Part shown: positions 1 to 64,000 of the stretch, piece by piece
Position numbering within the stretch: the first letter of the stretch is position 1
Layout: every line of letters begins with the position of its first letter
Assembly (NCBI RefSeq): GCF_014873755.1
Contig: NZ_JADBEG010000001.1
Location: forward strand, 6,980,501-7,044,500
Direction: 5' to 3'
From: Amycolatopsis lexingtonensis
GTDB taxonomy: Bacteria; Actinomycetota; Actinomycetes; Mycobacteriales; Pseudonocardiaceae
DNA length: 64,000 nt
Program-made: the position numbers and the translations under genes
The notes under the pieces: model-generated
The model's input: only the letters and a program-made list of their open reading frames with translations
The model's database searches: none
Told to the model about the DNA's origin: nothing

Positions 1-420
1 CCAGACCCGGCGGTCGCGGTCGGCGCGGACGGCTTCGTCTTCGGGTGCCGGTTGGGTGCTCGGCATGGCCTCGGCGACTTCGTCGCTCAGGGGCACGGGC
101 TGGATGCGGCGGCCGAACGGGTGGGTGGCCTCGCGGCGGGTGGTGGTGATCAACCAGGCGGCGAGCGCCTTGGGATCGCGGAGCTTCCCGAGCTGGCTGA
201 AGAGGGCGAGCCAGACGGTTTGGACCACGTCTTCGGCGACCGAGCGGTCGAGGCCGTTGGCGCGGGCGACGTGCCACACGAGCGGGGTGAGCTCGGCGAC
301 CAGGCGATCCATCGCCCGGCGGTCACCGTCCCGCGCGGCCTGCATGCACGCGGCGTGCAGCTCGGCGCCGGTCAGACCCTCCCAAGGCGGGTCCACCTCT
401 GTGGTTTGCACGTCGGTCAC
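1..420 (-). CDS. ECF-type RNA polymerase sigma factor, C-terminus cut by the window edge
   Basis: A GTG start at 420 follows a GAGGGG-type ribosome site. The protein begins MTDVQTTEVDPPWEGL and runs off the left edge. About 140 residues are visible. Region 2 is recognisable: a helix with AMDRLVAELTPLVWHVAR, then SVAEDVVQTVWLALFSQL, the usual core-binding and -10-recognition region of ECF sigma-70 factors. The adjoining helix KLRDPKALAAWLITTTRREA is also typical. The region 4 DNA-binding helix-turn-helix would lie outside the window. No cognate anti-sigma gene is visible upstream, so its signal cannot be named. The class call is firm; the ECF subgroup is not assigned. Confidence 0.85.
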   Translation of the reverse strand, partial: MTDVQTTEVDPPWEGLTGAELHAACMQAARDGDRRAMDRLVAELTPLVWHVARANGLDRSVAEDVVQTVWLALFSQLGKLRDPKALAAWLITTTRREATHPFGRRIQPVPLSDEVAEAMPSTQPAPEDEAVRADRDRRVW

Positions 421-840
421 GGTATCTGCCCCTCTTCGGAAGAGTCTTCGAGTCGGCAATGGCAGTATCGCGGGTCCTTCGGGGGGAAGGAGCGTGCAGG
501 TGGATCTCGGATACATCAAGTCACTTACTTCTGCGGTGGCGGGCAATGGTCGGCTGCGGGAGGCACCGGCCGGCGCGGATGCGCCCGCACCGGCCGGTGC
601 TCCCCTCCCTCAAGGACCCGCTCCCCAACGGGCCCCGCCAGGTGTCCCCTCCCCCGAAGAGCACCCGGCCGAACGGTGTCCGGAAGCCCCCTCGGCTCCC
701 GGGCACCGCGTTTTCCGTCGAACGCGACACCCCCTGTCGTGTTCTTCCGTCCTCGGCTGCTCCACAGGACGCAGTGGCGGGGCGGCCAGATACACGAACC
801 GCCGAAGTTTTTTCGAGATCGACGTTCCGGCGCCAGGAGA
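421..840. other. Intergenic stretch with one strong inverted repeat
   Basis: I see no convincing gene here. Overlapping open frames exist in several directions but none has recognisable protein character. It should hold the promoter of the leftward sigma gene (near 421-480) and the end of the leftward SGNH hydrolase transcript. An 11-bp perfect inverted repeat (GCACCGGCCGG at 563-573, its complement at 590-600) could form a hairpin acting as a terminator. It lacks a clear T-run. Confidence 0.5.
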
Positions 841-1503
841 TCACCGAATGTGATCAGCAAGCGTTTGCGCCCACCGCGCGTAGCCCGCCGGCCCGGGGTG
901 GAAGCGGTCCGAAGCGAAGGCCGCGGGGTCGAGCAGCGCGGGATCCATCGGGAGGTGGGTGACGCCGGGGACGCGGGCGAGGGCGGCGGCCGACGCGTCG
1001 AGCGCCGTCGACCGCGCCGACAGGACGTCACGCAGGGGCCGCGGCAGCGCCGGGAAGCGGGACATCGGCGGCACGCCGGCCAGGACGACGCGGACCGGGC
1101 CGAGCCGCCGCCGGACCTCGACGACGAGGGCCAGGAGGTCGCGACGGTAGGCCGGGGCCGTCCGGAGCTCGATGGTGTCGTTGACGCCGAGCGCGACCAC
1201 GACCAGGTCGGCCGGGCGCAGGAGCGGGACGAGTTCGGCGCGGACGGTCCGGGCATTGGCGCCCGTCCGGCCGACCGCCTGCCAGCGCACCGCCCGGCCG
1301 TCGCGGGCCAGCTCGCGGGCGAGGCAGCCGGTGAGCGCTTCCTCGTGGTCCGCCGCGCCGACGCCGTCCACTGTGGATTCGCCGAGGACGGCGAGGCGGA
1401 ACGGTTCACCTTCGCCGGGGACGAGCCCTTCGGTGGGCCCCGCGGCGCCGGGGAGCCGCGGGGTCGTCCGCTTGACGTAAACGGCTTGAGCGATGAGCAC
1501 CAT
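841..1503 (-). CDS. SGNH/GDSL-type hydrolase with N-terminal membrane anchor
   Basis: A 220-residue protein of the SGNH hydrolase fold, probably an esterase or lipase. Block I is LAVLGESTVDG (catalytic Ser in GES, about residue 43), block III is LGVND (Asn of the oxyanion hole), and block V is SDRFHPGPAGY with the catalytic Asp and His near residue 197-200. The first 15 residues are hydrophobic and could be an uncleaved signal anchor. All three signature blocks are present, so it is probably active. The substrate is unknown. It is transcribed alone, head-to-tail with the NAD(P)-binding protein gene upstream. Confidence 0.85.
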   Translation of the reverse strand: MVLIAQAVYVKRTTPRLPGAAGPTEGLVPGEGEPFRLAVLGESTVDGVGAADHEEALTGCLARELARDGRAVRWQAVGRTGANARTVRAELVPLLRPADLVVVALGVNDTIELRTAPAYRRDLLALVVEVRRRLGPVRVVLAGVPPMSRFPALPRPLRDVLSARSTALDASAAALARVPGVTHLPMDPALLDPAAFASDRFHPGPAGYARWAQTLADHIR

Positions 1504-1513
1504 GCCGCCGACG

Positions 1514-2125
1514 CTAGCCGTGGGCGATCGAAACCTTGCGCCTGATCAGCGTGGGGTCCGCCACGGCGTCGAGCAGGTACGCGGCGACGTCGGCGCGGCG
1601 GATCGTGTAGCTGCCGCGCACGTTGCCGTCGAGGCGGCTCTTCACGACGCCGGTACGCGGGCCGTTCAGCAGCATCGGCGGGCGGACCACCGTCCAGTCC
1701 GCGTCGCTGGCCATGACCAGGTCCTCCATCGCGCGCATGTCCGCGTAGCCGTGCTTGAGGACCGCGTTGAGCAGCGGCTTCACGAGCGTGCGGGTGAAGA
1801 CGCCGTCGCCGTCGGCGTCCAGGCCGCTGGCGCTGACCACGAGCAGCCGCTTGGCCCCGGCCGCGAGCGCCGCGCGGGCGCCGTCGGTGCAGACGGTCGT
1901 CGGCTGACGGTCGCGTGAACCCAGCGCGGAGAGAACGGCATCGCAGCCTTCGATCGCGGCGGTGAGCTTCTCGTGCTCGTGCAGGCCGGCGACGACGACC
2001 TCGGCCGGCAGCTCCAGCTTGGCGGGGTCGCGCACCACGGCCGTGACGTGCCAGCCGCGGTCCAGTGCCTGCTTGACGACTTCGCGGCCGACGCCGCCGG
2101 TGGCGCCCAGAACGGTGATCCGCAT
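1514..2125 (-). CDS. NAD(P)-binding (NmrA/atypical SDR) reductase-like protein
   Basis: About 203 residues from ATG 2125, which is preceded by GAGGAG at good distance; an upstream in-frame ATG at 2152 lies inside the operator and is unlikely. The protein starts MRITVLGATGGVGREVV, a Rossmann glycine motif (GxxGxxG) typical of NmrA-like, atypical short-chain dehydrogenases. These bind NAD(P) and act as reductases or redox sensors. It is divergent from the TetR gene at 2210, and the 18-bp inverted repeat between them makes it the probable target of that repressor. Substrate unknown. Confidence 0.85.
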   Translation of the reverse strand: MRITVLGATGGVGREVVKQALDRGWHVTAVVRDPAKLELPAEVVVAGLHEHEKLTAAIEGCDAVLSALGSRDRQPTTVCTDGARAALAAGAKRLLVVSASGLDADGDGVFTRTLVKPLLNAVLKHGYADMRAMEDLVMASDADWTVVRPPMLLNGPRTGVVKSRLDGNVRGSYTIRRADVAAYLLDAVADPTLIRRKVSIAHG

Positions 2126-2139
2126 GGTGTCTCCTCCTC

Positions 2140-2181
2140 GGTTAGTGAACACTCACCAGGTAGGGTGAGTGTTCACTAACC
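2140..2181. promoter_or_regulatory. Perfect 18-bp inverted repeat, probable TetR operator
   Basis: Arms GGTTAGTGAACACTCACC (2140-2157) and its exact reverse complement (2164-2181), separated by 6 bp. The element fills the divergent gap between the NAD(P)-binding protein gene and the TetR gene, where an autoregulating TetR dimer pair would be expected to bind. Binding by this TetR is inferred. Confidence 0.8.
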
Positions 2182-2209
2182 AGACTGAGAACGCACTCAG
2201 GGAGCCACC

Positions 2210-2773
2210 ATGGGAAGCCGTGAGGAGATCGTCGCCGCGGCCGCGAAGGTGATGCGCGAGCAGGGCTACGCCCACGCGACGACGAAGGCCATCGCGCGGA
2301 CCGCGGGGTACTCGGAGGCGATGCTCTACAAGCACTTCCGCGACAAGACCGACCTGTTCCTCAGCGTCATGGGCGAGGAGCTGCCCGCACTGGGCGCGGT
2401 GCTGGGCGAGCTGACCGCGGATCCTGGGCAGGCGTCGCTGCGGGACAACCTCGCCCGGGTGGCAGGGCTCGGCCTGGCTTTCTACCTCGAGGGGTTCCCG
2501 ATCGCGGTGTCGGTGTTCTCGTCGCGCGAGCTGCTGCGGTCGCACCGGGAACGGCTGGGCGAGCACGGGCCGCGGGTGCTGCTCGACGGCGTCGCGAATT
2601 ACCTGCGGGCCGAGGTTTCCCTGGGCCGGGTCAAGGCCGGGACCGACGTCGAGGCGGCCGCGGCCCTGCTGCTCGGCGCGTGTTTCCAGCGGGCGTTCCT
2701 GGCGACGTTCGAGGAGCGCGAGCCGGCCGATCTCGCCGGGCGGCTCGCGGACACGCTGCTCGCCGCGCTCTGA
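2210..2773 (+). CDS. TetR family transcriptional regulator
   Basis: 187 residues, standard TetR length. The N-terminal helix-turn-helix (about residues 5-50) reads REEIVAAAAKVMREQGY, TTKAIARTAGYSEAMLYKHF, the classical TetR pattern ending in YKHF. The C-terminal ligand-binding part is variable and gives no ligand clue. It is divergent from the NAD(P)-binding protein gene, with a perfect 18-bp inverted repeat between them, so it probably represses both that gene and itself. The inducer is unknown. Confidence 0.92.
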   Translation: MGSREEIVAAAAKVMREQGYAHATTKAIARTAGYSEAMLYKHFRDKTDLFLSVMGEELPALGAVLGELTADPGQASLRDNLARVAGLGLAFYLEGFPIAVSVFSSRELLRSHRERLGEHGPRVLLDGVANYLRAEVSLGRVKAGTDVEAAAALLLGACFQRAFLATFEEREPADLAGRLADTLLAAL

Positions 2774-2777
2774 GGCA

Positions 2778-3161
2778 CTAGTCGTTCCACAACTCGGCCG
2801 CTGCCTCGGGGTGCGTCACCTGCAGTCGCTCGACGAGCCGGGCATGGTGGGCCGCCGCGGCACTTCCACTGCCGTGCCCCAGCTCCTCCGCGACTTCGTC
2901 CCAGCTCAGACCTCGCCCACGGGCATGCCTGATGAACGCGTCTTCCGACTGGTCCAGCACTCGCCGTTGCCGGACGATGAGGCGCCGCCAGGCGCGCACC
3001 ACCTCGGCCGGCATCTCCGAATCCGGCCGGCGCCCGGCAAGCAAGGAAAGGGCCGTCAGGGGCGACGACGCGAACGAGGATCCGCCGGCCTCCCCGAGCT
3101 GCGTACTGAGCCAATCGCGAACAACCGGATCCACATCGAGCTGGTCGCCCACATCCCCCAC
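2778..3161 (-). CDS. Uncharacterised protein with possible helix-turn-helix segment
   Basis: 127 residues, no family recognised. The C-terminal half contains GLSWDEVAEELGHGSGSAAA (about residues 84-103), which resembles a helix-turn-helix or a short helical DNA-binding segment, followed by HHARLVERLQ. It lies 15 bp downstream of the MarR gene on the same strand, so the two are probably cotranscribed. It is convergent with the TetR gene. Codon position GC and a plausible frame support a real gene, but function is open. Confidence 0.6.
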   Translation of the reverse strand: MGDVGDQLDVDPVVRDWLSTQLGEAGGSSFASSPLTALSLLAGRRPDSEMPAEVVRAWRRLIVRQRRVLDQSEDAFIRHARGRGLSWDEVAEELGHGSGSAAAAHHARLVERLQVTHPEAAAELWND

Positions 3162-3176
3162 CGTTCTGCCGCCGCC

Positions 3177-3671
3177 TCAAGCGGAGGCGTTCTTCTCCTC
3201 GCGCAGCTTGTGCCAGCGCTCGTACATCCCGTTGAGTTCTTCCAGCATGAACGACAGGAAGTCCCGCATCTCCGCGAGCCGCTTGCCGGCCGGTGAGTCC
3301 TCGCCCAGGGCGTCGATGCCGTTGTCGGCCGCGTCGCGCCACATGATGATCATGCGGTCGCGCTTGAGGAAGGTCGCGTACCAGAGGTCGTCGAAGAGGC
3401 GGTAGTGGTCGCGGCGCTCGCCGGGCTCGCGTTCCTTGGCGACCAGGCCGATCTGCTCGAGGAAGCGCACCGCGCCCGAGATCGCGGCCGGGCTGACCGA
3501 CAGCTGCGAGGCCAGGTCGGCGGCGGTCAGGCGGCCTTCGTCGGTGGTCATCAGCGCGGCGAACACCCGCGCGGCCATGCGCTGCATCCCGATCTGCGAG
3601 AGCACCAGCGCCAGGCTCTCGACGTACCGGCGGACGGCGTCTTCATCTCGCTTCGTGTCAGGCGTCGTCAT
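3177..3671 (-). CDS. MarR family transcriptional regulator (GbsR-like)
   Basis: 164 residues from ATG 3671. A winged helix-turn-helix is visible: RMAARVFAALMTTDEGRLTA, then DLASQLSVSPAAISGAVRFL and the wing LVAKEREPGERRDHYRL. The C-terminal helices (WRDAADNGIDALGEDSPAG to the end) are the dimerisation part of the GbsR-like MarR subgroup that commonly sits beside drug-export ABC genes. It is divergent from the ABC transporter at 3765, with an inverted repeat TTCACAA-CT-TTGTGAA between, so it probably represses the exporter and itself. Confidence 0.9.
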   Translation of the reverse strand: MTTPDTKRDEDAVRRYVESLALVLSQIGMQRMAARVFAALMTTDEGRLTAADLASQLSVSPAAISGAVRFLEQIGLVAKEREPGERRDHYRLFDDLWYATFLKRDRMIIMWRDAADNGIDALGEDSPAGKRLAEMRDFLSFMLEELNGMYERWHKLREEKNASA

Positions 3672-3728
3672 CGGCCCATCCTCCCGTACCCGTCCCCCAA
3701 GATCACTCTCTCTATACATTTTCTTAAC

Positions 3729-3744
3729 TTCACAACTTTGTGAA
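3729..3744. promoter_or_regulatory. Inverted repeat, probable MarR operator
   Basis: TTCACAA-CT-TTGTGAA is a perfect 7-bp-arm inverted repeat in an unusually AT-rich 90-bp gap between the divergent MarR and ABC transporter genes. A MarR dimer would fit, and it lies where both promoters must be. Binding is inferred from position and symmetry. Confidence 0.7.
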
Positions 3745-3764
3745 ACCAGTGTAGCTTCCGAAGC

Positions 3765-4661
3765 ATGGAAAACGCCATCGCGATCTCCGGCCTGCACAAG
3801 TCGTTCGGCCGGACGAAGGCCCTCGACGGCCTCGATCTGCAGGTACCTACTGGGGAAGTACACGGTTTCCTGGGCCCGAACGGCGCCGGGAAGTCGACCA
3901 CCGTCCGGGTTCTGCTCGGCCTGCTCCACGCGGACTCCGGGGACGTCCGGCTGCTCGGCGGCGACCCGTGGAAGGACGCCGCGAGCCTGCACCGCCGCCT
4001 GGCCTACGTGCCCGGCGACGTCAACCTCTGGCCCAACCTCTCCGGCGGCGAGGTGATCGACCTGCTCGGCCGCCTGCGCGGCGGGCTCGACGAGAAGCGC
4101 CGCGCCGACCTGATCGAGCGGTTCGACCTCGACCCGAAGAAGAAGGGGCGGACGTACTCGAAGGGCAACCGGCAGAAGGTCGCCATCGTCGCCGCGCTCG
4201 CGTCGCGGGTCGACCTGCTGATCCTCGACGAGCCGACGTCCGGCCTCGACCCGCTGATGGAGGCGACGTTCCAGTACGCCATCCAGGAGGAGCGCGAACA
4301 GGGGCGGACCGTGCTGCTCTCCAGCCACATCCTCGCCGAGGTCGAGGCGCTGTGCGACAAGGTCAGCATCATCCGCAACGGCCGCACGGTCGAGTCCGGG
4401 ACGCTCGCCGAACTGCGCCACCTGACCCGGACGTCGATCACCGCCGAGCTGGCCGGCCCGCCGAACGGGCTGACGAAGCTGGCCAACATCCACGACCTCA
4501 AGGTCGAGGGCAACCGCGTCCGCTTCGACGTCGAGACGCGCTCGCTCGACGAAGCCCTGCGGCAGCTCACCGAAGTCGGCGTGCGCAGCCTGGTCAGCCA
4601 GCCGCCCACGCTCGAAGAGCTGTTCCTGCGGCACTACACGACCGAAGCGAGCGCGAAATGA
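3765..4661 (+). CDS. ABC transporter ATP-binding protein (drug-export type)
   Basis: 298 residues, a single nucleotide-binding domain. Walker [10 protein letters not shown] (about residue 44), signature region YSKGNRQK in place of LSGGQ, Walker [15 protein letters not shown], and switch His in [11 protein letters not shown]. Residues after about 225 form the extra C-terminal domain common in antibiotic-resistance ABC proteins. Its stop overlaps the permease start by ATGA, so the two are translationally coupled. It powers export by the permease at 4658, probably of a toxic or self-made compound. The MarR gene across the gap is the likely regulator. Confidence 0.92.
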
Positions 4662-6295
4662 CCGCGACCCTCTCCCGCGCCGAAGCCGAGGTCGCGCCCG
4701 CGCACGAACTCGCGGGCACCTGGCACCTCACCCGGCTCGCGCTGCGCCGCGACCGCGTGGTGCTGCCCATCTGGATCGTGCTGCTCAGCATCGTGCCGGC
4801 GAGCACGGTCAACACGTTCACGCAGTTCTACCCGACGGTGGCCGACCGGCTCGCGCTGCAGGCGGGCGCCAACGCCAACCCGTCGTACGCGCTGCTCTAC
4901 GGGCCGCCGTTCAACCTGACCACCGCCGGCGGGTTCATCGCCTGGCGCATGTGCGGGTTCCTGGCGCTGCTCACCGGGCTGATGGTGGTCTTCACCGTCA
5001 CCCGCCACACCCGCGCCGAGGAGGACACCGGCCGCGCGGAGCTGCTCGCGTCCGCGGTCGTCGGCCGGTACGCGGCGCTGACGTCGGCGCTCTTCGTGGC
5101 CGGTGGGGCGAGTGTCCTGATCGGGCTGGTCCAGACGGTCAGCCTGATCGGCGCCGGGCTGCCGGCGGCCGGCTCGATCGCCTTCGGCGCGGCGGAAGCC
5201 TTGGCGGGACTGGGGTTCACCGCCGTCGCGGCAGTCGCCGTCCAGCTCGCCGAGTACTCGCGCACCGCCAACGGGATCGGCACCGCCGTCGTCGGCGCCG
5301 CCTTCCTGGTGCGCGGAGCCGGTGATTCCACTGTGGACGCCCGCTGGCTGTCGTGGCTGTCGCCGATCGGCTGGGTGCAGCAGGTCCGGGCGTTCGCCGT
5401 CGAACGCTGGTGGGTGCTCCTGCTGCCGGCGGCCTTCGCGCTCGTCGTGGGCGCGATCGGGTACTGGCTGCTCCCCCGCCGCGACGTCGGCGTCGGCATC
5501 CTGCCGCCGCGGCCGGGTCCGGCGCGCGCGGCAGCGAGCCTGCGGTCGCCGTTCGCGCTCGCCTGGCGGCTGCACCGCGGTCCGCTGACCGGCTGGCTCG
5601 TCGGCGTGGCCGTGGTCGGCGCGGTGTTCGGGTCGATCGCCAGCGGCATCGGCGACCTCGTCGGGTCGAGCCCGCAGGCGCAGCAGATCTTCGAACGGCT
5701 CGGCGGCAGCCACGCGCTGACGCAGGCGTTCCTCGCCGCGATGGCCGGGATGTTCGCCATGGTCGCGTCGCTCTACGGCGTCCAGGCGGCGCTGCGGATG
5801 CGCGGCGAGGAGACCGCGATCCGGCTCGAACCGGTGCTGGCCACCAGCGTCGGCAAGCTGCGCTGGGCGGGCGGCCACCTGGTGTTCGCGTTCTTCGGCA
5901 CGGCGGCGCTGCTGCTGGTCGGCGGCCTGTTCATGGGCCTGGCCAACGGCCTGCGCACCGGCGACGTCGGCGGTTCGATCGGCGACACCCTCGCCGGGAT
6001 GCTCGTCCAGCTGCCCGCGGCCTGGGTGGTGGTCGCGCTCGCGGTGGCGATCTTCGGCCTGGTGCCCGCGTACTCGGCCGCGGCGTGGGCGGTGGGCGCG
6101 CTGGCGCTGCTGCTCAGCCTGTTCGGCCCGGTGGTGAACCTGCCGCAGGCGGTGCTGGACGTCTCGCCGTTCCAGCACCCGCCGAAGCTCCCGGGCCAGG
6201 AGTTCACCGCGACGCCGGTCGTCTGGCTGCTCGTGGTCGCGGTCGTGGCGCTGGGGGCCGGCCTGGCCGGCTGGAAGCGCCGGGACGTCGGTTAG
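4658..6295 (+). CDS. ABC transporter permease, polyketide-antibiotic exporter type
   Basis: 545 residues with roughly 12 hydrophobic segments arranged as two similar halves (residues 30-300 and 300-545). This matches the ABC-2-type large permeases annotated as exporters of polyketide antibiotics (COG3559 type), such as the tetronasin exporter. It starts inside the stop of the ATPase gene (ATGA overlap). The C-terminus ends KRRDVG. Its stop overlaps by 2 bp with the stop of the convergent lipoprotein gene at 6292. The substrate cannot be read from sequence. Confidence 0.88.
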
Positions 6296-6774
6296 CGCGG
6301 ACGCAGCTCGCCGCCCGCGCCCACCAGGAGCTGGGCTTGCGGCCCCGCCTTTCCGCAGGCGGGGCCGTTCGGCTCGCTGAACGCCGGTGTCACCTCGACG
6401 CCGTGGGGCTTGCCGTCGTCGAACCGGACGGTGACCCGCACCGGCTCCGCGGGCAGGCCGGGGACGTCGGCGAAGCCCTGGAGGCCGCCGGTGGGGACCA
6501 TCGACACACCGCACGCGCCGTCCGAGCACGTCGTCGCGCCCGCCGCGGTCTCGGGGAAGAGGGCGACCTGGCGGGTGACGCACCGGCCGTCCCAGCAGGC
6601 GTCGAGCGTGGCGCGGGTGATGCCGGCCGGGTCGGGGACCGACAGGCCGATGCCGACCGGGGTGCCGATGTCCGTGCAGGCCACCTCGTCCGTCCCGCAC
6701 CCGGCCGCGCCGAGCAGGAGCACGGCCAGGGTTCCGGCAAAGTCACGCCGGCGCGGTCCGGAGCGTTCCGCCAA
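6292..6774 (-). CDS. Putative secreted lipoprotein, start uncertain
   Basis: About 160 residues if it starts at TTG 6774. The N-terminus carries RRRDFAGTLAVLLLGAAGCG, a lipoprotein signal with lipobox LGAAGC and the modified Cys at about residue 27. The mature part has paired cysteines (ACTDIG, DACWDGRC, TTCSDGACG, GPACGK), suggesting a disulphide-stabilised extracytoplasmic domain. No family recognised. The frame stays open upstream through a dispersed palindromic repeat, so that repeat probably lies at the 5' untranslated region and may have altered the original start. Confidence 0.65.
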   Translation of the reverse strand: MAERSGPRRRDFAGTLAVLLLGAAGCGTDEVACTDIGTPVGIGLSVPDPAGITRATLDACWDGRCVTRQVALFPETAAGATTCSDGACGVSMVPTGGLQGFADVPGLPAEPVRVTVRFDDGKPHGVEVTPAFSEPNGPACGKAGPQAQLLVGAGGELRPR

Positions 6775-6830
6775 CGTCTTGAATGAGTCATTCAGGACCT
6801 CCGAAGACCTGAATGAGTCATTCAAGACGT
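6774..6830. repeat. Dispersed double-palindrome repeat, copy A
   Basis: Two 15-bp palindromes TGAATGAGTCATTCA at 6780-6794 and 6810-6824, 30 bp apart start to start, joined by GGACCTCCGAAGACC. The flanks ACGTCTT and AAGACGT make the whole 57 bp one larger inverted repeat. A second copy with the same layout is at 18187-18243. Both lie at the 5' side of leftward genes for exported proteins. Confidence 0.9.
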
Positions 6831-6959
6831 CGGGCGAGCCGATCACCGGCGGCGGAGTGGCCGAGCCGCGCGACTTTGCCCGGCCCCTGAGGGCCGCGGC
6901 GATCCACGGAATCCTTCGCATGACAGCCAGACGGGACCGGCGGCCTGCCGGTTGCACGG

Positions 6960-7283
6960 TCAGTCGCGCCAGCCGCTGGTCAGCGGCAACGTTGTCGACG
7001 TCAGGGTGGGCGTGGCCGAGGTCGGCGTCGAAGTCACGGTGACCTCCACCCGGCTCGTCGTGGTCGTCGGCGCAGGCGTGTCGACCGAGATGACGGTGGA
7101 GGGCGGCGCCGACGCGGTCACGGTGACCGGCACGGCGGGCACGGTGCTGGTCGGCGGCGTGCTGACTTCGGCGGGCCGGGGCGTCGGGCGCCCGGCGACG
7201 AGCAGGGCGGCGACGAGCAGCCCGGTGGCGAATCCCGCCAGCCCGGTGACCGCGGCGGAACCCCAGGTAGGTCGGCCACTCAT
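6960..7283 (-). CDS. Membrane-anchored Thr/Pro-rich protein, uncharacterised
   Basis: 107 residues. The sequence MSGRPTWGSAAVTGLAGF leads into one transmembrane helix (residues about 12-30), followed by about 75 residues rich in Thr, Ser, Pro and Val. These look like a low-complexity, probably glycosylated extracytoplasmic stalk. No domain is recognisable. Such anchored stalks are common in actinobacterial envelopes. It lies upstream of the lipoprotein gene on the same strand with about 185 bp between, which includes the dispersed repeat. Confidence 0.65.
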   Translation of the reverse strand: MSGRPTWGSAAVTGLAGFATGLLVAALLVAGRPTPRPAEVSTPPTSTVPAVPVTVTASAPPSTVISVDTPAPTTTTSRVEVTVTSTPTSATPTLTSTTLPLTSGWRD

Positions 7284-7365
7284 CCGGGCACCCCCTCGCC
7301 ACGCGCAGCGCAGGTACGAGGACTAACTCGCGTCGATCTTACTTCTCGTTACCCGATGTGCCACC

Positions 7366-8086
7366 TTGGAATCCCGGCTGTGGCTCGCCGGCCTCCTCAG
7401 CCAGTTCGGCAGCCGGATCGACGTGCTGGCGGTGCCGCTGCTGATCGCCGCCGACATCGGACGCGCGGCGCTGATCGCGACGGTCCCGGTCGCCGCCCTG
7501 TTCGGCGTGCTCGGCCTGCCCCAGCTGCTGTTCGTGGTCCTCGAGGTCGGGCTCCTCGGCGTGTTCTTCGACATCGCGCACCAGACGTACGTCCCCCGGC
7601 TGATGCCGTGCGAGCAGTTGCCGGACGCGCCTGTGGCCGGCGCTGTGGCTGCGCCGCATCGAAACCCCGGACGTGCGTCCCGATCCGCGGCCTCGGCGGC
7701 TGCTCCGCGAGATCGGCGAAGGGCTGCGAGTGGTGCGCGGCAACCGCATCCTGCTGGCGATCAGCGCGCACGGCGCGGTGTCGAGCCTCTTCCAGTCGGC
7801 CCACCTGGCGATCGTGATCGTCTTCCTGTTCCGGGACGTCGGGCTCCCGGCCTGGGCGATAGGGCTGCTCGGCACCGCGTCGCTGACCGGTGCCCTCACC
7901 GCCGGGCTCACCGCTCGGCTGCTACGTCGCCGCCGGTTCTTCGCGAGCTACGGCGTCATCGTGCTGAACGTGTTCGGGATGAGCTTCCAGCAGGCGGTCG
8001 CGGCGCCTGCGCTGCTGGACGGGGCCCTCGCGACCGCGTTCGGGACGCGGGCGACGCTGCAGATCGCCGCTGCGGAAGCTGCGTGA
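7366..8086 (+). pseudogene. Major facilitator superfamily transporter, decayed
   Basis: Pieces of an MFS exporter in two frames. The first frame (about 7366-7650) gives RLWLAGLLSQFGSRIDVLAVPLL, then jumps into TM segments ending DIAHQTYVPRLMPCEQL. The second (about 7640-8086) gives the central-loop start RRLLREIGEGLRVVRGNRIL and TM segments 7-9, then stops. Only about 230 of the usual 400-430 residues remain: stretches within the N-terminal half are missing, a frameshift separates the halves and the last helices are absent. It resembles MFS_3 (EntS-like) multidrug exporters. Not expected to be functional. Confidence 0.8.
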
Positions 8087-8126
8087 CCTGAACGAGGTCT
8101 CAGCGGGACGGCCCTAGTTTCGGGGC

Positions 8127-9449
8127 ATGGACGAAAGCGCGCGGGCGCACCGGCTCTGCGAGGCGGCCCACTCGGCGTGGAAGGCCGGTGATCCGGCGCG
8201 GGCCCGGCGGCTGCTGGACGTCATGACCCGGACGGTCCGCGAGCCCGTCGCGCGGCCGCTGACCGGGCGGCTGCGCGGGCTGATCGAGCTGTACAGCGGG
8301 AACCTCGCCGCCGCGCAGGACCACCTGACGCGGCTCGCGGACCGGGTCGAACCCGGGCGGGCCGCGAGGCTGCTGTTCCTGGCGATCGACGCCGCGCACC
8401 ACCGCGACCGGTGGGACGACGTCGTCGCGCTGACGCGGCGGATCACCGCGCTGGACTGCGAGCCCGGGTACCACGTCCTGGCCGGGCTGTTCGCCGGCGG
8501 CGAGGTCCCCGATCCGTGGCAGCTCCTCGACGCGGTGCCGGCGTCGCTCACCGAACGGCACGCGCACCGCTGGCTCGTCCCGATGGCGATCAGCCGCCGC
8601 GGGCCGCACCGGCAGGCGACGCGGGAGTTCGGGCTCGTCGCCGCGGAACGGTTGCGCGCCAACGGGCTTCTCGCGCTGTACGCGGTTCTGCTGACGTGGC
8701 TGGCCGAAGTGGAGCTGGACCTGGGCCGCTGGGGCGACGCGCGGGCGCACGCGGAGGAAGCGCTGCGGACCGCCGCCGAGCAGCGCGTGACGTCGGTGGA
8801 CGCGCACGCCGTGCTGGCCCGGCTCGCCGCCCTGCGCGGTGACGCGGAGGCGTGCCGGGAGCACGCGGCGCTCGTGCTGGGGGAAGCACCGGCCCAGGAC
8901 AACGCCTTGGCCGCGGCGCAGGCCCGGTGGGCGCTGGGCTCACTGCACCTCTCGCGCGGTGAGTACGAACCGGCCGTGGAACGGCTCACCTCGCCGGGGC
9001 ACCGGGACGTCGCCGCCGCGGCCGCCCGCGACCGCGCCGAAGCGGCGTCCGGCGGGCTTTCCCTTGTCCCACCCGACGACCGGCCCTTCGAGCGGGCGCG
9101 CGGCAGTCTCCGGCGCGGCCAATCGCTGCGGCGCGACCGCCGCGTCACCGAAGCGAAAGTGGCGCTGCGGACCGCGCTGGAGCTGTTCGAAAGCCTCGGC
9201 GCGGCGGAGTGGGCGGCGACGGCTCGCCGTGAGCTGCGGGCGGCGGGGTCGGCCGCGCCCACCGCCGGGCCGTTGACCGCCCAGGAGCGTCAGGTGGCGG
9301 AGCTGGCCGCGGCGGGGTTGTCCAACCGCGAGATCGGCGCGCGGCTGTTCCTCAGCCCGCGCACCGTCGGCTACCACCTGTACAAGGTGTTCCCGAAGCT
9401 CGGCATCGCCAGCCGGGCGCAGCTACGCGACATCGCCCTGACCGGCTGA
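8127..9449 (+). CDS. LuxR family regulator with helical (TPR-like) N-terminal region
   Basis: 440 residues. The last 60 residues form a LuxR/GerE helix-turn-helix: LTAQERQVAELAAAGLSNRE, then GARLFLSPRTVGYHLYKVF. The N-terminal 370 residues are all-helical and Ala/Leu/Arg-rich with TPR-like periodicity (repeated A..L..L.DRWDD-type units). There is no Walker A motif, so it corresponds to the C-terminal half of a LAL (MalT-like) regulator lacking the ATPase. It is convergent with the TetR gene at 9423 and the two coding ends overlap by 27 bp. Target genes unknown. Confidence 0.88.
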   Translation: MDESARAHRLCEAAHSAWKAGDPARARRLLDVMTRTVREPVARPLTGRLRGLIELYSGNLAAAQDHLTRLADRVEPGRAARLLFLAIDAAHHRDRWDDVVALTRRITALDCEPGYHVLAGLFAGGEVPDPWQLLDAVPASLTERHAHRWLVPMAISRRGPHRQATREFGLVAAERLRANGLLALYAVLLTWLAEVELDLGRWGDARAHAEEALRTAAEQRVTSVDAHAVLARLAALRGDAEACREHAALVLGEAPAQDNALAAAQARWALGSLHLSRGEYEPAVERLTSPGHRDVAAAAARDRAEAASGGLSLVPPDDRPFERARGSLRRGQSLRRDRRVTEAKVALRTALELFESLGAAEWAATARRELRAAGSAAPTAGPLTAQERQVAELAAAGLSNREIGARLFLSPRTVGYHLYKVFPKLGIASRAQLRDIALTG

Positions 9450-9983
9450 CGCCCGCAGCCCGTCGACGACGACGCGGACGAGGTGCGCGCTGCCCGGCGT
9501 GTACCGCTCGACCGCGAGGCAGCCGACGATGAGCGCGCGCAGGTCGTCCCCGTCGATGTCCCGCCGGACGGCCCCGGCCGCCTGCGCCCGCTCGAGGAGC
9601 CGCGCGAAGCCCGCGCGGAAGTCGTCACCCGCGCCGGCTTTGAAGGCGTGCCCACTGGATTCGGCGAGGGCGTCGCAGATGGCCCGGTTGAGGGACGCCT
9701 GGTGGATGACGCGGACGAAGTAGTCGAAGAAGACCTCGCCGGGCTCGTCGGCTTCGGCGAGGGCGCGGGCTTCGTCGGCGAACTGCTGGATGCGCTCGAG
9801 GACGACGGCCTGGAACAGCGCTTCCTTGCTGGGAAAATGCCGGTAGACGGTGCCGGCCCCGACGCCGGCCAGCCGCGCGATGTCGTCGAGCGGCACCGCC
9901 AGCCCGTCGACGGCGAACGCCTCTTCCGCGGCGGCCAGGACCTTGGCCCGGTTGCGCCGGGCGTCCGCGCGCATCTTCTCCAT
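9423..9983 (-). CDS. TetR family transcriptional regulator
   Basis: 186 residues from ATG 9983, which has GAGGAG seven bases upstream; an in-frame ATG at 10004 has no such site. Helix-turn-helix: RAKVLAAAEEAFAVDGLAVP, DDIARLAGVGAGTVYRHF. It resembles the SbtR-like/AcrR group that control small reductase or SnoaL genes. It is divergent from the SnoaL-like gene at 10081, with a perfect 16-bp palindrome located between a -35 and -10 box in the gap, a strong hint that it represses that gene. Confidence 0.92.
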   Translation of the reverse strand: MEKMRADARRNRAKVLAAAEEAFAVDGLAVPLDDIARLAGVGAGTVYRHFPSKEALFQAVVLERIQQFADEARALAEADEPGEVFFDYFVRVIHQASLNRAICDALAESSGHAFKAGAGDDFRAGFARLLERAQAAGAVRRDIDGDDLRALIVGCLAVERYTPGSAHLVRVVVDGLRASAGQGDVA

Positions 9984-9997
9984 CAAGCTTCTCCTCG

Positions 9998-10027
9998 TTG
10001 ACAACCGGAGCGATCGCTCCGTATCGT
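9998..10027 (+). promoter_or_regulatory. Promoter with operator palindrome between -35 and -10
   Basis: TTGACA (9998-10003), 18-bp spacer, TATCGT (10022-10027), reading toward the SnoaL-like gene. The spacer is almost entirely the perfect palindrome CGGAGCGATCGCTCCG (10006-10021). A repressor bound there would block RNA polymerase, and the adjacent divergent TetR is the obvious candidate. Confidence 0.75.
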
Positions 10028-10080
10028 CCTAAGCGGGTTCACCGTTCCGATTCAACGTCCAGTCTTCCAGGAGAATTCCG

Positions 10081-10842
10081 ATGCCTCGCACCGTGCCCGA
10101 AATCGCCCGGCTGGTCCGGCTTGGTATGTCCACTGTCGACACCGAACCGTTCGCGGACGTCTTCGCCGCCGACGCGGTGTACGAGCGGCCGTTCCTCGGC
10201 CTGCGCACCGAAGGCCGGGACGCCCTCGTCGCCGAGCTCCGCGCGGCCGGCGCCCGGGCGCACGCACTGGGCGTGCGGGAAGCCCAGGTCGCGCTGGAGC
10301 TGACGGAGACCGGGTTCGTCGTGGAGCTGGCGGTGGCCGGCCACCCTTCGTCGGTCGGGGTGGTGACGGTGACCGGCGGGGAGATCACGGCCTATCGCGA
10401 CTACCCGAACACCGCCCTCGCCTCGCTCGGCACGCGCGAGATCTTCGACCGCTTCCTCGCCGCCTCGGTCGAGAACCGCTGGGACGACCTCGCCGACCTC
10501 TACGCCGAAGACGTCACGCTGGAAATGCCCTTCACCCTCCCCGGCGTGCCCCGCGTGACGAAGGGCCGGGAAGAACTCCGGCGCCGCTTCCGCGCGGCCG
10601 CCGGACTCCGGCGGATCACCGGAGCCGCCAACGTCGTCGTGCACGAGACGACGGACCCGCGGCGGCTCGTGGCGGAGTTCGACCTGCACCAGGAGGTGCG
10701 CGGCGAGGCCTTCGCCGTCTCCTACGTCATGGTCATGACCGTCGAGGACGGGGTGATCACGCACACCCGCGACTACACCGACACCGCCGCGGCCGCGGAA
10801 CGGCTCAAGGCGTGGTCGCCTGCTGGGACGCCGGCGGGATGA
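10081..10842 (+). CDS. SnoaL-like / NTF2-fold protein, tandem domains
   Basis: 253 residues that look like two fused NTF2-like (SnoaL) units: residues 1-118 ending GEITAYRDYPN and residues 120-245 ending GVITHTRDYTDT. The repeated (I)T..RDY motif marks the last strand of each unit. SnoaL-like proteins form small cone-shaped barrels that act as ketosteroid-isomerase-type enzymes, cyclases or ligand carriers; substrate is unknown. It has its own TTGACA promoter with an embedded operator and is divergent from the TetR gene. The 3' end overlaps the convergent YdjM-like gene by 38 bp. Confidence 0.82.
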   Translation: MPRTVPEIARLVRLGMSTVDTEPFADVFAADAVYERPFLGLRTEGRDALVAELRAAGARAHALGVREAQVALELTETGFVVELAVAGHPSSVGVVTVTGGEITAYRDYPNTALASLGTREIFDRFLAASVENRWDDLADLYAEDVTLEMPFTLPGVPRVTKGREELRRRFRAAAGLRRITGAANVVVHETTDPRRLVAEFDLHQEVRGEAFAVSYVMVMTVEDGVITHTRDYTDTAAAAERLKAWSPAGTPAG

Positions 10843-11596
10843 ACAGCCGCTCGACCGTGCTGACCGACCAGTCCCACACCCCGGGCACCAGCAGCACGCC
10901 GAGCACCACGAACACCGGGAAGACCAGCCGCTTCTCGACCTTCTTCCCGGTCTTGAACCGGAGGGCCTTCGGCGGCCCCAGCTCGTACCAGGTCTCGCCC
11001 GCGATCGGGATCGGGAAGAGGAACGGGCAGCCGGACTCGGTGAGCGCGTCGCCCAGGCAGTGGGTCAGGCAGCCCGCCGCGACCGCGATGCCGAGCCAGC
11101 CCGAGATCGAGGCCAGCTCGCCCGCGCGGTCCGGCGGGGCGGTGAAGAACCACCACGCCACCGCGGCACCGCTCACCGGGAGCAGCCAGTCGCCCAGCGC
11201 GCCTTCGGCCAGCATCAGCCCGAAGATCACCACGCCGACGACCGCCCACGGGCCGCCGGTGGCCGTGCCCCACGACGTCAGCGCGCCCAGGCCGGCCGCG
11301 AACAGGACCGTGTGCGAGAGGTGGCGGTGCTGGCCGGTGACCTTCTCGTCACGCGGGCCCTTGGTCAGCGCGTAGAACGCCGCCGACACGCGCCGCAGCA
11401 GCCACGACAGGGCGCCGGTCAGCCAGCCGAGGAGGCGGGACGCGCTCGCGCCGGGGTGATCGAGGTCGGGCAGCAGTGCGAAGCCCGCCGTGGTGGCCGC
11501 GAAGACCACCGCCTGGTGCACCGAACCCACCCCGACCGCGGGCGCCAGGGCCAAGCCCGCGCACCAGCCGGTCAGGGCGTGCGTCCGCCCCATCAT
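10805..11596 (-). CDS. YdjM/LexA-controlled-type membrane-bound metal-dependent hydrolase (DUF457)
   Basis: About 263 residues from ATG 11596 (MMGRTHALTGW); an in-frame start at 11617 is possible. Signature features of the YdjM/YfhO-like membrane hydrolase family are HALTGW near the N-terminus, LLPDLDHP, QHRHLSHT and TESGCPFLFPI, with four to five transmembrane segments between. The conserved His and Asp residues probably bind metal. Physiological substrate is unknown. It is transcribed leftward and overlaps the SnoaL-like coding end. Confidence 0.8.
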   Translation of the reverse strand: MMGRTHALTGWCAGLALAPAVGVGSVHQAVVFAATTAGFALLPDLDHPGASASRLLGWLTGALSWLLRRVSAAFYALTKGPRDEKVTGQHRHLSHTVLFAAGLGALTSWGTATGGPWAVVGVVIFGLMLAEGALGDWLLPVSGAAVAWWFFTAPPDRAGELASISGWLGIAVAAGCLTHCLGDALTESGCPFLFPIPIAGETWYELGPPKALRFKTGKKVEKRLVFPVFVVLGVLLVPGVWDWSVSTVERLFIPPASQQATTP

Positions 11597-11652
11597 CGTG
11601 CCGCCCCCAAGGTCCACGCACTAAAACAAGTCCGCGGAACCGTAGCGGGCGG

Positions 11653-12006
11653 TCAGGCTTGGGGGTCCTCCGACACGCTCAGGTGTTCGGCCACGCCGGT
11701 GAGCTCGATCACCCGGCTCACCGCGGGGCTCGGCACGACCTCGAGTTCGACGTCCTGCTCGCCGGCCTGGCGTTGTGCGCGGAGCACCACGTTCAGCGCG
11801 GAGGAATCGAAGAAGGTCACCCCGGTCAGATCGGCCACGACCCGCTGCGCCCGCTTGTCCGCGATCAGCCCGGCCAGGGCCTCTTGCAGCTGCGGGCTGG
11901 TGAGCAGATCGAGCTCGCCGGTGACCACCACCCGGGGCTCCGTCGCGTCGGTGTCCAGCGTGATGCCGAACCCGGGCGGGGTGGCGTTCTGGTCGGCTGC
12001 GGGCAT
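11653..12006 (-). CDS. STAS-domain anti-sigma factor antagonist (RsbV/SpoIIAA-like)
   Basis: 117 residues from ATG 12006 (GAGGAG upstream). The STAS core is GELDLLTSPQLQEALAGL, then VVADLTGVTFFDSSALNVV. The DSSAL segment holds the serine (68 or 69) that is phosphorylated by the partner kinase in SpoIIAA/RsbV proteins. When unphosphorylated such proteins bind the anti-sigma kinase and free the sigma factor. The nearby RsbW-like, SigF-like and HATPase genes make up the rest of a partner-switching circuit. Confidence 0.88.
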   Translation of the reverse strand: MPAADQNATPPGFGITLDTDATEPRVVVTGELDLLTSPQLQEALAGLIADKRAQRVVADLTGVTFFDSSALNVVLRAQRQAGEQDVELEVVPSPAVSRVIELTGVAEHLSVSEDPQA

Positions 12007-12224
12007 GCAGTTTCTCCTCGTCAGGCGCTGCTCCTGCGCCGGGTACGCGCCTGCTGTCTCAAGCGGCAACCGTGTCACCGTGCCTTCCAGAGCCCGGGGC
12101 AGAACCCCGTGCCGGGCACGGTCAAGGCAACTCCGGGGCCAACCCTAACCCAGGAAGCGGCCGAGCCCGCCACGGCCGCCGCCCTTTCGCGTGAGCTGTT
12201 CACCTGCACCTGAATCGTGCCTGG

Positions 12225-12533
12225 TCAGTGCGCGCTCACGGTCTTCCGCTCGGCCCTCCGCTGGCGGAGGAACAGCTGCCGCCGTTCGATCTCGCCGAGG
12301 CCGCCCCAGATGCCGTACGGCTCCTGCACGGTCATCGCGTGCCGGCGGCACTGCGCCAGGACCGGGCAGGTCTGGCAGATGGCCTTGGCCCGCGACTCGC
12401 GCCGCTCGCGCGCGGAACCCCGCTCGTTGTCCGTGTGGAAGAACAGACTGCTGTCGGCACCGCGGCACGAGCCGTTCAGCTGCCATTCCCACTCTTCAGC
12501 AACCACGTTGGGCAGCCGGCTCACGTCAGCCAT
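12225..12533 (-). CDS. WhiB family iron-sulphur transcriptional regulator
   Basis: 102 residues. Four cysteines at 23, 53, 56 and 62 (C...CxxCxxxxxC) would hold the [4Fe-4S] cluster, followed by the family turn GIWGG (74-78) and a basic C-terminal tail (RRQLFLRQRRAERK) for DNA contact. WhiB-like proteins bind sigma region 4 and respond to redox or NO. Its promoter is predicted to be SigF-type, mirrored with that of the anti-sigma gene at 12697, so it is probably in the same stress regulon. The cluster is similar in size to WhiB2/WhiB1-like proteins; I do not assign a number. Confidence 0.92.
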   Translation of the reverse strand: MADVSRLPNVVAEEWEWQLNGSCRGADSSLFFHTDNERGSARERRESRAKAICQTCPVLAQCRRHAMTVQEPYGIWGGLGEIERRQLFLRQRRAERKTVSAH

Positions 12534-12574
12534 GTCGTCCCCGCCTTTCCCAGGATCAGCATGTCGACGGCTAC

Positions 12575-12600
12575 ATGCCCGCCGGTGGAGCGGATCAAAC
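12575..12600 (-). promoter_or_regulatory. SigF/SigB-type promoter toward whiB-like gene
   Basis: On the minus strand: GTTT (12600-12597), 16-bp spacer, GGGCAT (12580-12575), matching the actinobacterial SigF/SigB consensus (GTTT-N14-17-GGGTAT-like). It lies about 42 bp upstream of the WhiB start codon. Its -35 box shares the palindrome CAAACCCGGGTTTG (12596-12609) with the opposite promoter. Confidence 0.75.
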
Positions 12601-12604
12601 CCGG

Positions 12605-12630
12605 GTTTGGTTTGCTCACCCCACGGGCAT
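12605..12630 (+). promoter_or_regulatory. SigF/SigB-type promoter toward anti-sigma/sigma operon
   Basis: GTTT (12605-12608), 16-bp spacer, GGGCAT (12625-12630), the same arrangement as the mirror promoter on the other strand. About 66 bp upstream of the GTG start at 12697. This suggests that the sigma factor encoded at 13110 drives its own operon. Confidence 0.75.
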
Positions 12631-12696
12631 CTCGCTGACCGGGCGTGAGAGGACACCGCCGACCCCCCGCAGCGCGAGCCGGAGAAAGGAACAAAC

Positions 12697-13113
12697 GTGG
12701 AGGACAACGCCCCGCTCGTCCCGGAAGGCGCGCAGGTCATCGAGGTGCGGACGGCTGCGATCCCGCACGTCGTGCCCACGCTGCGGACCATCGTGGCCGA
12801 CATCGCGATGCGCCAGGACTTCGACCTCGACGCCGTCGAGGACCTCCGGATGGCGGTGGACGAAGCCTGCTCGCTGCTGCTCCCCGCCAGCGCCGACGGG
12901 AAGCTGACGTGCGTCTTCTCGTGGAACGGGCCGCGCATCGAGGTCTCGGTCTCGGTCTTTTCGGACAGCCCGGACCACGAGGACGACACCGGGCTCTCCT
13001 GGCAGCTGCTGACCGCGCTCGCCACGACGGCCGAGCGCACCATCACGCCGGAAGACGGCCGCTACCTGTCCCGGGTGGACCTGGTCCGGGAAAGCCAGGT
13101 GGCGGACTCGTGA
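12697..13113 (+). CDS. RsbW/UsfX-like anti-sigma factor
   Basis: 138 residues from GTG 12697, with AAAGGA eight bases upstream. The fold matches the RsbW/SpoIIAB GHKL family. The helix DLRMAVDEACSLLL corresponds to the N-box but lacks the conserved Asn that binds Mg-ATP (ELxxNA in active kinases; here DEACSLLL). Mycobacterial UsfX-type anti-sigma factors show similar divergence. Its end overlaps the sigma factor start by GTGA, so the two are made together, and it most likely sequesters the SigF-like factor. Confidence 0.85.
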   Translation: MEDNAPLVPEGAQVIEVRTAAIPHVVPTLRTIVADIAMRQDFDLDAVEDLRMAVDEACSLLLPASADGKLTCVFSWNGPRIEVSVSVFSDSPDHEDDTGLSWQLLTALATTAERTITPEDGRYLSRVDLVRESQVADS

Positions 13114-13889
13114 GCGGTCCCGCCGAGAGCAGCGGCGGCGAACCGGACGTCGGCGCGCTGTTCGCCCAGCTCGCCGGGCTGCCGGCGGATTCGCCGGAAC
13201 GCGAGCGCATCCGCGACACCCTCGTGCGCGCCCACCTGGAACTCGCACGCAACCTGGCCCGGAAGTTCCGCAACCGCGACGAGGCGATGGAGGACCTGGT
13301 CCAGATCGCCACGGTCGGGCTCATCCACGCCGTCGACCGGTTCGACCCCGATCAGGGGACGGACTTCCTGGCGTTCGCGGTGCCCACCATCTCCGGGGAG
13401 CTGCGCCACCACTTCCGGGACAACAGCTGGTCGGTGCGGGTGCCGCGGCGGCTCAAGGAGCTGAACGCGAACATCTCGGCCGCGCGCGAAGAGCTCACCG
13501 TGCAGCTCTCCCGCGCCCCCAAGCCGAGTGAGATCGCGGCCCGCCTCGGCGTGCCCATCGAAGACGTCTACGAGGGGCTTCGCGCCGGTCAGGGGCGCTA
13601 CGGCGCTTCGCTGGACCACCTGCTGGAGAACGCGGCGCACACCCGGTTCGGGGCGCCCGACGCCGAGCTGGGGCAGGCCGAGCTGCGGGAGGCGCTGCGC
13701 CCGATGCTGGAGAGCCTGCCGGACCGGGAGCGCAAGATCGTCGCGCTGCGGTTCGGCTCCGGGATGAGCCAATCGGACATCGCGCGCCGCGTCGGGGTGT
13801 CCCAGATGCAGGTGTCGCGGTTGCTGGCTGCGACGCTGAAGAAACTGCGTTCGGGCCTGGACGAATCCGAGCTGGCCGAAGGCACCTGA
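13110..13889 (+). CDS. SigF/SigB/SigG-subfamily RNA polymerase sigma factor
   Basis: 259 residues from GTG 13110. Region 2: RNRDEAMEDLVQIATVGLIH, DRFDPDQGTDFLAFAVPTIS, then GELRHHFRDNSWSVRVPRR, a hallmark of the SigB/SigF/SigG group. Region 3: LSRAPKPSEIAARLGVP. Region 4: LPDRERKIVALRFGSGMSQS, DIARRVGVSQMQVSRLL. It controls stress or stationary-phase genes in relatives. It is cotranscribed with the anti-sigma gene, is predicted to activate that operon, and is followed by a second HATPase gene. Confidence 0.93.
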   Translation: MSGPAESSGGEPDVGALFAQLAGLPADSPERERIRDTLVRAHLELARNLARKFRNRDEAMEDLVQIATVGLIHAVDRFDPDQGTDFLAFAVPTISGELRHHFRDNSWSVRVPRRLKELNANISAAREELTVQLSRAPKPSEIAARLGVPIEDVYEGLRAGQGRYGASLDHLLENAAHTRFGAPDAELGQAELREALRPMLESLPDRERKIVALRFGSGMSQSDIARRVGVSQMQVSRLLAATLKKLRSGLDESELAEGT

Positions 13890-13913
13890 TTAGCCGCTCA
13901 CCCGCTTGGGTAC
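13888..13913 (+). promoter_or_regulatory. Possible SigB-type promoter for the HATPase gene
   Basis: GATT (GNNT), 16-bp spacer, GGGTAC (13908-13913), about 39 bp upstream of ATG 13952. This matches the Streptomyces SigB consensus GNNT-N14-16-GGGTAC/T. GNNT carries little information, so confidence rests on the GGGTAC box and the context. Confidence 0.45.
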
Positions 13914-13951
13914 TTCGCGGGCGGTACCGAACTCACTGGGAGGGGGACCGG

Positions 13952-14371
13952 ATGACGACGTCGAAGATGCCGCAGCAGACCGCCGCGGCTGCCGCCCCGC
14001 TGAGGGTGCCCCTCCCGGCCGATGTCACCGCCCCGGCACTGGCCCGGCACGAGGTCCGGACGGCGCTGCTCGGCTACGGCGTGGACGAGCGCGGGCTGGC
14101 CGACGTCCTGCTGGCCACGTCGGAACTGGTCACGAACGCCTTCGAGCACGGCGAGCGGCCGAAGCGGCTGGAGCTGGAGTACGCCGGCGGGTACCTGACC
14201 CTGCGCGTGTACGACACCGGCGCGCTGCTGCCCGAGCTGCGGGCGCCGTCCCCGGCGCAGGCGCGCAGCCGCGGGCTGGTGCTGGTCCAGGCGCTGTCGG
14301 TGGACTGGGGCTTCGAACGCTGTGCCGGCGGCAAGTTCGTCTGGGCGGTCTTCCGGGTTTCGGACGACTGA
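13952..14371 (+). CDS. ATP-binding serine kinase-type anti-sigma regulator (HATPase_c_2)
   Basis: 139 residues. Unlike the RsbW-like protein at 12697 it keeps an intact N-box, LATSELVTNAFEHG (Glu58, Asn62), and later motifs LRVYDTGALLPE and RSRGLVLVQAL for nucleotide binding. It is therefore a plausible active kinase that phosphorylates a STAS antagonist such as the one at 11653. About 60 bp separates it from the sigma gene and a candidate SigB-type promoter lies in that gap. It ends one base before the convergent MarR gene. Confidence 0.85.
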   Translation: MTTSKMPQQTAAAAAPLRVPLPADVTAPALARHEVRTALLGYGVDERGLADVLLATSELVTNAFEHGERPKRLELEYAGGYLTLRVYDTGALLPELRAPSPAQARSRGLVLVQALSVDWGFERCAGGKFVWAVFRVSDD

Positions 14372-14857
14372 TCAGCGCAGCTCGCGCGCGGCTTCGGTCT
14401 CCCCGATCCGCTCCCGGAACGGCTTCCGGTCGAGGGCCTCGACGATCGCGTCCAGCAGCGCGCGCAGCGAGTACGGCAGCTCGGCTTCCAGCGCTTCCGA
14501 CGCCTCGGTCGTCGCCGCCCACTCCGCTTCGATCAACGGCAGCAGGCCGCGCGCCTTCGCGGTGAGCGACACGATCCGCTGCCGGGCGTCGGCGCCCGGT
14601 TCGAGCGCGACCAGCCCGGCCCGGTTCATCTGCGCGACGGTCTGGCTGGCCGCCGAGTGCGTCACGCGCATCTCGGCGGCGAGGTCGCGGATGGCCAGCG
14701 GGCCGCGGGCCAGCAGCGCCCGCACCACCGGCGAGTAGCGCGGCCGGTAGCTCTCGAGGCCGATGTCGGCCAGGAACCGCGCGACGTCGCCGTCGAGGAG
14801 TTCGAGGACGTGCCGCAGCCGGGTCCCCAGCCCGTCCGGACCCGAAGTCATGGCCAT
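14372..14857 (-). CDS. MarR family transcriptional regulator
   Basis: 161 residues. Winged helix-turn-helix: VVRALLARGPLAIRDLAAEM, then RVTHSAASQTVAQMNRAGLV and wing ALEPGADARQRIVSLTAKAR. The C-terminal part (EAEWAATTEASEALEAELPY) is the dimerisation helix. It is divergent from the aldo/keto reductase at 14900 with a 42-bp gap, so it probably regulates the reductase and itself. No obvious palindrome is visible in so short a gap. Confidence 0.9.
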   Translation of the reverse strand: MAMTSGPDGLGTRLRHVLELLDGDVARFLADIGLESYRPRYSPVVRALLARGPLAIRDLAAEMRVTHSAASQTVAQMNRAGLVALEPGADARQRIVSLTAKARGLLPLIEAEWAATTEASEALEAELPYSLRALLDAIVEALDRKPFRERIGETEAARELR

Positions 14858-14899
14858 GACCGGCGATCATAGGCGCCGGCCGTGTGCTTGGATCGCGGT

Positions 14900-15877
14900 A
14901 TGGAGAACCGGAAGATCGCCCGGCTGGGCCGCGAGGTGTCCGTCGTCGGGCTCGGCTGCTGGCAGCTCGGCGCCGACTGGGGCGAGGTCGACGAGAACGA
15001 GGCGCTGGGCGTGCTGCACGCGGCCGCCGACAACGGTGTCACCTTCTTCGACACCGCCGACGTCTACGGCGACGGCCGCAGCGAGCGGCTGGTCGGCCGG
15101 TTCCTCGCCGACCGCGGCGACGTCTTCGTGGCGACCAAGATGGGCCGCCGGGTCGAGCAGGTGCCGGAGAACTACGTCGCCGCGAACTTCCGCGAGTGGA
15201 ACGACCGGTCGCGCCGCAACCTCGGCGTAGACACGCTCGACCTGGTGCAGCTGCACTGCCCGCCGACGCCGGTGTACTCCTCGGACGCGGTGTACGACGC
15301 GCTGGACGCGATGGTCGACGAGGGCCGGATCAAGGCGTACGGCGTCAGCGTCGAGACGTGCGAAGAGGCCTTGACCGCGTTGGCGCGGCCGCACGTGGCT
15401 TCCGTCCAGATCATCCTGAACTGCCTGCGCCTCAAGCCCCTGGAGCGCGTGCTGCCGGTCGCCGCGGAGGCGGGCGCCGGCATCATCGCGCGGGTGCCGC
15501 TGGCGTCGGGCCTGCTGTCCGGCCGGTACACGGCGGACACGACGTTCGCCGAGAACGACCACCGGAACTTCAACCGCCACGGCGAGGCGTTCGACGTCGG
15601 CGAGACGTTCTCCGGCGTGCCGTACGAGGCCGGGCTGGCGGCCGTCGAGCGGCTGCGCGGGCTGGTGCCCGAGGGCCAGGCGCTGGCGCAGTTCGCGTTG
15701 CGCTGGATCATCGACCAGCCGGGCGTGAGCACGGTGATCCCGGGCGCGCGCAACGCGGCGCAGGCCACGGCGAACACCGCGGCGGCGGCGCTGCCCGCGT
15801 TGTCCCCCGAGGCGCTGGCGGGCGTCCGCGAAACGTACGACGAGCTGATCCGGCCGCTGGTGCACGATCGCTGGTGA
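14900..15877 (+). CDS. Aldo/keto reductase
   Basis: 325 residues from ATG 14900. A (beta/alpha)8 NADPH-dependent oxidoreductase with the catalytic tetrad visible: Asp and Tyr in FFDTADVYGDG (about residues 49-54), Lys in VFVATKMG and His in VQLHCPP. The C-terminal cofactor segment STVIPGARNAAQATAN is well conserved. It belongs to the Kv-beta/AKR-like group that reduces aldehydes. It is divergent from the MarR gene and followed after 18 bp by a nitroreductase gene, suggesting a two-gene electrophile-detoxification operon. Confidence 0.9.
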   Translation: MENRKIARLGREVSVVGLGCWQLGADWGEVDENEALGVLHAAADNGVTFFDTADVYGDGRSERLVGRFLADRGDVFVATKMGRRVEQVPENYVAANFREWNDRSRRNLGVDTLDLVQLHCPPTPVYSSDAVYDALDAMVDEGRIKAYGVSVETCEEALTALARPHVASVQIILNCLRLKPLERVLPVAAEAGAGIIARVPLASGLLSGRYTADTTFAENDHRNFNRHGEAFDVGETFSGVPYEAGLAAVERLRGLVPEGQALAQFALRWIIDQPGVSTVIPGARNAAQATANTAAAALPALSPEALAGVRETYDELIRPLVHDRW

Positions 15878-15895
15878 GCCCGGCATGATGGGCCG

Positions 15896-16534
15896 ATGAT
15901 GACGCCCGAAGAGCTCCTGACCACCACCAGGACCGTGCGCAAGCGGCTCGACCTGGACCGCCCTGTGCCGCTGGACCTGGTGAAGCACTGCGTGCAGGTG
16001 GCGTTGCAGGCGCCGAGCGGCTCGAACACGCAGCGGTGGCAGTGGCTGATCGTCACCGACGACGAGCAGCGGGCCGCCCTCGGCCGGATCTACAGCCGCG
16101 CGTGCCACGAGTACCTGGCGTCGCCGAACGCGGCGGGCAAGCAGTTCGCCGACGACCCTTCGCGGGCCCCGGTGCAGCAGCGCGTCGGCGACAGCGTCGC
16201 GTACCTGGCCGACCGGATGGGTGACGTCCCGGTGCTCGTGGTCCCGTGCCTGGAGACGGCGTCCGCGGAGCTGCCGCCGGGCAACCAGGCCGGCCTGTGG
16301 GCGTCGCTGCTGCCGGCGGTGTGGAGTTACATGCTGGCGGCGCGTTCGGTGACGCTGGGCACGGCGTGGACGACGCTGCACCTGAAGTACGAGCAGGAGG
16401 CGGCCGAAGTGCTGGAGCTGCCGAAGAACGTGCACCAGGCGGCCTTGATCCCGACGGCGTTCTACACGGGCGACACCTTCAAGCCCGCGGCGCGGCAGCC
16501 GCTGGAAGAGGTCCTGCACCTCGACCGCTGGTGA
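15896..16534 (+). CDS. Nitroreductase family protein
   Basis: 212 residues. FMN-binding signatures: TVRKRLDLDRPVP at the N-terminus, QAPSGSNTQRWQWLIV (residues about 38-53) for FMN phosphate and ring contact, and AARSVTLGTAWTTLHLKYE near the C-terminus. These NAD(P)H-dependent flavoenzymes reduce nitroaromatics, quinones or related electrophiles. It sits 18 bp behind the aldo/keto reductase gene and is probably cotranscribed with it under the MarR regulator. Confidence 0.88.
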   Translation: MMTPEELLTTTRTVRKRLDLDRPVPLDLVKHCVQVALQAPSGSNTQRWQWLIVTDDEQRAALGRIYSRACHEYLASPNAAGKQFADDPSRAPVQQRVGDSVAYLADRMGDVPVLVVPCLETASAELPPGNQAGLWASLLPAVWSYMLAARSVTLGTAWTTLHLKYEQEAAEVLELPKNVHQAALIPTAFYTGDTFKPAARQPLEEVLHLDRW

Positions 16535-16607
16535 GCTTGACCTTCCCCCTGGGGCCGGGCGCACCGTGAGTGGTGACCGGGCGCCCGCCCGGGGCGAGGG
16601 GGACCAC

Positions 16608-17268
16608 GTGCTCACCATCGGCGCGTTCGCGAGGCTGGCGCGGCTTTCGCCCAAAGCCTTGCGGCTCTACGACGAATCGGGCCTGCTGCCGCCGGCGCGG
16701 GTCGCCCCGGACACCGGGTACCGCTGGTACTCCCCGGACCAGCTCGCCCGGGCCCGCCGGATCGCGCACCTGCGGCGGCTCGACCTGCCGCCGGCCCGGA
16801 TCAGGACGGTCCTCGACCTCCCCGCCGCCGCGGCCGCCGAGCACCTCGCCGCCTACGTCGAAGAGCAGCGGCAGCTCTGGCGGGCCAAGCGGGAACTGGC
16901 CGGCTTTGTTCGGCGGGCCTGCCATCCCGCGTCCGGCAGGCGAAGCGGGCCGGCCGTTCCTGCGCTACCACGGCGAACTCGACGTCGACAGCGACGGGCT
17001 CGTGGAGTTCTGCTGCCCCATCGCCGACACCGGCGTGGCCGACCGGTTCCCCGACATGACGCTGAGCACCGAACCGGCGGGCCGGGAGGCGTACGTCAGC
17101 GTGACCAAGGCGAACATGGGGACCGCGCTCGGGCTGGAGTCGCTCCACCGGTGGCTCGCCGACCACGACGAGCACACCGACTGGAAGCCGCGGCAGATCT
17201 TCCTGGCCGACCCCGCGGCGGCCGGTTCCGACGATCCCGTCTACGAACTGGCCGTTCGCCTGGACTGA
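16608..17268 (+). pseudogene. MerR family regulator with GyrI-like domain, frameshifted
   Basis: From GTG 16608 (good GGGCGAGGGGG site upstream) the first frame gives an intact MerR winged helix: LTIGAFARLARLSPKALRLY, then DTGYRWYSPDQLARARRIAH and the coiled coil to about 16910. The effector-binding half (GRPFLRYHGELDVDSDGLVE to VYELAVRLD, stop 17268) is in another frame. About 35-40 residues between coiled coil and effector domain also appear to be missing compared with BltR/GyrI-type relatives. A single sequencing error would not restore full length. Confidence 0.75.
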
Positions 17269-17276
17269 AGCCGGGT

Positions 17277-18023
17277 TCAGCGGACGGTCAAGGTGAGCCG
17301 CTGGATGCCCCAGGCGTCGGCCTGGGAGCCGGGCAGCCAGACGTCGACGATGTCGTCCTTGATCCAGCTGCCGATGTCGGCCGCGTAGCACTCGCCGTAG
17401 CCGGGGACCGAAAACCGGGTGCCCCACGGGATGATCCGGGCGTCGACGGCGCAGAAGCCCGGGCCCGCGTTGTAGCCCAGCGCGGTCTGGGCGACGTCGT
17501 TGTAGGACGTGACGCGGTAGTTCAGCGTGGTGCCGGCGGGGATCCGGTAGGGCGCGAGCCGGTCGCCGGTGCCGAGGCGGTAGGCCGTCGAGATCTGGCC
17601 GAGCGAGCCGGGCGAGTTGTCCTCCGCCGTCATCGCGTAGAGCTGGTAGTTCGCGTCCTGGCACGGGCTCGCGTCGGTGACGGTGAGCGTCGGCTGGCCC
17701 CAGTCGCTGATCCACTGCAGGGCCTGGCCGTTGCGGAACGCGCGGTACGCCTTCGCGCCGGAGACGCGGGCGAAGGTGAAGGTGACCTTGCCGTCGGCGC
17801 CGAGCCCGCCGCTGACCGAACCGGGCGCGGGCAGCCGGTTAGTCACGTCGACGGCGCCGACGAGCGTGCCGGGCCCCTGCCCGCCGGTGACCGGGCGGTC
17901 CGGGATGGTGCCCTGGTAGAAGTGCTGGCAGGCGGGCAAAGCGGCGGCCGACGCGGGTGCGGCGGGAGCGAGCAGACCGCCGGCGGCGAAGGCCGCCAGC
18001 GCGAGGACCCTGACTGAGCGCAC
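17277..18023 (-). CDS. Secreted 3D-domain protein
   Basis: 248 residues. A signal peptide (MRSVRVLALAAFAAGGLLAP, cleavage after ASA) is followed by a beta-rich middle (residues about 70-135, fibronectin-III-like) and a C-terminal 3D domain: DARIIPWGTRFSVPGYGECY, AADIGSWIKDDIVDVWL. The domain carries the three conserved aspartates of the MltA/RlpA-like double-psi beta barrel fold, which acts on or binds peptidoglycan. Two DasR-like dre sequences lie 66-99 bp upstream, linking it to amino-sugar control. It is convergent with the decayed MerR gene. Confidence 0.8.
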   Translation of the reverse strand: MRSVRVLALAAFAAGGLLAPAAPASAAALPACQHFYQGTIPDRPVTGGQGPGTLVGAVDVTNRLPAPGSVSGGLGADGKVTFTFARVSGAKAYRAFRNGQALQWISDWGQPTLTVTDASPCQDANYQLYAMTAEDNSPGSLGQISTAYRLGTGDRLAPYRIPAGTTLNYRVTSYNDVAQTALGYNAGPGFCAVDARIIPWGTRFSVPGYGECYAADIGSWIKDDIVDVWLPGSQADAWGIQRLTLTVR

Positions 18024-18088
18024 GACGGGAAACCTCCATGGGTGGGGACCGGGGTGGAGGCGGGTTCACCGCTGAAAACGACGCTAAG

Positions 18089-18122
18089 TGGCCTGGACCA
18101 CACAGTCAATAGGTCTAGACCT
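18089..18122. promoter_or_regulatory. Two DasR-like dre sites upstream of the 3D-domain gene
   Basis: TGGCCTGGACCA (18089-18100) and AGGTCTAGACCT (18111-18122), each matching 10 of 12 positions of the DasR core TGGTCTAGACCA; the second contains a perfect GGTCTAGACC centre. They are 22 bp apart, about two helical turns. DasR is the GntR-family amino-sugar regulator of Streptomyces; use here is inferred. Confidence 0.6.
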
Positions 18123-18186
18123 TTAAGGTTTTCCGGTACCCGATCGGCGCAGCGGCCTGGCAATGCCGCGCCGGGGTGGGCCTGCG

Positions 18187-18243
18187 ATGTCCTGAATGAG
18201 TCATTCAGGACATCCGAAGACCTGAATGACTCATTCAAGACGC
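18187..18243. repeat. Dispersed double-palindrome repeat, copy B
   Basis: TGAATGAGTCATTCA (18193-18207) and TGAATGACTCATTCA (18223-18237), joined by GGACATCCGAAGACC. Spacing and linker match copy A at 6774-6830 with one linker change. It lies between the alpha/beta hydrolase gene and the 3D-domain gene. Confidence 0.9.
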
Positions 18244-18298
18244 CGGTGAAGCCGTCGCCGAGCGAGCCGCTCAGCGCGTCCGGCGCAGCGGCCATGGA

Positions 18299-18937
18299 CT
18301 ACAGGTAGCCCACCAGGCGGTCGGCCAGCTCGGCCGGGTGGCTCAGGGTGACGCAGTGCGGGCCGTCGATCTCGTCCGGCGTGACGCCGAGGCGTTCGCG
18401 GGCGACGCGGCGCTGGAAGTCCGGGGTGAAGAACCGGTCGTCGCGGCAGAGCAGCACCCGCGTCGAGACGTCCGGGTGGGCGGCCAGCGGCCACGGCTCG
18501 TCCCACTCCTTGCTGACCTGCTCGCGGCCGTGCGCCTGGCACTGCTCGGCCAGCTCGGCCGGGACGCCGTTGAAGAACTGCTCGGCCTCGGACAGCCCGG
18601 CCGGCGCGGCGAAGCCGGTGTTGCCCCACCACTGCCCCGGCGGCTCGGCGGGCGCCGGGATCATCCCGGCCAGGTAGACAAGCACCCGCGCCCGCACCTT
18701 CGCCGCGACCAGCGGTGCCGTGAACCCGCCGTACGAATGCCCGACGACGGCGACGTCCGACGCGTCCCCCAGGGCCGCCAGCACCGTGCCGGTGAAGTCG
18801 GAAAGCCCGGCCGCCCGGTCGGTGATCGGCAGGTCCGGCGCGACGAAGTCGTGGCCGCGAGCGACCAGCTCCGGGCCGAGGAGGTGGAAGTCCCAGCCGC
18901 TGCCACCGCCCCCGTGGATCAGCGCGAAAGTCGTCAT
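18299..18937 (-). CDS. Alpha/beta hydrolase
   Basis: 212 residues. Oxyanion-region ALIHGGGGSGWDF (His-Gly near residue 8), nucleophile elbow VVGHSYGGF (Ser about residue 67) and catalytic His in GPHCVTLSHPAEL close to the C-terminus. The size and layout resemble the salicylate-binding/hydroxynitrile-lyase-like esterase group (SABP2 type). Substrate unknown. It follows the HNH nuclease gene by 10 bp on the same strand, so the two are probably cotranscribed. Confidence 0.87.
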   Translation of the reverse strand: MTTFALIHGGGGSGWDFHLLGPELVARGHDFVAPDLPITDRAAGLSDFTGTVLAALGDASDVAVVGHSYGGFTAPLVAAKVRARVLVYLAGMIPAPAEPPGQWWGNTGFAAPAGLSEAEQFFNGVPAELAEQCQAHGREQVSKEWDEPWPLAAHPDVSTRVLLCRDDRFFTPDFQRRVARERLGVTPDEIDGPHCVTLSHPAELADRLVGYL

Positions 18938-18947
18938 GGCGGGCAGC

Positions 18948-19622
18948 TCAGCAGCGGCGCAACATGTCCGTCAAGGCCGTTTTCTCCCCCTGCGTGATCG
19001 TCAGGGCGTAGTAGTGCTTCACCACGATCCAGTCGGTCGCGTAGGTGCACCAGAACGACACCAGCGGCGGTTTCCACTGGTCGGGCGCCTTGTCGCTCTT
19101 CTGCTGGTTCACGTTGTCGGTGACGGCGAACAGCTGCGGCCGGGTCAGGTCGTTGGCGAACTGCTCGCGCTTCTCGGCCGTCCACGTCTTCGCGCCGCTC
19201 ACCCACGCCTGGCCGAGCGGGACCATGTGGTCGATGTCGACGTCGGTCGGCTTCGTCCACGTGTCGCCGTCGTAGATGCTGGTCCACGTCCCGGCCGTCG
19301 CCTTGCAGTCCTTGTCGGTCTTGACGTCCTTGCCGTCGCGCTTGAGCACGACCTCGCGGGTGTCGCAGCCGGCGCCCTGGCTGTCCCAGTGCTTGAACTT
19401 CTCGCGCGAGTAGCCGTCCATCGACGTCCGCGCGGCGATCGTCAGCTCGTCGAGCTGCTTCTGCGCGTCGGCGGCGCTGACCGGCACCGGGCCCGCGGTG
19501 GACGGCGGGGTCGCACCCGCCCCTCTGCTCGTCACCCAGTACCCGAACAGGGCGACCGCGAGGATCGCGACTACCAGCAGGATCCGTTGCGTCACGCTGA
19601 GCCGAAAACTGCGGGCCGCCAA
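18948..19622 (-). CDS. Membrane-anchored HNH-family nuclease (DUF1524/GmrSD-like)
   Basis: 224 residues. One N-terminal transmembrane helix (ILLVVAILAVALFGYWV, residues about 14-31) is followed by an extracytoplasmic domain with the metal-binding motif DVDIDHMVPLGQAWVSG (His of HNH) and NDLTRPQLFAVTDNVNQQKS with the downstream Asn, plus DQWKPP. Cysteines GCDTRE, KDCKA, WCTY and RRC suggest disulphides outside the cell. This is a common actinobacterial extracellular nuclease family. It is divergent from the Sel1-repeat gene at 19798. Confidence 0.85.
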   Translation of the reverse strand: MAARSFRLSVTQRILLVVAILAVALFGYWVTSRGAGATPPSTAGPVPVSAADAQKQLDELTIAARTSMDGYSREKFKHWDSQGAGCDTREVVLKRDGKDVKTDKDCKATAGTWTSIYDGDTWTKPTDVDIDHMVPLGQAWVSGAKTWTAEKREQFANDLTRPQLFAVTDNVNQQKSDKAPDQWKPPLVSFWCTYATDWIVVKHYYALTITQGEKTALTDMLRRC

Positions 19623-19797
19623 GATTTTCTCCTCTCACCTGCGCGGGGGCGCGGCGTAGTCTCACCCGTGCCGACGTGGGACAACCGCGCCGACACGACG
19701 ACCTGGCGCGAATGTGATCTCGCCCACTCTCAGCGATGTCACACCGGGCCCATGAACTGCGACTACCGGAGCAGGACCCATCCGGAGGGAGCAGCCG

Positions 19798-20841
19798 ATG
19801 CCCGGTCGGCTCAAGAAGTTCGACGAGTTCTTCCAGCGCAAAGCCGCGGAAGGCGGAAACGTCGTCGCCATGGCCAGGATGGGCTCCGCCATGCGCGAGC
19901 GCGGGGAGCTGGCCGAGGCCGAGACCTGGTTCCGCAAGGCCGCCATGGGCGGCGACCGCGTCTCGATGACGTCGCTGGCCCACCTGCTGGCCGAGCGCGG
20001 CGCCCGGGAAGAGGCCGAGCGCTGGTACCACGAAGCGGCGCTGGCCGGCGACCCGCACGGGATGCTGAACCTGGCCCGCGCGTACGAGCGGCAGGGCAAG
20101 CGCGACGAGGCCCAGCACTGGTACGGCGAGGCGGCCCGCACCGGTGACCTGCCCTCGATCGCCGCGCTCGGGCACCTGCTGCGCGAGCAGGGCAAGGGCG
20201 AGGAGGCCGAGTCGTGGCTGCGGCAGGCCGCCGACGCCGGCACCACGAGCGCGATGATCGACCTGGGCATCGTGCTGCGCGACCGCGGGCAGACCGCGGA
20301 AGCCGCCCGCTGGTGGCGCTCGGCCGCGCAGGCCGGCGACCTCGCCGCCACCTGCCAGCTCGGCAGGCAGGCCGAACGGCTCGGCAGGCCGGGTGACGCC
20401 GAGTCGTGGTACCGCCAGGGCGCGACCGGCGGGAACAGCGAGGCGATCGTCCGGCTGGGCCTGCTCCTGCACCGCCGCGGCGACCTCGAGGAGGCGGAAA
20501 GCTGGTACCTCGACGCCGCCGAGCGCGGCGACCCGGCGGCGATGACGAACCTCGGCGTGCTGGCCCGCAACCGCGGCGACGAGGGCGAAGCCGCCGCCTG
20601 GTACCGCAAGGCCGCCGAGCACGGCAGCGTCCCGGCGCTCACCAACCTCGGCCACCTCGCCGAGCACCGCGAGGACTTCGCGGAGGCCGAGCAGTGGTTC
20701 CGCCGCGCCGCCCGGACCGGGGACGTCCAGGGCATGCTGAGCCTGGCGCGGATGCTGCGCTCGCGCGGCGCCGCCCAGGAGGCGGAACAGTGGCTGGCCC
20801 GGGCGGAGCACGTCCAGGACGACCGCGAGCACCACTTTTGA
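19798..20841 (+). CDS. Sel1/TPR-repeat protein
   Basis: 347 residues built almost entirely of about nine 36-residue repeats of the pattern EEAE.WYR.AA..GD..AM..LG.L...RG. These are Sel1-like TPR repeats that stack into a superhelix for protein binding. There is no signal peptide or enzymatic domain. It lies 134 bp upstream of the hydrogenase locus in the same direction, but a candidate promoter starts after it, so a link to hydrogenase assembly is only possible, not shown. Confidence 0.85.
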   Translation: MPGRLKKFDEFFQRKAAEGGNVVAMARMGSAMRERGELAEAETWFRKAAMGGDRVSMTSLAHLLAERGAREEAERWYHEAALAGDPHGMLNLARAYERQGKRDEAQHWYGEAARTGDLPSIAALGHLLREQGKGEEAESWLRQAADAGTTSAMIDLGIVLRDRGQTAEAARWWRSAAQAGDLAATCQLGRQAERLGRPGDAESWYRQGATGGNSEAIVRLGLLLHRRGDLEEAESWYLDAAERGDPAAMTNLGVLARNRGDEGEAAAWYRKAAEHGSVPALTNLGHLAEHREDFAEAEQWFRRAARTGDVQGMLSLARMLRSRGAAQEAEQWLARAEHVQDDREHHF

Positions 20842-20900
20842 CCGGCCGTCCGCGCGGTCGCGTGACGCTCCGCGGCCTGGCACGGCCCCCCTTCGATCTA

Positions 20901-20929
20901 TTGTGTGGTCCACCTCACAGCTCTAGCCT
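20901..20929 (+). promoter_or_regulatory. Candidate promoter of the hydrogenase operon
   Basis: TTGTGT (20901-20906), 17-bp spacer, TAGCCT (20924-20929), about 46 bp upstream of the first SIS gene. The spacer contains the 9-bp palindrome GTGGTCCAC (20905-20913). This is the only sizeable gap before the closely packed operon. Confidence 0.5.
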
Positions 20930-20975
20930 GAATGGGCTCCCACCACCGAGCAGCTGCCTCCGAGGAAGTACCGCG

Positions 20976-21590
20976 ATGTCGTGGTCACCGAATCACCCGG
21001 ACTCCGTCGATACCCTCTTCGAGCGCCGGAAGGCCCCGGTGCTCGCCCTGGCCGACGACGCCGGGACGGTCGCGGCGGCGTGCCTCGGCATGGCCCGGCG
21101 CTTCCACCGCGGTGGCAAGCTCGTGGTCTTCGGCAACGGCGGCCCCAGCACCGACGCCCAGCACGTCGCGGTGGAGTTCGTCCACCCGGTGATCGTCGGC
21201 AAGCGCGCGCTGCCCGCGCTCTCGCTGACCGCGGACGTCGCGACGGTCACCGGCGTCGCCAGCCGCGCCGGCCTCGACGACATCTTCGCCCACCAGCTGC
21301 GGATCATCGGCGACCCGGCCGACATCGCGCTCGGCATCTCCACCGACGGCGCGTGCGCGAACGTCCGGCGTGCCCTCGAGACCGCCCGGGACCTCGGCAT
21401 GCTCACCGTCGCGCTGACCGGCGGCGACGGCGGGGCGATCGCCGCGACACCCGGTCTCGACCACGTCCTCGTCGCCCGCTCGACCGACCCGCGCGTAGTC
21501 AAGGAGGTCCACGTGACCACGTACCACGTCCTGTGGGAACTGGTGCACGTCTTCTTCGAGCAACCCGGTCTGCTGGAGGTGGCGTCGTGA
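20976..21590 (+). CDS. SIS-domain protein, GmhA-like, phosphate loop degenerate
   Basis: 204 residues from ATG 20976 (GAGGAAG upstream). The SIS fold resembles sedoheptulose-7-phosphate isomerase GmhA. It keeps the residues equal to GmhA His61 and Glu65 (His63, Glu67 in DAQHVAVEF) and His180 (His184). The phosphate loop that reads STSGNS in GmhA is STDGACAN here, GNGGS is GNGGP, and Gln172 is Lys176. It should therefore bind sugar phosphate poorly alone. It is the first gene of the hydrogenase operon and its stop overlaps the HypC-like start (GTGA). Confidence 0.85.
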   Translation: MSWSPNHPDSVDTLFERRKAPVLALADDAGTVAAACLGMARRFHRGGKLVVFGNGGPSTDAQHVAVEFVHPVIVGKRALPALSLTADVATVTGVASRAGLDDIFAHQLRIIGDPADIALGISTDGACANVRRALETARDLGMLTVALTGGDGGAIAATPGLDHVLVARSTDPRVVKEVHVTTYHVLWELVHVFFEQPGLLEVAS

Positions 21591-21823
21591 ACGCCGATGG
21601 CGCCGACAGACCGGCCGGCCCCGTCTGCCACGACGGGGTGTGCATCACCTGCTCCGACACCGCGGTCGAGGTGACCGTGGTCGAGCTCCTCGAAGACGAG
21701 CTCGCTGTCGTGGACACCGGTTCCACGCGGGAAGAGGTCAGTGTGGCGCTGGTCGAGGCCGGCGTCGGCGACCGCATCCTCGTGCACGCCGGAGAAGCCA
21801 TCGCACGCTTGGAAAAGCGCTAG
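21587..21823 (+). CDS. Divergent HypC/HupF-family hydrogenase chaperone
   Basis: 78 residues from GTG 21587, overlapping the previous stop. The core (EVTVVELLEDELAVVDTGS, GDRILVHAGEAIARL) is HypC-like and keeps the conserved His (67). The usual N-terminal MCLGIP with catalytic Cys2 is replaced by an extended start containing VCHDGVCITCSD with cysteines at 14, 19 and 22. HypC proteins ferry the Fe(CN)2CO unit with HypD to the large subunit. A canonical HypC is encoded at 28669, so this is a specialised paralogue, perhaps dedicated to this hydrogenase or to an Fe-handling step. Confidence 0.8.
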   Translation: MNADGADRPAGPVCHDGVCITCSDTAVEVTVVELLEDELAVVDTGSTREEVSVALVEAGVGDRILVHAGEAIARLEKR

Positions 21824-21839
21824 CCGCGGGAGAGCCGGC

Positions 21840-22523
21840 ATGACGCGGGAACACCCCGTCCCCGACGGCCTCGAGGCGCTGTACCCGTTCCTGTACTCGG
21901 GTGCGAGCGACCTCGACGCCGTCCTCCGCCAGGTCGAACAGTCCACTGTGGACAAGGTGCGCGAGATCGTCGCCCTCCGCGATGAGGTGCTCGCCGCCGA
22001 CCGCGACCGGCTGTTCGCGTGCGCCCAGGACCTGGCGCGCGCGTTCCGCGGCGGCGGCCGGCTGCTCGCCTTCGGCAACGGCGGGAGCTCGACCGACGCC
22101 CAGGACCTCGCCAGCCTCTTCCTCAGCCCGGCCGGCGACGCGCGGCCGTTGCCCGCCTTCGGGCTGACGAACGACATCGCGGTGGTGACGGCCCTGTCCA
22201 ACGACATCGGGTTCGACGTCGTGTTCGCCCGGCAGATCGGCGCGTTCGGCCGGCCCGGCGACATCGCGGTGGGCCTGTCCACCAGCGGGAACTCCGCGAA
22301 CCTGGTGCGCGCCTTCGATGAAGCCGCCCGGCACGGCATGGTGACCGTCGGCATCGCCGGCTACGACGGGGGCAAGATGGCCGAGCTGGACAGCATCGAC
22401 CACCTCTTCGTCGTCCCGTCCCCTTCCGTGCACCGCATCCAGGAAGCCCAGACGACCCTCTACCACGCGCTGTGGGAGCTGACCCTCGGCGCGCTCGACG
22501 ACCCCGGGGGTGCACACCCGTGA
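21840..22523 (+). CDS. SIS-domain protein, GmhA-like, metal-site residues lost
   Basis: 227 residues from ATG 21840. It keeps the sugar-phosphate parts of GmhA: FGNGGSSTDAQ and the loop LSTSGNSAN (147-153), plus Gln201 and His209 (Gln172, His180 in GmhA). The residues equal to His61 and Glu65 are Asp89 and Leu93. This is the mirror of the defects in the SIS protein at 20976. In addition it has a 40-residue helical N-terminal extension. Its stop overlaps the hydrogenase small-subunit start by GTGA, so it is made in step with the enzyme. Confidence 0.85.
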   Translation: MTREHPVPDGLEALYPFLYSGASDLDAVLRQVEQSTVDKVREIVALRDEVLAADRDRLFACAQDLARAFRGGGRLLAFGNGGSSTDAQDLASLFLSPAGDARPLPAFGLTNDIAVVTALSNDIGFDVVFARQIGAFGRPGDIAVGLSTSGNSANLVRAFDEAARHGMVTVGIAGYDGGKMAELDSIDHLFVVPSPSVHRIQEAQTTLYHALWELTLGALDDPGGAHP

Positions 22524-23572
22524 CGCACGCGCAGCAAGAAGAGCAGCCCATCCACATCCTCTGGATCAACGCCGGCCTGTCCTGCGACGGCGACTCCGTC
22601 GCACTGACCGCCGCCACGCAACCGAGCATCGAGGAAATCGTCCTCGGTGCCTTGCCCGGCCTGCCCAAGATCGCGGTCCACTGGCCGTTGATCGACTTCG
22701 AATGCGGCCCCGACAAGGGGGCCGACACGTTCATCGAGTGGTTCCACAAAGCCGACCGCGGCGAGCTGGAGCCGTTCGTGCTGGTCGTCGAGGGCTCGAT
22801 CCCCAACGAGTCGATCAAAGAGGAGGGCTACTGGTGCGGGTTCGGGAACAACCCCGAAACCGGCCAGCCGATGACGACCAGCGAGTGGCTGGACCGCCTG
22901 GCGCCCAAAGCGCTGGCCGTGCTCGCCGCCGGAACCTGCGCCACCTACGGCGGCATCCACGCGATGCAGGGCAACCCGACCGGCGCCATGGGCGTGCCCG
23001 ACTACCTGGGCTGGAACTGGAAGTCCGGGGCCGGCATCCCGATCGTCTGCGTGCCCGGCTGCCCGACCCACCCGGACAACCTGTCCGAGACCATCACCTA
23101 CCTGCTCTACCAGGCCGCCGGGCAGGCGCCGATGATCCCGCTCGACGACCACCTGCGGCCGCAGTGGCTCTTCGGCGCGACCGTGCACGAGGGCTGCGAC
23201 CGCGGCGGCTACTACGAGCAGGGCCAGTTCGCCACGGAGTACGGCTCCCCGAAGTGCCTGGTGAAGCTGGGCTGCTGGGGCCCGGTCGTGAAGTGCAACG
23301 TGCCCAAGCGCGGCTGGATCAACGGCGTCGGCGGCTGCCCGAACGTCGGCGGCATCTGCATCGGCTGCACCATGCCGGGCTTCCCGGACAAGTTCATGCC
23401 GTTCATGGACGAGCCACCCGGTGCGCAGGTGTCCTCCTTCGCCGCCAGCACGTACGGGTCGGTGATCCGCCGCCTGCGGAAGATCACCGAACGCAAGGCC
23501 GACAAAGAGCCCAAGTGGCGGCACAAGGGCGGCAAGCTCGACACCGGCTACCAGGCAGGGACGCGGTCATGA
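22520..23572 (+). CDS. hhyS: [NiFe]-hydrogenase small subunit, group 1h (former group 5)
   Basis: 350 residues from GTG 22520. It carries three iron-sulphur clusters that pass electrons from the active site. The proximal-cluster segment reads GLSCDGDSVAL instead of CTGCSE, so Cys22 and Asp25 stand where two Cys are usual. This Asp ligand is known from the actinobacterial-type hydrogenase of Ralstonia eutropha. Further cluster motifs are AGTCATYGG, VPGCPTHPDN, HEGCDRGGYY, GCPNVGGICIGCTMPGFPD. There is no twin-arginine signal peptide, so the enzyme is probably cytoplasmic-side. It is coupled to the large subunit by ATGA. Confidence 0.95.
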   Translation: MTHAQQEEQPIHILWINAGLSCDGDSVALTAATQPSIEEIVLGALPGLPKIAVHWPLIDFECGPDKGADTFIEWFHKADRGELEPFVLVVEGSIPNESIKEEGYWCGFGNNPETGQPMTTSEWLDRLAPKALAVLAAGTCATYGGIHAMQGNPTGAMGVPDYLGWNWKSGAGIPIVCVPGCPTHPDNLSETITYLLYQAAGQAPMIPLDDHLRPQWLFGATVHEGCDRGGYYEQGQFATEYGSPKCLVKLGCWGPVVKCNVPKRGWINGVGGCPNVGGICIGCTMPGFPDKFMPFMDEPPGAQVSSFAASTYGSVIRRLRKITERKADKEPKWRHKGGKLDTGYQAGTRS

Positions 23573-25341
23573 CGGAGATGAAGGACAAGACCGGCCTCGT
23601 CGAGATGGCGTGGGACCCGATCACCCGGATCGTCGGCAGCCTCGGGATCTACACGAAGATCGACTGGGCGCAGAAGAAGGTCGTGGAGTGCCACAGCACG
23701 TCGTCGGTCTTCCGCGGCTACAGCATCTTCATGAAGGGCAAGGACCCGCGCGACGCGCACTTCATCACCAGCCGGATCTGCGGGATCTGCGGCGACAACC
23801 ACGCGACTTGCTCGGTGTACGCGCAGAACATGGCCTACGGCGTCCGCCCGCCGCACCTCGGAGAGTGGATCCTCAACCTCGGCGAGGCCGCCGAGTACAT
23901 GTTCGACCACAACATCTTCCAGGAGAACCTGGTCGGGGTCGACTACTGCGAGAAGATGGTCGCCGAGACCAACCCCGGTGTCCTGGAGCTGGCCAACCGC
24001 ACCGAAGCACCGCACGCGCGCGACCACGGGTACCGGACCATCGGCGACATCATGCGCTCGCTCAACCCGCTCGAGGGCGAGTTCTACCGCGAGGCCCTGC
24101 AGGTCTCCCGGAGCACGCGCGAGATGTTCTGCCTGATGGAGGGCAGGCACGTCCACCCGTCCACGTTGTACCCCGGCGGCGTCGGCACGGTCGCCACCGT
24201 GCAGCTGTTCACCGACTACCTGACCCGGCTGATGCGCTACGTCGAGTTCATGAAGCGCTGCCTGCCGATGCACGACGACCTCTTCGACTTCTTCTACGAG
24301 GCCCTGCCCGGCTACGAAGAGGTCGGGCGGCGCCGGATCCTGCTCGGCTGCTGGGGCAGCCTCAACGACCCCGAGCACTGCGACTTCAGCTACGAGAACA
24401 TGGAGTCCTGGGGCCGCAAGATGTTCGTGACGCCGGGCATCGTCGTCGACGGCAAGCTCGTCACCACCAGCCTGCTCGACATCAACCTCGGCATCCGGAT
24501 CCTGCTCGGCAGCTCGTTCTACGAGGACTGGGCCGACCAGCCGATGTTCGTCACGCACGACCCGCTCGGCAACCCGGTCGACCAGCGCCACCCCTGGAAC
24601 CAGCACACGATCCCGCGGCCGGCGAAGCGCGACTTCGACGGCAAGTACTCGTGGACGATGTCGCCGCGCTGGTTCGACGGCAAGGACCACCTGGCCCTCG
24701 ACACCGGCGGCGGCCCGATCGCCCGGCTGTGGGTGACCGCGCTGGCCGGCCTCGTCGACACGCCGTACGTGAAGTCGACCGGGCACAGCGTGACGATCAC
24801 CCTGCCGCGCACGGCGACCAAGCCCGAGGTCGGCTTCGAGTGGAAGATCCCGCAGTGGAGCAACGCGCTCGAACGCAACCGCGCGCGGACGTACTTCCAG
24901 GCGTACGCGGCCGCGATGGCGCTGCACTTCGCCGAGCAGGCCCTCGGTGAGGTCCGCCAGGGCAACACGAAGACGTGGGAGCCCTTCAAGGTTCCCGAGG
25001 AGGGCGTGAGCTGCGGCTTCACCGAAGCGGTGCGCGGCGTGCTGTCGCACCACATGGTGATCAAGGGCGGCAAGATCGCGAACTACCACCCGTACCCGCC
25101 GACGCCGTGGAACGGCAGCGTGCGCGACAGCTTCGGCACGCCGGGGCCGTACGAGGACGCCGTGCAGAACACGCCGATCTTCGAGGAGAACACGCAGGAG
25201 AACTTCAAGGGCATCGACATCATGCGCGCGGTCCGCAGCTTCGACCCGTGCCTGCCCTGCGGCGTCCACATGTACACCGGCAAGGGCAAGGTCCTGGAAC
25301 GGCTGCACACCCCGCACGCGTTCGGCGGGGAGCTCGGCTGA
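23569..25341 (+). CDS. hhyL: [NiFe]-hydrogenase large subunit, group 1h
   Basis: 590 residues. It holds the NiFe(CN)2CO active site. L1 motif: TSRICGICGDNHATC with Cys71 and Cys74; L2 motif: DPCLPCGVH with Cys561 and Cys564. A 23-residue extension follows His567 and should be cut by the maturation protease encoded at 28177. The N-terminal motif is TRIVGSLGIY instead of TRIEGHLRIE, so the Glu and His common in other group 1 enzymes are absent. Group 1h enzymes oxidise atmospheric H2 with high affinity and tolerate O2. The stop shares a base with the NifU-domain start. Confidence 0.95.
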   Translation: MTEMKDKTGLVEMAWDPITRIVGSLGIYTKIDWAQKKVVECHSTSSVFRGYSIFMKGKDPRDAHFITSRICGICGDNHATCSVYAQNMAYGVRPPHLGEWILNLGEAAEYMFDHNIFQENLVGVDYCEKMVAETNPGVLELANRTEAPHARDHGYRTIGDIMRSLNPLEGEFYREALQVSRSTREMFCLMEGRHVHPSTLYPGGVGTVATVQLFTDYLTRLMRYVEFMKRCLPMHDDLFDFFYEALPGYEEVGRRRILLGCWGSLNDPEHCDFSYENMESWGRKMFVTPGIVVDGKLVTTSLLDINLGIRILLGSSFYEDWADQPMFVTHDPLGNPVDQRHPWNQHTIPRPAKRDFDGKYSWTMSPRWFDGKDHLALDTGGGPIARLWVTALAGLVDTPYVKSTGHSVTITLPRTATKPEVGFEWKIPQWSNALERNRARTYFQAYAAAMALHFAEQALGEVRQGNTKTWEPFKVPEEGVSCGFTEAVRGVLSHHMVIKGGKIANYHPYPPTPWNGSVRDSFGTPGPYEDAVQNTPIFEENTQENFKGIDIMRAVRSFDPCLPCGVHMYTGKGKVLERLHTPHAFGGELG

Positions 25342-25850
25342 TGACCGAAGTCGACCGGGTCGGCGAGCGCATCGAGCAGCTGCTGGGCGAGTTCTCCGGC
25401 CCGGAGGCCGAGCTCGCCGAGGAACTCGTCCACACGCTGCTCGAGTTCTACGGCGCCGGGCTGGCCCGGATCGTCGAAGCCGTCGACCGGCCGTTGCTCG
25501 ACCGCCTCCTCGAGGACGACCACGTCCGCGGCCTGCTCGTGCTGCACGACCTGCACCCCCGATCGACGCACGAGCGGGTCGCCGAAGCGCTCGACGAGGT
25601 GCGGCCGTACCTGGGTTCGCACGCCGGCGACGTCGAGTTCGTCGGGATCGACGACGGCGTCCTCCGGCTGCGGCTGCAGGGGAGCTGTGACGGCTGCCCG
25701 TCCTCGACGGTCACCGCGAAGTACGCCATCGAGCGCGTGGTCCGGGCGGCGGCACCGGAGATCTCCGACGTCGTCGTCGAAGGGGTGGCCGAAGAAGCCG
25801 GTCCGGGCGGCCGTCCCCTGCTGCCCCTGTGTCCCGTGGAGGTCCCGTGA
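25341..25850 (+). CDS. NifU C-terminal-domain protein
   Basis: 169 residues from ATG 25341, one base overlap with the large-subunit stop. The C-terminal half (about residues 90-150) is a NifU/Nfu domain with the CxxC motif QGSCDGCPSSTVTAKYAIE, which carries a transient [4Fe-4S] cluster. The N-terminal 85 residues are helical and not recognised. It probably supplies or repairs iron-sulphur clusters of the small subunit. Its stop overlaps the next start (GTGA). Confidence 0.88.
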   Translation: MTEVDRVGERIEQLLGEFSGPEAELAEELVHTLLEFYGAGLARIVEAVDRPLLDRLLEDDHVRGLLVLHDLHPRSTHERVAEALDEVRPYLGSHAGDVEFVGIDDGVLRLRLQGSCDGCPSSTVTAKYAIERVVRAAAPEISDVVVEGVAEEAGPGGRPLLPLCPVEVP

Positions 25851-26434
25851 CCGGCGGCCTGCGCAGGTTCCGCACCCGCGCCCCGCGCGCCGCGCCCGGC
25901 GAGAAGTGCGAGCTGTGCGCGGAACCGATCGGTGCCGAGCACGGGCACGTCATCGACCTCGAGTCCCGGACGATCCTGTGCGCCTGCCGGGGCTGCTACC
26001 TGCTCTTCACCCACCGCGGCGCGGGCGGCAAGCGGCACCGCGCGGTGCCGGACCGCGTCCGGCACCTCCCGCGCTTCGAGCCGGGCGCCGCGCTGTGGGC
26101 GTCGGCCGGCATCCCGGTCCGGACGGCGTTCTTGTTCCGGAACTCGGTGCAGGACCGCGTCGTCGCGTTCTACCCGAGTCCGGCGGGTGCGACGGAGTCC
26201 CTGCTGCCGCTGGGCACGGGCGACGACCTGCTCGCCGACGTCGCCGACGACGTCGAAGCACTCCTGGTCAACCAGCTCGACGACGACTTCGAGGGGTTCC
26301 TGGTGCCGATCGACGTCTGCTACGAGCTGGTCGGGCTCGTCCGGACGACCTGGCGCGGCTTCGACGGCGGCACCGAAGCCCATGAGGCCATCGACGGGTT
26401 CTTCGCTCGGTTGCGGGAGCGCGGCGATGGCTGA
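25847..26434 (+). CDS. Hydrogenase-associated DUF5947-type protein with Cys-rich start
   Basis: 195 residues from GTG 25847. The N-terminal third has CELCAEPIG and CACRGCYLLF, five cysteines that could bind Zn or Fe in a rubredoxin- or zinc-ribbon-like way. The rest is alpha/beta (WASAGIPVRTAFLFRNS, DRVVAFYPSPAGATESLL) and I do not recognise its fold. I recall the family as DUF5947, found next to group 1h hydrogenases. Function unknown; assembly chaperone or electron carrier are both possible. It overlaps the next gene by 8 bp. Confidence 0.75.
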   Translation: MTGGLRRFRTRAPRAAPGEKCELCAEPIGAEHGHVIDLESRTILCACRGCYLLFTHRGAGGKRHRAVPDRVRHLPRFEPGAALWASAGIPVRTAFLFRNSVQDRVVAFYPSPAGATESLLPLGTGDDLLADVADDVEALLVNQLDDDFEGFLVPIDVCYELVGLVRTTWRGFDGGTEAHEAIDGFFARLRERGDG

Positions 26435-27056
26435 GCTGACCTTCGACTGCATCGACGTCCGGCCGCTGAAGTACGCCGCCTCCCCCACACTCGCGTTCAA
26501 ACTGCGGATCTCCGAGCTGAGCGGGCAGCCCGTGCACGCGATGGTGCTGCGCGTCCAGATCCGCATCGAGCCGCAGCGCCGCCGGTACGCCGACGACGAG
26601 TCGGAGCTGCTCACCCACCTCTTCGGCGACCGGTCCCGGTGGGGCGAGACGCTGAAGCCGTTCCAGTTCACGACCGTGTCGGTGACCGTGCCGGGGTTCA
26701 CCGGTGCCACCGAGGTCGACGCCGAAGTGCCGTGCACCTACGACCTCGAAGTCGCGGCGGGCAAGTACTTCCACGCGCTGTCCGAGGGCGTCGTGCCGAT
26801 GGTGCTGCTGTTCAGCGGGACCGTGTTCGGCAAGGGCGGGCCGGGGTTCTGGGTCGAGCAGGTGCCGTGGCACACGCAGGCCGAGTGCCGGATGCCGGTG
26901 GCCGTCTGGGACGAGCTGATGACCCGCTACTTCCCGAACGCCGCGTGGATCAAGCTGCCGCGCGAGACGGTCGACGCGCTGCTCAAGTACAAGGCGCGGC
27001 ACGCGATCCCGACCTGGGAAGCCGCGATCGACAAGCTGCTGGCCGGTGAACCGTGA
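26427..27056 (+). CDS. Hydrogenase-associated DUF6084-type protein
   Basis: 209 residues from ATG 26427. The sequence is beta-rich at the start (ELTFDCIDVRPLKYAASPTL), with an internal segment DLEVAAGKYFHALSEGVVPM and a helical C-terminus (VDALLKYKARHAIPTW). There is no cofactor motif, signal peptide or membrane segment. I recall it as DUF6084, restricted to group 1h hydrogenase loci. It is translationally linked to both neighbours by short overlaps, implying fixed stoichiometry with them. Role unknown. Confidence 0.72.
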   Translation: MAELTFDCIDVRPLKYAASPTLAFKLRISELSGQPVHAMVLRVQIRIEPQRRRYADDESELLTHLFGDRSRWGETLKPFQFTTVSVTVPGFTGATEVDAEVPCTYDLEVAAGKYFHALSEGVVPMVLLFSGTVFGKGGPGFWVEQVPWHTQAECRMPVAVWDELMTRYFPNAAWIKLPRETVDALLKYKARHAIPTWEAAIDKLLAGEP

Positions 27057-28180
27057 ACGTTCTCGAGCAGGCCCGCGCGGTCGGTGACGCCGTGCTCTAC
27101 GAGGGCTACCTCCTCTACCCGTACCGGGCGTCGGCGCCGAAGAACCGCGTGCGCTGGCAGTGGGGCGTGCTGATGCCGCCGTCGTACGCGTCGGCGGAGA
27201 TCGGCGAGCACGCGTCGGCACGCGTCGAGTGCGTCGTCGAGCCGCTGGAACGCACGATCCTGCGCGTCAAGCTGCGGTTCCTGCGGGCCGAGGCACGCGC
27301 CACGGCGGACGAAGGCGTCGAGCACGAGATCGACTTCGAGCTGCCGCTTTCGGAACTGCCCGCCGAGAAGCCGTTCGACGTGCACGAACTGTCCGGCGTC
27401 CTGACCGCCCGGGTCGACCCGCTCGACGGGCCGTTCGGCGGCGCCCGGCTGCGCGTCGAGGTGCACAACACGACGTCGTGGCACTCGGACGGCGTCCGCG
27501 AGCACGCCCTGCGGCACGCGCTGCTCGCCGCCCACCTCGTGCTCAGCGTCGACACCGGGCACTTCCTGTCCATGCTGGACCCGCCGGAGTGGGCGAAACC
27601 GGCGGTCGAGGCCTGCCGGCAGGAGCGGCTCTGGCCGGTGCTGATCGGCGACACCTCGCGCAGCACGGTAGTGCTCGCGTCCCCGATCATCCTCTACGAC
27701 GACCCGGCGATCGCCCCGGAAAGCCCGGGCGACCTCTTCGACGGCACCGAAATCGACGAGATCCTCACCTTGCGCACGATGACGCTGACCGACGAGGAGA
27801 AGCGCGAGGCCCGGGCCACCGACCCGCGCGCGGCGGCGATCGTGGACCGCGTCGACGCGATGCCGCCGGAGCTGCTGGAGCGGCTGCACGGCGCGGTCCG
27901 GTCCGTCCGGCCGGTCGAGCCTTCGGTGGTCGTCGCCGGTGTCCGCGTGGCCGAGGGGTCCCGCGTGCGCCTGCGGCCGAACCTGCGCGGCACCGACGCG
28001 CAGGACATGTTCCTCACCGGCCGGACCGCCACCGTGCGCACGGTGCTGTCCGATGTGGACGGCGGCACGCACGTCGCGGTCACCCTCGACGACGACCCCG
28101 GCGCCGACCTGCAGCACGCGCAGGGCCGGTACCGGTACTTCTCCCCCGACGAGATCGAACCCTTGGAGGTCGCGGAATGA
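27053..28180 (+). CDS. Hydrogenase-associated protein of unknown function
   Basis: 375 residues from GTG 27053 (GTGA overlap upstream). Four parts are visible: a short N-terminal VLYEGYLLYPYRASAPKNRV segment typical of this conserved hydrogenase-locus family, a beta-rich middle (about 40-175), a helical stretch DEEKREARATDPRAAAIVDR (about 245-265), and a C-terminal SH3-like beta barrel (GSRVRLRPNLRG to YRYFSPDEIEPL, about 300-370). No catalytic motif is seen. Its place just before the maturation protease suggests a role in assembly or in docking of the hydrogenase. Confidence 0.72.
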   Translation: MNVLEQARAVGDAVLYEGYLLYPYRASAPKNRVRWQWGVLMPPSYASAEIGEHASARVECVVEPLERTILRVKLRFLRAEARATADEGVEHEIDFELPLSELPAEKPFDVHELSGVLTARVDPLDGPFGGARLRVEVHNTTSWHSDGVREHALRHALLAAHLVLSVDTGHFLSMLDPPEWAKPAVEACRQERLWPVLIGDTSRSTVVLASPIILYDDPAIAPESPGDLFDGTEIDEILTLRTMTLTDEEKREARATDPRAAAIVDRVDAMPPELLERLHGAVRSVRPVEPSVVVAGVRVAEGSRVRLRPNLRGTDAQDMFLTGRTATVRTVLSDVDGGTHVAVTLDDDPGADLQHAQGRYRYFSPDEIEPLEVAE

Positions 28181-28665
28181 GGCCACGAGTACTGGTCGCC
28201 GGCATCGGCAACATCTTCCTGGGCGACGACGGTTTCGGCGTCGAAGTCATCAAGGAGCTGGAGCAGGCCGATCTGCCGCCCTGGGTGCAGATCGCCGACT
28301 ACGGCATCGCCGGCATGCACCTCGCCTACGACCTGATGGGCGGCTACGACACGACGATCCTGCTCGACGCGACCCCGCACGGCCGCCCGCCCGGCACGCT
28401 CTCGCTGATCGAAGCCGACACCGAGGACCTGGCGGCGTCGGCGTCGATCGACGCGCACGGCATGCGGCCGGACGCGGTGTTCCGGCTGCTCAGGTTGCTC
28501 GGCGGCGACGCCGGGCGCGTGCTGCTCGTCGGCTGCGAACCGGCGTGCCTCGACGAAGGGATCGGGTTGTCGCCCGAAGTGACCGCGGCCGTCCCGGCGG
28601 CCGTCCGTGCGGTCACCGAACTCGCCTGGGGAACCAGTCCGCAGCTGCAAACCACGGAGGTCTGA
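28177..28665 (+). CDS. [NiFe]-hydrogenase maturation protease (HupD/HybD family)
   Basis: 162 residues from ATG 28177 (ATGA overlap). The N-terminus VLVAGIGNIFLGDDGFGVEV is the family signature, with the first Ni ligand Glu near residue 23. The next ligands are Asp in LLDATPHG and His in DAHGM. It senses Ni in the precursor large subunit and cuts after His567 of HhyL, releasing the 23-residue tail so the active site can close. Length matches the family. Confidence 0.93.
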   Translation: MRPRVLVAGIGNIFLGDDGFGVEVIKELEQADLPPWVQIADYGIAGMHLAYDLMGGYDTTILLDATPHGRPPGTLSLIEADTEDLAASASIDAHGMRPDAVFRLLRLLGGDAGRVLLVGCEPACLDEGIGLSPEVTAAVPAAVRAVTELAWGTSPQLQTTEV

Positions 28666-28668
28666 ACC

Positions 28669-28941
28669 GTGTGCCTCGGCATTCCCGGTGAAGTCATCGA
28701 GATCAGCGAAGAGCGTCCCGACCTCGCGAAGGTGTCCGTGAGCGGAGTCAAACGCACCATCAACATCGGCCTGCTCGAAGACGATCCGCCGAAGCCCGGC
28801 GAGTGGGTCCTCATCCACGTCGGCTTCGCACTGTCCAAAATAGACGAAGCCGAGGCCGCGGCCGCCCTCGAATTCCTCGAAAGCATCGGCAAGGCGTACG
28901 AGGACGAAATGGCCGCGCTGCTGGAATCCCGGATCGAGTAG
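28669..28941 (+). CDS. hypC: HypC, hydrogenase maturation chaperone
   Basis: 90 residues from GTG 28669. It begins MCLGIPGEVIEI with the essential Cys2 and has EWVLIHVGFALSKID with the conserved His. It carries the Fe(CN)2CO unit with HypD and delivers it to the large-subunit precursor. It opens the canonical hyp block hypC-D-E-A-B, which follows the protease gene by 3 bp. Compare the divergent HypC-like protein at 21587. Confidence 0.95.
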   Translation: MCLGIPGEVIEISEERPDLAKVSVSGVKRTINIGLLEDDPPKPGEWVLIHVGFALSKIDEAEAAAALEFLESIGKAYEDEMAALLESRIE

Positions 28942-28949
28942 GAGTGCTC

Positions 28950-30077
28950 ATGCGTTTCGTCGACGAGTTCCGCGACGCGGACAAGGCGCGGGCACTGTCC
29001 GCGAAGATCACGTCGTTGTGCGAGCCGGGCCGGCAGTACAAGTTCATGGAGGTCTGCGGCGGCCACACGCACACCATCTACAAGCACGGCCTCGAGGACT
29101 ACCTGCCCGAGAGCGTCACGCTGGTGCACGGGCCGGGCTGTCCGGTGTGCGTGATCCCGATGGGCCGCATCGACGACGCCATCCACATCGCCCGGCAGCC
29201 CGGCGTGCTCATGACGTCGTTCGGCGACATGATGCGCGTCCCCGGCTCCGGCGGGAACTTCTTCGACTCCAACGCCGAGGGCACGAACATCCGGATGGTC
29301 TACTCGCCGCTCGACTCGCTGAAGATCGCGCGGCAGCACCCGGACCTGCGCGTGGTGTTCATGGCGATCGGGTTCGAGACGACCACGCCGTCCACCGCGA
29401 TGACGCTGCTGCGCGCGGCCGCCGAAGGCATCGAGAACTTCTCCGTGTTCGGCAACCACGTCACGATCATCCCGGCCATCAAGGCCATCCTCGACTCCCC
29501 CGACCTGCGGCTCGACGGCTTCATCGGCCCGGGCCACGTGTCCACGGTGATCGGCTGCCGGCCGTACGAGTTCATCGCCCGCGACTACGGCAAGCCCGTG
29601 GTGGTCGCCGGGTTCGAGCCGCTGGACATCCTGCAGTCGATCTACATGTTGATGCTGCAGCTCTCCGAGAAGCGGTCCGAGGTCGAGAACCAGTACTCGC
29701 GGGTCGTGCCCTGGAACGGCAACCTCGTCGCGCTGAAGGCGATCAACGAGGTGATGGAGCTGCGGCCGTACTTCGAGTGGCGCGGCCTGGGGTTCATCAC
29801 GCACTCGGCGATGGCGATCCGCGAGAAGTACGCGAAGTTCGACGCCGAGCGGATCTTCGAGATCCCCGGCTTGCGCGTCGCCGACCCGAAGGCGTGCCAG
29901 TGCGGCGAAGTGCTCAAGGGCGTGCTGAAGCCGTGGGAGTGCAAGGTGTTCGGCACCGCGTGCACCCCGGAAACGCCGATCGGGACGTGCATGGTCTCGC
30001 CCGAGGGCGCCTGCGCGGCGTACTACAACTTCGGCCGGTTCAGCCGGCAGCGCGTCCGGGAGGCGAGCCGCACATGA
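28950..30077 (+). CDS. hypD: HypD, Fe-S scaffold for Fe(CN)2CO assembly
   Basis: 375 residues. Signature segments: FMEVCGGHTHTIYKHGLED with the catalytic Cys, GPGCPVCVIP, the GFETTTPSTAMTLL segment, GPGHVSTVIGCRPYE and the C-terminal [4Fe-4S] cysteines in DPKACQCGEVL, WECKVFGTACTPETPIGTCM. All are intact. It starts 8 bp after hypC and its stop overlaps hypE by ATGA. Confidence 0.96.
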   Translation: MRFVDEFRDADKARALSAKITSLCEPGRQYKFMEVCGGHTHTIYKHGLEDYLPESVTLVHGPGCPVCVIPMGRIDDAIHIARQPGVLMTSFGDMMRVPGSGGNFFDSNAEGTNIRMVYSPLDSLKIARQHPDLRVVFMAIGFETTTPSTAMTLLRAAAEGIENFSVFGNHVTIIPAIKAILDSPDLRLDGFIGPGHVSTVIGCRPYEFIARDYGKPVVVAGFEPLDILQSIYMLMLQLSEKRSEVENQYSRVVPWNGNLVALKAINEVMELRPYFEWRGLGFITHSAMAIREKYAKFDAERIFEIPGLRVADPKACQCGEVLKGVLKPWECKVFGTACTPETPIGTCMVSPEGACAAYYNFGRFSRQRVREASRT

Positions 30078-31150
30078 CCACCACCGAGCGCGAGCAGCAG
30101 GTCCTCGACCGCATCGAGCGGGCCCGACGCCGGCGCGCGAAGGTCCGCGAAGAGCGCATCACGCTGTCCCACGGCGCGGGCGGCAAGTCGACGCACACGC
30201 TGATCGAGGCGGTGTTCCTCGACGCGTTCCGCAACCCACTGCTGGAACCCCTCGAAGACGCGGCGACGCTGACCATCGGGGACGCCCGCCTGGCACTGAC
30301 CACGGACTCCTACGTCGTCTCACCGCTGTTCTTCCCCGGCGGCAACATCGGCGACCTGGCCGTGAACGGCACGGTGAACGACCTCGCGGTGTCCGGCGCG
30401 CGGCCGCTGTACCTGACCGCGGGGTTCATCCTCGAGGAAGGCTTCCCGGTCGAGGACCTGCTCAAGATCGTCGACTCGATGAGGTCCGCGGCCCTCGCGG
30501 CCGGCGTGCAGATCGTCACCGGCGACACCAAGGTCGTCGAGCGCGGCAAGGCCGACGGCGTGTACGTCAACACCGCCGGGGTCGGCGTGCTCACGCGCAC
30601 CGGCCTGGGCGTGGCCACCGTGAAGCCCGGAGACGCCGTCCTCGTTTCCGGGCCGATCGGCGACCACGGCGTCACGATCATGCTGGCCCGCGGCGAGCTC
30701 GACATCGACGCCGACCTGGTGTCCGACACCGCACCGGTGCACGAGCTGGTCGCCGGGCTGCTGGCCGCGGCGCCCGGCGTGCGCGCGATGCGGGACGCGA
30801 CCCGCGGCGGCGTCGCGACGATCCTCAACGAGATCGCGAAGGCCGCCGAGGTCGCCGTGGTCGTCGACGAGAAGGCCGTCCCGGTGCGCGAACAGGTCCG
30901 CGGCGCGTCGGAGCTGCTGGGCATCGACCCGCTGTACGTCGCGTGCGAAGGCCGGATCGTGGTCGTCGTGGACGGCGCCCAGGCCGGCGACGCGCTGGCC
31001 GCGTTGCGGGCCCACCCGCTCGGCGCGGACGCCGCCGTGATCGGACGGATCGCGGACGACCCGCCGGGGATCGTGCTGCTGAACACCGCGTTCGGCGGCA
31101 CGCGGATCGTGGACCTGCTGGTCGGGGACCCGCTGCCGAGGATCTGCTGA
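30074..31150 (+). CDS. hypE: HypE, carbamoyl dehydratase
   Basis: 358 residues. PurM-like ATP-binding fold: ITLSHGAGGKSTHTLI, LAVNGTVNDLAVSGARPLYL, RDATRGGVATILNEIA. It ends with the diagnostic PRIC, whose C-terminal Cys is carbamoylated by HypF and dehydrated to the cyanide ligand. The N-terminus has about 25 extra basic/helical residues compared with E. coli HypE. It overlaps hypD and is followed immediately by hypA. Confidence 0.96.
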   Translation: MTTTEREQQVLDRIERARRRRAKVREERITLSHGAGGKSTHTLIEAVFLDAFRNPLLEPLEDAATLTIGDARLALTTDSYVVSPLFFPGGNIGDLAVNGTVNDLAVSGARPLYLTAGFILEEGFPVEDLLKIVDSMRSAALAAGVQIVTGDTKVVERGKADGVYVNTAGVGVLTRTGLGVATVKPGDAVLVSGPIGDHGVTIMLARGELDIDADLVSDTAPVHELVAGLLAAAPGVRAMRDATRGGVATILNEIAKAAEVAVVVDEKAVPVREQVRGASELLGIDPLYVACEGRIVVVVDGAQAGDALAALRAHPLGADAAVIGRIADDPPGIVLLNTAFGGTRIVDLLVGDPLPRIC

Positions 31151-31486
31151 ATGCACGAGATGGCGATCACGCAGTCGGTGGTCGACGCGATCGTCGCCAA
31201 GCTGGGCGACGCGACGGTGACGAGCGTGCAGCTGGAGATCGGGCGGCTGTCCGGCGTGGTGCCCGACAGCGTCCGCTTCTGCTTCGACGTCCTCTGTGCC
31301 GGAACCTCCCTGGCAGGGGCCCGGCTCGACATCGCCGAGCCCGCGGGCCGGGCGCGCTGCCGCGACTGCGGCGAAGAGTTCGGCCTCGACGACTTCATCC
31401 TGCTGTGCCCCTGCGGCAGCGCCGACGTCTCGGTGCTCGCCGGACGCGAACTGCGCATCACTTCAGTGGAGGTCAGCGATGTGTGA
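31151..31486 (+). CDS. hypA: HypA, nickel-insertion metallochaperone
   Basis: 111 residues. It begins MHEMAITQSVV with the Ni-binding His2-Glu3, and has the Zn-binding cysteines in RARCRDCGEEF and LLCPCGSAD; the second pair is CxC rather than CxxC. With HypB it loads Ni into the large subunit. It starts directly after hypE and overlaps hypB by 8 bp. Confidence 0.94.
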   Translation: MHEMAITQSVVDAIVAKLGDATVTSVQLEIGRLSGVVPDSVRFCFDVLCAGTSLAGARLDIAEPAGRARCRDCGEEFGLDDFILLCPCGSADVSVLAGRELRITSVEVSDV

Positions 31487-32174
31487 CACGTGCGGCTGCT
31501 CCGATTCGGAGGTCCGGATCACCGACCACGCCCACACGGTGGTGCTGGAGCAGGACATCCTGGCGAAGAACGACGAACTCGCGGCGCACAACCGCGCGCA
31601 CCTGAGCGAGTCCGGCGTCTTCGCGATCAACCTGATGAGCTCGCCCGGCGCCGGGAAGACGACACTGCTGGAACGGACGATCCGGGCTTCGGACACGCCG
31701 TGCGCGGTGATCGAAGGCGACCAGGAGACCTTGCTCGACGCCGAGCGCATCAAGGCGACCGGCGCGCCGGTGGTGCAGATCAACACCGGCGCGGGCTGTC
31801 ACCTGGACGCGTCGATGCTGCACCGGGCACTGCATTCGCTGAGTCTCTCGCCCGGCTCGACGTTGTTCATCGAGAACGTCGGCAACCTGGTCTGCCCGGC
31901 GCTGTTCGACCTCGGCGAGGCGGCCCGCGTGGTGATCCTCTCGGTGACCGAGGGGCCGGGGAAGCCGTTGAAGTACCCGCACATGTTCGCCGCCACGGAC
32001 TTGGTGCTGCTCAACAAGGTCGACCTGCTGCCCTACGTCGACTTCGACGTCGCCGAGTTCGAGCGGGACGTCCGCCGGGTGAACCCGTCGGCGGGGCTGG
32101 TGCAGGTCAGCGCGACCCGCGGCGACGGCCTCACCGAGTGGTACGACTGGCTACGGCGACCTGTCCGAAGCTGA
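31479..32174 (+). CDS. hypB: HypB, nickel-insertion GTPase
   Basis: 231 residues. N-terminal high-affinity metal motif MCDTCGC (Cys2, 5, 7), P-loop MSSPGAGKTTLL, metal-dimer site TGAGCHLDASM, GTPase motifs IENVGNLVCP and LLNKVDLLPY. It lacks the long His-rich tract of some homologues, so it should act as a GTPase rather than a Ni store. It ends the rightward operon and overlaps the convergent hypF by 44 bp. Confidence 0.95.
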   Translation: MCDTCGCSDSEVRITDHAHTVVLEQDILAKNDELAAHNRAHLSESGVFAINLMSSPGAGKTTLLERTIRASDTPCAVIEGDQETLLDAERIKATGAPVVQINTGAGCHLDASMLHRALHSLSLSPGSTLFIENVGNLVCPALFDLGEAARVVILSVTEGPGKPLKYPHMFAATDLVLLNKVDLLPYVDFDVAEFERDVRRVNPSAGLVQVSATRGDGLTEWYDWLRRPVRS

Positions 32175-34281
32175 TCCCGCCGTCGTTGCACGGGACGTCC
32201 CGGTGGGTCAGGACGCGGAAACCCTCTCGTTCCAGGGATTCCACGGTCCGGTCCAGCAGGAGGACGTTCTGGAAGACGCCACCGGAGAGCGCGACCGTCG
32301 TGCTGTGGTCGCGGAAGCGGTCGCAGGTCCGCGCGATCGCGTCGGCGACGCCGTTGTGGAACCGGGCGGCTCTCGTCGCGTTGCGGCTTCGGTCGTCCAA
32401 GAGAGCGGCGATGAGGTCCTCGCCGTGGACGACGTCGTCGATCCGCGCGCGGTAGGCGGTGGTTTCGCCCGGGTCGGCCAGCTGTTCCAGCTCGATGGCG
32501 GCCTGGCCTTCGTAGGTAATGGCGTCCCGGACGCCGAGCAGCGCGGCCGCGGCGTCGAAAAGGCGCCCGGCACTGGAGGTCAGGGGTGAGTTGAGGCCGC
32601 TGCGCTTCAGCTTGACGATGTCTTCCCGCGCCGGCCGGCCCAGTTCGTCCACATAGGACGCCGCCATCCGCCACGGCTGCTTGATCGCCATCACGCCGCC
32701 CGGCATGGCGACCGGCCGCAGGTGGCTCAGCCGCTGGTAGCCGGTGAGGTCGGCGAGCAGGAACTCGCCGCCCCAGATCGTGCCGTCGGGCCCGAAGCCG
32801 GTGCCGTCGAAGGCGACGCCGAGCACCGGGCCGTCCTCGCCGTTGTCGGCCAGGCACGCGGCGATGTGCGCGTGGTGGTGCTGCACGCCGAGCAGGTCGA
32901 CGTCGAGGTCGAGCGCGTACTTCGTGGACAGGTACTCGGGATGCAGGTCGTGCGCGACGAGCACCGGGTCGATGGCGAAGAGGCGCTTGAAGTGCTCGAT
33001 GCCTTCGGTGAAGGACTTGAGCGTTTCGTAGTTCTCCAGGTCGCCGATGTGGTGCGAGAGGAAGGCGTGCCGTCCCTTGGCGAGGCAGAAGGTGTTCTTG
33101 AGTTCGGCGCCGCAGCCGAGCAGGTGCTGCTTCGTCTCGAGCTGGACCGGCTCGGGCGCGTAGCCGCGTGAACGCCGCTGGACCTGCGGTCCACCGCGCG
33201 TGATCCGCACGACGGAGTCGTCGGTCCTGGTGTGGATCGGCCGGTCGTGGCCGAGGAAGGCATCGGCGATGTCCTTGAGGCGGTCCAGGTCTTCGTCGCG
33301 GTACACGATCGGCTCGTCGGAGACGTTCGCGCTGGTCAGCACGATCGGCCCGGTGTGCTCCAGCAGGAGGTGGTGCAGCGGGGTGTAGGGCAGCATGACC
33401 CCGATCCGCCGGTTCCCCGGCGCGACGGCCCGGGCGAGTTCGGCTTTCTTCGGCAGCAGCACGATGGGCCGCCGCCGGCTCGTGAGCGCTTCTTCGGCCG
33501 CTGTGTCCACTTCGGCCAGTTCCCGGGCCTGCGCCAGATCGGCGACCATGACGGCGAACGGCTTGTCCTCACGGTGTTTTCTCGTGCGCAGGCGCTCGGC
33601 CGCTTCCTCGCTTCGCGCGTCGACGGCGAGGTGGTAACCGCCGAGCCCCTTGATCGCGACCACCTGTCCCCCGCGCAGGGCTTCGACGGCCGCCGCGATC
33701 GGGTCTCCGCCACCGGGCCGGAACTCGAGCGACGGCCCACACGCCGGGCAGCAGACGGGCTGGGCGTGGAACCGCCGGTCTTCGGGGTCTTCGTACTCTT
33801 GCTTGCACTCGGCGCACATCGCGAAGCCGGCCATGGTGGTGAGCGGCCGGTCGTAGGGCACGCCCCGGACGATGGTGAACCGCGGCCCGCAGTTCGTGCA
33901 GTTGACGAAGGGGTACCGGAACCGCCGGTCCGCGGGGTCGCGCAGCTCACGCAGGCAGTCGTCGCAGGTGGCGGAGTCGGCCGAGACGAGCGTGTCGGCG
34001 GCGCCACCGGACGGGCTGGCGACGATGACGAACCCGGTGCCGCCGGCCGCCGGGATCTCCCGCGCCTCGACCCGGTCGACGACCGCCAGCGGCGGCGCTT
34101 CGGCCGTCAACGCTTCGACGAAGGCCGCCACCCGCGACGGCGGTCCTTCGGCCTCGGCGAAGACGCCGTGCCCGTCGTTCCCGACGAACCCGGCGAGCCC
34201 CAGCCGCACCGCCAGCCGGTGGGCGAACGGCCGGAACCCGACGCCCTGCACCACTCCGGCGACGCTGATCGCGACACGCAT
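32131..34281 (-). CDS. hypF: HypF, carbamoyltransferase
   Basis: 716 residues. Domains in order: acylphosphatase (VQGVGFRPFAHRLAVRLGL, residues 10-90), paired zinc fingers (CDDCLRELRDPADRRFRYPF, CxxC repeats, about 105-180), YrdC-like (about 200-370), and Kae1/HypF-type transferase with LGCGAELKNTFCLAKG and VQHHHAHIAACLADN. It makes the thiocarbamate on HypE from carbamoyl phosphate. It is on the strand opposite to the rest of the hyp genes, 4 bp behind the LysR stop, and overlaps hypB at the 3' end. Confidence 0.95.
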   Translation of the reverse strand: MRVAISVAGVVQGVGFRPFAHRLAVRLGLAGFVGNDGHGVFAEAEGPPSRVAAFVEALTAEAPPLAVVDRVEAREIPAAGGTGFVIVASPSGGAADTLVSADSATCDDCLRELRDPADRRFRYPFVNCTNCGPRFTIVRGVPYDRPLTTMAGFAMCAECKQEYEDPEDRRFHAQPVCCPACGPSLEFRPGGGDPIAAAVEALRGGQVVAIKGLGGYHLAVDARSEEAAERLRTRKHREDKPFAVMVADLAQARELAEVDTAAEEALTSRRRPIVLLPKKAELARAVAPGNRRIGVMLPYTPLHHLLLEHTGPIVLTSANVSDEPIVYRDEDLDRLKDIADAFLGHDRPIHTRTDDSVVRITRGGPQVQRRSRGYAPEPVQLETKQHLLGCGAELKNTFCLAKGRHAFLSHHIGDLENYETLKSFTEGIEHFKRLFAIDPVLVAHDLHPEYLSTKYALDLDVDLLGVQHHHAHIAACLADNGEDGPVLGVAFDGTGFGPDGTIWGGEFLLADLTGYQRLSHLRPVAMPGGVMAIKQPWRMAASYVDELGRPAREDIVKLKRSGLNSPLTSSAGRLFDAAAALLGVRDAITYEGQAAIELEQLADPGETTAYRARIDDVVHGEDLIAALLDDRSRNATRAARFHNGVADAIARTCDRFRDHSTTVALSGGVFQNVLLLDRTVESLEREGFRVLTHRDVPCNDGGISFGQVAVASRTTR

Positions 34282-34285
34282 CCGG

Positions 34286-35197
34286 TCAGTCTGCGCCCCC
34301 GCCGGCCCAGGCGGCCAGCCCCGGCAGATCGGGTGGCTGCCGGAGCGCGTCGAGCACGACGTTCACCCCCGCGCGCAACGGTGTTCCCCGGCGGACCACC
34401 GCCGTGATCGTGCGGGTCACCGGGGTCGACAGCTCGCGCGTCGCGACCCGGTAGCGGCGGTCGACCGCCAGGCCCGGCAGGAGCGCGATCGACAGCCCGG
34501 CCTCGACGTGCTGCAGCGTCATCAGGTAGTTGCTGAAGCGGCACACCACCCGCGGCTCGAAACCCGACTCGCGGCACAGGCGCAGCGTCAGGTTCGCCAT
34601 GTACGACTGCGGCACGTCCAGCGCCCACCGCGCGTCCGCGTAGGCCGACAGGACCGCCGGGCCGCGGGGTGCGTCCGGCGGGGTGACCAGCACGATCGGG
34701 TCCGTCGCCAGCGGGACGATGTCGAGGTCCGGGCCCAGCGGCTGCTCGACGAAGTCGGTCGTGGTGATGATGACGTCGGCGTCGCCGCCGCGCAGGGCCG
34801 GGATGCTCTCGTGCGGCTCCAGCTCCAGCAGCTGGACCTCGAGGTGCGGGTGCGCCAGCCGGGTCACCGCCGGCACGGCGAGGGTGTGGATCGCGCTCTG
34901 GAACGCGCCGAGCCGGACCAGGCCGGCCGGTTCGCCGCCGAGGCTGCGCAGCTCCGCCTCGACGGTGTCCATGTGGTCGAGGATCGCCCGCGCGCGGCGG
35001 GCCAGCACCAGCCCGGCCGGGGTCAGCCGGACCCGTCGGCCGGTGCGTTCCAGCAGCTGGGTGCGGGTTTCCGCTTCGAGCACCGCGAGCTGCTGCGACA
35101 CGCTGGACGCGCTCAGGTTGGCGTCCTGCGCCACCGCGCGGACCGTGCCCAGGGTGTCGAGCCGGCTCAGCAGCCGCAGGCGCCACGGGTTCAGCAT
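34286..35197 (-). CDS. LysR family regulator, DgdR-like by context
   Basis: 303 residues from ATG 35197. Winged helix-turn-helix: WRLRLLSRLDTLGTVRAVAQ, LSASSVSQQLAVLEAETRTQ, then the LysR substrate-binding domain (residues 90-300). It is divergent from a dialkylglycine-decarboxylase-like gene, as dgdR is from dgdA in Burkholderia cepacia, and probably controls it. The stop is only 4 bp upstream of hypF, so it may share a transcript with hypF. Confidence 0.88.
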   Translation of the reverse strand: MLNPWRLRLLSRLDTLGTVRAVAQDANLSASSVSQQLAVLEAETRTQLLERTGRRVRLTPAGLVLARRARAILDHMDTVEAELRSLGGEPAGLVRLGAFQSAIHTLAVPAVTRLAHPHLEVQLLELEPHESIPALRGGDADVIITTTDFVEQPLGPDLDIVPLATDPIVLVTPPDAPRGPAVLSAYADARWALDVPQSYMANLTLRLCRESGFEPRVVCRFSNYLMTLQHVEAGLSIALLPGLAVDRRYRVATRELSTPVTRTITAVVRRGTPLRAGVNVVLDALRQPPDLPGLAAWAGGGAD

Positions 35198-35245
35198 GCC
35201 GTCATTGTTGTCCGGCAAAACCGAACAAGAAAGCCGGAATTGTGA

Positions 35246-36586
<1,341 letters not shown>

Positions 36587-36650
36587 ACGTGGAATCCCCG
36601 GGCCTGGCGCGACGTTTTCCACGAAAACTGTGTCGCGAAGGAGCTACGTC

Positions 36651-37220
36651 ATGGCTCTCGGCTTCCGCAGTCACCCGCTCACCGTCGACCTGCCGGTCGT
36701 CGCGCTGACCCTCGCGGCGATCGCGCACTGGATCCGCGGCGCGCCCGCGGACGCGCTGATCTTCCTGGTGGTCACGCTGGTCCTCCTGATCACCGAACGG
36801 CCGCGCGCGGAGACCGCGGTCCTCGGGGAGCCGTTCCGGGTGCCGGGGTTCGCCGTGGTCGCCGCCGGGCTGCTGGTGCTGGCGTTCGGCCGCGACAGCC
36901 TCCCGGTGGCGGTCGCCATCTCGGCGATCGGCCTGGTGGCGCTGTTCGCGGAGTGGCGCGACCCGTCATTCCCGGCGGACCGCCCGGTCCCGCGCCGGGC
37001 GTGGCTGTGGTCGGCGGTGGCCCTCTCGTGGTGCGGCTGGGAGCTGCTCTCGTTCGTCTACGAGCAGGCGGCGGGCGGGCTGTCGGAGACCCACCCGACG
37101 ATGAGCGACCTGGTCGACCCGCTGCTGACCAGCCGCTGGGTCCAGGCACTGGCGATCACCGGCTGGCTGGCGGCGGGCCTCGCGATGCTCCGCGCGGCGG
37201 CGCTGGCGAGGCGGTCATGA
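36651..37220 (+). CDS. Polytopic membrane protein, uncharacterised
   Basis: 189 residues from ATG 36651, with AAGGAG seven bases upstream; an in-frame GTG at 36630 overlaps that site and is unlikely. Five to six hydrophobic helices are visible (VVALTLAAIAHWI, ALIFLVVTLVLLI, GFAVVAAGLLVLAF, VAVAISAIGLVALF, WLWSAVALSWCGWELL, ALAITGWLAAGLAML). No transporter or enzyme motif. It overlaps the next small membrane protein by ATGA, so the two probably form a complex. Confidence 0.75.
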   Translation: MALGFRSHPLTVDLPVVALTLAAIAHWIRGAPADALIFLVVTLVLLITERPRAETAVLGEPFRVPGFAVVAAGLLVLAFGRDSLPVAVAISAIGLVALFAEWRDPSFPADRPVPRRAWLWSAVALSWCGWELLSFVYEQAAGGLSETHPTMSDLVDPLLTSRWVQALAITGWLAAGLAMLRAAALARRS

Positions 37221-37420
37221 GCACCCGGATCGTCACCGAGCTGGGCTTCGGGCTGATCGTCCTGGCCGCGATCGGCCTGGGCGTGGCCAGTCACCTGGCC
37301 CCGAAGCGGGTGCCGAAGCTGACGAGCGTCCTGGCCGTGGTGATGCGGCGCCGGAGCGCGCGGATCGCGTTCGTGCTGGCCTGGTGGTGGGTCGGCTGGC
37401 ACTTCTTCGTCGGGCGTTGA
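37217..37420 (+). CDS. Small membrane protein (DUF6186-like)
   Basis: 67 residues. Two hydrophobic helices (LGFGLIVLAAIGLGVASHL and IAFVLAWWWVGWHFFVG) are joined by a short basic loop (KRVPKL, MRRRSAR). It is translationally coupled to the membrane protein at 36651 (ATGA) and is followed after two bases by a strong bidirectional hairpin terminator. I recall similar proteins as DUF6186; function unknown. Confidence 0.72.
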   Translation: MSTRIVTELGFGLIVLAAIGLGVASHLAPKRVPKLTSVLAVVMRRRSARIAFVLAWWWVGWHFFVGR

Positions 37421-37422
37421 GA

Positions 37423-37461
37423 AGGCCTCGTTGCCGGCCCGGGGAGCCGGCAACGAGGCCT
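37423..37461. terminator. Hairpin terminator between convergent genes
   Basis: A perfect 16-bp stem (37423-37438 with 37446-37461; AGGCCTCGTTGCCGGC and complement), 7-nt loop, then CTTT. It lies between the stop of the small membrane protein (37420) and the stop of the leftward chitinase (37476), so it can serve both strands. Confidence 0.85.
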
Positions 37462-37475
37462 CTTTCACGACGACG

Positions 37476-38821
37476 TCAGAAGCCCGCCGTCACCTTGGTG
37501 AAGTCCCAGTCGTTCTGGGCGATGCCGCTGCACGCCGACTGGACGCCGCCACCGGGGCAACCCCGGTCGCGGTTGACCGACCAGAACGCCAGGCGGGCGA
37601 TCTTGTTCGTCTTGGCCCAGTTGGTGATCTGGGTCCAGGTCGACAAGTCCGTCAGCTCCTGCTGGTCGGACAGGCCGTTCATGCCCGAGATGCCGAGGTG
37701 GGCGTACGCCGTGGCGTCGGACCACCCGAACGTCGACTTGAGCTTGTCGCGCAAGCCGTTCGCCGCGCTCACCGTGCTGTTGTACATGTTCGCGCCGCCG
37801 CCGAAGTCGAACGGCATGATCGTGAACACGTCCACGTTCGCACCCAAGGCCTTCGACTGGTCGATGAGCCGGTTCCCGTAGTAATTGGGGCCGGTCGTCG
37901 ACGTGCCGAACGTCAGGATCGTCTGGATCCCCGGGTTGTTCTGCTTGACGATCTTGAGCGCGCCCAGGATGCGGTCCTGCACGGCCTCGTTCTCGAACTC
38001 GTCGGAGTTCTCGATGTCGATGTCGATCGCCTTCAGCCCGTACGCGTTGATCACCTGCTGGTACGCACCGGCCAGCGCGGCCGGCGTCGAGCAGTTCGGG
38101 CCCAGCTTGTTCCCGCTCCAGCCGCCGAACGACGGGACGACCTGGCCGCCCGCCGCCTTGATCTGCGAGATCGCGGTGGCGTCGGCGCTGCCGGAAAGCG
38201 GACGGCTGCTGTCCCACGCCGGGTTGCAGCCACCGGAGGCGTTGATGAACGCCATGGTGAACCACTTGACCCCGGTCGCGTTCATCACCGTCTGCGGGTT
38301 CGGCGGGCTGCCCCAGCCCATGTACAGGTAGGGCGCACCGCGACCACCCGGCGGGGGCGGTGTGGTCGTCGTCGGCGGGGTCGTCGTCGTAGGAGGCGTC
38401 GTGGTCGTGGGGGGTGTACCCCCGGCGTCGCACGAACCTCCGTTCAGCTTGCAGTTCGACGGCGCCGTGTACGAACCCGAGTACGCCACGTTGAAGCCGA
38501 AGCTCGCGCTACCGCCGTTGGCGACGTTGCCGTTCCACGTGTTCTTCACCGTGACGTGCTGCCCGGACGCGGTGTAGCTGCCGTCCCACAGCGAGGAGAT
38601 CTTCGCCCCGCTCGGCAGGTCGAATTCGACGGTCCAGCTCGGCAGCGTCGACCCCGAACCGTTGTTGATCGTGTACTTGCCTTCGTACCCGGTGCCCCAG
38701 TCGGAGCCCTTGGTGAAGGTCGCGGACACCCCGCCCGCCGCGTTCGCCGGAGCGATCACGAACATCGCGCCGATCGTCGCGGCCGCGGCCGCCAGCCCGA
38801 GCGCGGGCAACCACCGGCGCG

Positions 38822-38825
<4 letters not shown>
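37476..38825 (-). CDS. Secreted chitinase, CBM2 plus GH18
   Basis: 449 residues. Signal peptide (residues 1-29, ANA cleavage), CBM2 chitin/cellulose-binding module (31-133, GGVSATFTKGSDWGTGYEGK and the disulphide CKLNGGSC), Thr/Pro linker (137-160), and a GH18 domain (165-449). The catalytic motif is AIDIDIENSD with Glu272. The start YLYMGWGSPP resembles the ChiD-like exochitinase branch of GH18. Its start lies in the stop of the upstream chitinase (ATGA overlap), so both are made from one message, giving complementary chitin-degrading activities. Confidence 0.92.
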
Positions 38826-40453
<1,628 letters not shown>

Positions 40454-40545
40454 TGCTCTCCCTTGAGCCAGGTGCGGGACGGCGGACACCACCACCGGCG
40501 GCGGGGACCAGGCCGGTGTTTTGCGCCGTATGCGAAGACGGTACG

Positions 40546-40557
40546 TGGTCCAGACCA
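40546..40557. promoter_or_regulatory. DasR-like dre site upstream of the chitinase operon
   Basis: TGGTCCAGACCA, 11 of 12 matches to the DasR core TGGTCTAGACCA and almost the TGGTCCAGACCT direct-repeat element of Streptomyces chitinase promoters. It is 93 bp upstream of the leftward chitinase start. Confidence 0.75.
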
Positions 40558-40624
40558 ATGATGGAAGCACTACCACGGAGAGTGCTCAACGGTGGGTGAC
40601 CGGTTGAGACATTGGCGTGTTCAG

Positions 40625-40636
40625 TGGTCCAGTCCA
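40625..40636. promoter_or_regulatory. Second dre-like site
   Basis: TGGTCCAGTCCA, one base different from the site at 40546-40557 and 79 bp away. Streptomyces chitinase promoters carry this element as a direct repeat, but at much closer spacing, so this copy is less certain. Confidence 0.45.
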
Positions 40637-40639
40637 GTT

Positions 40640-41290
40640 ACGGAAAGTGGACTTCGGTCCGCCGGGGAAGGATTTTTCCCGCAATGGCGAGAGTTCGCCA
40701 GAAACCGACAAGCGGGTCGGCCGTCTCGGCCGTGGGCGGCACGCGTCGCCGCTGCAACAGCCACGCGCACCGCCTGGATCCGGTTGCTCGCCTAGGCCAG
40801 ACGCCGTCCCGGGGACGACCCGCGGCGCAGCCGTCCGCACGGACGATCTTCACCGCCTACTGGGTCAAGCACCACTATCGGCCAAAACCCCAGCTCAGGG
40901 CAAGGATGTGCACACGTTGTGCATCTCACCCCGACGACGGTGCACCTGCTCCCGGCGCCAGAACCGCAGGCTGAGCGAGCCAGGGGCGCGGCCTCGGCGC
41001 CTTGTGCAACCACGGCCGCCGGGGCGCGACGACGCCCTGTGCACCCGGCTCCCGAGGGTGGAAACTGCACATTCGTGCACGACCACGGCCGCCGTCGGCG
41101 CGGCCGGAAACCACGTGGATCAAGCCGGTGCACAATGTGGCACCGTCGAATTGCTCCCGTCGGCGCTCACGACGTCATAGAGTGACCGCATTCCGCTTCG
41201 GCCGGCTTTTCCCAGTGGCTGCAACCACGCGTTGGGCATCGACGGCCGAAGCGGTTCTCATTGCTCGCCTAGGCCACGCCGAAAGGAAGC
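40640..41290. other. Non-coding stretch rich in GTGCAC motifs
   Basis: No convincing gene; the open frames here have no family resemblance and conflict with each other. GTGCAC occurs at 40908, 40940, 41039, 41075 and 41128, with near matches at 40919, 41004 and 41065. A 13-bp word ACCACGGCCGCCG follows two of them (41009-41021, 41082-41094). A 16-bp direct repeat TTGCTCGCCTAGGCCA lies at 40784-40799 and 41261-41276, the latter just upstream of the small membrane gene. The region probably holds promoter and operator elements for the rightward genes. Confidence 0.6.
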
Positions 41291-41293
41291 TTG

Positions 41294-41494
41294 ATGCTCT
41301 TCACCCACCCCTCGACCCTCGACTTGCTGCCGCGCGAAGGCGTGCCTGCCACAGCGAGGATCTGGCCGGGCGCCCTCTTCATGGTGCTGTTGATGGTGTT
41401 CAGCGTCGTGATGACGATGCTGGGCAACTCCGGTGCCACGAGCGTGGGCTACGCGGTCTTGCTCGGCACGACCGCGGCCCGCCTCACCAAGTGA
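41294..41494 (+). CDS. Small single-pass or two-pass membrane protein
   Basis: 66 residues from ATG 41294, with AAGGA six bases upstream. One strong hydrophobic segment (WPGALFMVLLMVFSVVMTML, about 28-47) and a weaker one (VGYAVLLGTTAA). No family recognised. It begins 18 bp after the second copy of the 16-bp direct repeat. The next gene may start in its stop (GTG 41491) or 12 bp later, so the two are probably coupled. Confidence 0.6.
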   Translation: MLFTHPSTLDLLPREGVPATARIWPGALFMVLLMVFSVVMTMLGNSGATSVGYAVLLGTTAARLTK

Positions 41495-41502
41495 GCAGGC
41501 CG

Positions 41503-42666
41503 ATGGACGAACTCGACACGACGACCGATTTCCCCGACGAAGAGGAATTCGGCACTGCGAAAACCGAAGCCGAGTACATGCAGGTCCTGCGAAAACTGCA
41601 GATCCACGCGGGTCTCAACCACAATCAGACAGCGCAGAACTGGGCCAAGCGCTACCCCAAGACCGCCGTTTCCCGCACCCGCGCCTACCAGCTGCTGCGC
41701 GGGGAGAAACTGCCGAAGGTCAACCAGCTCAAGGAGCTGCTGACGGTCATCGTCAGCGCCTACGAGAAGCGGACCGGCGCCGTGCAGCGCGCGGTGGCGC
41801 TCTACCACGAGCCGGGGGTCCGGCTCCTGCAACAGCGAGAACAGCAGCGCGCCGAGGAGCGGCAGCGGAAGCAACGGGCCCTCGAACCGCCCGCTCCCGC
41901 CGATGAAGGGGACCGGCCCTTCGCCGGTCCCTCCCCGCGCGTGCGCGGCGACGCCGTGCCCGAGCTGCTGAAGGGGTTCGGCCCGATCCGGACGCCGGGC
42001 GAGGACACGCCGACGGTCATCGATGCCGACGGCGTCTTCCGGACCGCGTCCTGGATCGACGAGTTCCCGCTTTTCCCCGACGACCGGACCGACGACGCGG
42101 AGAACCTCGAGCCCGGTGGCCGCGCCGCACGCGCCGAACCCGAACGAGCCGAGGAGCTGGAACGCCCCCGCCGTCACCCCCGGTGGCGCTTCGTCCTCCC
42201 GGGACTCGCCCTGGCCGTGTGCGTCGCGGTCGCCGCGATCTTGCTCGTCGACGCCGGCGGCGGGACCGGCCGGTCGTTGAAGACGGTGACCGGCAGCCCG
42301 GTGACCGAATACTGCGCGGTCACGACGGCGTGCTGGGCCGGGCAGCACTCCGGGTGGACGTGGAGCGCGCTGGGCCCGAACGCCGACGTCACCACGACGT
42401 TCACCGGCGAATCCCTGGGCGGCCACCTGCTCGGCAAGAAGCTCACCCGCAGTCCGGGGTGCCCGGGCGCGATCGTGTCCTGGTCGGTGGTGGCCGCGAG
42501 CACCGTCGTCACCCGCGGCTACCTCGACTCGACCGCCACGAGCTCGACGTTCGGCATCCAGCTCGACCGCGCCGTCACCCAGGTCGCCATCAAGCTCACC
42601 CGCGTCGACGCCGGGAACGGGTGCGCGGTCGACGTCACGTGGGAGGACAGCATCACCGACCAGTGA
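41503..42666 (+). CDS. Helix-turn-helix protein with transmembrane helix and extracytoplasmic domain
   Basis: 387 residues from ATG 41503; an in-frame GTG at 41491 would overlap the previous stop. Residues about 25-80 look like a degenerate XRE-type helix-turn-helix (YMQVLRKLQIHAGLNHNQTA, then RTRAYQLLRGEKLPKVNQLK). A charged linker with REQQRAEERQRKQR follows, then one transmembrane helix (WRFVLPGLALAVCVAVAAIL, about 226-250) and a C-terminal extracytoplasmic domain with cysteines (EYCAVTTACW, SPGCPGA, NGCAVD). This topology suggests a one-component membrane sensor. The GTGCAC-rich region upstream may hold its binding sites. Confidence 0.75.
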   Translation: MDELDTTTDFPDEEEFGTAKTEAEYMQVLRKLQIHAGLNHNQTAQNWAKRYPKTAVSRTRAYQLLRGEKLPKVNQLKELLTVIVSAYEKRTGAVQRAVALYHEPGVRLLQQREQQRAEERQRKQRALEPPAPADEGDRPFAGPSPRVRGDAVPELLKGFGPIRTPGEDTPTVIDADGVFRTASWIDEFPLFPDDRTDDAENLEPGGRAARAEPERAEELERPRRHPRWRFVLPGLALAVCVAVAAILLVDAGGGTGRSLKTVTGSPVTEYCAVTTACWAGQHSGWTWSALGPNADVTTTFTGESLGGHLLGKKLTRSPGCPGAIVSWSVVAASTVVTRGYLDSTATSSTFGIQLDRAVTQVAIKLTRVDAGNGCAVDVTWEDSITDQ

Positions 42667-42679
42667 ACCGGGGCAGTCC

Positions 42680-43339
42680 TCACAAGCCGCGCGCGGTGAT
42701 GTCGCCGACCGCGGTGGTCGCGTGGATCGTCAGCTCGGCCGCGCCCCCGCTGTTCTTCAGCGAGTTGCTGATCCGGCCGTGGGCGGTGCCGGCGTCGAGG
42801 GCGGCCGACGCCGCGGTCGCGATCTCGATGTCGCCCGCCTCCGTGCGCAGCACCACCGTGCCGGGGCCCGCTTCGACGATCCGGAGGTCGCCCTTGCTCG
42901 TGCGGAGCTCCGCGTCGCCGGTCAGGCGGCCGACCGAGACGTCGCCGGCGCGGGTGGTGAGGTGGGCGGTCGTGGCTTCGTCGACGTCGATCGAGCCGTG
43001 CTCGGTCTCGACGGCCACGGCGCCCAGGCGCCCGACGGACAGGAATTCGACGTCCGCCGCCGTCAGCTCGACGCGGGAGCCGGTGGGCAGGCCGACCGTC
43101 ACGTCGATGACGCCGGACGGGCCGAAGTACTGGTTCTTCGCCGGGGCCGCGATCCGCAGGACGCCGTCGGCGTGGTCGACAGTGGTCTGCTCCGCTGCCT
43201 TCGCGTCGCGGGTCTTGGCCGCGTCCGCGGGGCGGATCTCGACCGTGGTGTCGGTCCGGTCGGTGGCCACGAACCGGACGCGGGCCGCGGGGACGGTCAC
43301 GACGGCGGAGATCGGGGCGGGAGTGGGGAACGTGGTCAT
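42680..43339 (-). CDS. DUF4097-type beta-helix/beta-repeat protein
   Basis: 219 residues from ATG 43339. The sequence is almost all short beta strands with a repeating pattern: VAVETEHGSIDVDE, AHLTTRAGDVSVGR, AELRTSKGDLRIVE, VVLRTEAGDIEIAT, typical of DUF4097/adhesin-like right-handed beta repeats. There is no signal peptide. It sits just downstream of the MerR-HEAT and HEAT-repeat genes on the same strand but 80 bp away, with its own ribosome site (AGGAAACACC). Such proteins often lie next to regulators; function is unknown. Confidence 0.8.
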   Translation of the reverse strand: MTTFPTPAPISAVVTVPAARVRFVATDRTDTTVEIRPADAAKTRDAKAAEQTTVDHADGVLRIAAPAKNQYFGPSGVIDVTVGLPTGSRVELTAADVEFLSVGRLGAVAVETEHGSIDVDEATTAHLTTRAGDVSVGRLTGDAELRTSKGDLRIVEAGPGTVVLRTEAGDIEIATAASAALDAGTAHGRISNSLKNSGGAAELTIHATTAVGDITARGL

Positions 43340-43421
43340 GGCGGTGTTTCCTGTTCTCTTCGGTGTGAGGAGAACGATCGCCGGGGCCGCTGACACGGCG
43401 TGGCCACCGCGCTGACGCGGG

Positions 43422-44417
43422 TCAGTCAGCGGGCCGCGCTTCGGTGAGGGCCGTGGCGACGAGGGCGACCGTCGGGTCGTCGTCGCCGGCCAGCCGGCGC
43501 AGGAGGTCACGCGGGCCGGGCCCCGGCAGCTCGGCGAGGGCCTGCGCCAAGCGGATCCGCACGGCGGTGTCCGCGGTGAGTTCGCCGGCGAGCGCGGCCA
43601 GGATCCGCTCGCCGCGGGCGGGGTCGGCCGACAGCGTCCCGAGCACTTCGGATGCCTCGACGTCGTTCGTGCCCTCGGTCACCATGCCGACGAGGACCGG
43701 CACGGCGGCCGTCACGCCCCGGCGTCCCGCCGCCAAAGCCGCGCGCCGGCGCACCTCCGGGTCCGGGTCGTCGAGCGCGCCGGTGAGCACCTCGGTCGCT
43801 TCGTCACCGGGCAGCGAAGCGACCGCCAGCACCGCGCGGCGCCGGACGTCGGCGTCGGCCGACCGGATCCCGGCCGCCACCCCCGCCAAGCCGTCGCCGC
43901 CCGTCCGCGCCAGCGCCCACCGCAGGGCGCCGGCGACGTACGGGTCGCGTTCGGCCAGGACGGCCTTGGCCAGCAGCTCGGCGGGCAGCGGCACGTCGTC
44001 GGCCGGCGCCAGGACGGCCTGCTGGCGGCTCGAGGGGATGGGCGAATCCAGGCCGTGCAGAAGTTCGACGACGCGCAGGACGCCCTCCCAGCCGAAGGGC
44101 GCCGAAGCGTCGATCGTCCGGAGCCGGTCGAGCAGTTCCCGTTCCCGCTTCAGCCGTTCTTCGGTCCGCCGGATCAGGTCACCGACCAAAGTGGACGGTG
44201 TGAACGCGGGATCCGCCAGCGCGCGCCCGACCTGCCGCAGCGACAACCCCAGCGAACGCAGGCCTTCCACGTGGAAGATCCGGCGGATGTCCGCTTCGGA
44301 GTATTCGCGGTAGCCGCCGACCGTGCGCCCGGTCGGCCGCACCAGCCCGAGGGAGTCGTAATGCCGCAGCATCCGCGTACTCACCCCGGACCGGCGGGCC
44401 ACCTCACCGATCAGCAC
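43422..44417 (-). CDS. MerR regulator fused to HEAT repeats
   Basis: 331 residues from GTG 44417. The N-terminal MerR winged helix is clear (LIGEVARRSGVSTRMLRHYD, GGYREYSEADIRRIFHVEGL) with coiled coil LIRRTEERLKRERELLDRLR. Residues about 150-331 are HEAT-type helical repeats (PLPAELLAKAVLAERDPYVA, ALRWALARTGGDGLAG, DDPDPEVRRRAALAAGR) in place of a small-molecule-binding domain. It overlaps the upstream HEAT-only gene by 7 bp. The -35/-10 of that operon has the 19-bp spacer with dyad that MerR proteins untwist, so autoregulation is likely. Confidence 0.85.
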   Translation of the reverse strand: MLIGEVARRSGVSTRMLRHYDSLGLVRPTGRTVGGYREYSEADIRRIFHVEGLRSLGLSLRQVGRALADPAFTPSTLVGDLIRRTEERLKRERELLDRLRTIDASAPFGWEGVLRVVELLHGLDSPIPSSRQQAVLAPADDVPLPAELLAKAVLAERDPYVAGALRWALARTGGDGLAGVAAGIRSADADVRRRAVLAVASLPGDEATEVLTGALDDPDPEVRRRAALAAGRRGVTAAVPVLVGMVTEGTNDVEASEVLGTLSADPARGERILAALAGELTADTAVRIRLAQALAELPGPGPRDLLRRLAGDDDPTVALVATALTEARPAD

Positions 44418-45055
44418 GCCGTTCCCCCGGCGCGTTCCGGGCCGAGCGCGACGACCCGCTTCGCCTCGTCGACGCCCAGGTCGAACCCGGCGTCCGGGTC
44501 GCGCAGCAGCCGCCGCGTGGCGCGGGCGTGCGCCCGCACCACCGGATCGAGGCTCGCCAGCCCGGTCCGCAGGGCGTCCTCGGCGACGTCCCCGAGCGCG
44601 ACGAGCGCCCGGCTGAGACTCAGCCGCACGGCCCGGTCCCCGCGCCCGAGCTGCGCGGCCAGGTCCGCGGCCAAGCCGTCCCGCGCGTCTTCGGGCACGA
44701 GGACGACGGCGGCGCGCCACGCACTTCGCGCGACCTCCTCGTCGGCGTCGTGCAGCAACGACCGCGTGATCGCGGGCCACACCGACCGGTCGCCGATCTT
44801 GGACAGCGTGTGCAGCGCCTGGCTCCGGGCCTGCGGCAGCTCGGACCGCAGTTCCACGACCAGCTTCGGCAGGGTGACGTCCGCGGGGAGCCTGGTCAGC
44901 GCCCAGGTGAGCATGTCGCGCACGAAGAAGTCCGGCTCGACGGCGCACCGGGCGATGAGCGCGTCCACGTCGGCCGGGTCGGCGCGCGTCCCCACCGCCA
45001 GCGCGGCTCGCAGCCGCGCCGACGAATTGGCGGCGTCCAGTTGTGTCGGGTCCAT
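44411..45055 (-). CDS. HEAT-repeat protein
   Basis: 214 residues from ATG 45055, with GGAGGAGG upstream. It is composed of HEAT-like helical hairpins (DPADVDALIARCAVEPDFFV, RDMLTWALTRLPADVTLPK, DEEVARSAWRAAVVLVPEDA). It has no other domain. It overlaps the MerR-HEAT gene, whose own C-terminal HEAT repeats could pair with it; the two may form one complex in which this protein senses or transmits the signal. It is divergent from the ABC transporter operon at 45236. Confidence 0.78.
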   Translation of the reverse strand: MDPTQLDAANSSARLRAALAVGTRADPADVDALIARCAVEPDFFVRDMLTWALTRLPADVTLPKLVVELRSELPQARSQALHTLSKIGDRSVWPAITRSLLHDADEEVARSAWRAAVVLVPEDARDGLAADLAAQLGRGDRAVRLSLSRALVALGDVAEDALRTGLASLDPVVRAHARATRRLLRDPDAGFDLGVDEAKRVVALGPERAGGTAC

Positions 45056-45075
45056 GGTGACCACCTCCTCCCCGC

Positions 45076-45106
45076 AGTGAAGAGGTTGTCACAGTGTGAA
45101 GGTCAA
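45076..45106 (-). promoter_or_regulatory. MerR-type promoter with 19-bp spacer and dyad
   Basis: On the minus strand: TTGACC (45106-45101), a 19-bp spacer, TTCACT (45081-45076). The spacer holds the 11-bp palindrome TCACAGTGTGA (45089-45099 on the plus strand). An overlong spacer with a central dyad is the MerR family operator design. Confidence 0.6.
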
Positions 45107-45235
45107 GCAAGTTCGCGCGGCCGGGATCGATTTCCGGGGAAGCGGCGGGCGAACCGGCCCCTGGCCGAGCGATCTCCCAGGGTTTTCCCAGAACTTCCCA
45201 GGAGCCGGCTAGGCGGCCGGGCCAGGCTCGCCGCC

Positions 45236-46141
45236 ATGACCACCATCGAAGTGCGCGGGCTGACCAAGCGGTACGGCCCCGACACCGTCGTGGACGACCT
45301 GTCGTTCACCGTCGAACCCGGGCAGGTGACCGGGTTCCTCGGGCCGAACGGCGCGGGCAAGTCCACGACCATGAAGCTGATCCTGGGCCTCGCCGCGCCG
45401 ACGCGCGGGTCCGTCACCGTCGGCGGGCGCCGCTACCGCGACCTCCCCGTCCCGCTGACCGAGGTCGGCGCGCTGCTCGACGCGGGCGCCGTCCACGGTG
45501 GCCGGAAGGCCTACGACCACCTGCTGGCCCTCGCGGTGAGCAACGGCCTCCCGCGGCGCCGGGTCGGCGAGGTGCTCGCCCGGACCGGGCTGGAAAGCGT
45601 GGCGGGCAAGCGGGCCGGCGGGTTCTCCCTCGGCATGCGGCAGCGCCTCGGCATCGCGGCGGCGCTGCTCGGCGACCCGCGCGTGCTGATCTTCGACGAG
45701 CCGGTCAACGGGCTCGACCCCGAAGGCATCCGGTGGATCCGCGACTTCATGCGCTCCCTGGCCGGCGAGGGCCGGGCCGTGCTCGTGTCCAGCCACCTGA
45801 TGAGCGAAATGGCGCAGACCGCCGATCACCTGGTCGTGATCGGCCGCGGCCGGCTCGTCGCCGACACCGCCGTGAGCGAGCTCGTGCGCGGTGAGGGCAC
45901 GGTGCTCGTCCGCACGCCCGACGCCGGCTTCGCCCGGCTGCTCGCCACCGCCGGGGCCGTCGTGCGCGAAGGCGCCGAAGCCTCGCTCGTCGTCTCCGGC
46001 ATGACGAGCGGGGAGATCGGCAAGCTCGCGGCCTACCACGGCGTCGCGCTCGCCGAACTCACCCCGCAGCGCGTCTCGCTCGAAGACGCCTTCATGGACC
46101 TGACCCGCGACAGCGTCGAGTACGAGGGAGCGAGCGCGTGA
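45236..46141 (+). CDS. ABC transporter ATP-binding protein
   Basis: 301 residues. Walker [12 protein letters not shown], signature SLGMRQRLG (LGM in place of SGG), Walker B VLIFDEPVNGLDP and switch LVSSHLMSEMA. The C-terminal 80 residues form a small accessory domain as in BcrA/lantibiotic-immunity type ATPases. It starts a tightly overlapped five-gene operon (ATPase, permease, streptophobe-type protein, response regulator, histidine kinase). Likely role: export or self-protection against an antimicrobial compound. Confidence 0.92.
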   Translation: MTTIEVRGLTKRYGPDTVVDDLSFTVEPGQVTGFLGPNGAGKSTTMKLILGLAAPTRGSVTVGGRRYRDLPVPLTEVGALLDAGAVHGGRKAYDHLLALAVSNGLPRRRVGEVLARTGLESVAGKRAGGFSLGMRQRLGIAAALLGDPRVLIFDEPVNGLDPEGIRWIRDFMRSLAGEGRAVLVSSHLMSEMAQTADHLVVIGRGRLVADTAVSELVRGEGTVLVRTPDAGFARLLATAGAVVREGAEASLVVSGMTSGEIGKLAAYHGVALAELTPQRVSLEDAFMDLTRDSVEYEGASA

Positions 46142-46899
46142 CCTTCCCCCAGTCCGTCCACGCCGAGTGGATCAAGCTCCGCAGCCTGCGCTCGACCTGG
46201 TACACCGTGGGCTGCCTGTTCGCGGCCGGCCTCGGCATCACGGGCCTCGCGATGAACGCCGCGGGCAAGGCGTACGCCGAGGACCCGCAGGCCTGGGACC
46301 CGACCAACCGCAGCCTGACCTCGTACATCGTCGCGCAGCTGATCATCGGGGTGCTGGGCATCCTGGTCGTCACCGGCGAGCACGCGACCGGGCTGATGCA
46401 GACGTCCCTGATCGCCACGCCCCGGCGGCACCGGCTGCTGGCGGCCAAGGTCGTGGTGGCCGTCGCCGTCGCCGTGGTGGCGGGCCAGGTGCTGATGTTC
46501 GCCGCCTTCTTGCTCGGCCAGGCCGTGCTGGGTGCGCAGGACCTGCCGCGGGCGTCGCTCGGCGACCCCGGCGTGCTGTCCGCCGTGACGGGCGGCGGGT
46601 TCTACCTAGCGGCGATCGCCCTGCTGGCGGTCGGGCTCGGCACGTTGATGCGGGCGACGGCGGGCGCGCTCGCGACGCTCGTCGGGATCGTCTTCCTGGT
46701 CCCCGCGCTCGCGGGCCTGTTCCCGGCGTGGGTGCGCGGGATGTTCGCCTACTGGCCGACGCTCGGGGCGTCCGCGGTCCTGAAGACGGTGCCCGACCCG
46801 GACTTCCCGCACCCGTGGCTGAACCTGGGCGGGATGTGCCTCGGGGTCGCCGCGGTGCTGGCGGTCGCGTTCGGGGTCTTCCGGCGCCGGGACGTCTGA
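46138..46899 (+). CDS. ABC transporter permease
   Basis: 253 residues from GTG 46138, overlapping the ATPase stop. Six transmembrane segments in ABC-2/BcrB style: TVGCLFAAGLGITGLAMNAA, ITSYIVAQLIIGVLGILVV-type, VVVAVAVAVVAGQVLMFAAF, FYLAAIALLAVGLGTLM, LATLVGIVFLVPALAGL, MCLGVAAVLAVAFGVF. It begins with the amphipathic SVHAEWIKLRSLRSTW usual for this family. It ends in the start of the next gene (ATG within TGATG overlap). Confidence 0.9.
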   Translation: MTFPQSVHAEWIKLRSLRSTWYTVGCLFAAGLGITGLAMNAAGKAYAEDPQAWDPTNRSLTSYIVAQLIIGVLGILVVTGEHATGLMQTSLIATPRRHRLLAAKVVVAVAVAVVAGQVLMFAAFLLGQAVLGAQDLPRASLGDPGVLSAVTGGGFYLAAIALLAVGLGTLMRATAGALATLVGIVFLVPALAGLFPAWVRGMFAYWPTLGASAVLKTVPDPDFPHPWLNLGGMCLGVAAVLAVAFGVFRRRDV

Positions 46900-48074
46900 T
46901 GCGGGAGGTGGTCCGCGGTCTCGCTGCGGCCGCCGCCGCGGTCCTCGCGATGGCGGGCGTCGCGGCGGCGGGATTGCTGCTGCTGGGCGGGGAACAGGCG
47001 GGGTCGGCGACGGGGGCGGTGGTCGCGGTGGCCGTGGGTGGGTCGGTCGACCTCCAGGCGGCTGCCGCCGGTGGTCTTCCGGTCGGCTTGAGTGGTGACC
47101 TGCACGGGATGCCGCTCGGGGTCTCCCTTGCGGGGGCGCTGGTTCTGGGGTGGCTGTTGCTGCGGCGCCGGGAGGGGTTGCTCGTGCGCGGTGGGGTGGC
47201 GGTGGTGGCGTTCACCGGCGCGGTGGGCGCGGTCGCGGTTTGGGCCGCGGGAAAGGTGAGCCTGCCGGGTGGTGCGGGCGCGCCCCGGGGCTGCGGTCCG
47301 GCTCGGCTGCCGGGCACCGGACTTTCCGCGAGGGTGGGTCAGGCTCTGCCGGGCAAGCTCGGCGGGCCGTTCGCCGGAGCGGGCGGACTCGGCACCGGCC
47401 CCTCGGCACCCGCCGGGTCGCCCACCCACCTGGAGGCCGCGTTCTCCGTGGCCCTCGGACCCACCCTCGCCGCCGCCTTGGTCTGGGGGCTCGTGGTCGT
47501 CGGCGCCTGCTGGCTGATCGCGCGTTTCCCCACCATCGCGACCACCCTCCGCACCCTGCGGTGGCCACTCGCCGCGTTCACCGTGGTGTGCCTCGCCGCC
47601 GCCGGGGTGCTCGGCGGCGGCGCCGCGGCCGGGGCCGTTCTGCTGCTGCTCCCCCAGTTGCTACCCGCCGTCGTCCTCACCGGACTCGGTGTCCCGTGGC
47701 AGCTCGGCACCACCGGCCTGCTCTCCTGCGCCCCGGACACCACCTTCCCGGCCACGCACTGGATCGCCGGCGTGGTGCTGCTCGGCCTCGGCATCGCGGT
47801 CGCCCTGCGCCGGCGCCGCCCACCCCTGCGTCAAGCCGCCGAACTCGCCGCGGTGGTGGGTGGCGTCCTGGCCGGCACGGCACTCCTTTCACGGTTCGCC
47901 GTCGACCTCTCGGTGACCGCGTTCGGCTTCTCGGTCCCCGTCCTCGGCGCGGACCTGGCGGCGAACCCGCTCCTGGCCTTGGCCGCCGGGGTCGCGGGCG
48001 GCGCCGTCGCGGGGTTCGCGGGCAGCCTGCTCGTCCGCGGGATCTCCGTATTCTCGCGGGCATGGACGCGATGA
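46899..48074 (+). CDS. Streptophobe-type polytopic membrane protein
   Basis: 391 residues with about 10 hydrophobic helices and very high Ala/Gly/Val/Leu content. The first half includes the loop GDLHGMPLGVSLAGALVLGW, characteristic of the streptophobe family found in actinobacteria. No catalytic motif. It is embedded in the ABC/two-component operon and overlaps the response regulator start by 13 bp. It may sense membrane stress or form part of the exporter. Function unproven. Confidence 0.78.
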   Translation: MREVVRGLAAAAAAVLAMAGVAAAGLLLLGGEQAGSATGAVVAVAVGGSVDLQAAAAGGLPVGLSGDLHGMPLGVSLAGALVLGWLLLRRREGLLVRGGVAVVAFTGAVGAVAVWAAGKVSLPGGAGAPRGCGPARLPGTGLSARVGQALPGKLGGPFAGAGGLGTGPSAPAGSPTHLEAAFSVALGPTLAAALVWGLVVVGACWLIARFPTIATTLRTLRWPLAAFTVVCLAAAGVLGGGAAAGAVLLLLPQLLPAVVLTGLGVPWQLGTTGLLSCAPDTTFPATHWIAGVVLLGLGIAVALRRRRPPLRQAAELAAVVGGVLAGTALLSRFAVDLSVTAFGFSVPVLGADLAANPLLALAAGVAGGAVAGFAGSLLVRGISVFSRAWTR

Positions 48075-48748
48075 ACCGGCTGCTGGTGGTGGACGACGAG
48101 CCCACCGTCCGCGAGCTGCTCTCCGCCGCGCTCCGGTTCGCCGGCTTCCGCGTGACGTCCGTGGCGACGGCGCGCGAAGCCGTCGCCGCGGCCACCGCGG
48201 AACCGCCCGATCTGGTGTTGCTGGACGTCATGCTGCCGGACCTCGACGGCTTCGAGGTCGTCCGCCGGCTGCGTGAGCAGCACCGGCCGGTGCCCGTCCT
48301 CTTCCTCACCGCGCGGGACGGGCAGGCCGACAAGGTCACCGGCCTGTCCCTCGGCGCCGACGACTACGTGACCAAGCCCTTCGACCTGGCGGAGCTGATC
48401 GCGCGGATCCGCGCGATCCTCCGCCGCACCGCCGGGCACCCGGCCGCCGTGCTGACCGTCGGCACCCTCGCCCTCGACGCCGAAGGCCACCAGGTGACGC
48501 GCGCGGGACAGCCCATTCGCGTGTCCGCCACCGAGTTCCGGCTGCTGCGCTACCTGATGGAGAACGCCGGGCGGGTCGTGTCCAAAGCGCAGATCCTCGA
48601 CCGCGTGTGGCGCGAGGACTTCGGCGGCGACGCCAGCATCGTCGACACCTACATCTCCTACCTGCGGCGCAAAGTCGACACCGAGGAGCCCCGGCTCATC
48701 CACACGGTGCACGGCGTCGGCTACGTGCTGCGGGAGCCCCGGCGATGA
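48062..48748 (+). CDS. OmpR/PhoB-family response regulator
   Basis: 228 residues from ATG 48062; ATG 48071 is an alternative. Receiver domain: acidic pair LLVVDDEPTV, phosphorylated Asp55 in LVLLDVMLPDLDGF, Lys in DDYVTKPFDL. C-terminal winged helix: ATEFRLLRYLMENAGRVVSK, then IVDTYISYLRRKVDTEE, HTVHGVGYVLR. It overlaps the histidine kinase start by ATGA. Resembles MprA/TcrA-like regulators. It probably controls this transporter operon. Confidence 0.93.
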   Translation: MDAMNRLLVVDDEPTVRELLSAALRFAGFRVTSVATAREAVAAATAEPPDLVLLDVMLPDLDGFEVVRRLREQHRPVPVLFLTARDGQADKVTGLSLGADDYVTKPFDLAELIARIRAILRRTAGHPAAVLTVGTLALDAEGHQVTRAGQPIRVSATEFRLLRYLMENAGRVVSKAQILDRVWREDFGGDASIVDTYISYLRRKVDTEEPRLIHTVHGVGYVLREPRR

Positions 48749-50184
48749 GGCGGCTGTCGCTGCGGGCACGGCTGCTGCTGCTCACCGCCGGTCTCCTGCT
48801 GGCCGGGCTGACCCTCGCCAGCGCGCTCGTCTCCGATCGGCTGGAGCGCTTCCAGCTCGACCGCCTCGACGGCCAGCTGCGCTCGATGACCGAGCTGATC
48901 GCCCGCGCGGCGGGCCCGCCCCCGGCCGAAACCCCGGCCGTGCGGCCGGATCTGCTCGACCCCGCGCTCGGCCTGTTCGGCACCCCGTACGTCGTCTACC
49001 TGGACGCCGGCGGCGCGGTGGCGGGCGGCCTGCATTCGTCGCGGGTGGACGGTGCGGCGCTGCCGCCCCTCGACGCCCTGCGCACGGTCCCCGCCGACGG
49101 GACGGCCGTCGACCTCCAGGCCGCCGACGGGTCGCAGCGCTGGCGGGCAGTCGCCCACCCGGCCCTCAGCTGGGGCGGCACCGTGGTTTCGGCCGCGCCG
49201 CTCGCCGAAGCCGACGCCACGATCGCCCAGCTGCGGGTCAGCAGCCTCGTCACCGGCGCCGGGCTGCTCGTGGTGCTGACCGCGGCCGGCTGGTTCGCCC
49301 TCGGCCGGGGCCTGCGGCCACTGCGCCGGATCGAGCACACGGCCGCCGCGATCGCCGGCGGCGACCTCACCCGCCGCGTCCCGGTCCTGGCGCCGCCCGG
49401 CACCGAGATCGGGCACCTCGCGGCGTCGCTCAACACCATGCTCGGCCAGCTGGAAGGCGCCTTCGCCGACCGGGCGGCGTCGGAGGCGCGGATGCGCACC
49501 TTCGTCGCGGACGTCAGCCACGAGCTGCGCACCCCGCTGTTCGGCATCAAGGGGTCCACCGAGCTCTACCGGATGGGCGCGCTGCCCGGACCGTCCGATG
49601 TGGACGAAACGATGCGCCGCATCGACCGGGAAGCCACCCGGCTCACCGCGCTCACCGAAGACCTGCTGCTGCTCGCCCAGCTCGACGAGGCACCCGAGGA
49701 ACAGCTGGACCGGGCGCCGATGGACCTGCGCACCCTGGCCGGCGACGCCCGGCACGACCTGCGCGCGCTCGACCCGTCGCGCCCCGTCGAGCTCACCGGG
49801 CCGGGCGGGTCCGGACCGCCGGGCCCGGCCCCGGTCGACGCGGACGAAGCCCGGCTGCGGCAGGTGGTGACGAACCTGGTGGGCAACGCGGCCGCCCACA
49901 CGCCGCCGGGCACGCGCGTGCGCATCGGCGTCGGCACGGCAGCGGGCCGCGCGGTCCTGGAGGTGGCCGACGACGGCCCTGGGATGACGGCCGAACAGGC
50001 GGGCCGGGTGTTCAACCGCTTCTACCGCGCGGACCGGTCCCGCACCCGCACGGCCGGCGCGGACGCCGGGCTGGGGTTGTCGATCGCCCGTTCCCTGGCC
50101 CGCGCCCACGGCGGCGACGTCGAACTGGAGACCGCGGCCGGTGCGGGCGCCTGTTTCCGGCTGGTGCTCCCGCTGGCGGACTGA
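48745..50184 (+). CDS. Two-component sensor histidine kinase
   Basis: 479 residues. TM1 (residues 8-27), extracytoplasmic sensor (about 30-165), TM2 (167-186), HAMP (RPLRRIEHTAAAIAGGDLTR, 191-245), DHp with phospho-His259 in VADVSHELRTPL, and HATPase with N-box QVVTNLVGNAAAH, G1 EVADDGPGM and G2 GLGLSIARSL. All catalytic residues are present. Partner of the response regulator at 48062. A 17-bp-stem terminator follows at 50202. Confidence 0.94.
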   Translation: MRRLSLRARLLLLTAGLLLAGLTLASALVSDRLERFQLDRLDGQLRSMTELIARAAGPPPAETPAVRPDLLDPALGLFGTPYVVYLDAGGAVAGGLHSSRVDGAALPPLDALRTVPADGTAVDLQAADGSQRWRAVAHPALSWGGTVVSAAPLAEADATIAQLRVSSLVTGAGLLVVLTAAGWFALGRGLRPLRRIEHTAAAIAGGDLTRRVPVLAPPGTEIGHLAASLNTMLGQLEGAFADRAASEARMRTFVADVSHELRTPLFGIKGSTELYRMGALPGPSDVDETMRRIDREATRLTALTEDLLLLAQLDEAPEEQLDRAPMDLRTLAGDARHDLRALDPSRPVELTGPGGSGPPGPAPVDADEARLRQVVTNLVGNAAAHTPPGTRVRIGVGTAAGRAVLEVADDGPGMTAEQAGRVFNRFYRADRSRTRTAGADAGLGLSIARSLARAHGGDVELETAAGAGACFRLVLPLAD

Positions 50185-50201
50185 GACTCCCTATGACAGC
50201 A

Positions 50202-50240
50202 AGCAGGGCCTCGTTTCCTAACCGGAAACGAGGCCCTGCT
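50202..50240 (+). terminator. Hairpin terminator after the two-component operon
   Basis: A perfect 17-bp stem (AGCAGGGCCTCGTTTCC at 50202-50218 with its complement at 50224-50240) and a 5-nt loop, 18 bp after the kinase stop. No T-run. It also lies 3' of the leftward tRNA-Arg, so it could serve both strands. Confidence 0.8.
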
Positions 50241-50264
50241 CGGTACTGCTGTCTCAACCAGACG

Positions 50265-50338
50265 TGCGCCCGAAGGGATTCGAACCCCTGACCTTCTGAT
50301 CCGTAGTCAGATGCTCTATCCAGCTGAGCTACGGGCGC
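50265..50338 (-). tRNA. tRNA-Arg (anticodon ACG)
   Basis: 74 nt. Acceptor GCGCCCG pairs with CGGGCGC plus discriminator A. The anticodon stem TCTGA/TCAGA encloses loop CTACGGA, giving anticodon ACG. The T arm has GGTTCGAATCC. CCA is not encoded. Cloverleaf complete. Confidence 0.96.
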
Positions 50339-50384
50339 GTGTTCAGTTGTTCTCTAACCTAGCATCCGGCGAACCGGGTGCCAG

Positions 50385-50473
50385 CGGAGGCTCCGGGATT
50401 TGAACCCGGGAGGGGGGTTACCCCCAACCGCATTAGCAGTGCGGCGCCATAGACCAGACTAGGCGAAGCCTCC
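50385..50473 (-). tRNA. tRNA-Ser (anticodon GCT)
   Basis: 89 nt with the long variable arm of serine tRNAs (TTGGGGGTAACCCCCC region). Acceptor GGAGGCT pairs with AGCCTCC, discriminator G. Anticodon stem CCGCA/TGCGG with loop CTGCTAA, anticodon GCT. T arm GGTTCAAATCC. Confidence 0.96.
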
Positions 50474-50538
50474 TGGGCCCAACGACCACTGCTCAGATAG
50501 GTTACACACCCCCCGATCACCCCTGAAAGGCACCCCCC

Positions 50539-52254
50539 TCACGCCCTCCGCAACAGTCTGAGCAGGCGCGGAGAGCGGCCGCCCAGGCCTTCCGCCTCGA
50601 ACGTCGCGATGCCGACGCGGGGCAGTTCGCGGACGCCCGGGTAGACCAAATACCGCGGGACCCAGCGCGGCTGGAACTTCGCGTTGAAGCGGTACAGCGT
50701 TTCGATCTGGATCCAGCGCGAGAAGAAGTGCAGGACCTTCGCCGCCGTCTTCGCGACCGGGCCCGCGCCGATGCGCTGGCCCTGTTCCATCAGGGCGCGG
50801 AACGCCGCGAAGTTCAGGGAAACCTGGGAAATGCCGTGGCGGCCGGCGGCCAGCAGGAGTTCCGAGATCATCAGCTCGTTGACGCCGTTGTCGGCCGTGC
50901 GGTCGCGGCGCATGACGTCCAGTGACAGGCCCGTCGCGCCCCAAGGGACGAACTGGAGCACACCGCGGACGCGACCGCCCTGCTCGGCCGTCACCAGGAC
51001 CGAGGCCGGGTCGCCCATGCGGCCCAGCGCCATCGAAAAACCGCGCTCGGTGTCCGTGCCGCGCCAGTTCGCGGCCAGCGCCGTCAGCTCGTCCAGTTCG
51101 CCGAAGCGCAGGTCCTCGGCGCGCCGGACCAGCACCTTGTAGCCCGCGCGCTTCGTGCGGGCCGCCGCTTGGCGGACGCCGCGCATGGTGCGGCCTTCGA
51201 GGGTGAAGCCGTCGACGTCGACGACCGCTTCGTCGCCGATCTCCAGGACCTCCAGGCCAAAGCGGGCCCAGACCGTCGCGCCCAGCTCCGAGACGCCCAT
51301 CGCCGCCGGCACCCAGCCGTTGCGGCGGCAGACCTCCAGGTACTCCTCGATCGCGCCCGGCCAGGCTTCGTGATCGCCCAGCGGGTCCGCCGAGCACAGC
51401 GCCACGCCCGCGATCACGCGGTAGGTGACCGCGGCCTTGCCCGTGCGGGAGAACACCGCGAACTTGTCGCGCCGCAACGCGAAGTAGCCGAGGGAATCCC
51501 GCTCGCCGTGCTCGTCCAGCAGCTTGCGGAGGCGGGCGACTTCGTCGTCGCTCAGCCGCGGCGCCGGCTCGGCCGAGCGCAGCAGGAAGTACGCCGAGAC
51601 CAGGACCGCGGCCAGGCCGAACAGCAGGCCGACGGCGGCGGTCATGTCCTCCAGCCACATCTGGTGGAACACCGCGGGGCCGCTGGCGCCGACCAGCGCG
51701 AGCGCGGACTCCGCCAGGCGGTCCCCGAAGTCCATCGGCTCCAGCACCGCGCGCGAAGCCACCGACAGCAGGATGAGGTTGATCACGAACCCGGCCAGCG
51801 CCAGCTGCAGGAACACCCGCACCGCGCGCCAGCGCCCGACCACTGGGTCCGGCTTAGCGACGAAGTAGCGCCGGCTCGCGATCAGGCCCACCAGCAGCAC
51901 CACCGACACCATCCCGGCGCCGAAGACGTGCCGCAGCCCGATGTGCGACACCGTGAGCAGCACGGTCGCGCCGACCGCGAGCTGCCAGGCCCGGCGCTTG
52001 CGCCGCCGCAGTCCCGCGGCCAGCAGCACCAGCAGCACGCCCGTGACCAACGCCACGGTCGCCGCCGCGACCGTCGCCTCCTGCGGCAGCTCCAGCCACT
52101 CCGACAGGTACCCGCGCAGGTTCCGGCGCCCGGCGGGCACCAGGACCGACACGAGCGTCATCAGTCCGGCCAGCCGGGTCACCCAGGTGATCACCCCCAC
52201 CGTGGTGGCCCCCGCCACCCGCCAGGTGGTCTCCGCGCGTGTTCCCGTCACCAC
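50539..52254 (-). CDS. MprF-like lysyl-phosphatidylglycerol synthetase (DUF2156)
   Basis: 571 residues. Six or so N-terminal transmembrane helices (residues 20-240) precede a soluble C-terminal DUF2156 domain (about 255-550) with GYFALRRDKFAVFSRTGKAA, ADPLGDHEAWPGAIEEYLEV, GVNELMISELLLA and RFNAKFQPRWVPRYLVYPG. This is the aminoacyl-tRNA-dependent transferase domain of MprF/LysX-type proteins, which add lysine or another amino acid to phosphatidylglycerol to reduce membrane negative charge. The shorter membrane part than full MprF suggests synthetase without the complete flippase. The amino-acid specificity is not readable. Confidence 0.88.
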   Translation of the reverse strand: MVTGTRAETTWRVAGATTVGVITWVTRLAGLMTLVSVLVPAGRRNLRGYLSEWLELPQEATVAAATVALVTGVLLVLLAAGLRRRKRRAWQLAVGATVLLTVSHIGLRHVFGAGMVSVVLLVGLIASRRYFVAKPDPVVGRWRAVRVFLQLALAGFVINLILLSVASRAVLEPMDFGDRLAESALALVGASGPAVFHQMWLEDMTAAVGLLFGLAAVLVSAYFLLRSAEPAPRLSDDEVARLRKLLDEHGERDSLGYFALRRDKFAVFSRTGKAAVTYRVIAGVALCSADPLGDHEAWPGAIEEYLEVCRRNGWVPAAMGVSELGATVWARFGLEVLEIGDEAVVDVDGFTLEGRTMRGVRQAAARTKRAGYKVLVRRAEDLRFGELDELTALAANWRGTDTERGFSMALGRMGDPASVLVTAEQGGRVRGVLQFVPWGATGLSLDVMRRDRTADNGVNELMISELLLAAGRHGISQVSLNFAAFRALMEQGQRIGAGPVAKTAAKVLHFFSRWIQIETLYRFNAKFQPRWVPRYLVYPGVRELPRVGIATFEAEGLGGRSPRLLRLLRRA

Positions 52255-52291
52255 CTGTGCAACCCGTTGTGGACGATCATGCTTCCCCCAT

Positions 52292-54271
52292 CTAACCCCC
52301 GGCGAGCTCCACGAACGGCGTCAGCGCCGCCGGGTTGGCCAGCGCGTCGCGGCTGACGGCCCGGTCGGGAGCCACACCGGCGAGGATCTTCTTCACCGGT
52401 ACCTCACACTTCTTACCGTTCAAGGTACGAGGAATCTCGGAAACCACCACGAACCGATCGGGTACATGGCGTGGTGACAGAGCGCTGCGAAGCTCCTTCT
52501 TCAGCCGCGGCTCGACCGCTTCGAGCTCGACGCCGTCGGCCAGCACGAGGAAGCAGATCAGCTGCCCGTCCTCGTTCCCGGCCGCCGAAGTGTCCACGAC
52601 CAGGGAATCCGCGACCTCGTCATAGCCCTCGACGACCCGGTAGAACTCCGCCGTGCCCATCCGGACGCCGCCGCGGTTGAGCGTCGAGTCGCTGCGGCCG
52701 TAGATGACCGCCGAGCCGCGGTTCGTGATCCGGATCCAGTCGCCGTGGCGCCACAAGCCCGGGTACATCTCGAAGTACGCCTCACGCAGGCGCGCGCCGT
52801 CCGGGTCGTTCCAGAAGAACACCGGCATCGACGGCATCGGCTTGGTGATGACGAGCTCGCCGACCTCCTCGACGACGGCGTTGCCGGCCTCGTCGAACGC
52901 GTTGACCGCGGCGCCCAGGGCCGGGCAGGACAGTTCGCCGAGCCAGACCGGGACGTCGGGGGCGGACGCGACGAACGCCGCGCACAGGTCGGTGCCGCCG
53001 GAGACCGAGCAGATCTGGACCTTCCGCCCGACCTCGTTGACGATCCACCGGAAGCCTTCGGCGCTCAGCGGCGCGCCGGTGGAGCCGAGCGCGCGCAACG
53101 CCGTCAGGTCGTAGCGCTCGGCCGGCTTGATACCCGCCTTGAGGCAGCTCTGGATGAACGGCGCCGACGTGCCGAAGTAGGTGACGCGGTGCTGCTCGGC
53201 CAGGTGCCAGAGCGCGTTCAGGTCCGGGTACCCCGGGCTGCCGTCGTAGAGCACGATCGTCGTGCCGACCAGCAGGCCGGAGATGAGGAAGTTCCACATC
53301 ATCCAGCCGGTGGTGCTGAACCAGAAGAACCGGTCGCCCGGCCCGAGGTCCGTCTGCAGCGCGAGGGCCTTGAGGTGCTCGAGGGTGATGCCGCCGTGGC
53401 CGTGCACGATGCCCTTCGGCAGGCCCGTGGTGCCCGAGGAGTAGAGCACCCACAGCGGGTGCGCGAACTCGACCGGCTCGAACAGCAGCGGCGAGCCTTC
53501 GTGCTTCGCGAGCAGCCCGGCCCAGTCGTGCGTGCCCTCCAGCCGGCCTTCCCCGACGTACTCGACGAGCACGGTCGCGGCCAGCGAAGGCAGCTTCTCC
53601 CGCAGGTCGGCGACGGTCGGCCGGATGTCGAACTGCCGGCCGTTGTACGCGTAGGCGTTGACGGCGAAGAACAGCTTCGGCTCGATCTGCACGAACCGGT
53701 CCGCGACCGCGCGGACGCCGAAGTCGGGCGAGCACGACGACCAGATCGCGCCGATGCTCGCCGCGGCGAGGAACGCGACCAGCGTCTGCGGGCAGTTCGG
53801 GGCCAGCGCGACGACCCGGTCGCCCTTGCCGACGCCGAGCTCGAGGAACGCCGCCCGGGCCGCCCCGACCTGCGCGCGCAGCTCGCCGTACGTCAGCTGG
53901 CTCGCGAAGCCGTCTTCACGGTGGAAGATCACCGCCGTCTCGTCGTCGCCCTTGGCCGCGCCCGCGACCCCGGGCGTGAGCGCGTGCTCGGCGTAGTTCA
54001 GCGTGCCGCCGTCGAACCAGACGGCGTCCGGCATCCCGCCCGCGAGCACCTCGCCGGGCCGATCGTGCCAGCGCACGCCGAGGAAGTCCGCGACCGCGGC
54101 CCAGAAGTCCGGGACGTGCTCGACGGAGAACTCGTGCAGCGAGCGGTAGTCGTCCACCTCGACGCCGCGCTCGGTGCGCAGCCACTGGCGGAAGGCTTCG
54201 ATCTTGGTGTCGGCAACGTGGCCCGGCTCGGGGCGCCACAGGACCTCGGGAGCGTCGGCGGTGTGCGTCAC
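52292..54271 (-). CDS. Acetoacetate-CoA ligase
   Basis: 659 residues, ANL adenylate-forming superfamily, with the length and N-terminus of acetoacetyl-CoA synthetase (EVLWRPEPGHVADTKIEAFR, the ACAS-type N-terminal region). Core motifs: A3 WVLYSSGTTGLPKGIVHGHG, A5 GGTDLCAAF, A8 YGRSDSTLNRGGVRMGTAEF and the C-terminal catalytic Lys in NGKKCEVPVKKIL. It activates acetoacetate for use in lipid or PHB metabolism. It is leftward, 20 bp downstream of the dienelactone-hydrolase-like gene. Confidence 0.92.
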   Translation of the reverse strand: MTHTADAPEVLWRPEPGHVADTKIEAFRQWLRTERGVEVDDYRSLHEFSVEHVPDFWAAVADFLGVRWHDRPGEVLAGGMPDAVWFDGGTLNYAEHALTPGVAGAAKGDDETAVIFHREDGFASQLTYGELRAQVGAARAAFLELGVGKGDRVVALAPNCPQTLVAFLAAASIGAIWSSCSPDFGVRAVADRFVQIEPKLFFAVNAYAYNGRQFDIRPTVADLREKLPSLAATVLVEYVGEGRLEGTHDWAGLLAKHEGSPLLFEPVEFAHPLWVLYSSGTTGLPKGIVHGHGGITLEHLKALALQTDLGPGDRFFWFSTTGWMMWNFLISGLLVGTTIVLYDGSPGYPDLNALWHLAEQHRVTYFGTSAPFIQSCLKAGIKPAERYDLTALRALGSTGAPLSAEGFRWIVNEVGRKVQICSVSGGTDLCAAFVASAPDVPVWLGELSCPALGAAVNAFDEAGNAVVEEVGELVITKPMPSMPVFFWNDPDGARLREAYFEMYPGLWRHGDWIRITNRGSAVIYGRSDSTLNRGGVRMGTAEFYRVVEGYDEVADSLVVDTSAAGNEDGQLICFLVLADGVELEAVEPRLKKELRSALSPRHVPDRFVVVSEIPRTLNGKKCEVPVKKILAGVAPDRAVSRDALANPAALTPFVELAGG

Positions 54272-54290
54272 GTCACGAGGGTAATCCCGC

Positions 54291-54920
54291 TCACCGCAGG
54301 TGCGCGTCGAACCAATTCAGCGTTCGCTGCCACGCCTCGGCCGCCGCGCCCGGGTCGGCGTCGAAGCGGTGGTTCGCGCCCGGGTAGTGGACGACGTTCG
54401 TGGCGACCTTCGCCGACGCGGCGGCGTCGCGCAGCCGCTCGACCTCGGCGCCGCCCGCTTCGTCGCCGGCGTCGCCGTACATGCCGAGCCACGGGCTGGT
54501 GAGCTTCCCGGCGATCTCGACCAGCGCGGGCAGTTCGGCGGACTGCTGCCCGCCGACGCTGACGGCCGCGCCCAGCTTCCGGTGCGAGGCGACGACCAGG
54601 GCCGCGGTGCCGCCGAGGTCGAAGCCCATCACGCCGAGGAGGTCGCCCTGGACGCCGCGTTCGACCAGCCAGGCGAGGGTCAGGTCGGTCGCGTCGAGCA
54701 GGTCCTGCTGGGTGAGGCGGTCGTTCTCCAGGTGCGGGGTGACGGTCAGCCACCCCTCCGTGGCCAGGCTGGCCAGCAGCAGCTTCACGCCGTCGGTGAC
54801 GCCGTCCGCTTCGTGCAGCACCACCAGGCCGCCGCGTAGCGACCCCTCGGGCTCCGAGAAGGTCAGGCGGAGGGTGGGGCCGTCGGTGCGCTGGTAGTCC
54901 ACGGTGCTGGTCGACGTCAT
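54291..54920 (-). CDS. Dienelactone hydrolase family protein with Asp at the nucleophile position
   Basis: 209 residues from ATG 54920; TTG 54932 is an alternative. Alpha/beta hydrolase of DLH type: GLVVLHEADGVTD (the conserved Glu), nucleophile elbow LLGVMGFDLGGTAALV, and His in GANHRFDADPGAA. The elbow residue is Asp101, where DLH enzymes have Cys (GFCxGG). An Asp nucleophile would suit haloalkane-dehalogenase-like chemistry, or the protein may be inactive. It is upstream of the acetoacetate-CoA ligase on the same strand, so it may act in the same pathway. Confidence 0.82.
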   Translation of the reverse strand: MTSTSTVDYQRTDGPTLRLTFSEPEGSLRGGLVVLHEADGVTDGVKLLLASLATEGWLTVTPHLENDRLTQQDLLDATDLTLAWLVERGVQGDLLGVMGFDLGGTAALVVASHRKLGAAVSVGGQQSAELPALVEIAGKLTSPWLGMYGDAGDEAGGAEVERLRDAAASAKVATNVVHYPGANHRFDADPGAAAEAWQRTLNWFDAHLR

Positions 54921-55066
54921 TGCGTCACTCAATCACTTCGAGGTGAACGGGAGGAACCCAGTGTGGCAGGAGAGCACGCAGCCGACCGTCTGAAGGGACT
55001 CGCGGGGCGGCGGGCGAAAAAGATACGGTGACCGGATCGTCCCGTCGAATTCCAGGAGCGCCGAAG

Positions 55067-56131
55067 ATGCCGTCCGTGTCCCCGCGTGCCGATCTCGAAT
55101 CGTTGCCGAAATACGTCCCCGGCCGGACGATCGAAGGCGCGATCAAGCTGGCGAGCAACGAGGTGCCCGGCGGCGCGCTGCCGAGCGTCGCGCAGGCGAT
55201 CGCCGAGGCCGCGGCCGGCATCAACCGCTACCCGGACACCGGGTCGCAGGCGCTGCGCGAGCGGCTGGCCCGCGACCTGGACGTCCCGGTGGAGCGGGTC
55301 GCGATCGGCTGCGGCTCGGTGTCGCTGTGCCAGCAGACGATCCAGGCCGTGTGCGCGCCCGGCGAAGAGGTCATCTTCGCCTGGCGTTCCTTCGAGGCGT
55401 ACCCGATCGTCACGCAGGTCGCGAACGCCGTCTCGGTCAAGGTGCCGATCACCGAAGGCCAGGAGCTCGACCTGGACGCGATGCTCGCGGCGATCACGGA
55501 CAAGACGCGGGTCGTCTTCGTCTGCAACCCGAACAACCCGACCGGCACGGCGCTGCGCCGCGCCGAGCTCGAGCGGTTCATCGACGCCGTCCCGGAGCAC
55601 GTGCTGATCGTGCTCGACGAGGCGTACAAGGAGTTCGTCACCGACCCCGAGGTGCCGGACGGCGTCGAATACACGCGGACGCGCTCGAACGTCATGGTGC
55701 TGCGCACGTTCTCGAAGGCGTACGGCCTCGCGGGACTGCGCGTGGGTTACGCGGTCGCGCCGGAGCCGATCGCGGACGCGCTTCGCCAGGTGTACGTCGC
55801 CTTCTCGGTGAACATGCTCGCCCAGGTCGCGGCGCTGGCGTCGCTGGACGCGGCCGACGAGCTGCTGGCGCGCTGCCAGGAGATCGTCGCCGAACGCGGG
55901 CGGGTCCGGGACGCGCTGCTCGAGGCCGGCTACCAGGTGCCCGAGACGCAGGCGAACTTCGTCTGGCTGCCCCTCGGCGACCAGGCGGTGCCGTTCGCCG
56001 AGCACGCGCTGGACCGCAAGCTCGTGGTGCGCCCGTTCGCCGGCGACGGCGTGCGCGTGACCATCGGGACCCGCGACGAGAACGACCTCTTCCTGGCCGC
56101 GGCCCGGGAGTTCACTTCGCGAACTGCTTGA
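55067..56131 (+). CDS. Histidinol-phosphate aminotransferase-like PLP enzyme
   Basis: 354 residues from ATG 55067 (GGAG eight bases upstream); an in-frame ATG at 55028 is less likely. Class I/II fold: IKLASNEVPGG, INRYPDTGSQALRERL, VCNPNNPTGTALRRAE, IVLDEAYKEFV, and Schiff-base Lys in LRTFSKAYGLAGLRVGYAVA. The length and motifs match HisC/Pat-type enzymes that transaminate histidinol phosphate or phenylalanine. No his genes are nearby, so it may be the aromatic aminotransferase paralogue. Its end overlaps the convergent TSUP gene by 20 bp. Confidence 0.88.
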   Translation: MPSVSPRADLESLPKYVPGRTIEGAIKLASNEVPGGALPSVAQAIAEAAAGINRYPDTGSQALRERLARDLDVPVERVAIGCGSVSLCQQTIQAVCAPGEEVIFAWRSFEAYPIVTQVANAVSVKVPITEGQELDLDAMLAAITDKTRVVFVCNPNNPTGTALRRAELERFIDAVPEHVLIVLDEAYKEFVTDPEVPDGVEYTRTRSNVMVLRTFSKAYGLAGLRVGYAVAPEPIADALRQVYVAFSVNMLAQVAALASLDAADELLARCQEIVAERGRVRDALLEAGYQVPETQANFVWLPLGDQAVPFAEHALDRKLVVRPFAGDGVRVTIGTRDENDLFLAAAREFTSRTA

Positions 56132-56885
56132 CCACCAGCTGGACGACGGCGGCGACCCCGATCACGACGATCACGCCGCGCAGCACCGCCGGCGGCAGCT
56201 TCCGGCCGATCTTCGCGCCGAGGAAGCCGCCGGCGGTCGACCCGACCGCCAGCCACAGCACGACGGCCCAGCTGACGGGCGCGACGAACGCGTAGATCAC
56301 CCCGGCGACGACGTTGACGACGGCGGCGAGCACGTTCTTGACGCCGTTGAGCTTCTGCAGCGGTTCGGACAGCAGCATCCCCATGACCGCCATCAGCATC
56401 ACGCCCTGCGCGGCGGTGAAGTACCCGCCGTAGATGCCGATGAGGAAGATGAAGAACATCAGCAGCGGACCGGCTTTGTGCTCTTCGCCGTTGCCTTCGC
56501 GGCGCTTCGCCACCCACTTGGACACCTTCGGCTGCACGATCACGAGGACCACGGCCAGGCCGACCAGCACGGGCACGACGGCTTCGAAGGCGTCCTTCGG
56601 CAGCGAAAGCAGCAGGATCGTGCCGCCGATGGCCCCGAGGAACGACGCGGCGGCGAACTTCGCGGTCTGCCGCCAGTAGCCCTTGAGCTCGTGCCGGTAC
56701 CCCCAGGCCCCGCTGAGCGTCCCGGGCGCGAGCCCGATGGCGTTCGACGTCGTCGCCGTCACCGGCGGGTAGCCGAGCGCGACGAGCACGGGGAAGGTCA
56801 CGAGCGTCCCCGACCCGACGACGGCGTTGATGGTGCCGGCCCAGATCCCGGCGACCACGATGATCGCCGCGTGCCACCACGTCAT
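56112..56885 (-). CDS. TSUP (TauE/SafE) family membrane permease
   Basis: 257 residues with about eight transmembrane helices. Duplicated family signatures: GIWAGTINAVVGSGTLVTFP near the N-terminus and the related GGYFTAAQGVMLMAVMGMLL plus STAGGFLGAKIGRKLP in the second half. The family exports sulphite, sulphoacetate or related organosulphur anions. No sulphur-metabolism genes are adjacent, so the substrate is open. Confidence 0.9.
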   Translation of the reverse strand: MTWWHAAIIVVAGIWAGTINAVVGSGTLVTFPVLVALGYPPVTATTSNAIGLAPGTLSGAWGYRHELKGYWRQTAKFAAASFLGAIGGTILLLSLPKDAFEAVVPVLVGLAVVLVIVQPKVSKWVAKRREGNGEEHKAGPLLMFFIFLIGIYGGYFTAAQGVMLMAVMGMLLSEPLQKLNGVKNVLAAVVNVVAGVIYAFVAPVSWAVVLWLAVGSTAGGFLGAKIGRKLPPAVLRGVIVVIGVAAVVQLVVKQFAK

Positions 56886-56964
56886 GAAGCATTCACGTGC
56901 GGAGCCTAAGCATCGTGGCGCGAGGCCGCGACGCGCACGGGGTCAGATGTGGCAGGCCAGACAC

Positions 56965-57318
56965 TCAGCGCGGGGTGAAGACGCAGAACTCGTTGCCCTC
57001 CGGGTCGGCCAGCAGGTCCCAGTCCACATCACCTCCCCGCTCGCGGATCAAGGTCGCGCCCAGCGCCAGCAGCTCGGCCGTCTCGCCGAAGACGTCCAGG
57101 TGCATGCGGTTCTTCACCGACTTCGCCTCCGGGACCGGGTTGAGCCAGATCAGCGGGCCCTCGCCCGCCGGGTCGACGATCGGGACCGGCCAGTCGTCCG
57201 GGCGCTCGTCGCCCGTCAGCGAGTCGCGGCGGACGTAGCCCAGCGCCGAGCACCACCAGTCCGCCAGCGCCTGGTGGTCGTTCGCGTCCAGCGCGAGGTC
57301 CTTGAACTTCGCCGTCAT
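56965..57318 (-). CDS. VOC-family (glyoxalase-like) protein
   Basis: 117 residues. Two beta-alpha-beta-beta-beta units typical of the vicinal oxygen chelate fold: KFKDLALDANDHQALADWWC, LIWLNPVPEAKSVKNRMHLD and the end DPEGNEFCVFTPR. The metal residues His in RMHLDVF and Glu in GNEFCVF are present. It belongs to the short actinobacterial glyoxalase/bleomycin-resistance-like group of unknown substrate. The GNAT gene overlaps it by 4 bp, so they are coupled. Confidence 0.87.
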   Translation of the reverse strand: MTAKFKDLALDANDHQALADWWCSALGYVRRDSLTGDERPDDWPVPIVDPAGEGPLIWLNPVPEAKSVKNRMHLDVFGETAELLALGATLIRERGGDVDWDLLADPEGNEFCVFTPR

Positions 57319-57938
57319 GCCGCTCCTTCCGGGACGTGCGCGGGCACCAGCTCCGACGCCACCTGCCAGCCGAGCGAGCCGTACAGGCCACGGCCCGCTT
57401 CCGTCGCCAGCAACGCGCCGGTCTTCGCCCCGGCCGCCGCGGCCAGCCGGTGCATCACCACCCGGCCGAGGCCCCGGCGGCGGTGCTCCGGCTCCGTTTC
57501 GATCTGGTCGAACACCGCGACGCCGGACGCCACCGCGACCCGACCCCGGGCTGCCAGAACACCGTCGAAGGACACCGCCACGTCCCACCGCGGATCAGAA
57601 CCCGTCACCGTCACCGCGTAGCCCGGCGGGGCGGCGGCGATGGGCACCGGTCCCTCGAACGTCATCAAGTACTCCGTCTCCCCCACCTCCCACTCGGCCG
57701 TCAACCCCGCCAAAACCGCAGGCCGCGAGCCGCACGTCTTCAGCCACGTCCCGGGCGAAGCCACCGTGCGGGCCCGCGCCGCCACCGTCGACGGCGAGCG
57801 CAGCAGGTAACGCACCCGGTGGCCGGGCAGGCCGACGTCGACGCGGTGCCCGTCCGGCTCCTCGACCGGGGCCGGCACCGCCCGCGACACCGCCCAGCCC
57901 CTCGCCCATGCCCCCAAGATCTCCACGTCCGCGATCAT
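57315..57938 (-). CDS. GNAT family N-acetyltransferase
   Basis: About 207 residues from ATG 57938 (an in-frame start at 57956 is possible). The C-terminal third carries the acetyl-CoA motif: VFDQIETEPEHRRRGLGRVV (R/Q-x-x-G-x-G/A in RRRGLG) and ATEAGRGLYGSLGWQ. The first half is an unusual beta-rich extension containing RSPSTVAARARTV and WLKTCGSRPA. Acyl acceptor unknown. It is coupled to the VOC gene by a 4-bp overlap and lies divergent from the FadR-type regulator. Confidence 0.85.
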   Translation of the reverse strand: MIADVEILGAWARGWAVSRAVPAPVEEPDGHRVDVGLPGHRVRYLLRSPSTVAARARTVASPGTWLKTCGSRPAVLAGLTAEWEVGETEYLMTFEGPVPIAAAPPGYAVTVTGSDPRWDVAVSFDGVLAARGRVAVASGVAVFDQIETEPEHRRRGLGRVVMHRLAAAAGAKTGALLATEAGRGLYGSLGWQVASELVPAHVPEGAA

Positions 57939-57973
57939 GACAGCCACCCCCGACAATTCCCGGAGCTGAGAGG

Positions 57974-58666
57974 ATGGGCGGCGTGGACACCGAGCAGGTC
58001 TGGAGCGCGACCGTGGACCGGCTGCGGTCGCGGATCGACGCCGGCGACCTGCCGCCGGGATCGCGGCTGCCCGCCGAGCGTGTGCTGTGCGAAGAGCTCG
58101 GCATCAGCCGCGGGTCGCTGCGGCAGGCGCTGCGCGTGCTCGCCTCCATCGGCTACGTGCAGATCCGCGCCGGCTCCGGCACCTACGTGCGTGAGCAGCA
58201 GGAACAGCCGCTGCGCACGTGGTTCACCGAGCACGACCAGCTCGTCGAAAAGCTCTTCGACCTGCGCGCGACCGTCGAACCCACGCTCGCCGAACGGCTG
58301 GCGCGGCACGCCACCGCGAAGACCGTGAGCCGCCTCGAGGACAACGTCGCCGAGATGGCACGGGCCGCCGAAGACGGGGACATGCTGCGCGTGATCGCCA
58401 CCGACGCCGAGTTCCACCGGGTGATCGCGCAGAACGCGGGCAACGACGACGTCGCCGGGCTGCTGCGCTCGGTCCTCGCGCTGGTCGGCGAGGAGCGGCG
58501 GGCGGCGCTGCGGCTGCCCGGCCAGATCCGCAAGGCCGTCGACGACCACCGCGCCATCCTCGACGCCGTCCGCCGGTCCGATCCCGCCGCGGCTCGCGAG
58601 CTGACCCTCAAGCACCTGCTCGACGCCAAGACCTACGCCCACGACTTCGCCGCTGAGGAGCGCTGA
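57974..58666 (+). CDS. GntR/FadR-subfamily transcriptional regulator
   Basis: 230 residues from ATG 57974; GTG 57983 has the better-spaced ribosome site. Winged helix: GSRLPAERVLCEELGISRGS, LRQALRVLASIGYVQIRAGS. The C-terminal FCD domain (about 85-225) has DLRATVEPTLAERLARHATA, and the metal-site residues Asp, His in TDAEFHRVIAQNAGN and His in VDDHRAILDAV. Ligand likely a small organic acid. It overlaps the methyltransferase gene by one base and so is cotranscribed with it. Confidence 0.9.
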   Translation: MGGVDTEQVWSATVDRLRSRIDAGDLPPGSRLPAERVLCEELGISRGSLRQALRVLASIGYVQIRAGSGTYVREQQEQPLRTWFTEHDQLVEKLFDLRATVEPTLAERLARHATAKTVSRLEDNVAEMARAAEDGDMLRVIATDAEFHRVIAQNAGNDDVAGLLRSVLALVGEERRAALRLPGQIRKAVDDHRAILDAVRRSDPAAARELTLKHLLDAKTYAHDFAAEER

Positions 58667-59478
58667 TGGAGAAGGTGCACTTCACCGAGGAAAAGGCCAC
58701 CATGCTGGCCACCCTCTACGGCCGTGCGCTCGACAGCCGCGAGGCCGACCCGGTGCTCGGCGACCGGGCCGCCGACGAGGCCGTCCGGCAGATCGACTAC
58801 GACTTCGCGAAGCTCGGCATCACCCGCGACAGCGCCGTGAGCATCGTCCTGCGCGCGAAGCCGATCGACGGCTGGGCTTCCGACTACCTGAGCCGGCACC
58901 CGGACGCGGTCGTGCTGCACCTCGGCTGCGGGATGGACACCCGGTTCCAGCGCCTCGCCCCGCCGGAGACAGTCCACTGGTACGACGTCGACTACCCCGA
59001 GGTCGTCGAGCTGCGCGAAAAGCTCTACGCGCCGGCGCCGAACCACACGAACATCGGCACTTCGGTGACCGACTTCGGCTGGCTCGACCAGGTACCGGCG
59101 GACCGGCCCGCGTTGATCGTCGCCGAGGGCCTGACCATGTACCTGACCCCCGAGGACGGCACCGAGCTGATCCGCCGGCTGGTCGCGAAGTTCCCCTCCG
59201 GCGAACTCGTCTGCGACCTCTTCAGCAAGCTCGGCATCAAGGCGCAGAAGCTCAACACCCCGGTCCGGCGGGCGAAAGCGACCCTGCGCTGGGGCGTCGA
59301 CGACCCGCACGAGCTGGAGCGCTACGGCCTGACGTTGGTGTCCTCTTTGGACGCGGCGCACTGGTCCACCCCGGACGTCATGGCCCGGCTCCGGCCGTTC
59401 ACGCGGTTCCAGCTGCGGACGCTGAAGTACTTCCCGCCGCTGGCGCGGATGGCGCACCTCGTGCGATACCGCTTCTAG
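58666..59478 (+). CDS. Class I SAM-dependent methyltransferase, LCMT-like (PPM1/Tcmp family)
   Basis: 270 residues. N-terminal TMLATLYGRALDSREADPVL and the SAM-binding motif VVLHLGCGMDTRFQRLAP with the acidic WYDVDYPEVVELREKLY, then LIVAEGLTMYLTPEDG. This is the leucine-carboxyl-methyltransferase-like family (TcmP/O-methyltransferase, polyketide-associated in some clusters). Its TAG stop is part of the CTAG at 59475-59478, which became the target duplication of the adjoining IS element. Confidence 0.88.
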   Translation: MEKVHFTEEKATMLATLYGRALDSREADPVLGDRAADEAVRQIDYDFAKLGITRDSAVSIVLRAKPIDGWASDYLSRHPDAVVLHLGCGMDTRFQRLAPPETVHWYDVDYPEVVELREKLYAPAPNHTNIGTSVTDFGWLDQVPADRPALIVAEGLTMYLTPEDGTELIRRLVAKFPSGELVCDLFSKLGIKAQKLNTPVRRAKATLRWGVDDPHELERYGLTLVSSLDAAHWSTPDVMARLRPFTRFQLRTLKYFPPLARMAHLVRYRF

Positions 59479-61066
59479 CTTGAGTTTTAACGTTTGCGTG
59501 GCTGGGTGAGACCCTGGTTGATCATGAGTGAAGCCCTTGGTCGATCATTCCTCTTGCGACAGATGGAAGATCGAACCAAAGGCTTCAGTTGATCAGTGTG
59601 CACCATGCTGGGGACGTCGATGCGGCCGGGGAGCTGTCGGCGTTGCGGCAGGAGTTCTACCGTTGTCTGCCCCGGCGGGCGGACGCGTTGTTCGAGCTGA
59701 CCGACGCGGTGTTGTGCGTGGACGGCCCGGTCCGCTCGGTCGCGGAGTTGTCACTGACCGGTGAGCATCGCCGCGGGCATGGCAGCGGTTATGCCGCGCT
59801 GGCCCAGGGCCGGGTCGACTTCCACCGGTTACGCACCGCCCTGACCACGGTGTCGCTGCCTCGTGCCGCGGACGGGCGGCTGGTGCTGGCGGTGGACGTC
59901 ACCTGCTGGCTGCGCCCGGAAGCACACACGAGCCCGCAACGGATCCTGTGTCACACCTATGGCCGGGGCAAGGACCAGCACATCATGGTGCCGGGCTGGC
60001 CCTACTCGATCGTCGCCGCTCTGGAGAGCGGGCGGCACTCGTGGACCGCGCCGCTGGACGCGGTCCGACTCGCGCCCGGAGACGACACCGCGAGCGTGAC
60101 CGCCCGCCAGATCCGCGACGTCGTGGACCGGCTGATCACCGCCGGACACTGGTCACCAGGGGATCCGGAAATCCTGCTCGTGGCCGACGCCGGCTACGAC
60201 GGACCCCGGCTCGCGCACGTGCTGGCCGATCTCCCGGTCGTCGTGCTGGTGCGGATGCGGTCGGACCGGGTGCTGCGCCGTCCCGCGCCGCCGTTGCGGC
60301 CCGGCCCCAGCCCCGGCCGCCCCGCCCGCCACGGCGCCGAGTTCGCCTTCGGCGACCCGGCCACCTGGGGCGAGCCGGATATCACCATCGAGACCACGAC
60401 CCGGCTCTACGGCCCAGCACTGATCCGGGCCTGGGACCGGCTGCACCCCAAGCTCACCTCCCGCACCGCCTGGACCGGCCACACCGGAGACCTGCCCATC
60501 CTCGACGGCACCGTCATCCTTCTGCAGGTCCAGCGGCTGCCTTCCGGCGCGATCCCGAAACCCGTGTGGCTCTGGCATTCCCGCACCGGCCTCGAGGTCG
60601 CCGAGGTCGATCTGGCCTGGCAGGCTTTCCTGCGCCGGTTCGACATCGAGCACACCTTCCGCATGCTCAAGCAAACCCTCGGCTGGACCACCCCGAAACT
60701 GCGCTCAGCCGACGCCGCCGACCGCTGGACCTGGCTTCTTCTGATCGCCTACACCCAGCTCCGCCTCGCCCGCGACCTCACCGAGGATCTGCGCCGCCCC
60801 TGGGAGAAACCCCGCCCCGCCCAGCGACTCAGCCCGGCACGGATCCGACGGGGGTTTCGCAACCTGCGTCCACAACTGGCCTGTCCCGCCCGTGTCCCGA
60901 AACCTTCCCGGCCCGGCCCCGGACGACCCGCGGGACTGCCCAACCAGCAGCCCGCCACACGCCACGACGTCCACACCGTCACCGGCACGAACAAGCAAAA
61001 ACCCAAACACGGCAAGAAAACCAAGTCCAGCAACCCACGACCCCGCCAAACAGGTTAAAACTCAAG
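59479..61066 (+). mobile_element. IS701-like insertion sequence
   Basis: 1,588 bp bounded by the inverted repeats CTTGAGTTTTAAC (59479-59491) and GTTAAAACTCAAG (61054-61066), with CTAG on both sides (59475-59478, 61067-61070) as target duplication. A 4-bp YTAR target is the rule for the IS701 family. It carries one intact transposase gene. It lies between the stop codons of convergent methyltransferase and FBP-domain genes and leaves both intact. The perfect ends and intact gene suggest recent arrival. Confidence 0.88.
59589..61058 (+). CDS. IS701-like transposase (DDE type)
   Basis: 489 residues. RNase H-like DDE core: first Asp in RLVLAVDVTCWL (about residue 99), second in ILLVADAGYDGPR, Glu region FDIEHTFRMLKQTLGWTTPK. 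Between them the beta-strand insert WHSRTGLEVAEVDLAW is as in IS4/IS701-related enzymes. The C-terminal 60 residues are a basic, Pro/Lys/Arg-rich tail ending KTKSSNPRPRQTG, probably for DNA contact. The start was chosen as the first ATG-compatible in-frame codon after the left terminal repeat. Full length, so probably active. Confidence 0.87.
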   Translation: MISVHHAGDVDAAGELSALRQEFYRCLPRRADALFELTDAVLCVDGPVRSVAELSLTGEHRRGHGSGYAALAQGRVDFHRLRTALTTVSLPRAADGRLVLAVDVTCWLRPEAHTSPQRILCHTYGRGKDQHIMVPGWPYSIVAALESGRHSWTAPLDAVRLAPGDDTASVTARQIRDVVDRLITAGHWSPGDPEILLVADAGYDGPRLAHVLADLPVVVLVRMRSDRVLRRPAPPLRPGPSPGRPARHGAEFAFGDPATWGEPDITIETTTRLYGPALIRAWDRLHPKLTSRTAWTGHTGDLPILDGTVILLQVQRLPSGAIPKPVWLWHSRTGLEVAEVDLAWQAFLRRFDIEHTFRMLKQTLGWTTPKLRSADAADRWTWLLLIAYTQLRLARDLTEDLRRPWEKPRPAQRLSPARIRRGFRNLRPQLACPARVPKPSRPGPGRPAGLPNQQPATRHDVHTVTGTNKQKPKHGKKTKSSNPRPRQTG

Positions 61067-61564
61067 CTAGCGGGACTCCAGCACCCGCGCCACGAACTTG
61101 TGCAGCTTCTCCTCGAGCCGCGCGATGCGCTCCTCCGGCGTCAGCGTCTCGAACGGCTGCGGCACGTCGGACTTCAGCTCGCCGCGGACGTACTGGCAGC
61201 AGCCGAGGTTCCCGCACGCGTAGATGCCCAGCGTGTTGCCGTCGCGGCCGGCCTTGCCGGCGCGCTTGCCGGAGAACAGCGTGATGTCGGACAGCCCGTG
61301 GGTCGTGGTGCAGAAGCCGCAGATGTTGCTGCGCAGGCGGGACTTCGGCGCGGGCGCCGCGCGCAGCGCGAGCCCGACCACCTCGCCGCCGTAGGGCAGC
61401 ACGAGGTAGGCGCGCGCCGGTGCCTTGGGGTCGCGCCAGCCGAGGAATTCCCGCTTGTCCCAGGGGATTTCTTCGGGCCGGGCGGGCAGCGTCACGCCCT
61501 TGGCTTCACCGCGGGTGCAGTTGACGAACGAGGCCCGGATCTCGTCCTGGCCGAGTGGATCCAT
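61067..61564 (-). CDS. FBP/FusB-like zinc-finger domain protein
   Basis: 165 residues. C-terminal treble-clef zinc finger: SNICGFCTTTHGLSDITLFS and IYACGNLGCCQYVRGEL, with four Cys for Zn, as in the FBP domain of FusB/FusC elongation-factor-G-binding proteins. It may bind EF-G and aid ribosome release. Its stop TAG is the complement of CTA at 61067-61069, within the right copy of the IS target CTAG. It is divergent from the cyclase gene at 61629. Confidence 0.85.
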   Translation of the reverse strand: MDPLGQDEIRASFVNCTRGEAKGVTLPARPEEIPWDKREFLGWRDPKAPARAYLVLPYGGEVVGLALRAAPAPKSRLRSNICGFCTTTHGLSDITLFSGKRAGKAGRDGNTLGIYACGNLGCCQYVRGELKSDVPQPFETLTPEERIARLEEKLHKFVARVLESR

Positions 61565-61628
61565 GCCCGGCACGGTAACCAGCGGCCACCGGCGGTGGCC
61601 ACGCATTTTCGGCCGTACGATCGACGCC

Positions 61629-63119
61629 GTGCGCAAGATCGCCGTGAGGAACTTCCGGGTGGTGTTGCGCACCAGCCTGGGCTTCGCCGGTCTGGGCGTC
61701 GGCTCCAGTGTGGCCGGATCCGGGGTCGTCGCCCTGCTGCTGGTGCTGCAGGGCCTGCCCAGCGACGTCGGCGAGCACGGGTGGGTGCTCGGCATGACCG
61801 CCGCCCTCATCGTCGCGGCGGCGCTGCTCGCCGGTACCGCGTGGACGGCGTGGCTGCAGCGGCGCACCGCGATCTGGTTCGTGCTCGGCCGCCCGCCGTC
61901 GGAGAGCGAAGCCAAGCGCGCGCTGCGGCTGCCGGTGGACATGGCCGTGGTCAGCGGCACGCTCTGGCTGATCGGCACCGTCGTCCTCACCACGCTCGCC
62001 GGCGTGCTCGGCTCGGCCGACGACGCGGTCGGCATGGCGACGGTGATCGGGCTCGGCGGCCTGACCACGGTCGGCCTGACCTACCTCGCGGCGGAGTGGG
62101 TGGCGCGGCCGGTGATGACGATCGCGCTGGGCGTCCTGCCGCCGCGCGGTTCGCTGCCGGTCACCGTGCTCACCCGGCTGGTCGTCACCTGGGCGCTGGC
62201 CAGCGGCGTCCCGTTCGTGGGCGTGCTGCTCGTCGCCACCCCGCCGGACCTCGGCTCGGGCGACCCCACCGCGAGCCTGGTCCTGCTGTCGGTGATCGGC
62301 CTCGGCGTCGGCGCGATCGGCACCGCGCTGCTGGCCAGGGCGGTCGCGGCGCCGCTGCACCGGCTGCGCGTGGCGCTCGACGGGATCGCGCACGGCGACA
62401 CGAACGTCGCGGTCGACGTCGACGACTCCAGCGAGATCGGCCTGCTCCAGACGTCGGTGAACCAGCTCGCCGCCGGCCTGCGCGAGCAGGCGCGGATGCG
62501 GGACCTCTTCGGCAGGCACGTCGGCGCCGACGTCGCCCGGCACGCGCTCGAGTACGGCGCCTCGCTCTCCGGGGACGTCCGGGAGGTGACGGCGCTGTTC
62601 GTCGACGTCGTCGACTCGACCGCGCTGGCCTACCGGACGCCGCCGGAGGAGCTGGTCGGGAAGCTGAACCGGCTGTTCGCGGCCGTCGTCTCCGCGGTCG
62701 GCGCGCGCGGCGGGCTGGTCAACAAGTTCCAGGGCGACGCCGCGCTGTGCATCTTCGGCGCCCCGACGCGGCTCGCGGACGCGCCGACCGCCGCGCTCGC
62801 CGCGGCCCGCGCGATCCGGGACGCCGTCCACGAGGCCGGGGAGCTCGACCTCGGCATCGGCGTCTCGAGTGGCCCGGTGTTCGCCGGACAGCTCGGCACC
62901 AGCAGCCGCCTCGAATACACCGTGATCGGCGACGCGGTCAACGAGGCCGCACGGCTGACCGAGCTGGCCAAGACGACGCCGTCACGCATCCTCGCCAGCG
63001 ACGCCGTCGTCTCGGCGGCCCTGCCGAGCGAAGCGGCCTACTGGACGAAGCACGGTGAGCTCGAGCTGCGCGGCCGTGAGGAAGCGACGCCGACCTGGAC
63101 CACGCGTCAGGACAGCTGA
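61629..63119 (+). CDS. Membrane-bound class III adenylate/guanylate cyclase
   Basis: 496 residues from GTG 61629. Six transmembrane helices (about residues 10-240), HAMP-like linker (APLHRLRVALDGIAHGDTNV, 245-300) and a class III catalytic domain (about 310-480). Metal-binding Asp are in ALFVDVVDSTAL and GGLVNKFQGDAALCIFG; the later segments GVSSGPVFAGQLG and YTVIGDAVNEAARLTELAK complete the site. This matches mycobacterial Rv1318c/Rv1319c/Rv1320c/Rv3645-type six-TM-HAMP cyclases. It makes cAMP (or cGMP) in response to a membrane signal. Its end overlaps FabH by 13 bp. Confidence 0.92.
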   Translation: MRKIAVRNFRVVLRTSLGFAGLGVGSSVAGSGVVALLLVLQGLPSDVGEHGWVLGMTAALIVAAALLAGTAWTAWLQRRTAIWFVLGRPPSESEAKRALRLPVDMAVVSGTLWLIGTVVLTTLAGVLGSADDAVGMATVIGLGGLTTVGLTYLAAEWVARPVMTIALGVLPPRGSLPVTVLTRLVVTWALASGVPFVGVLLVATPPDLGSGDPTASLVLLSVIGLGVGAIGTALLARAVAAPLHRLRVALDGIAHGDTNVAVDVDDSSEIGLLQTSVNQLAAGLREQARMRDLFGRHVGADVARHALEYGASLSGDVREVTALFVDVVDSTALAYRTPPEELVGKLNRLFAAVVSAVGARGGLVNKFQGDAALCIFGAPTRLADAPTAALAAARAIRDAVHEAGELDLGIGVSSGPVFAGQLGTSSRLEYTVIGDAVNEAARLTELAKTTPSRILASDAVVSAALPSEAAYWTKHGELELRGREEATPTWTTRQDS

Positions 63120-64000
63120 CCCAGATCCGGCCAGCGCAGCACGGTCGACCCCCAGGTCAGGCCCGCGCCGAACGCGCTGAGCAGGACGCGGTGGCCGGGC
63201 GCGAGGGTGCCGTCGGCGCGAGCGTCGGCCAGCGCGAGCGGGATGGACGCGGCGCTGGTGTTGCCGACCCGGTCGATGTTGGCCACGACGGCGTCCACCG
63301 GCATGCCCAGCTGCTTCGCCGTCGCCTGGAGGATCCGGATGTTCGCCTGGTGCCCGACGAAGCGGTCGACGTCGCCGACCACCCAGCCCGCGCGCTCCAG
63401 CACGGTGCGCGAGGACTCCGCCATCCGCGCGCAGGCGTGCCGGAAGACCGCGGTGCCCTGCATGGCGAGGAACCGGTCGGCCGGGGTGTCCGAAAGCCGC
63501 TTCCGGGCGCCGCCGGCTTCGACCCACAGCAGGTCGGCGAGCTCGCCCTCGCTGTGCAGGTCGAACGGCCCGAACGCGCCCGGCTCGTCGGCGTCGCCGG
63601 CCCGCAGCAGGACCGCCCCGGCGCCGTCACCGAAGATCGGCACGGTGGTGCGGTCGTTCGGGTCGATGAGCGTGGTGAAGGTGTCGGCGCCGATCACGAG
63701 CACGCGCTCGGCGAGCCCGCCCGCGATGAATCCGGCCGCGGTGGCGAGCGCGTAGACGAAGCCGCTACAGACGGCGTTGACGTCGAACGCCGCGGCCGTG
63801 CCGAGCCCGAGCCGGGCGGCGACCTGCGGCGCGCTGGCCGGGCACGGCTGGTCGGGTGTGGAGGTGGCGAGCACGACCATGTCGGCGCTCCCGCCGCCCA
63901 GCGCTTCGCGGCCCGCGCCGACCGCGAGGTCCACAGTGGACTCGTCCGGCCCGGAGACGCGGCGCTCGCGGATCCCGGTACGGGTCCGGATCCACTCGTC
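63107..64000 (-). CDS. 3-oxoacyl-ACP synthase III (FabH/KAS III type), N-terminus outside the window
   Basis: 298 residues visible; the protein enters from the right edge at DEWIRTRTGIRERRVSG, a typical early FabH segment. Catalytic Cys in FDVNAVCSGFVYAL, His in FVGHQANIRIL and Asn in VGNTSAASIPLALADA are all present, plus the C-terminal FGAGLTWGSTVLRW. It condenses acyl-CoA with malonyl-ACP to start fatty-acid or polyketide chains. Whether it is the housekeeping enzyme or a cluster-specific starter cannot be told without its neighbours beyond 64000. It overlaps the convergent cyclase gene by 13 bp. Confidence 0.93.
   Translation of the reverse strand, partial: DEWIRTRTGIRERRVSGPDESTVDLAVGAGREALGGGSADMVVLATSTPDQPCPASAPQVAARLGLGTAAAFDVNAVCSGFVYALATAAGFIAGGLAERVLVIGADTFTTLIDPNDRTTVPIFGDGAGAVLLRAGDADEPGAFGPFDLHSEGELADLLWVEAGGARKRLSDTPADRFLAMQGTAVFRHACARMAESSRTVLERAGWVVGDVDRFVGHQANIRILQATAKQLGMPVDAVVANIDRVGNTSAASIPLALADARADGTLAPGHRVLLSAFGAGLTWGSTVLRWPDLGQLS

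What the first reader, a model, noticed from the sequence alone, without database searches (positions are those of the whole stretch)
20976..22523. Two GmhA-like SIS proteins with complementary active-site losses head the hydrogenase operon
Aligning by eye to E. coli GmhA: the first SIS protein keeps the metal-site pair (His63, Glu67 for His61, Glu65) but has lost the phosphate loop (STDGACAN for STSGNSAN) and Gln172 (Lys176). The second keeps the phosphate loop and Gln201, but has Asp89 and Leu93 in place of His61 and Glu65. Both keep the late His (184, 209). GmhA sites lie between subunits, so a heteromer could rebuild one full site. They flank an odd HypC-like gene and are coupled to the small subunit, hinting at a sugar-phosphate step in active-site ligand or cofactor supply, or at a non-catalytic scaffold.
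Basis: partly seen in the sequence, partly recalled or inferred. Interest (0 to 1): 0.78.

Follow-up and report, generated by a model that had tools for sequence, protein, structure and literature searches.

The report
Split isomerase pair in hydrogenase maturation
Two neighbouring genes at the head of a hydrogen-oxidising enzyme's operon look like two halves of one enzyme: each has lost active-site residues that the other keeps, which points to an unrecognised helper enzyme in building the hydrogenase's metal centre.

Summary
Every stated residue is confirmed. SIS1 (20976-21590) keeps the GmhA metal side (His63, Glu67, His184). SIS2 (21840-22523) keeps the phosphate loop and Gln201. In GmhA, His61, Glu65 and the late His come from one subunit and the Gln from its neighbour (PMC5387315 passage), so a SIS1:SIS2 interface could rebuild one site. 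Across sampled relatives His61/Glu65 stand in 147 of 147 SIS1-type and 0 of 151 SIS2-type domains; eight loop/Gln positions in 151 of 151 SIS2-type domains. The two are fused in Thermus-type proteins and in 25 of 41 further actinobacterial loci; mycobacteria fuse SIS1 to the HypC-like protein. Proteobacterial hyp loci carry one SIS gene with all four metal ligands (6 of 6). The tree fits one duplication with complementary loss. SIS-linked HypDs form one lineage, HypX-linked ones lie outside; in streptomycete-type loci hypX often takes the slot upstream of the small subunit. I conclude an obligate heteromeric isomerase-like enzyme of Fe(CN)2CO assembly. CO-ligand supply is the favoured, unproven role: 27 of 55 group 1h genomes have neither strong SIS2 nor HypX, and this genome has an orphan hypX.

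The parts
20976..21590 (+). SIS1, 204 aa: GmhA-like; keeps metal-side residues His63, Glu67, His184; phosphate loop and Gln altered (STDGACAN, Lys176)
21587..21823 (+). HypC-like protein (HypC'), 78 aa, GTG start overlapping SIS1 stop; Cys14, Cys19, Cys22 and His67, no Met-Cys start
   Evidence: PF01455 41.2 bits; below TIGR00074 cut-off; motif in 76-78 of 78 relatives
21840..22523 (+). SIS2, 227 aa: GmhA-like; keeps phosphate loop STSGNS and Gln201; metal-side His/Glu replaced by Asp89/Leu93
22520..23572 (+). group 1h-type hydrogenase small subunit, start overlaps SIS2 stop
   Evidence: PF14720, PF01058; 69% identical to the Cupriavidus necator homologue
23569..25341 (+). group 1h-type hydrogenase large subunit (RICGIC at residue 69, DPCLPCG at 559)
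   Evidence: PF00374; motifs
25341..28180 (+). NifU-domain protein, DUF5947, DUF6084 and a further gene that recurs in group 1h loci
28189..28578 (+). hydrogenase maturation protease (matched stretch)
   Evidence: tblastn, 47% identity
28669..28941 (+). canonical HypC
   Evidence: PF01455 89.2 bits
28950..30056 (+). HypD of the SIS-linked lineage (matched stretch)
   Evidence: HypD tree
30158..32153 (+). HypE, HypA, HypB (matched stretches 30158-31147, 31151-31477, 31524-32153)
32149..34293 (-). HypF (matched stretch)

Best explanation
SIS1 and SIS2 form an obligate heteromer (probably a tetramer of two each, by analogy with GmhA). Only one of its two kinds of inter-subunit pocket is an active site: SIS1 gives the metal ligands His63, Glu67 and His184, SIS2 gives Gln201 and the phosphate-binding loop. 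The reciprocal pocket is dead. It acts as a metal-dependent phosphosugar isomerase-type (enediol-forming) enzyme, probably on a substrate other than sedoheptulose 7-phosphate, together with HypC', in the Hyp route that builds Fe(CN)2CO on HypC-HypD. The step I think most likely is provision of the precursor of the CO ligand, i.e. the part that HypX plays in other aerobic hyp systems. Shown by sequence: the residue partition, the fusions, a tree that fits one duplication, linkage to hyp genes and to one HypD lineage. Inferred: heteromer, metal, isomerase chemistry, CO. I put the composite-site maturation enzyme at about 0.7 and the CO step alone at about 0.3.
For: Residues: His61 and Glu65 147 of 147, His180 146 of 147 (one gap) in SIS1-type domains, entropy 0.00; eight loop/Gln positions 151 of 151 in SIS2-type domains, entropy 0.00; SIS2-type has 0 of 151 for His61 and for Glu65; seven of SIS1's eight loop-side columns are more variable than its median column. 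SIS2's own late His, which would sit in the dead pocket, drifts (139 of 151). Zinc ligands come from two monomers in gonococcal GmhA (PMC5387315 passage); Glu and Gln come from different monomers in a modelled M. tuberculosis tetramer (PMC7705670 passages). Fusions SIS1-SIS2 with the domains contiguous and SIS1-HypC'. One SIS gene with all four metal ligands in the hyp loci of six proteobacterial records. Tree: SIS1 and SIS2 each one clade, sisters if rooted on GmhA/DiaA. HypD lineage. HypX in the same slot in 9 of 14 HypX-bearing streptomycete-type genomes, and at none of 80 SIS loci within their flanks. AlphaFold2 model of the Thermus-type fusion: pLDDT 85.6, pTM 0.86.
Against: No heteromer structure or distance was obtained. 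SIS1 is not uniformly stripped: in the 76 paired rows Asn52 (62) and Ser119 (73) mostly stay, and in fusions its Gln172 position is still Gln (51 of 71). Of 55 group 1h genomes, 27 had neither a strong SIS2 nor HypX, so the module is not needed by every group 1h enzyme. The window's own genome holds a HypX homologue at 3.28 Mb, without hyp genes in the 20 kb fetched; G406 and G091 have both. 8 of 43 genomes with the SIS-type HypD showed no SIS match. SIS and HypX sit with different HypD lineages, so mutual exclusion may be descent rather than function. Two Frankia-like loci keep HypC' without SIS, and Octadecabacter and Azospirillum loci in the SIS-type HypD clade lack SIS. Nothing here shows the substrate, the metal or CO production.
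Confidence: 0.7

Rival explanations
1. The heteromer is an enzyme of hydrogenase maturation, but it serves another step than CO: for example it makes or removes a sugar-phosphate effector, or protects or repairs the HypCD scaffold under oxygen. (This shares the composite-site claim of the best explanation and differs only in the step.)
For: Catalytic residues and hyp linkage are as strong for any maturation step; 27 of 55 group 1h genomes do without both strong SIS2 and HypX.
Against: HypX occupies the same slot in 9 of 14 streptomycete-type genomes that have it, and no SIS locus examined carried HypX nearby.
Confidence: 0.4
2. Non-catalytic scaffold, like DiaA, which uses the same fold to bind other proteins.
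For: DiaA is a close structural relative and has lost Glu65, Ser121 and His180; each of SIS1 and SIS2 taken alone is catalytically incomplete.
Against: Together the pair keeps the metal ligands and the loop positions at zero entropy, on the two sides that meet in GmhA; a scaffold gives no reason for that.
Confidence: 0.1
3. Metal-binding or sugar-phosphate-sensing accessory (iron or zinc delivery, or a switch), using the composite pocket without turnover.
For: The pocket keeps a metal site and a phosphate loop; the HypC-like partner carries three conserved Cys.
Against: Proteobacterial single-gene versions keep the catalytic set of an enzyme, apart from Ala for Ser124 in Methylocystis.
Confidence: 0.1
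4. Ordinary heptose-pathway GmhA genes that happen to sit in the operon.
For: Best structural hits are GmhA, and some sources name relatives D-sedoheptulose 7-phosphate isomerase.
Against: Both score far below the gmhA equivalog cut-off; Arg69 and Asp169 of GmhA are replaced; neighbours are hyp or hydrogenase genes from Thermus to Proteobacteria.
Confidence: 0.03

Closest known systems
GmhA, D-sedoheptulose 7-phosphate isomerase
   Same: SIS_2 fold; the metal ligands and phosphate-loop residues are all present when SIS1 and SIS2 are added together
   Different: Residues are split over two proteins; Arg69 is Pro and Asp169 is His or Pro on the loop-side subunit; scores below the NCBIfam gmhA cut-off; lies in hydrogenase maturation loci
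DiaA, DnaA initiator-associating protein
   Same: Same fold, catalytically altered GmhA relative
   Different: DiaA has Ser, Arg and Asn at Glu65, Ser121 and His180 in its only chain; the SIS pair conserves these in trans
HypX, formyl-CoA-based CO supply for aerobic hydrogenase maturation
   Same: Accessory gene of aerobic hyp loci; often occupies the slot just upstream of the group 1h small subunit in streptomycete-type loci
   Different: Unrelated domains (formyltransferase plus enoyl-CoA hydratase)
HypC/HupF chaperones (for HypC')
   Same: PF01455 domain, conserved His
   Different: No Met-Cys start; a Cys-x4-Cys-x-Thr-Cys motif instead; fused to SIS1 in mycobacteria
Single hyp-linked SIS gene of Cupriavidus, Bradyrhizobium, Afipia and others
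   Same: Sits between hypC (or hypF) and hypD; same Pro69/His169 signature as window SIS2
   Different: One gene holding all four metal ligands; no HypC' seen beside it in the six records

Membership tests
GmhA | Score above the NCBIfam gmhA equivalog cut-off (209.45 bits) | tested here: not met
   123.7 and 130.6 bits
GmhA | Complete metal site and phosphate loop in one chain | tested here: not met
   Split between SIS1 and SIS2
GmhA | Arg69 and Asp169 (role in sugar binding recalled, not from a call) | tested here: not met
   Pro69 in nearly all rows; position 169 is His or Pro in all 151 SIS2-type domains and His in 6 of 6 single-gene forms
GmhA | Isomerises sedoheptulose 7-phosphate | not testable with these tools
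   needs enzyme assay
GmhA | SIS_2 fold | tested here: met
   PF13580 54.1 and 63.4 bits; Foldseek of the Thermus-type fusion model to GmhA chains, TMt about 0.84
DiaA | Score above the NCBIfam DiaA cut-off (352 bits) | tested here: not met
   85.5 and 90.2 bits
HypX | Formyltransferase and enoyl-CoA hydratase domains | tested here: not met
   Pfam finds only SIS domains in SIS1 and SIS2; HypX itself shows PF00551 and PF00378
HypX | Supplies CO to HypCD | not testable with these tools
   needs CO rescue and labelling
HypC (for HypC') | HupF_HypC domain | tested here: met
   41.2 bits, cut-off 28.5
HypC (for HypC') | NCBIfam hypC_hupF subfamily cut-off (48 bits) | tested here: not met
   23.7 bits
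HypC (for HypC') | Met-Cys2 start and the conserved His | tested here: inconclusive
   Start absent, but Cys19 aligns with HypC Cys2 and His67 is 78 of 78
group 1h [NiFe] hydrogenase operon | Small and large subunits, NifU-domain protein, DUF5947, DUF6084 | tested here: met
   assignment to group 1h rests on similarity to the C. necator and actinobacterial loci, no classifier was run

The most novel reading that the evidence does not exclude
The SIS module (a split, composite-site relative of GmhA, with HypC' as its dedicated carrier) is a second aerobic source of the CO ligand of [NiFe] hydrogenases, unrelated to HypX: it releases or activates a one-carbon carbonyl from a phosphosugar and hands it to HypC-HypD. 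It would explain how atmospheric H2 oxidisers without HypX mature their enzyme in air.
Probability: 0.28. Interest if true: 0.95.

Novelty: new variant of a known kind. Interest (0 to 1): 0.78.

Why it matters
[quoted passage not shown] a word search of its main text found no 'SIS', 'GmhA' or 'sugar' (PMC12134894, passages). hypX is 'not always present' in high-affinity H2 oxidisers (PMC4767420 passage). A conserved enzyme-like module inside such hyp loci makes the question testable by one deletion and one gas addition. Independently, the pair is an unusually clean case of duplication followed by complementary loss that turns one homomeric active site into an apparently obligate heteromeric one, kept in split and fused forms across phyla.

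Tried and rejected
Heptose biosynthesis was rejected on score, signature residues and context. Exclusion of SIS and HypX by genome was weak: 14 with strong SIS2 (E<1e-40), 16 with HypX, 2 with both, 27 with neither of 55 (14 further genomes had only weaker SIS matches at E<=1e-15). It holds by locus in what was examined but is confounded by HypD lineage. A lysine-acid salt bridge filling the dead pocket fits the paired type (SIS1 Lys with SIS2 Asp or Glu in 68 of 76) but not the fusions, which have Gln with Asp; left as a side idea. Foldseek of the fusion model gave GmhA on one half and tandem-SIS GlmS/GFAT over the whole length at TM about 0.6 with rmsd over 5, which does not settle the interface. 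Pfam does not see SIS1 in the mycobacterial SIS1-HypC' fusion; the alignment does. Paper searches listed no account of a split site or of a role; most subscription journals are not held. A term look-up in the HypX structure paper PMC6802093 returned nothing.

Rows dropped before counts: of 80 SIS1 rows, L013 and L062 (SIS1 has His and Glu, but its frame runs on into SIS2), L050 (cut by the contig end) and L034 (SIS1 off the contig). Of loci brought, duplicates, the window's own, the truncated L149 and the GmhA-like L150-L163 were left out of the 41; 30 of 120 listed fusions were aligned. The 80 loci were found with exact peptides of window SIS2 that cover the Ser55, Asp61, Asp94 and Gln172 positions, so those columns are favoured in that set; the 41 came by similarity to window SIS2 or to profile A2 (one, L123, with the HypD search), the 30 by shared words with the Thermus fusion. 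The HypD tree took every third genome contigs locus with HypD. One HypD fragment (G236) was skipped between the two HypD score classes.

Full report
Observation. SIS1 is 20976-21590, the HypC-like gene 21587-21823, SIS2 21840-22523, the small subunit starts at 22520 and the large subunit at 23569. SIS1/HypC', SIS2/small subunit and small/large subunit each overlap by four bases. All named residues are correct. Both proteins pass PF13580 and align with solved GmhA and DiaA chains, but score 123.7 and 130.6 bits against a gmhA equivalog cut-off of 209.45. The window lies in a 10.7-Mb genome on one contig; the nearest relatives found for SIS2 are Amycolatopsis (95% identity).

Geometry. In gonococcal GmhA the zinc is bound by His61, Glu65 and His183 of one monomer and Gln175 of the neighbour (PMC5387315, passage). 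In a modelled M. [quoted passage not shown] In B. pseudomallei GmhA mutation of any of the four ligands reduces activity (PMC5705639, passages). So a metal side (E. coli His61, Glu65, His180) and a loop side (Asn52, Ser55, Asp94, Ser119, Thr120, Ser121, Ser124, Gln172) meet across an interface. Putting Asn52, Ser55 and Asp94 on the loop side is my reading of these passages and of neighbouring positions.

Test on orthologues. A scan of species genomes with SIS2 gave 379 relatives, 80 kept, all actinobacterial. SIS1, HypC' and SIS2 lie side by side in 78 of these 80 loci; the exceptions are L013 (no HypC') and L034 (contig begins inside SIS2). SIS2-type domains have each of the eight loop-side residues in 151 of 151, and His61 and Glu65 in 0 of 151. 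Column entropies are 0.00 for the kept side in each protein; for the lost side they are 1.29 to 2.82 bits in SIS1 (median column 1.47) and 0.51 to 1.57 in SIS2 (median 1.20). The loss in SIS1 is not uniform: in the 76 paired rows Ser55 is left in 6, Ser121 in 0, Ser124 in 2 and Gln172 in 0, while Asn52 (62) and Ser119 (73) mostly stay; in the other 71 (41 loci and 30 fused proteins) Gln172 is still Gln in 51 although the loop is mostly gone. SIS2's late His, which in this geometry belongs to the dead pocket, is the least strict: 139 of 151, with Tyr in eight mycobacterial-type pairs. Dropped rows and the ascertainment of the 80 loci are told under Tried and rejected.

Fusions. Thermus plasmid pTHTHE1601 encodes SIS1 and SIS2 as one 392-residue protein near hypC, a HypC', hypD and hypE. 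In the 30 aligned, the split is the same. Of the 41 unnamed-genome loci 25 are fused, with the two domains contiguous and no HypC' between, and one Amycolatopsis has its own in-frame fusion with HypC' gone (L013). In mycobacteria SIS1 is instead fused to HypC'; 119 of the 120 listed relatives carry the HypC domain. The three genes thus behave as one module. An AlphaFold2 model of the Thermus-type fusion from 30 sequences has mean pLDDT 85.6 and pTM 0.86; distances could not be measured.

Origin. Cupriavidus, Bradyrhizobium, Mesorhizobium, Afipia and Sphingopyxis carry one SIS gene between hypC and hypD, Methylocystis one between hypF and hypD. Each has all four metal ligands (6 of 6) and the loop residues, except Ala for Ser124 in Methylocystis. 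In a tree of 98 domains SIS1 (41 rows), SIS2 (41), the single-gene form (6) and GmhA/DiaA/other (10) are each one side of a branch; rooted on the last, SIS1 and SIS2 are sisters (which warns of long branches among GmhA and DiaA). One duplication, complementary loss and later fusions or splits are the simplest reading. GmhA's Arg69 is Pro in nearly all hyp-linked domains and Asp169 is His or Pro on the loop-side subunit, so a different substrate is likely; that these two residues touch the sugar is recalled.

Context and function. Of 296 genomes of the class, 55 carry the group 1h large subunit. HypX occurs in 16, strong SIS2 (E<1e-40) in 14, both in 2 (G000, G406), neither in 27. On the large subunit's contig and within 15 kb of it HypX lies in 12 and SIS2 in 12, never both. 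In 9 of these 14 about 1.3 kb, room for the small subunit, separates HypX from the large subunit; in 3 HypX is about 8 kb away, in 1 about 200 kb, in 1 on another contig. The fetched L168 and L169 and the named Kitasatospora NBC_00039 show hypX directly upstream of the small subunit: the slot of SIS1-HypC'-SIS2 in the window. None of the 80 SIS loci, nor the eight plasmid SIS loci, holds HypX within its flanks. On plasmids HypX was found in 42 records; in the 9 that also show a listed hyp-linked SIS gene (7 Bradyrhizobium, 2 Cupriavidus) the two are at least 54 kb apart (40 of 62 SIS records were listed). Among phylum-wide genomes, 43 with HypD over 490 bits had a SIS match at E<=1e-25 in 35, within 15 kb on the HypD contig in 26; 37 with 372-432 bits had 7 matches, none within 15 kb; HypX was in 2 of 43 and 3 of 37. 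71 further HypD-positive genomes were not searched. In a quick HypD tree of 66 rows all 51 SIS-linked HypDs fall in one clade of 55 (SH-aLRT 92) with four SIS-less members; the seven HypX-linked HypDs lie outside it in two groups. Large subunits over 80% identical are thus accompanied by two different Hyp sets, one with HypX, one with SIS.

Reading. A pair that keeps the catalytic positions, in trans, at zero entropy, and that travels with HypC, HypD and a HypC paralogue, is best read as a heteromeric enzyme of Fe(CN)2CO assembly. HypX's place in the other set suggests CO supply. Against this stand the 27 genomes with neither, SIS-less members inside the SIS-type HypD clade, the orphan HypX in this genome (L166, no hyp genes in the 20 kb fetched) and the lineage confound. 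HypX homologues also occur away from hydrogenase genes, as in Mycetohabitans, so the orphan may be unrelated.

Literature. A SIS or gmhA gene near these hydrogenases has been listed without a role: a figure legend on acidobacterial group 1h loci (PMC5900883), a neighbourhood table (PMC12727194), MSMEG_2706 among M. smegmatis hyp genes in a microarray table (PMC5445863), and a computed HypD-HypE-GmhA association called not well understood, though for a GmhA gene of Clostridium (PMC3231954). I saw passages only. None of my searches listed a report of the split site.

Noticed in passing
G000:C1:3282048-3283697 (locus L166): The window's genome has an orphan HypX homologue (46% identity) with no hyp or hydrogenase genes found in the 20 kb fetched; by eye the neighbours include a multicopper-oxidase-like gene and regulators.
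   Followed up: partly
L170 and L171, just upstream of the small subunit: Two unnamed (I guess Frankia-like) group 1h loci keep HypC' but have no SIS genes beside it, so HypC' can persist alone.
   Followed up: partly
21626-21658 in the window; L001-L080: HypC' carries an almost invariant Cys-x4-Cys-x-Thr-Cys-x-Asp motif in place of the HypC Met-Cys start; a possible metal or Fe(CN)2CO site.
   Followed up: partly
SIS1 residues 70-81 in the window: SIS1 proteins share a conserved HPxIVGKRALPA stretch after the metal helix, where GmhA has a mobile active-site loop; two basic residues could be a new substrate clamp.
   Followed up: no
L013 about 7401-8618: Amycolatopsis alkalitolerans has lost HypC' and fused SIS1 to SIS2 in frame, apparently an independent fusion.
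   Followed up: yes
L089 8446-13200: The Thermus hyp cluster adds a glutaredoxin-like (Uxx-star) protein and a PIG-L deacetylase around the SIS fusion and HypF.
   Followed up: no
plasmid records: The group 1h small subunit is annotated in several public records as 'hydrogenase expression protein HypE', a misleading name.
   Followed up: no
L211 6001-7755 (Mycetohabitans): A HypX homologue sits near acyl carrier protein and acyltransferase genes, with no hydrogenase gene in the 13.7 kb shown.
   Followed up: no
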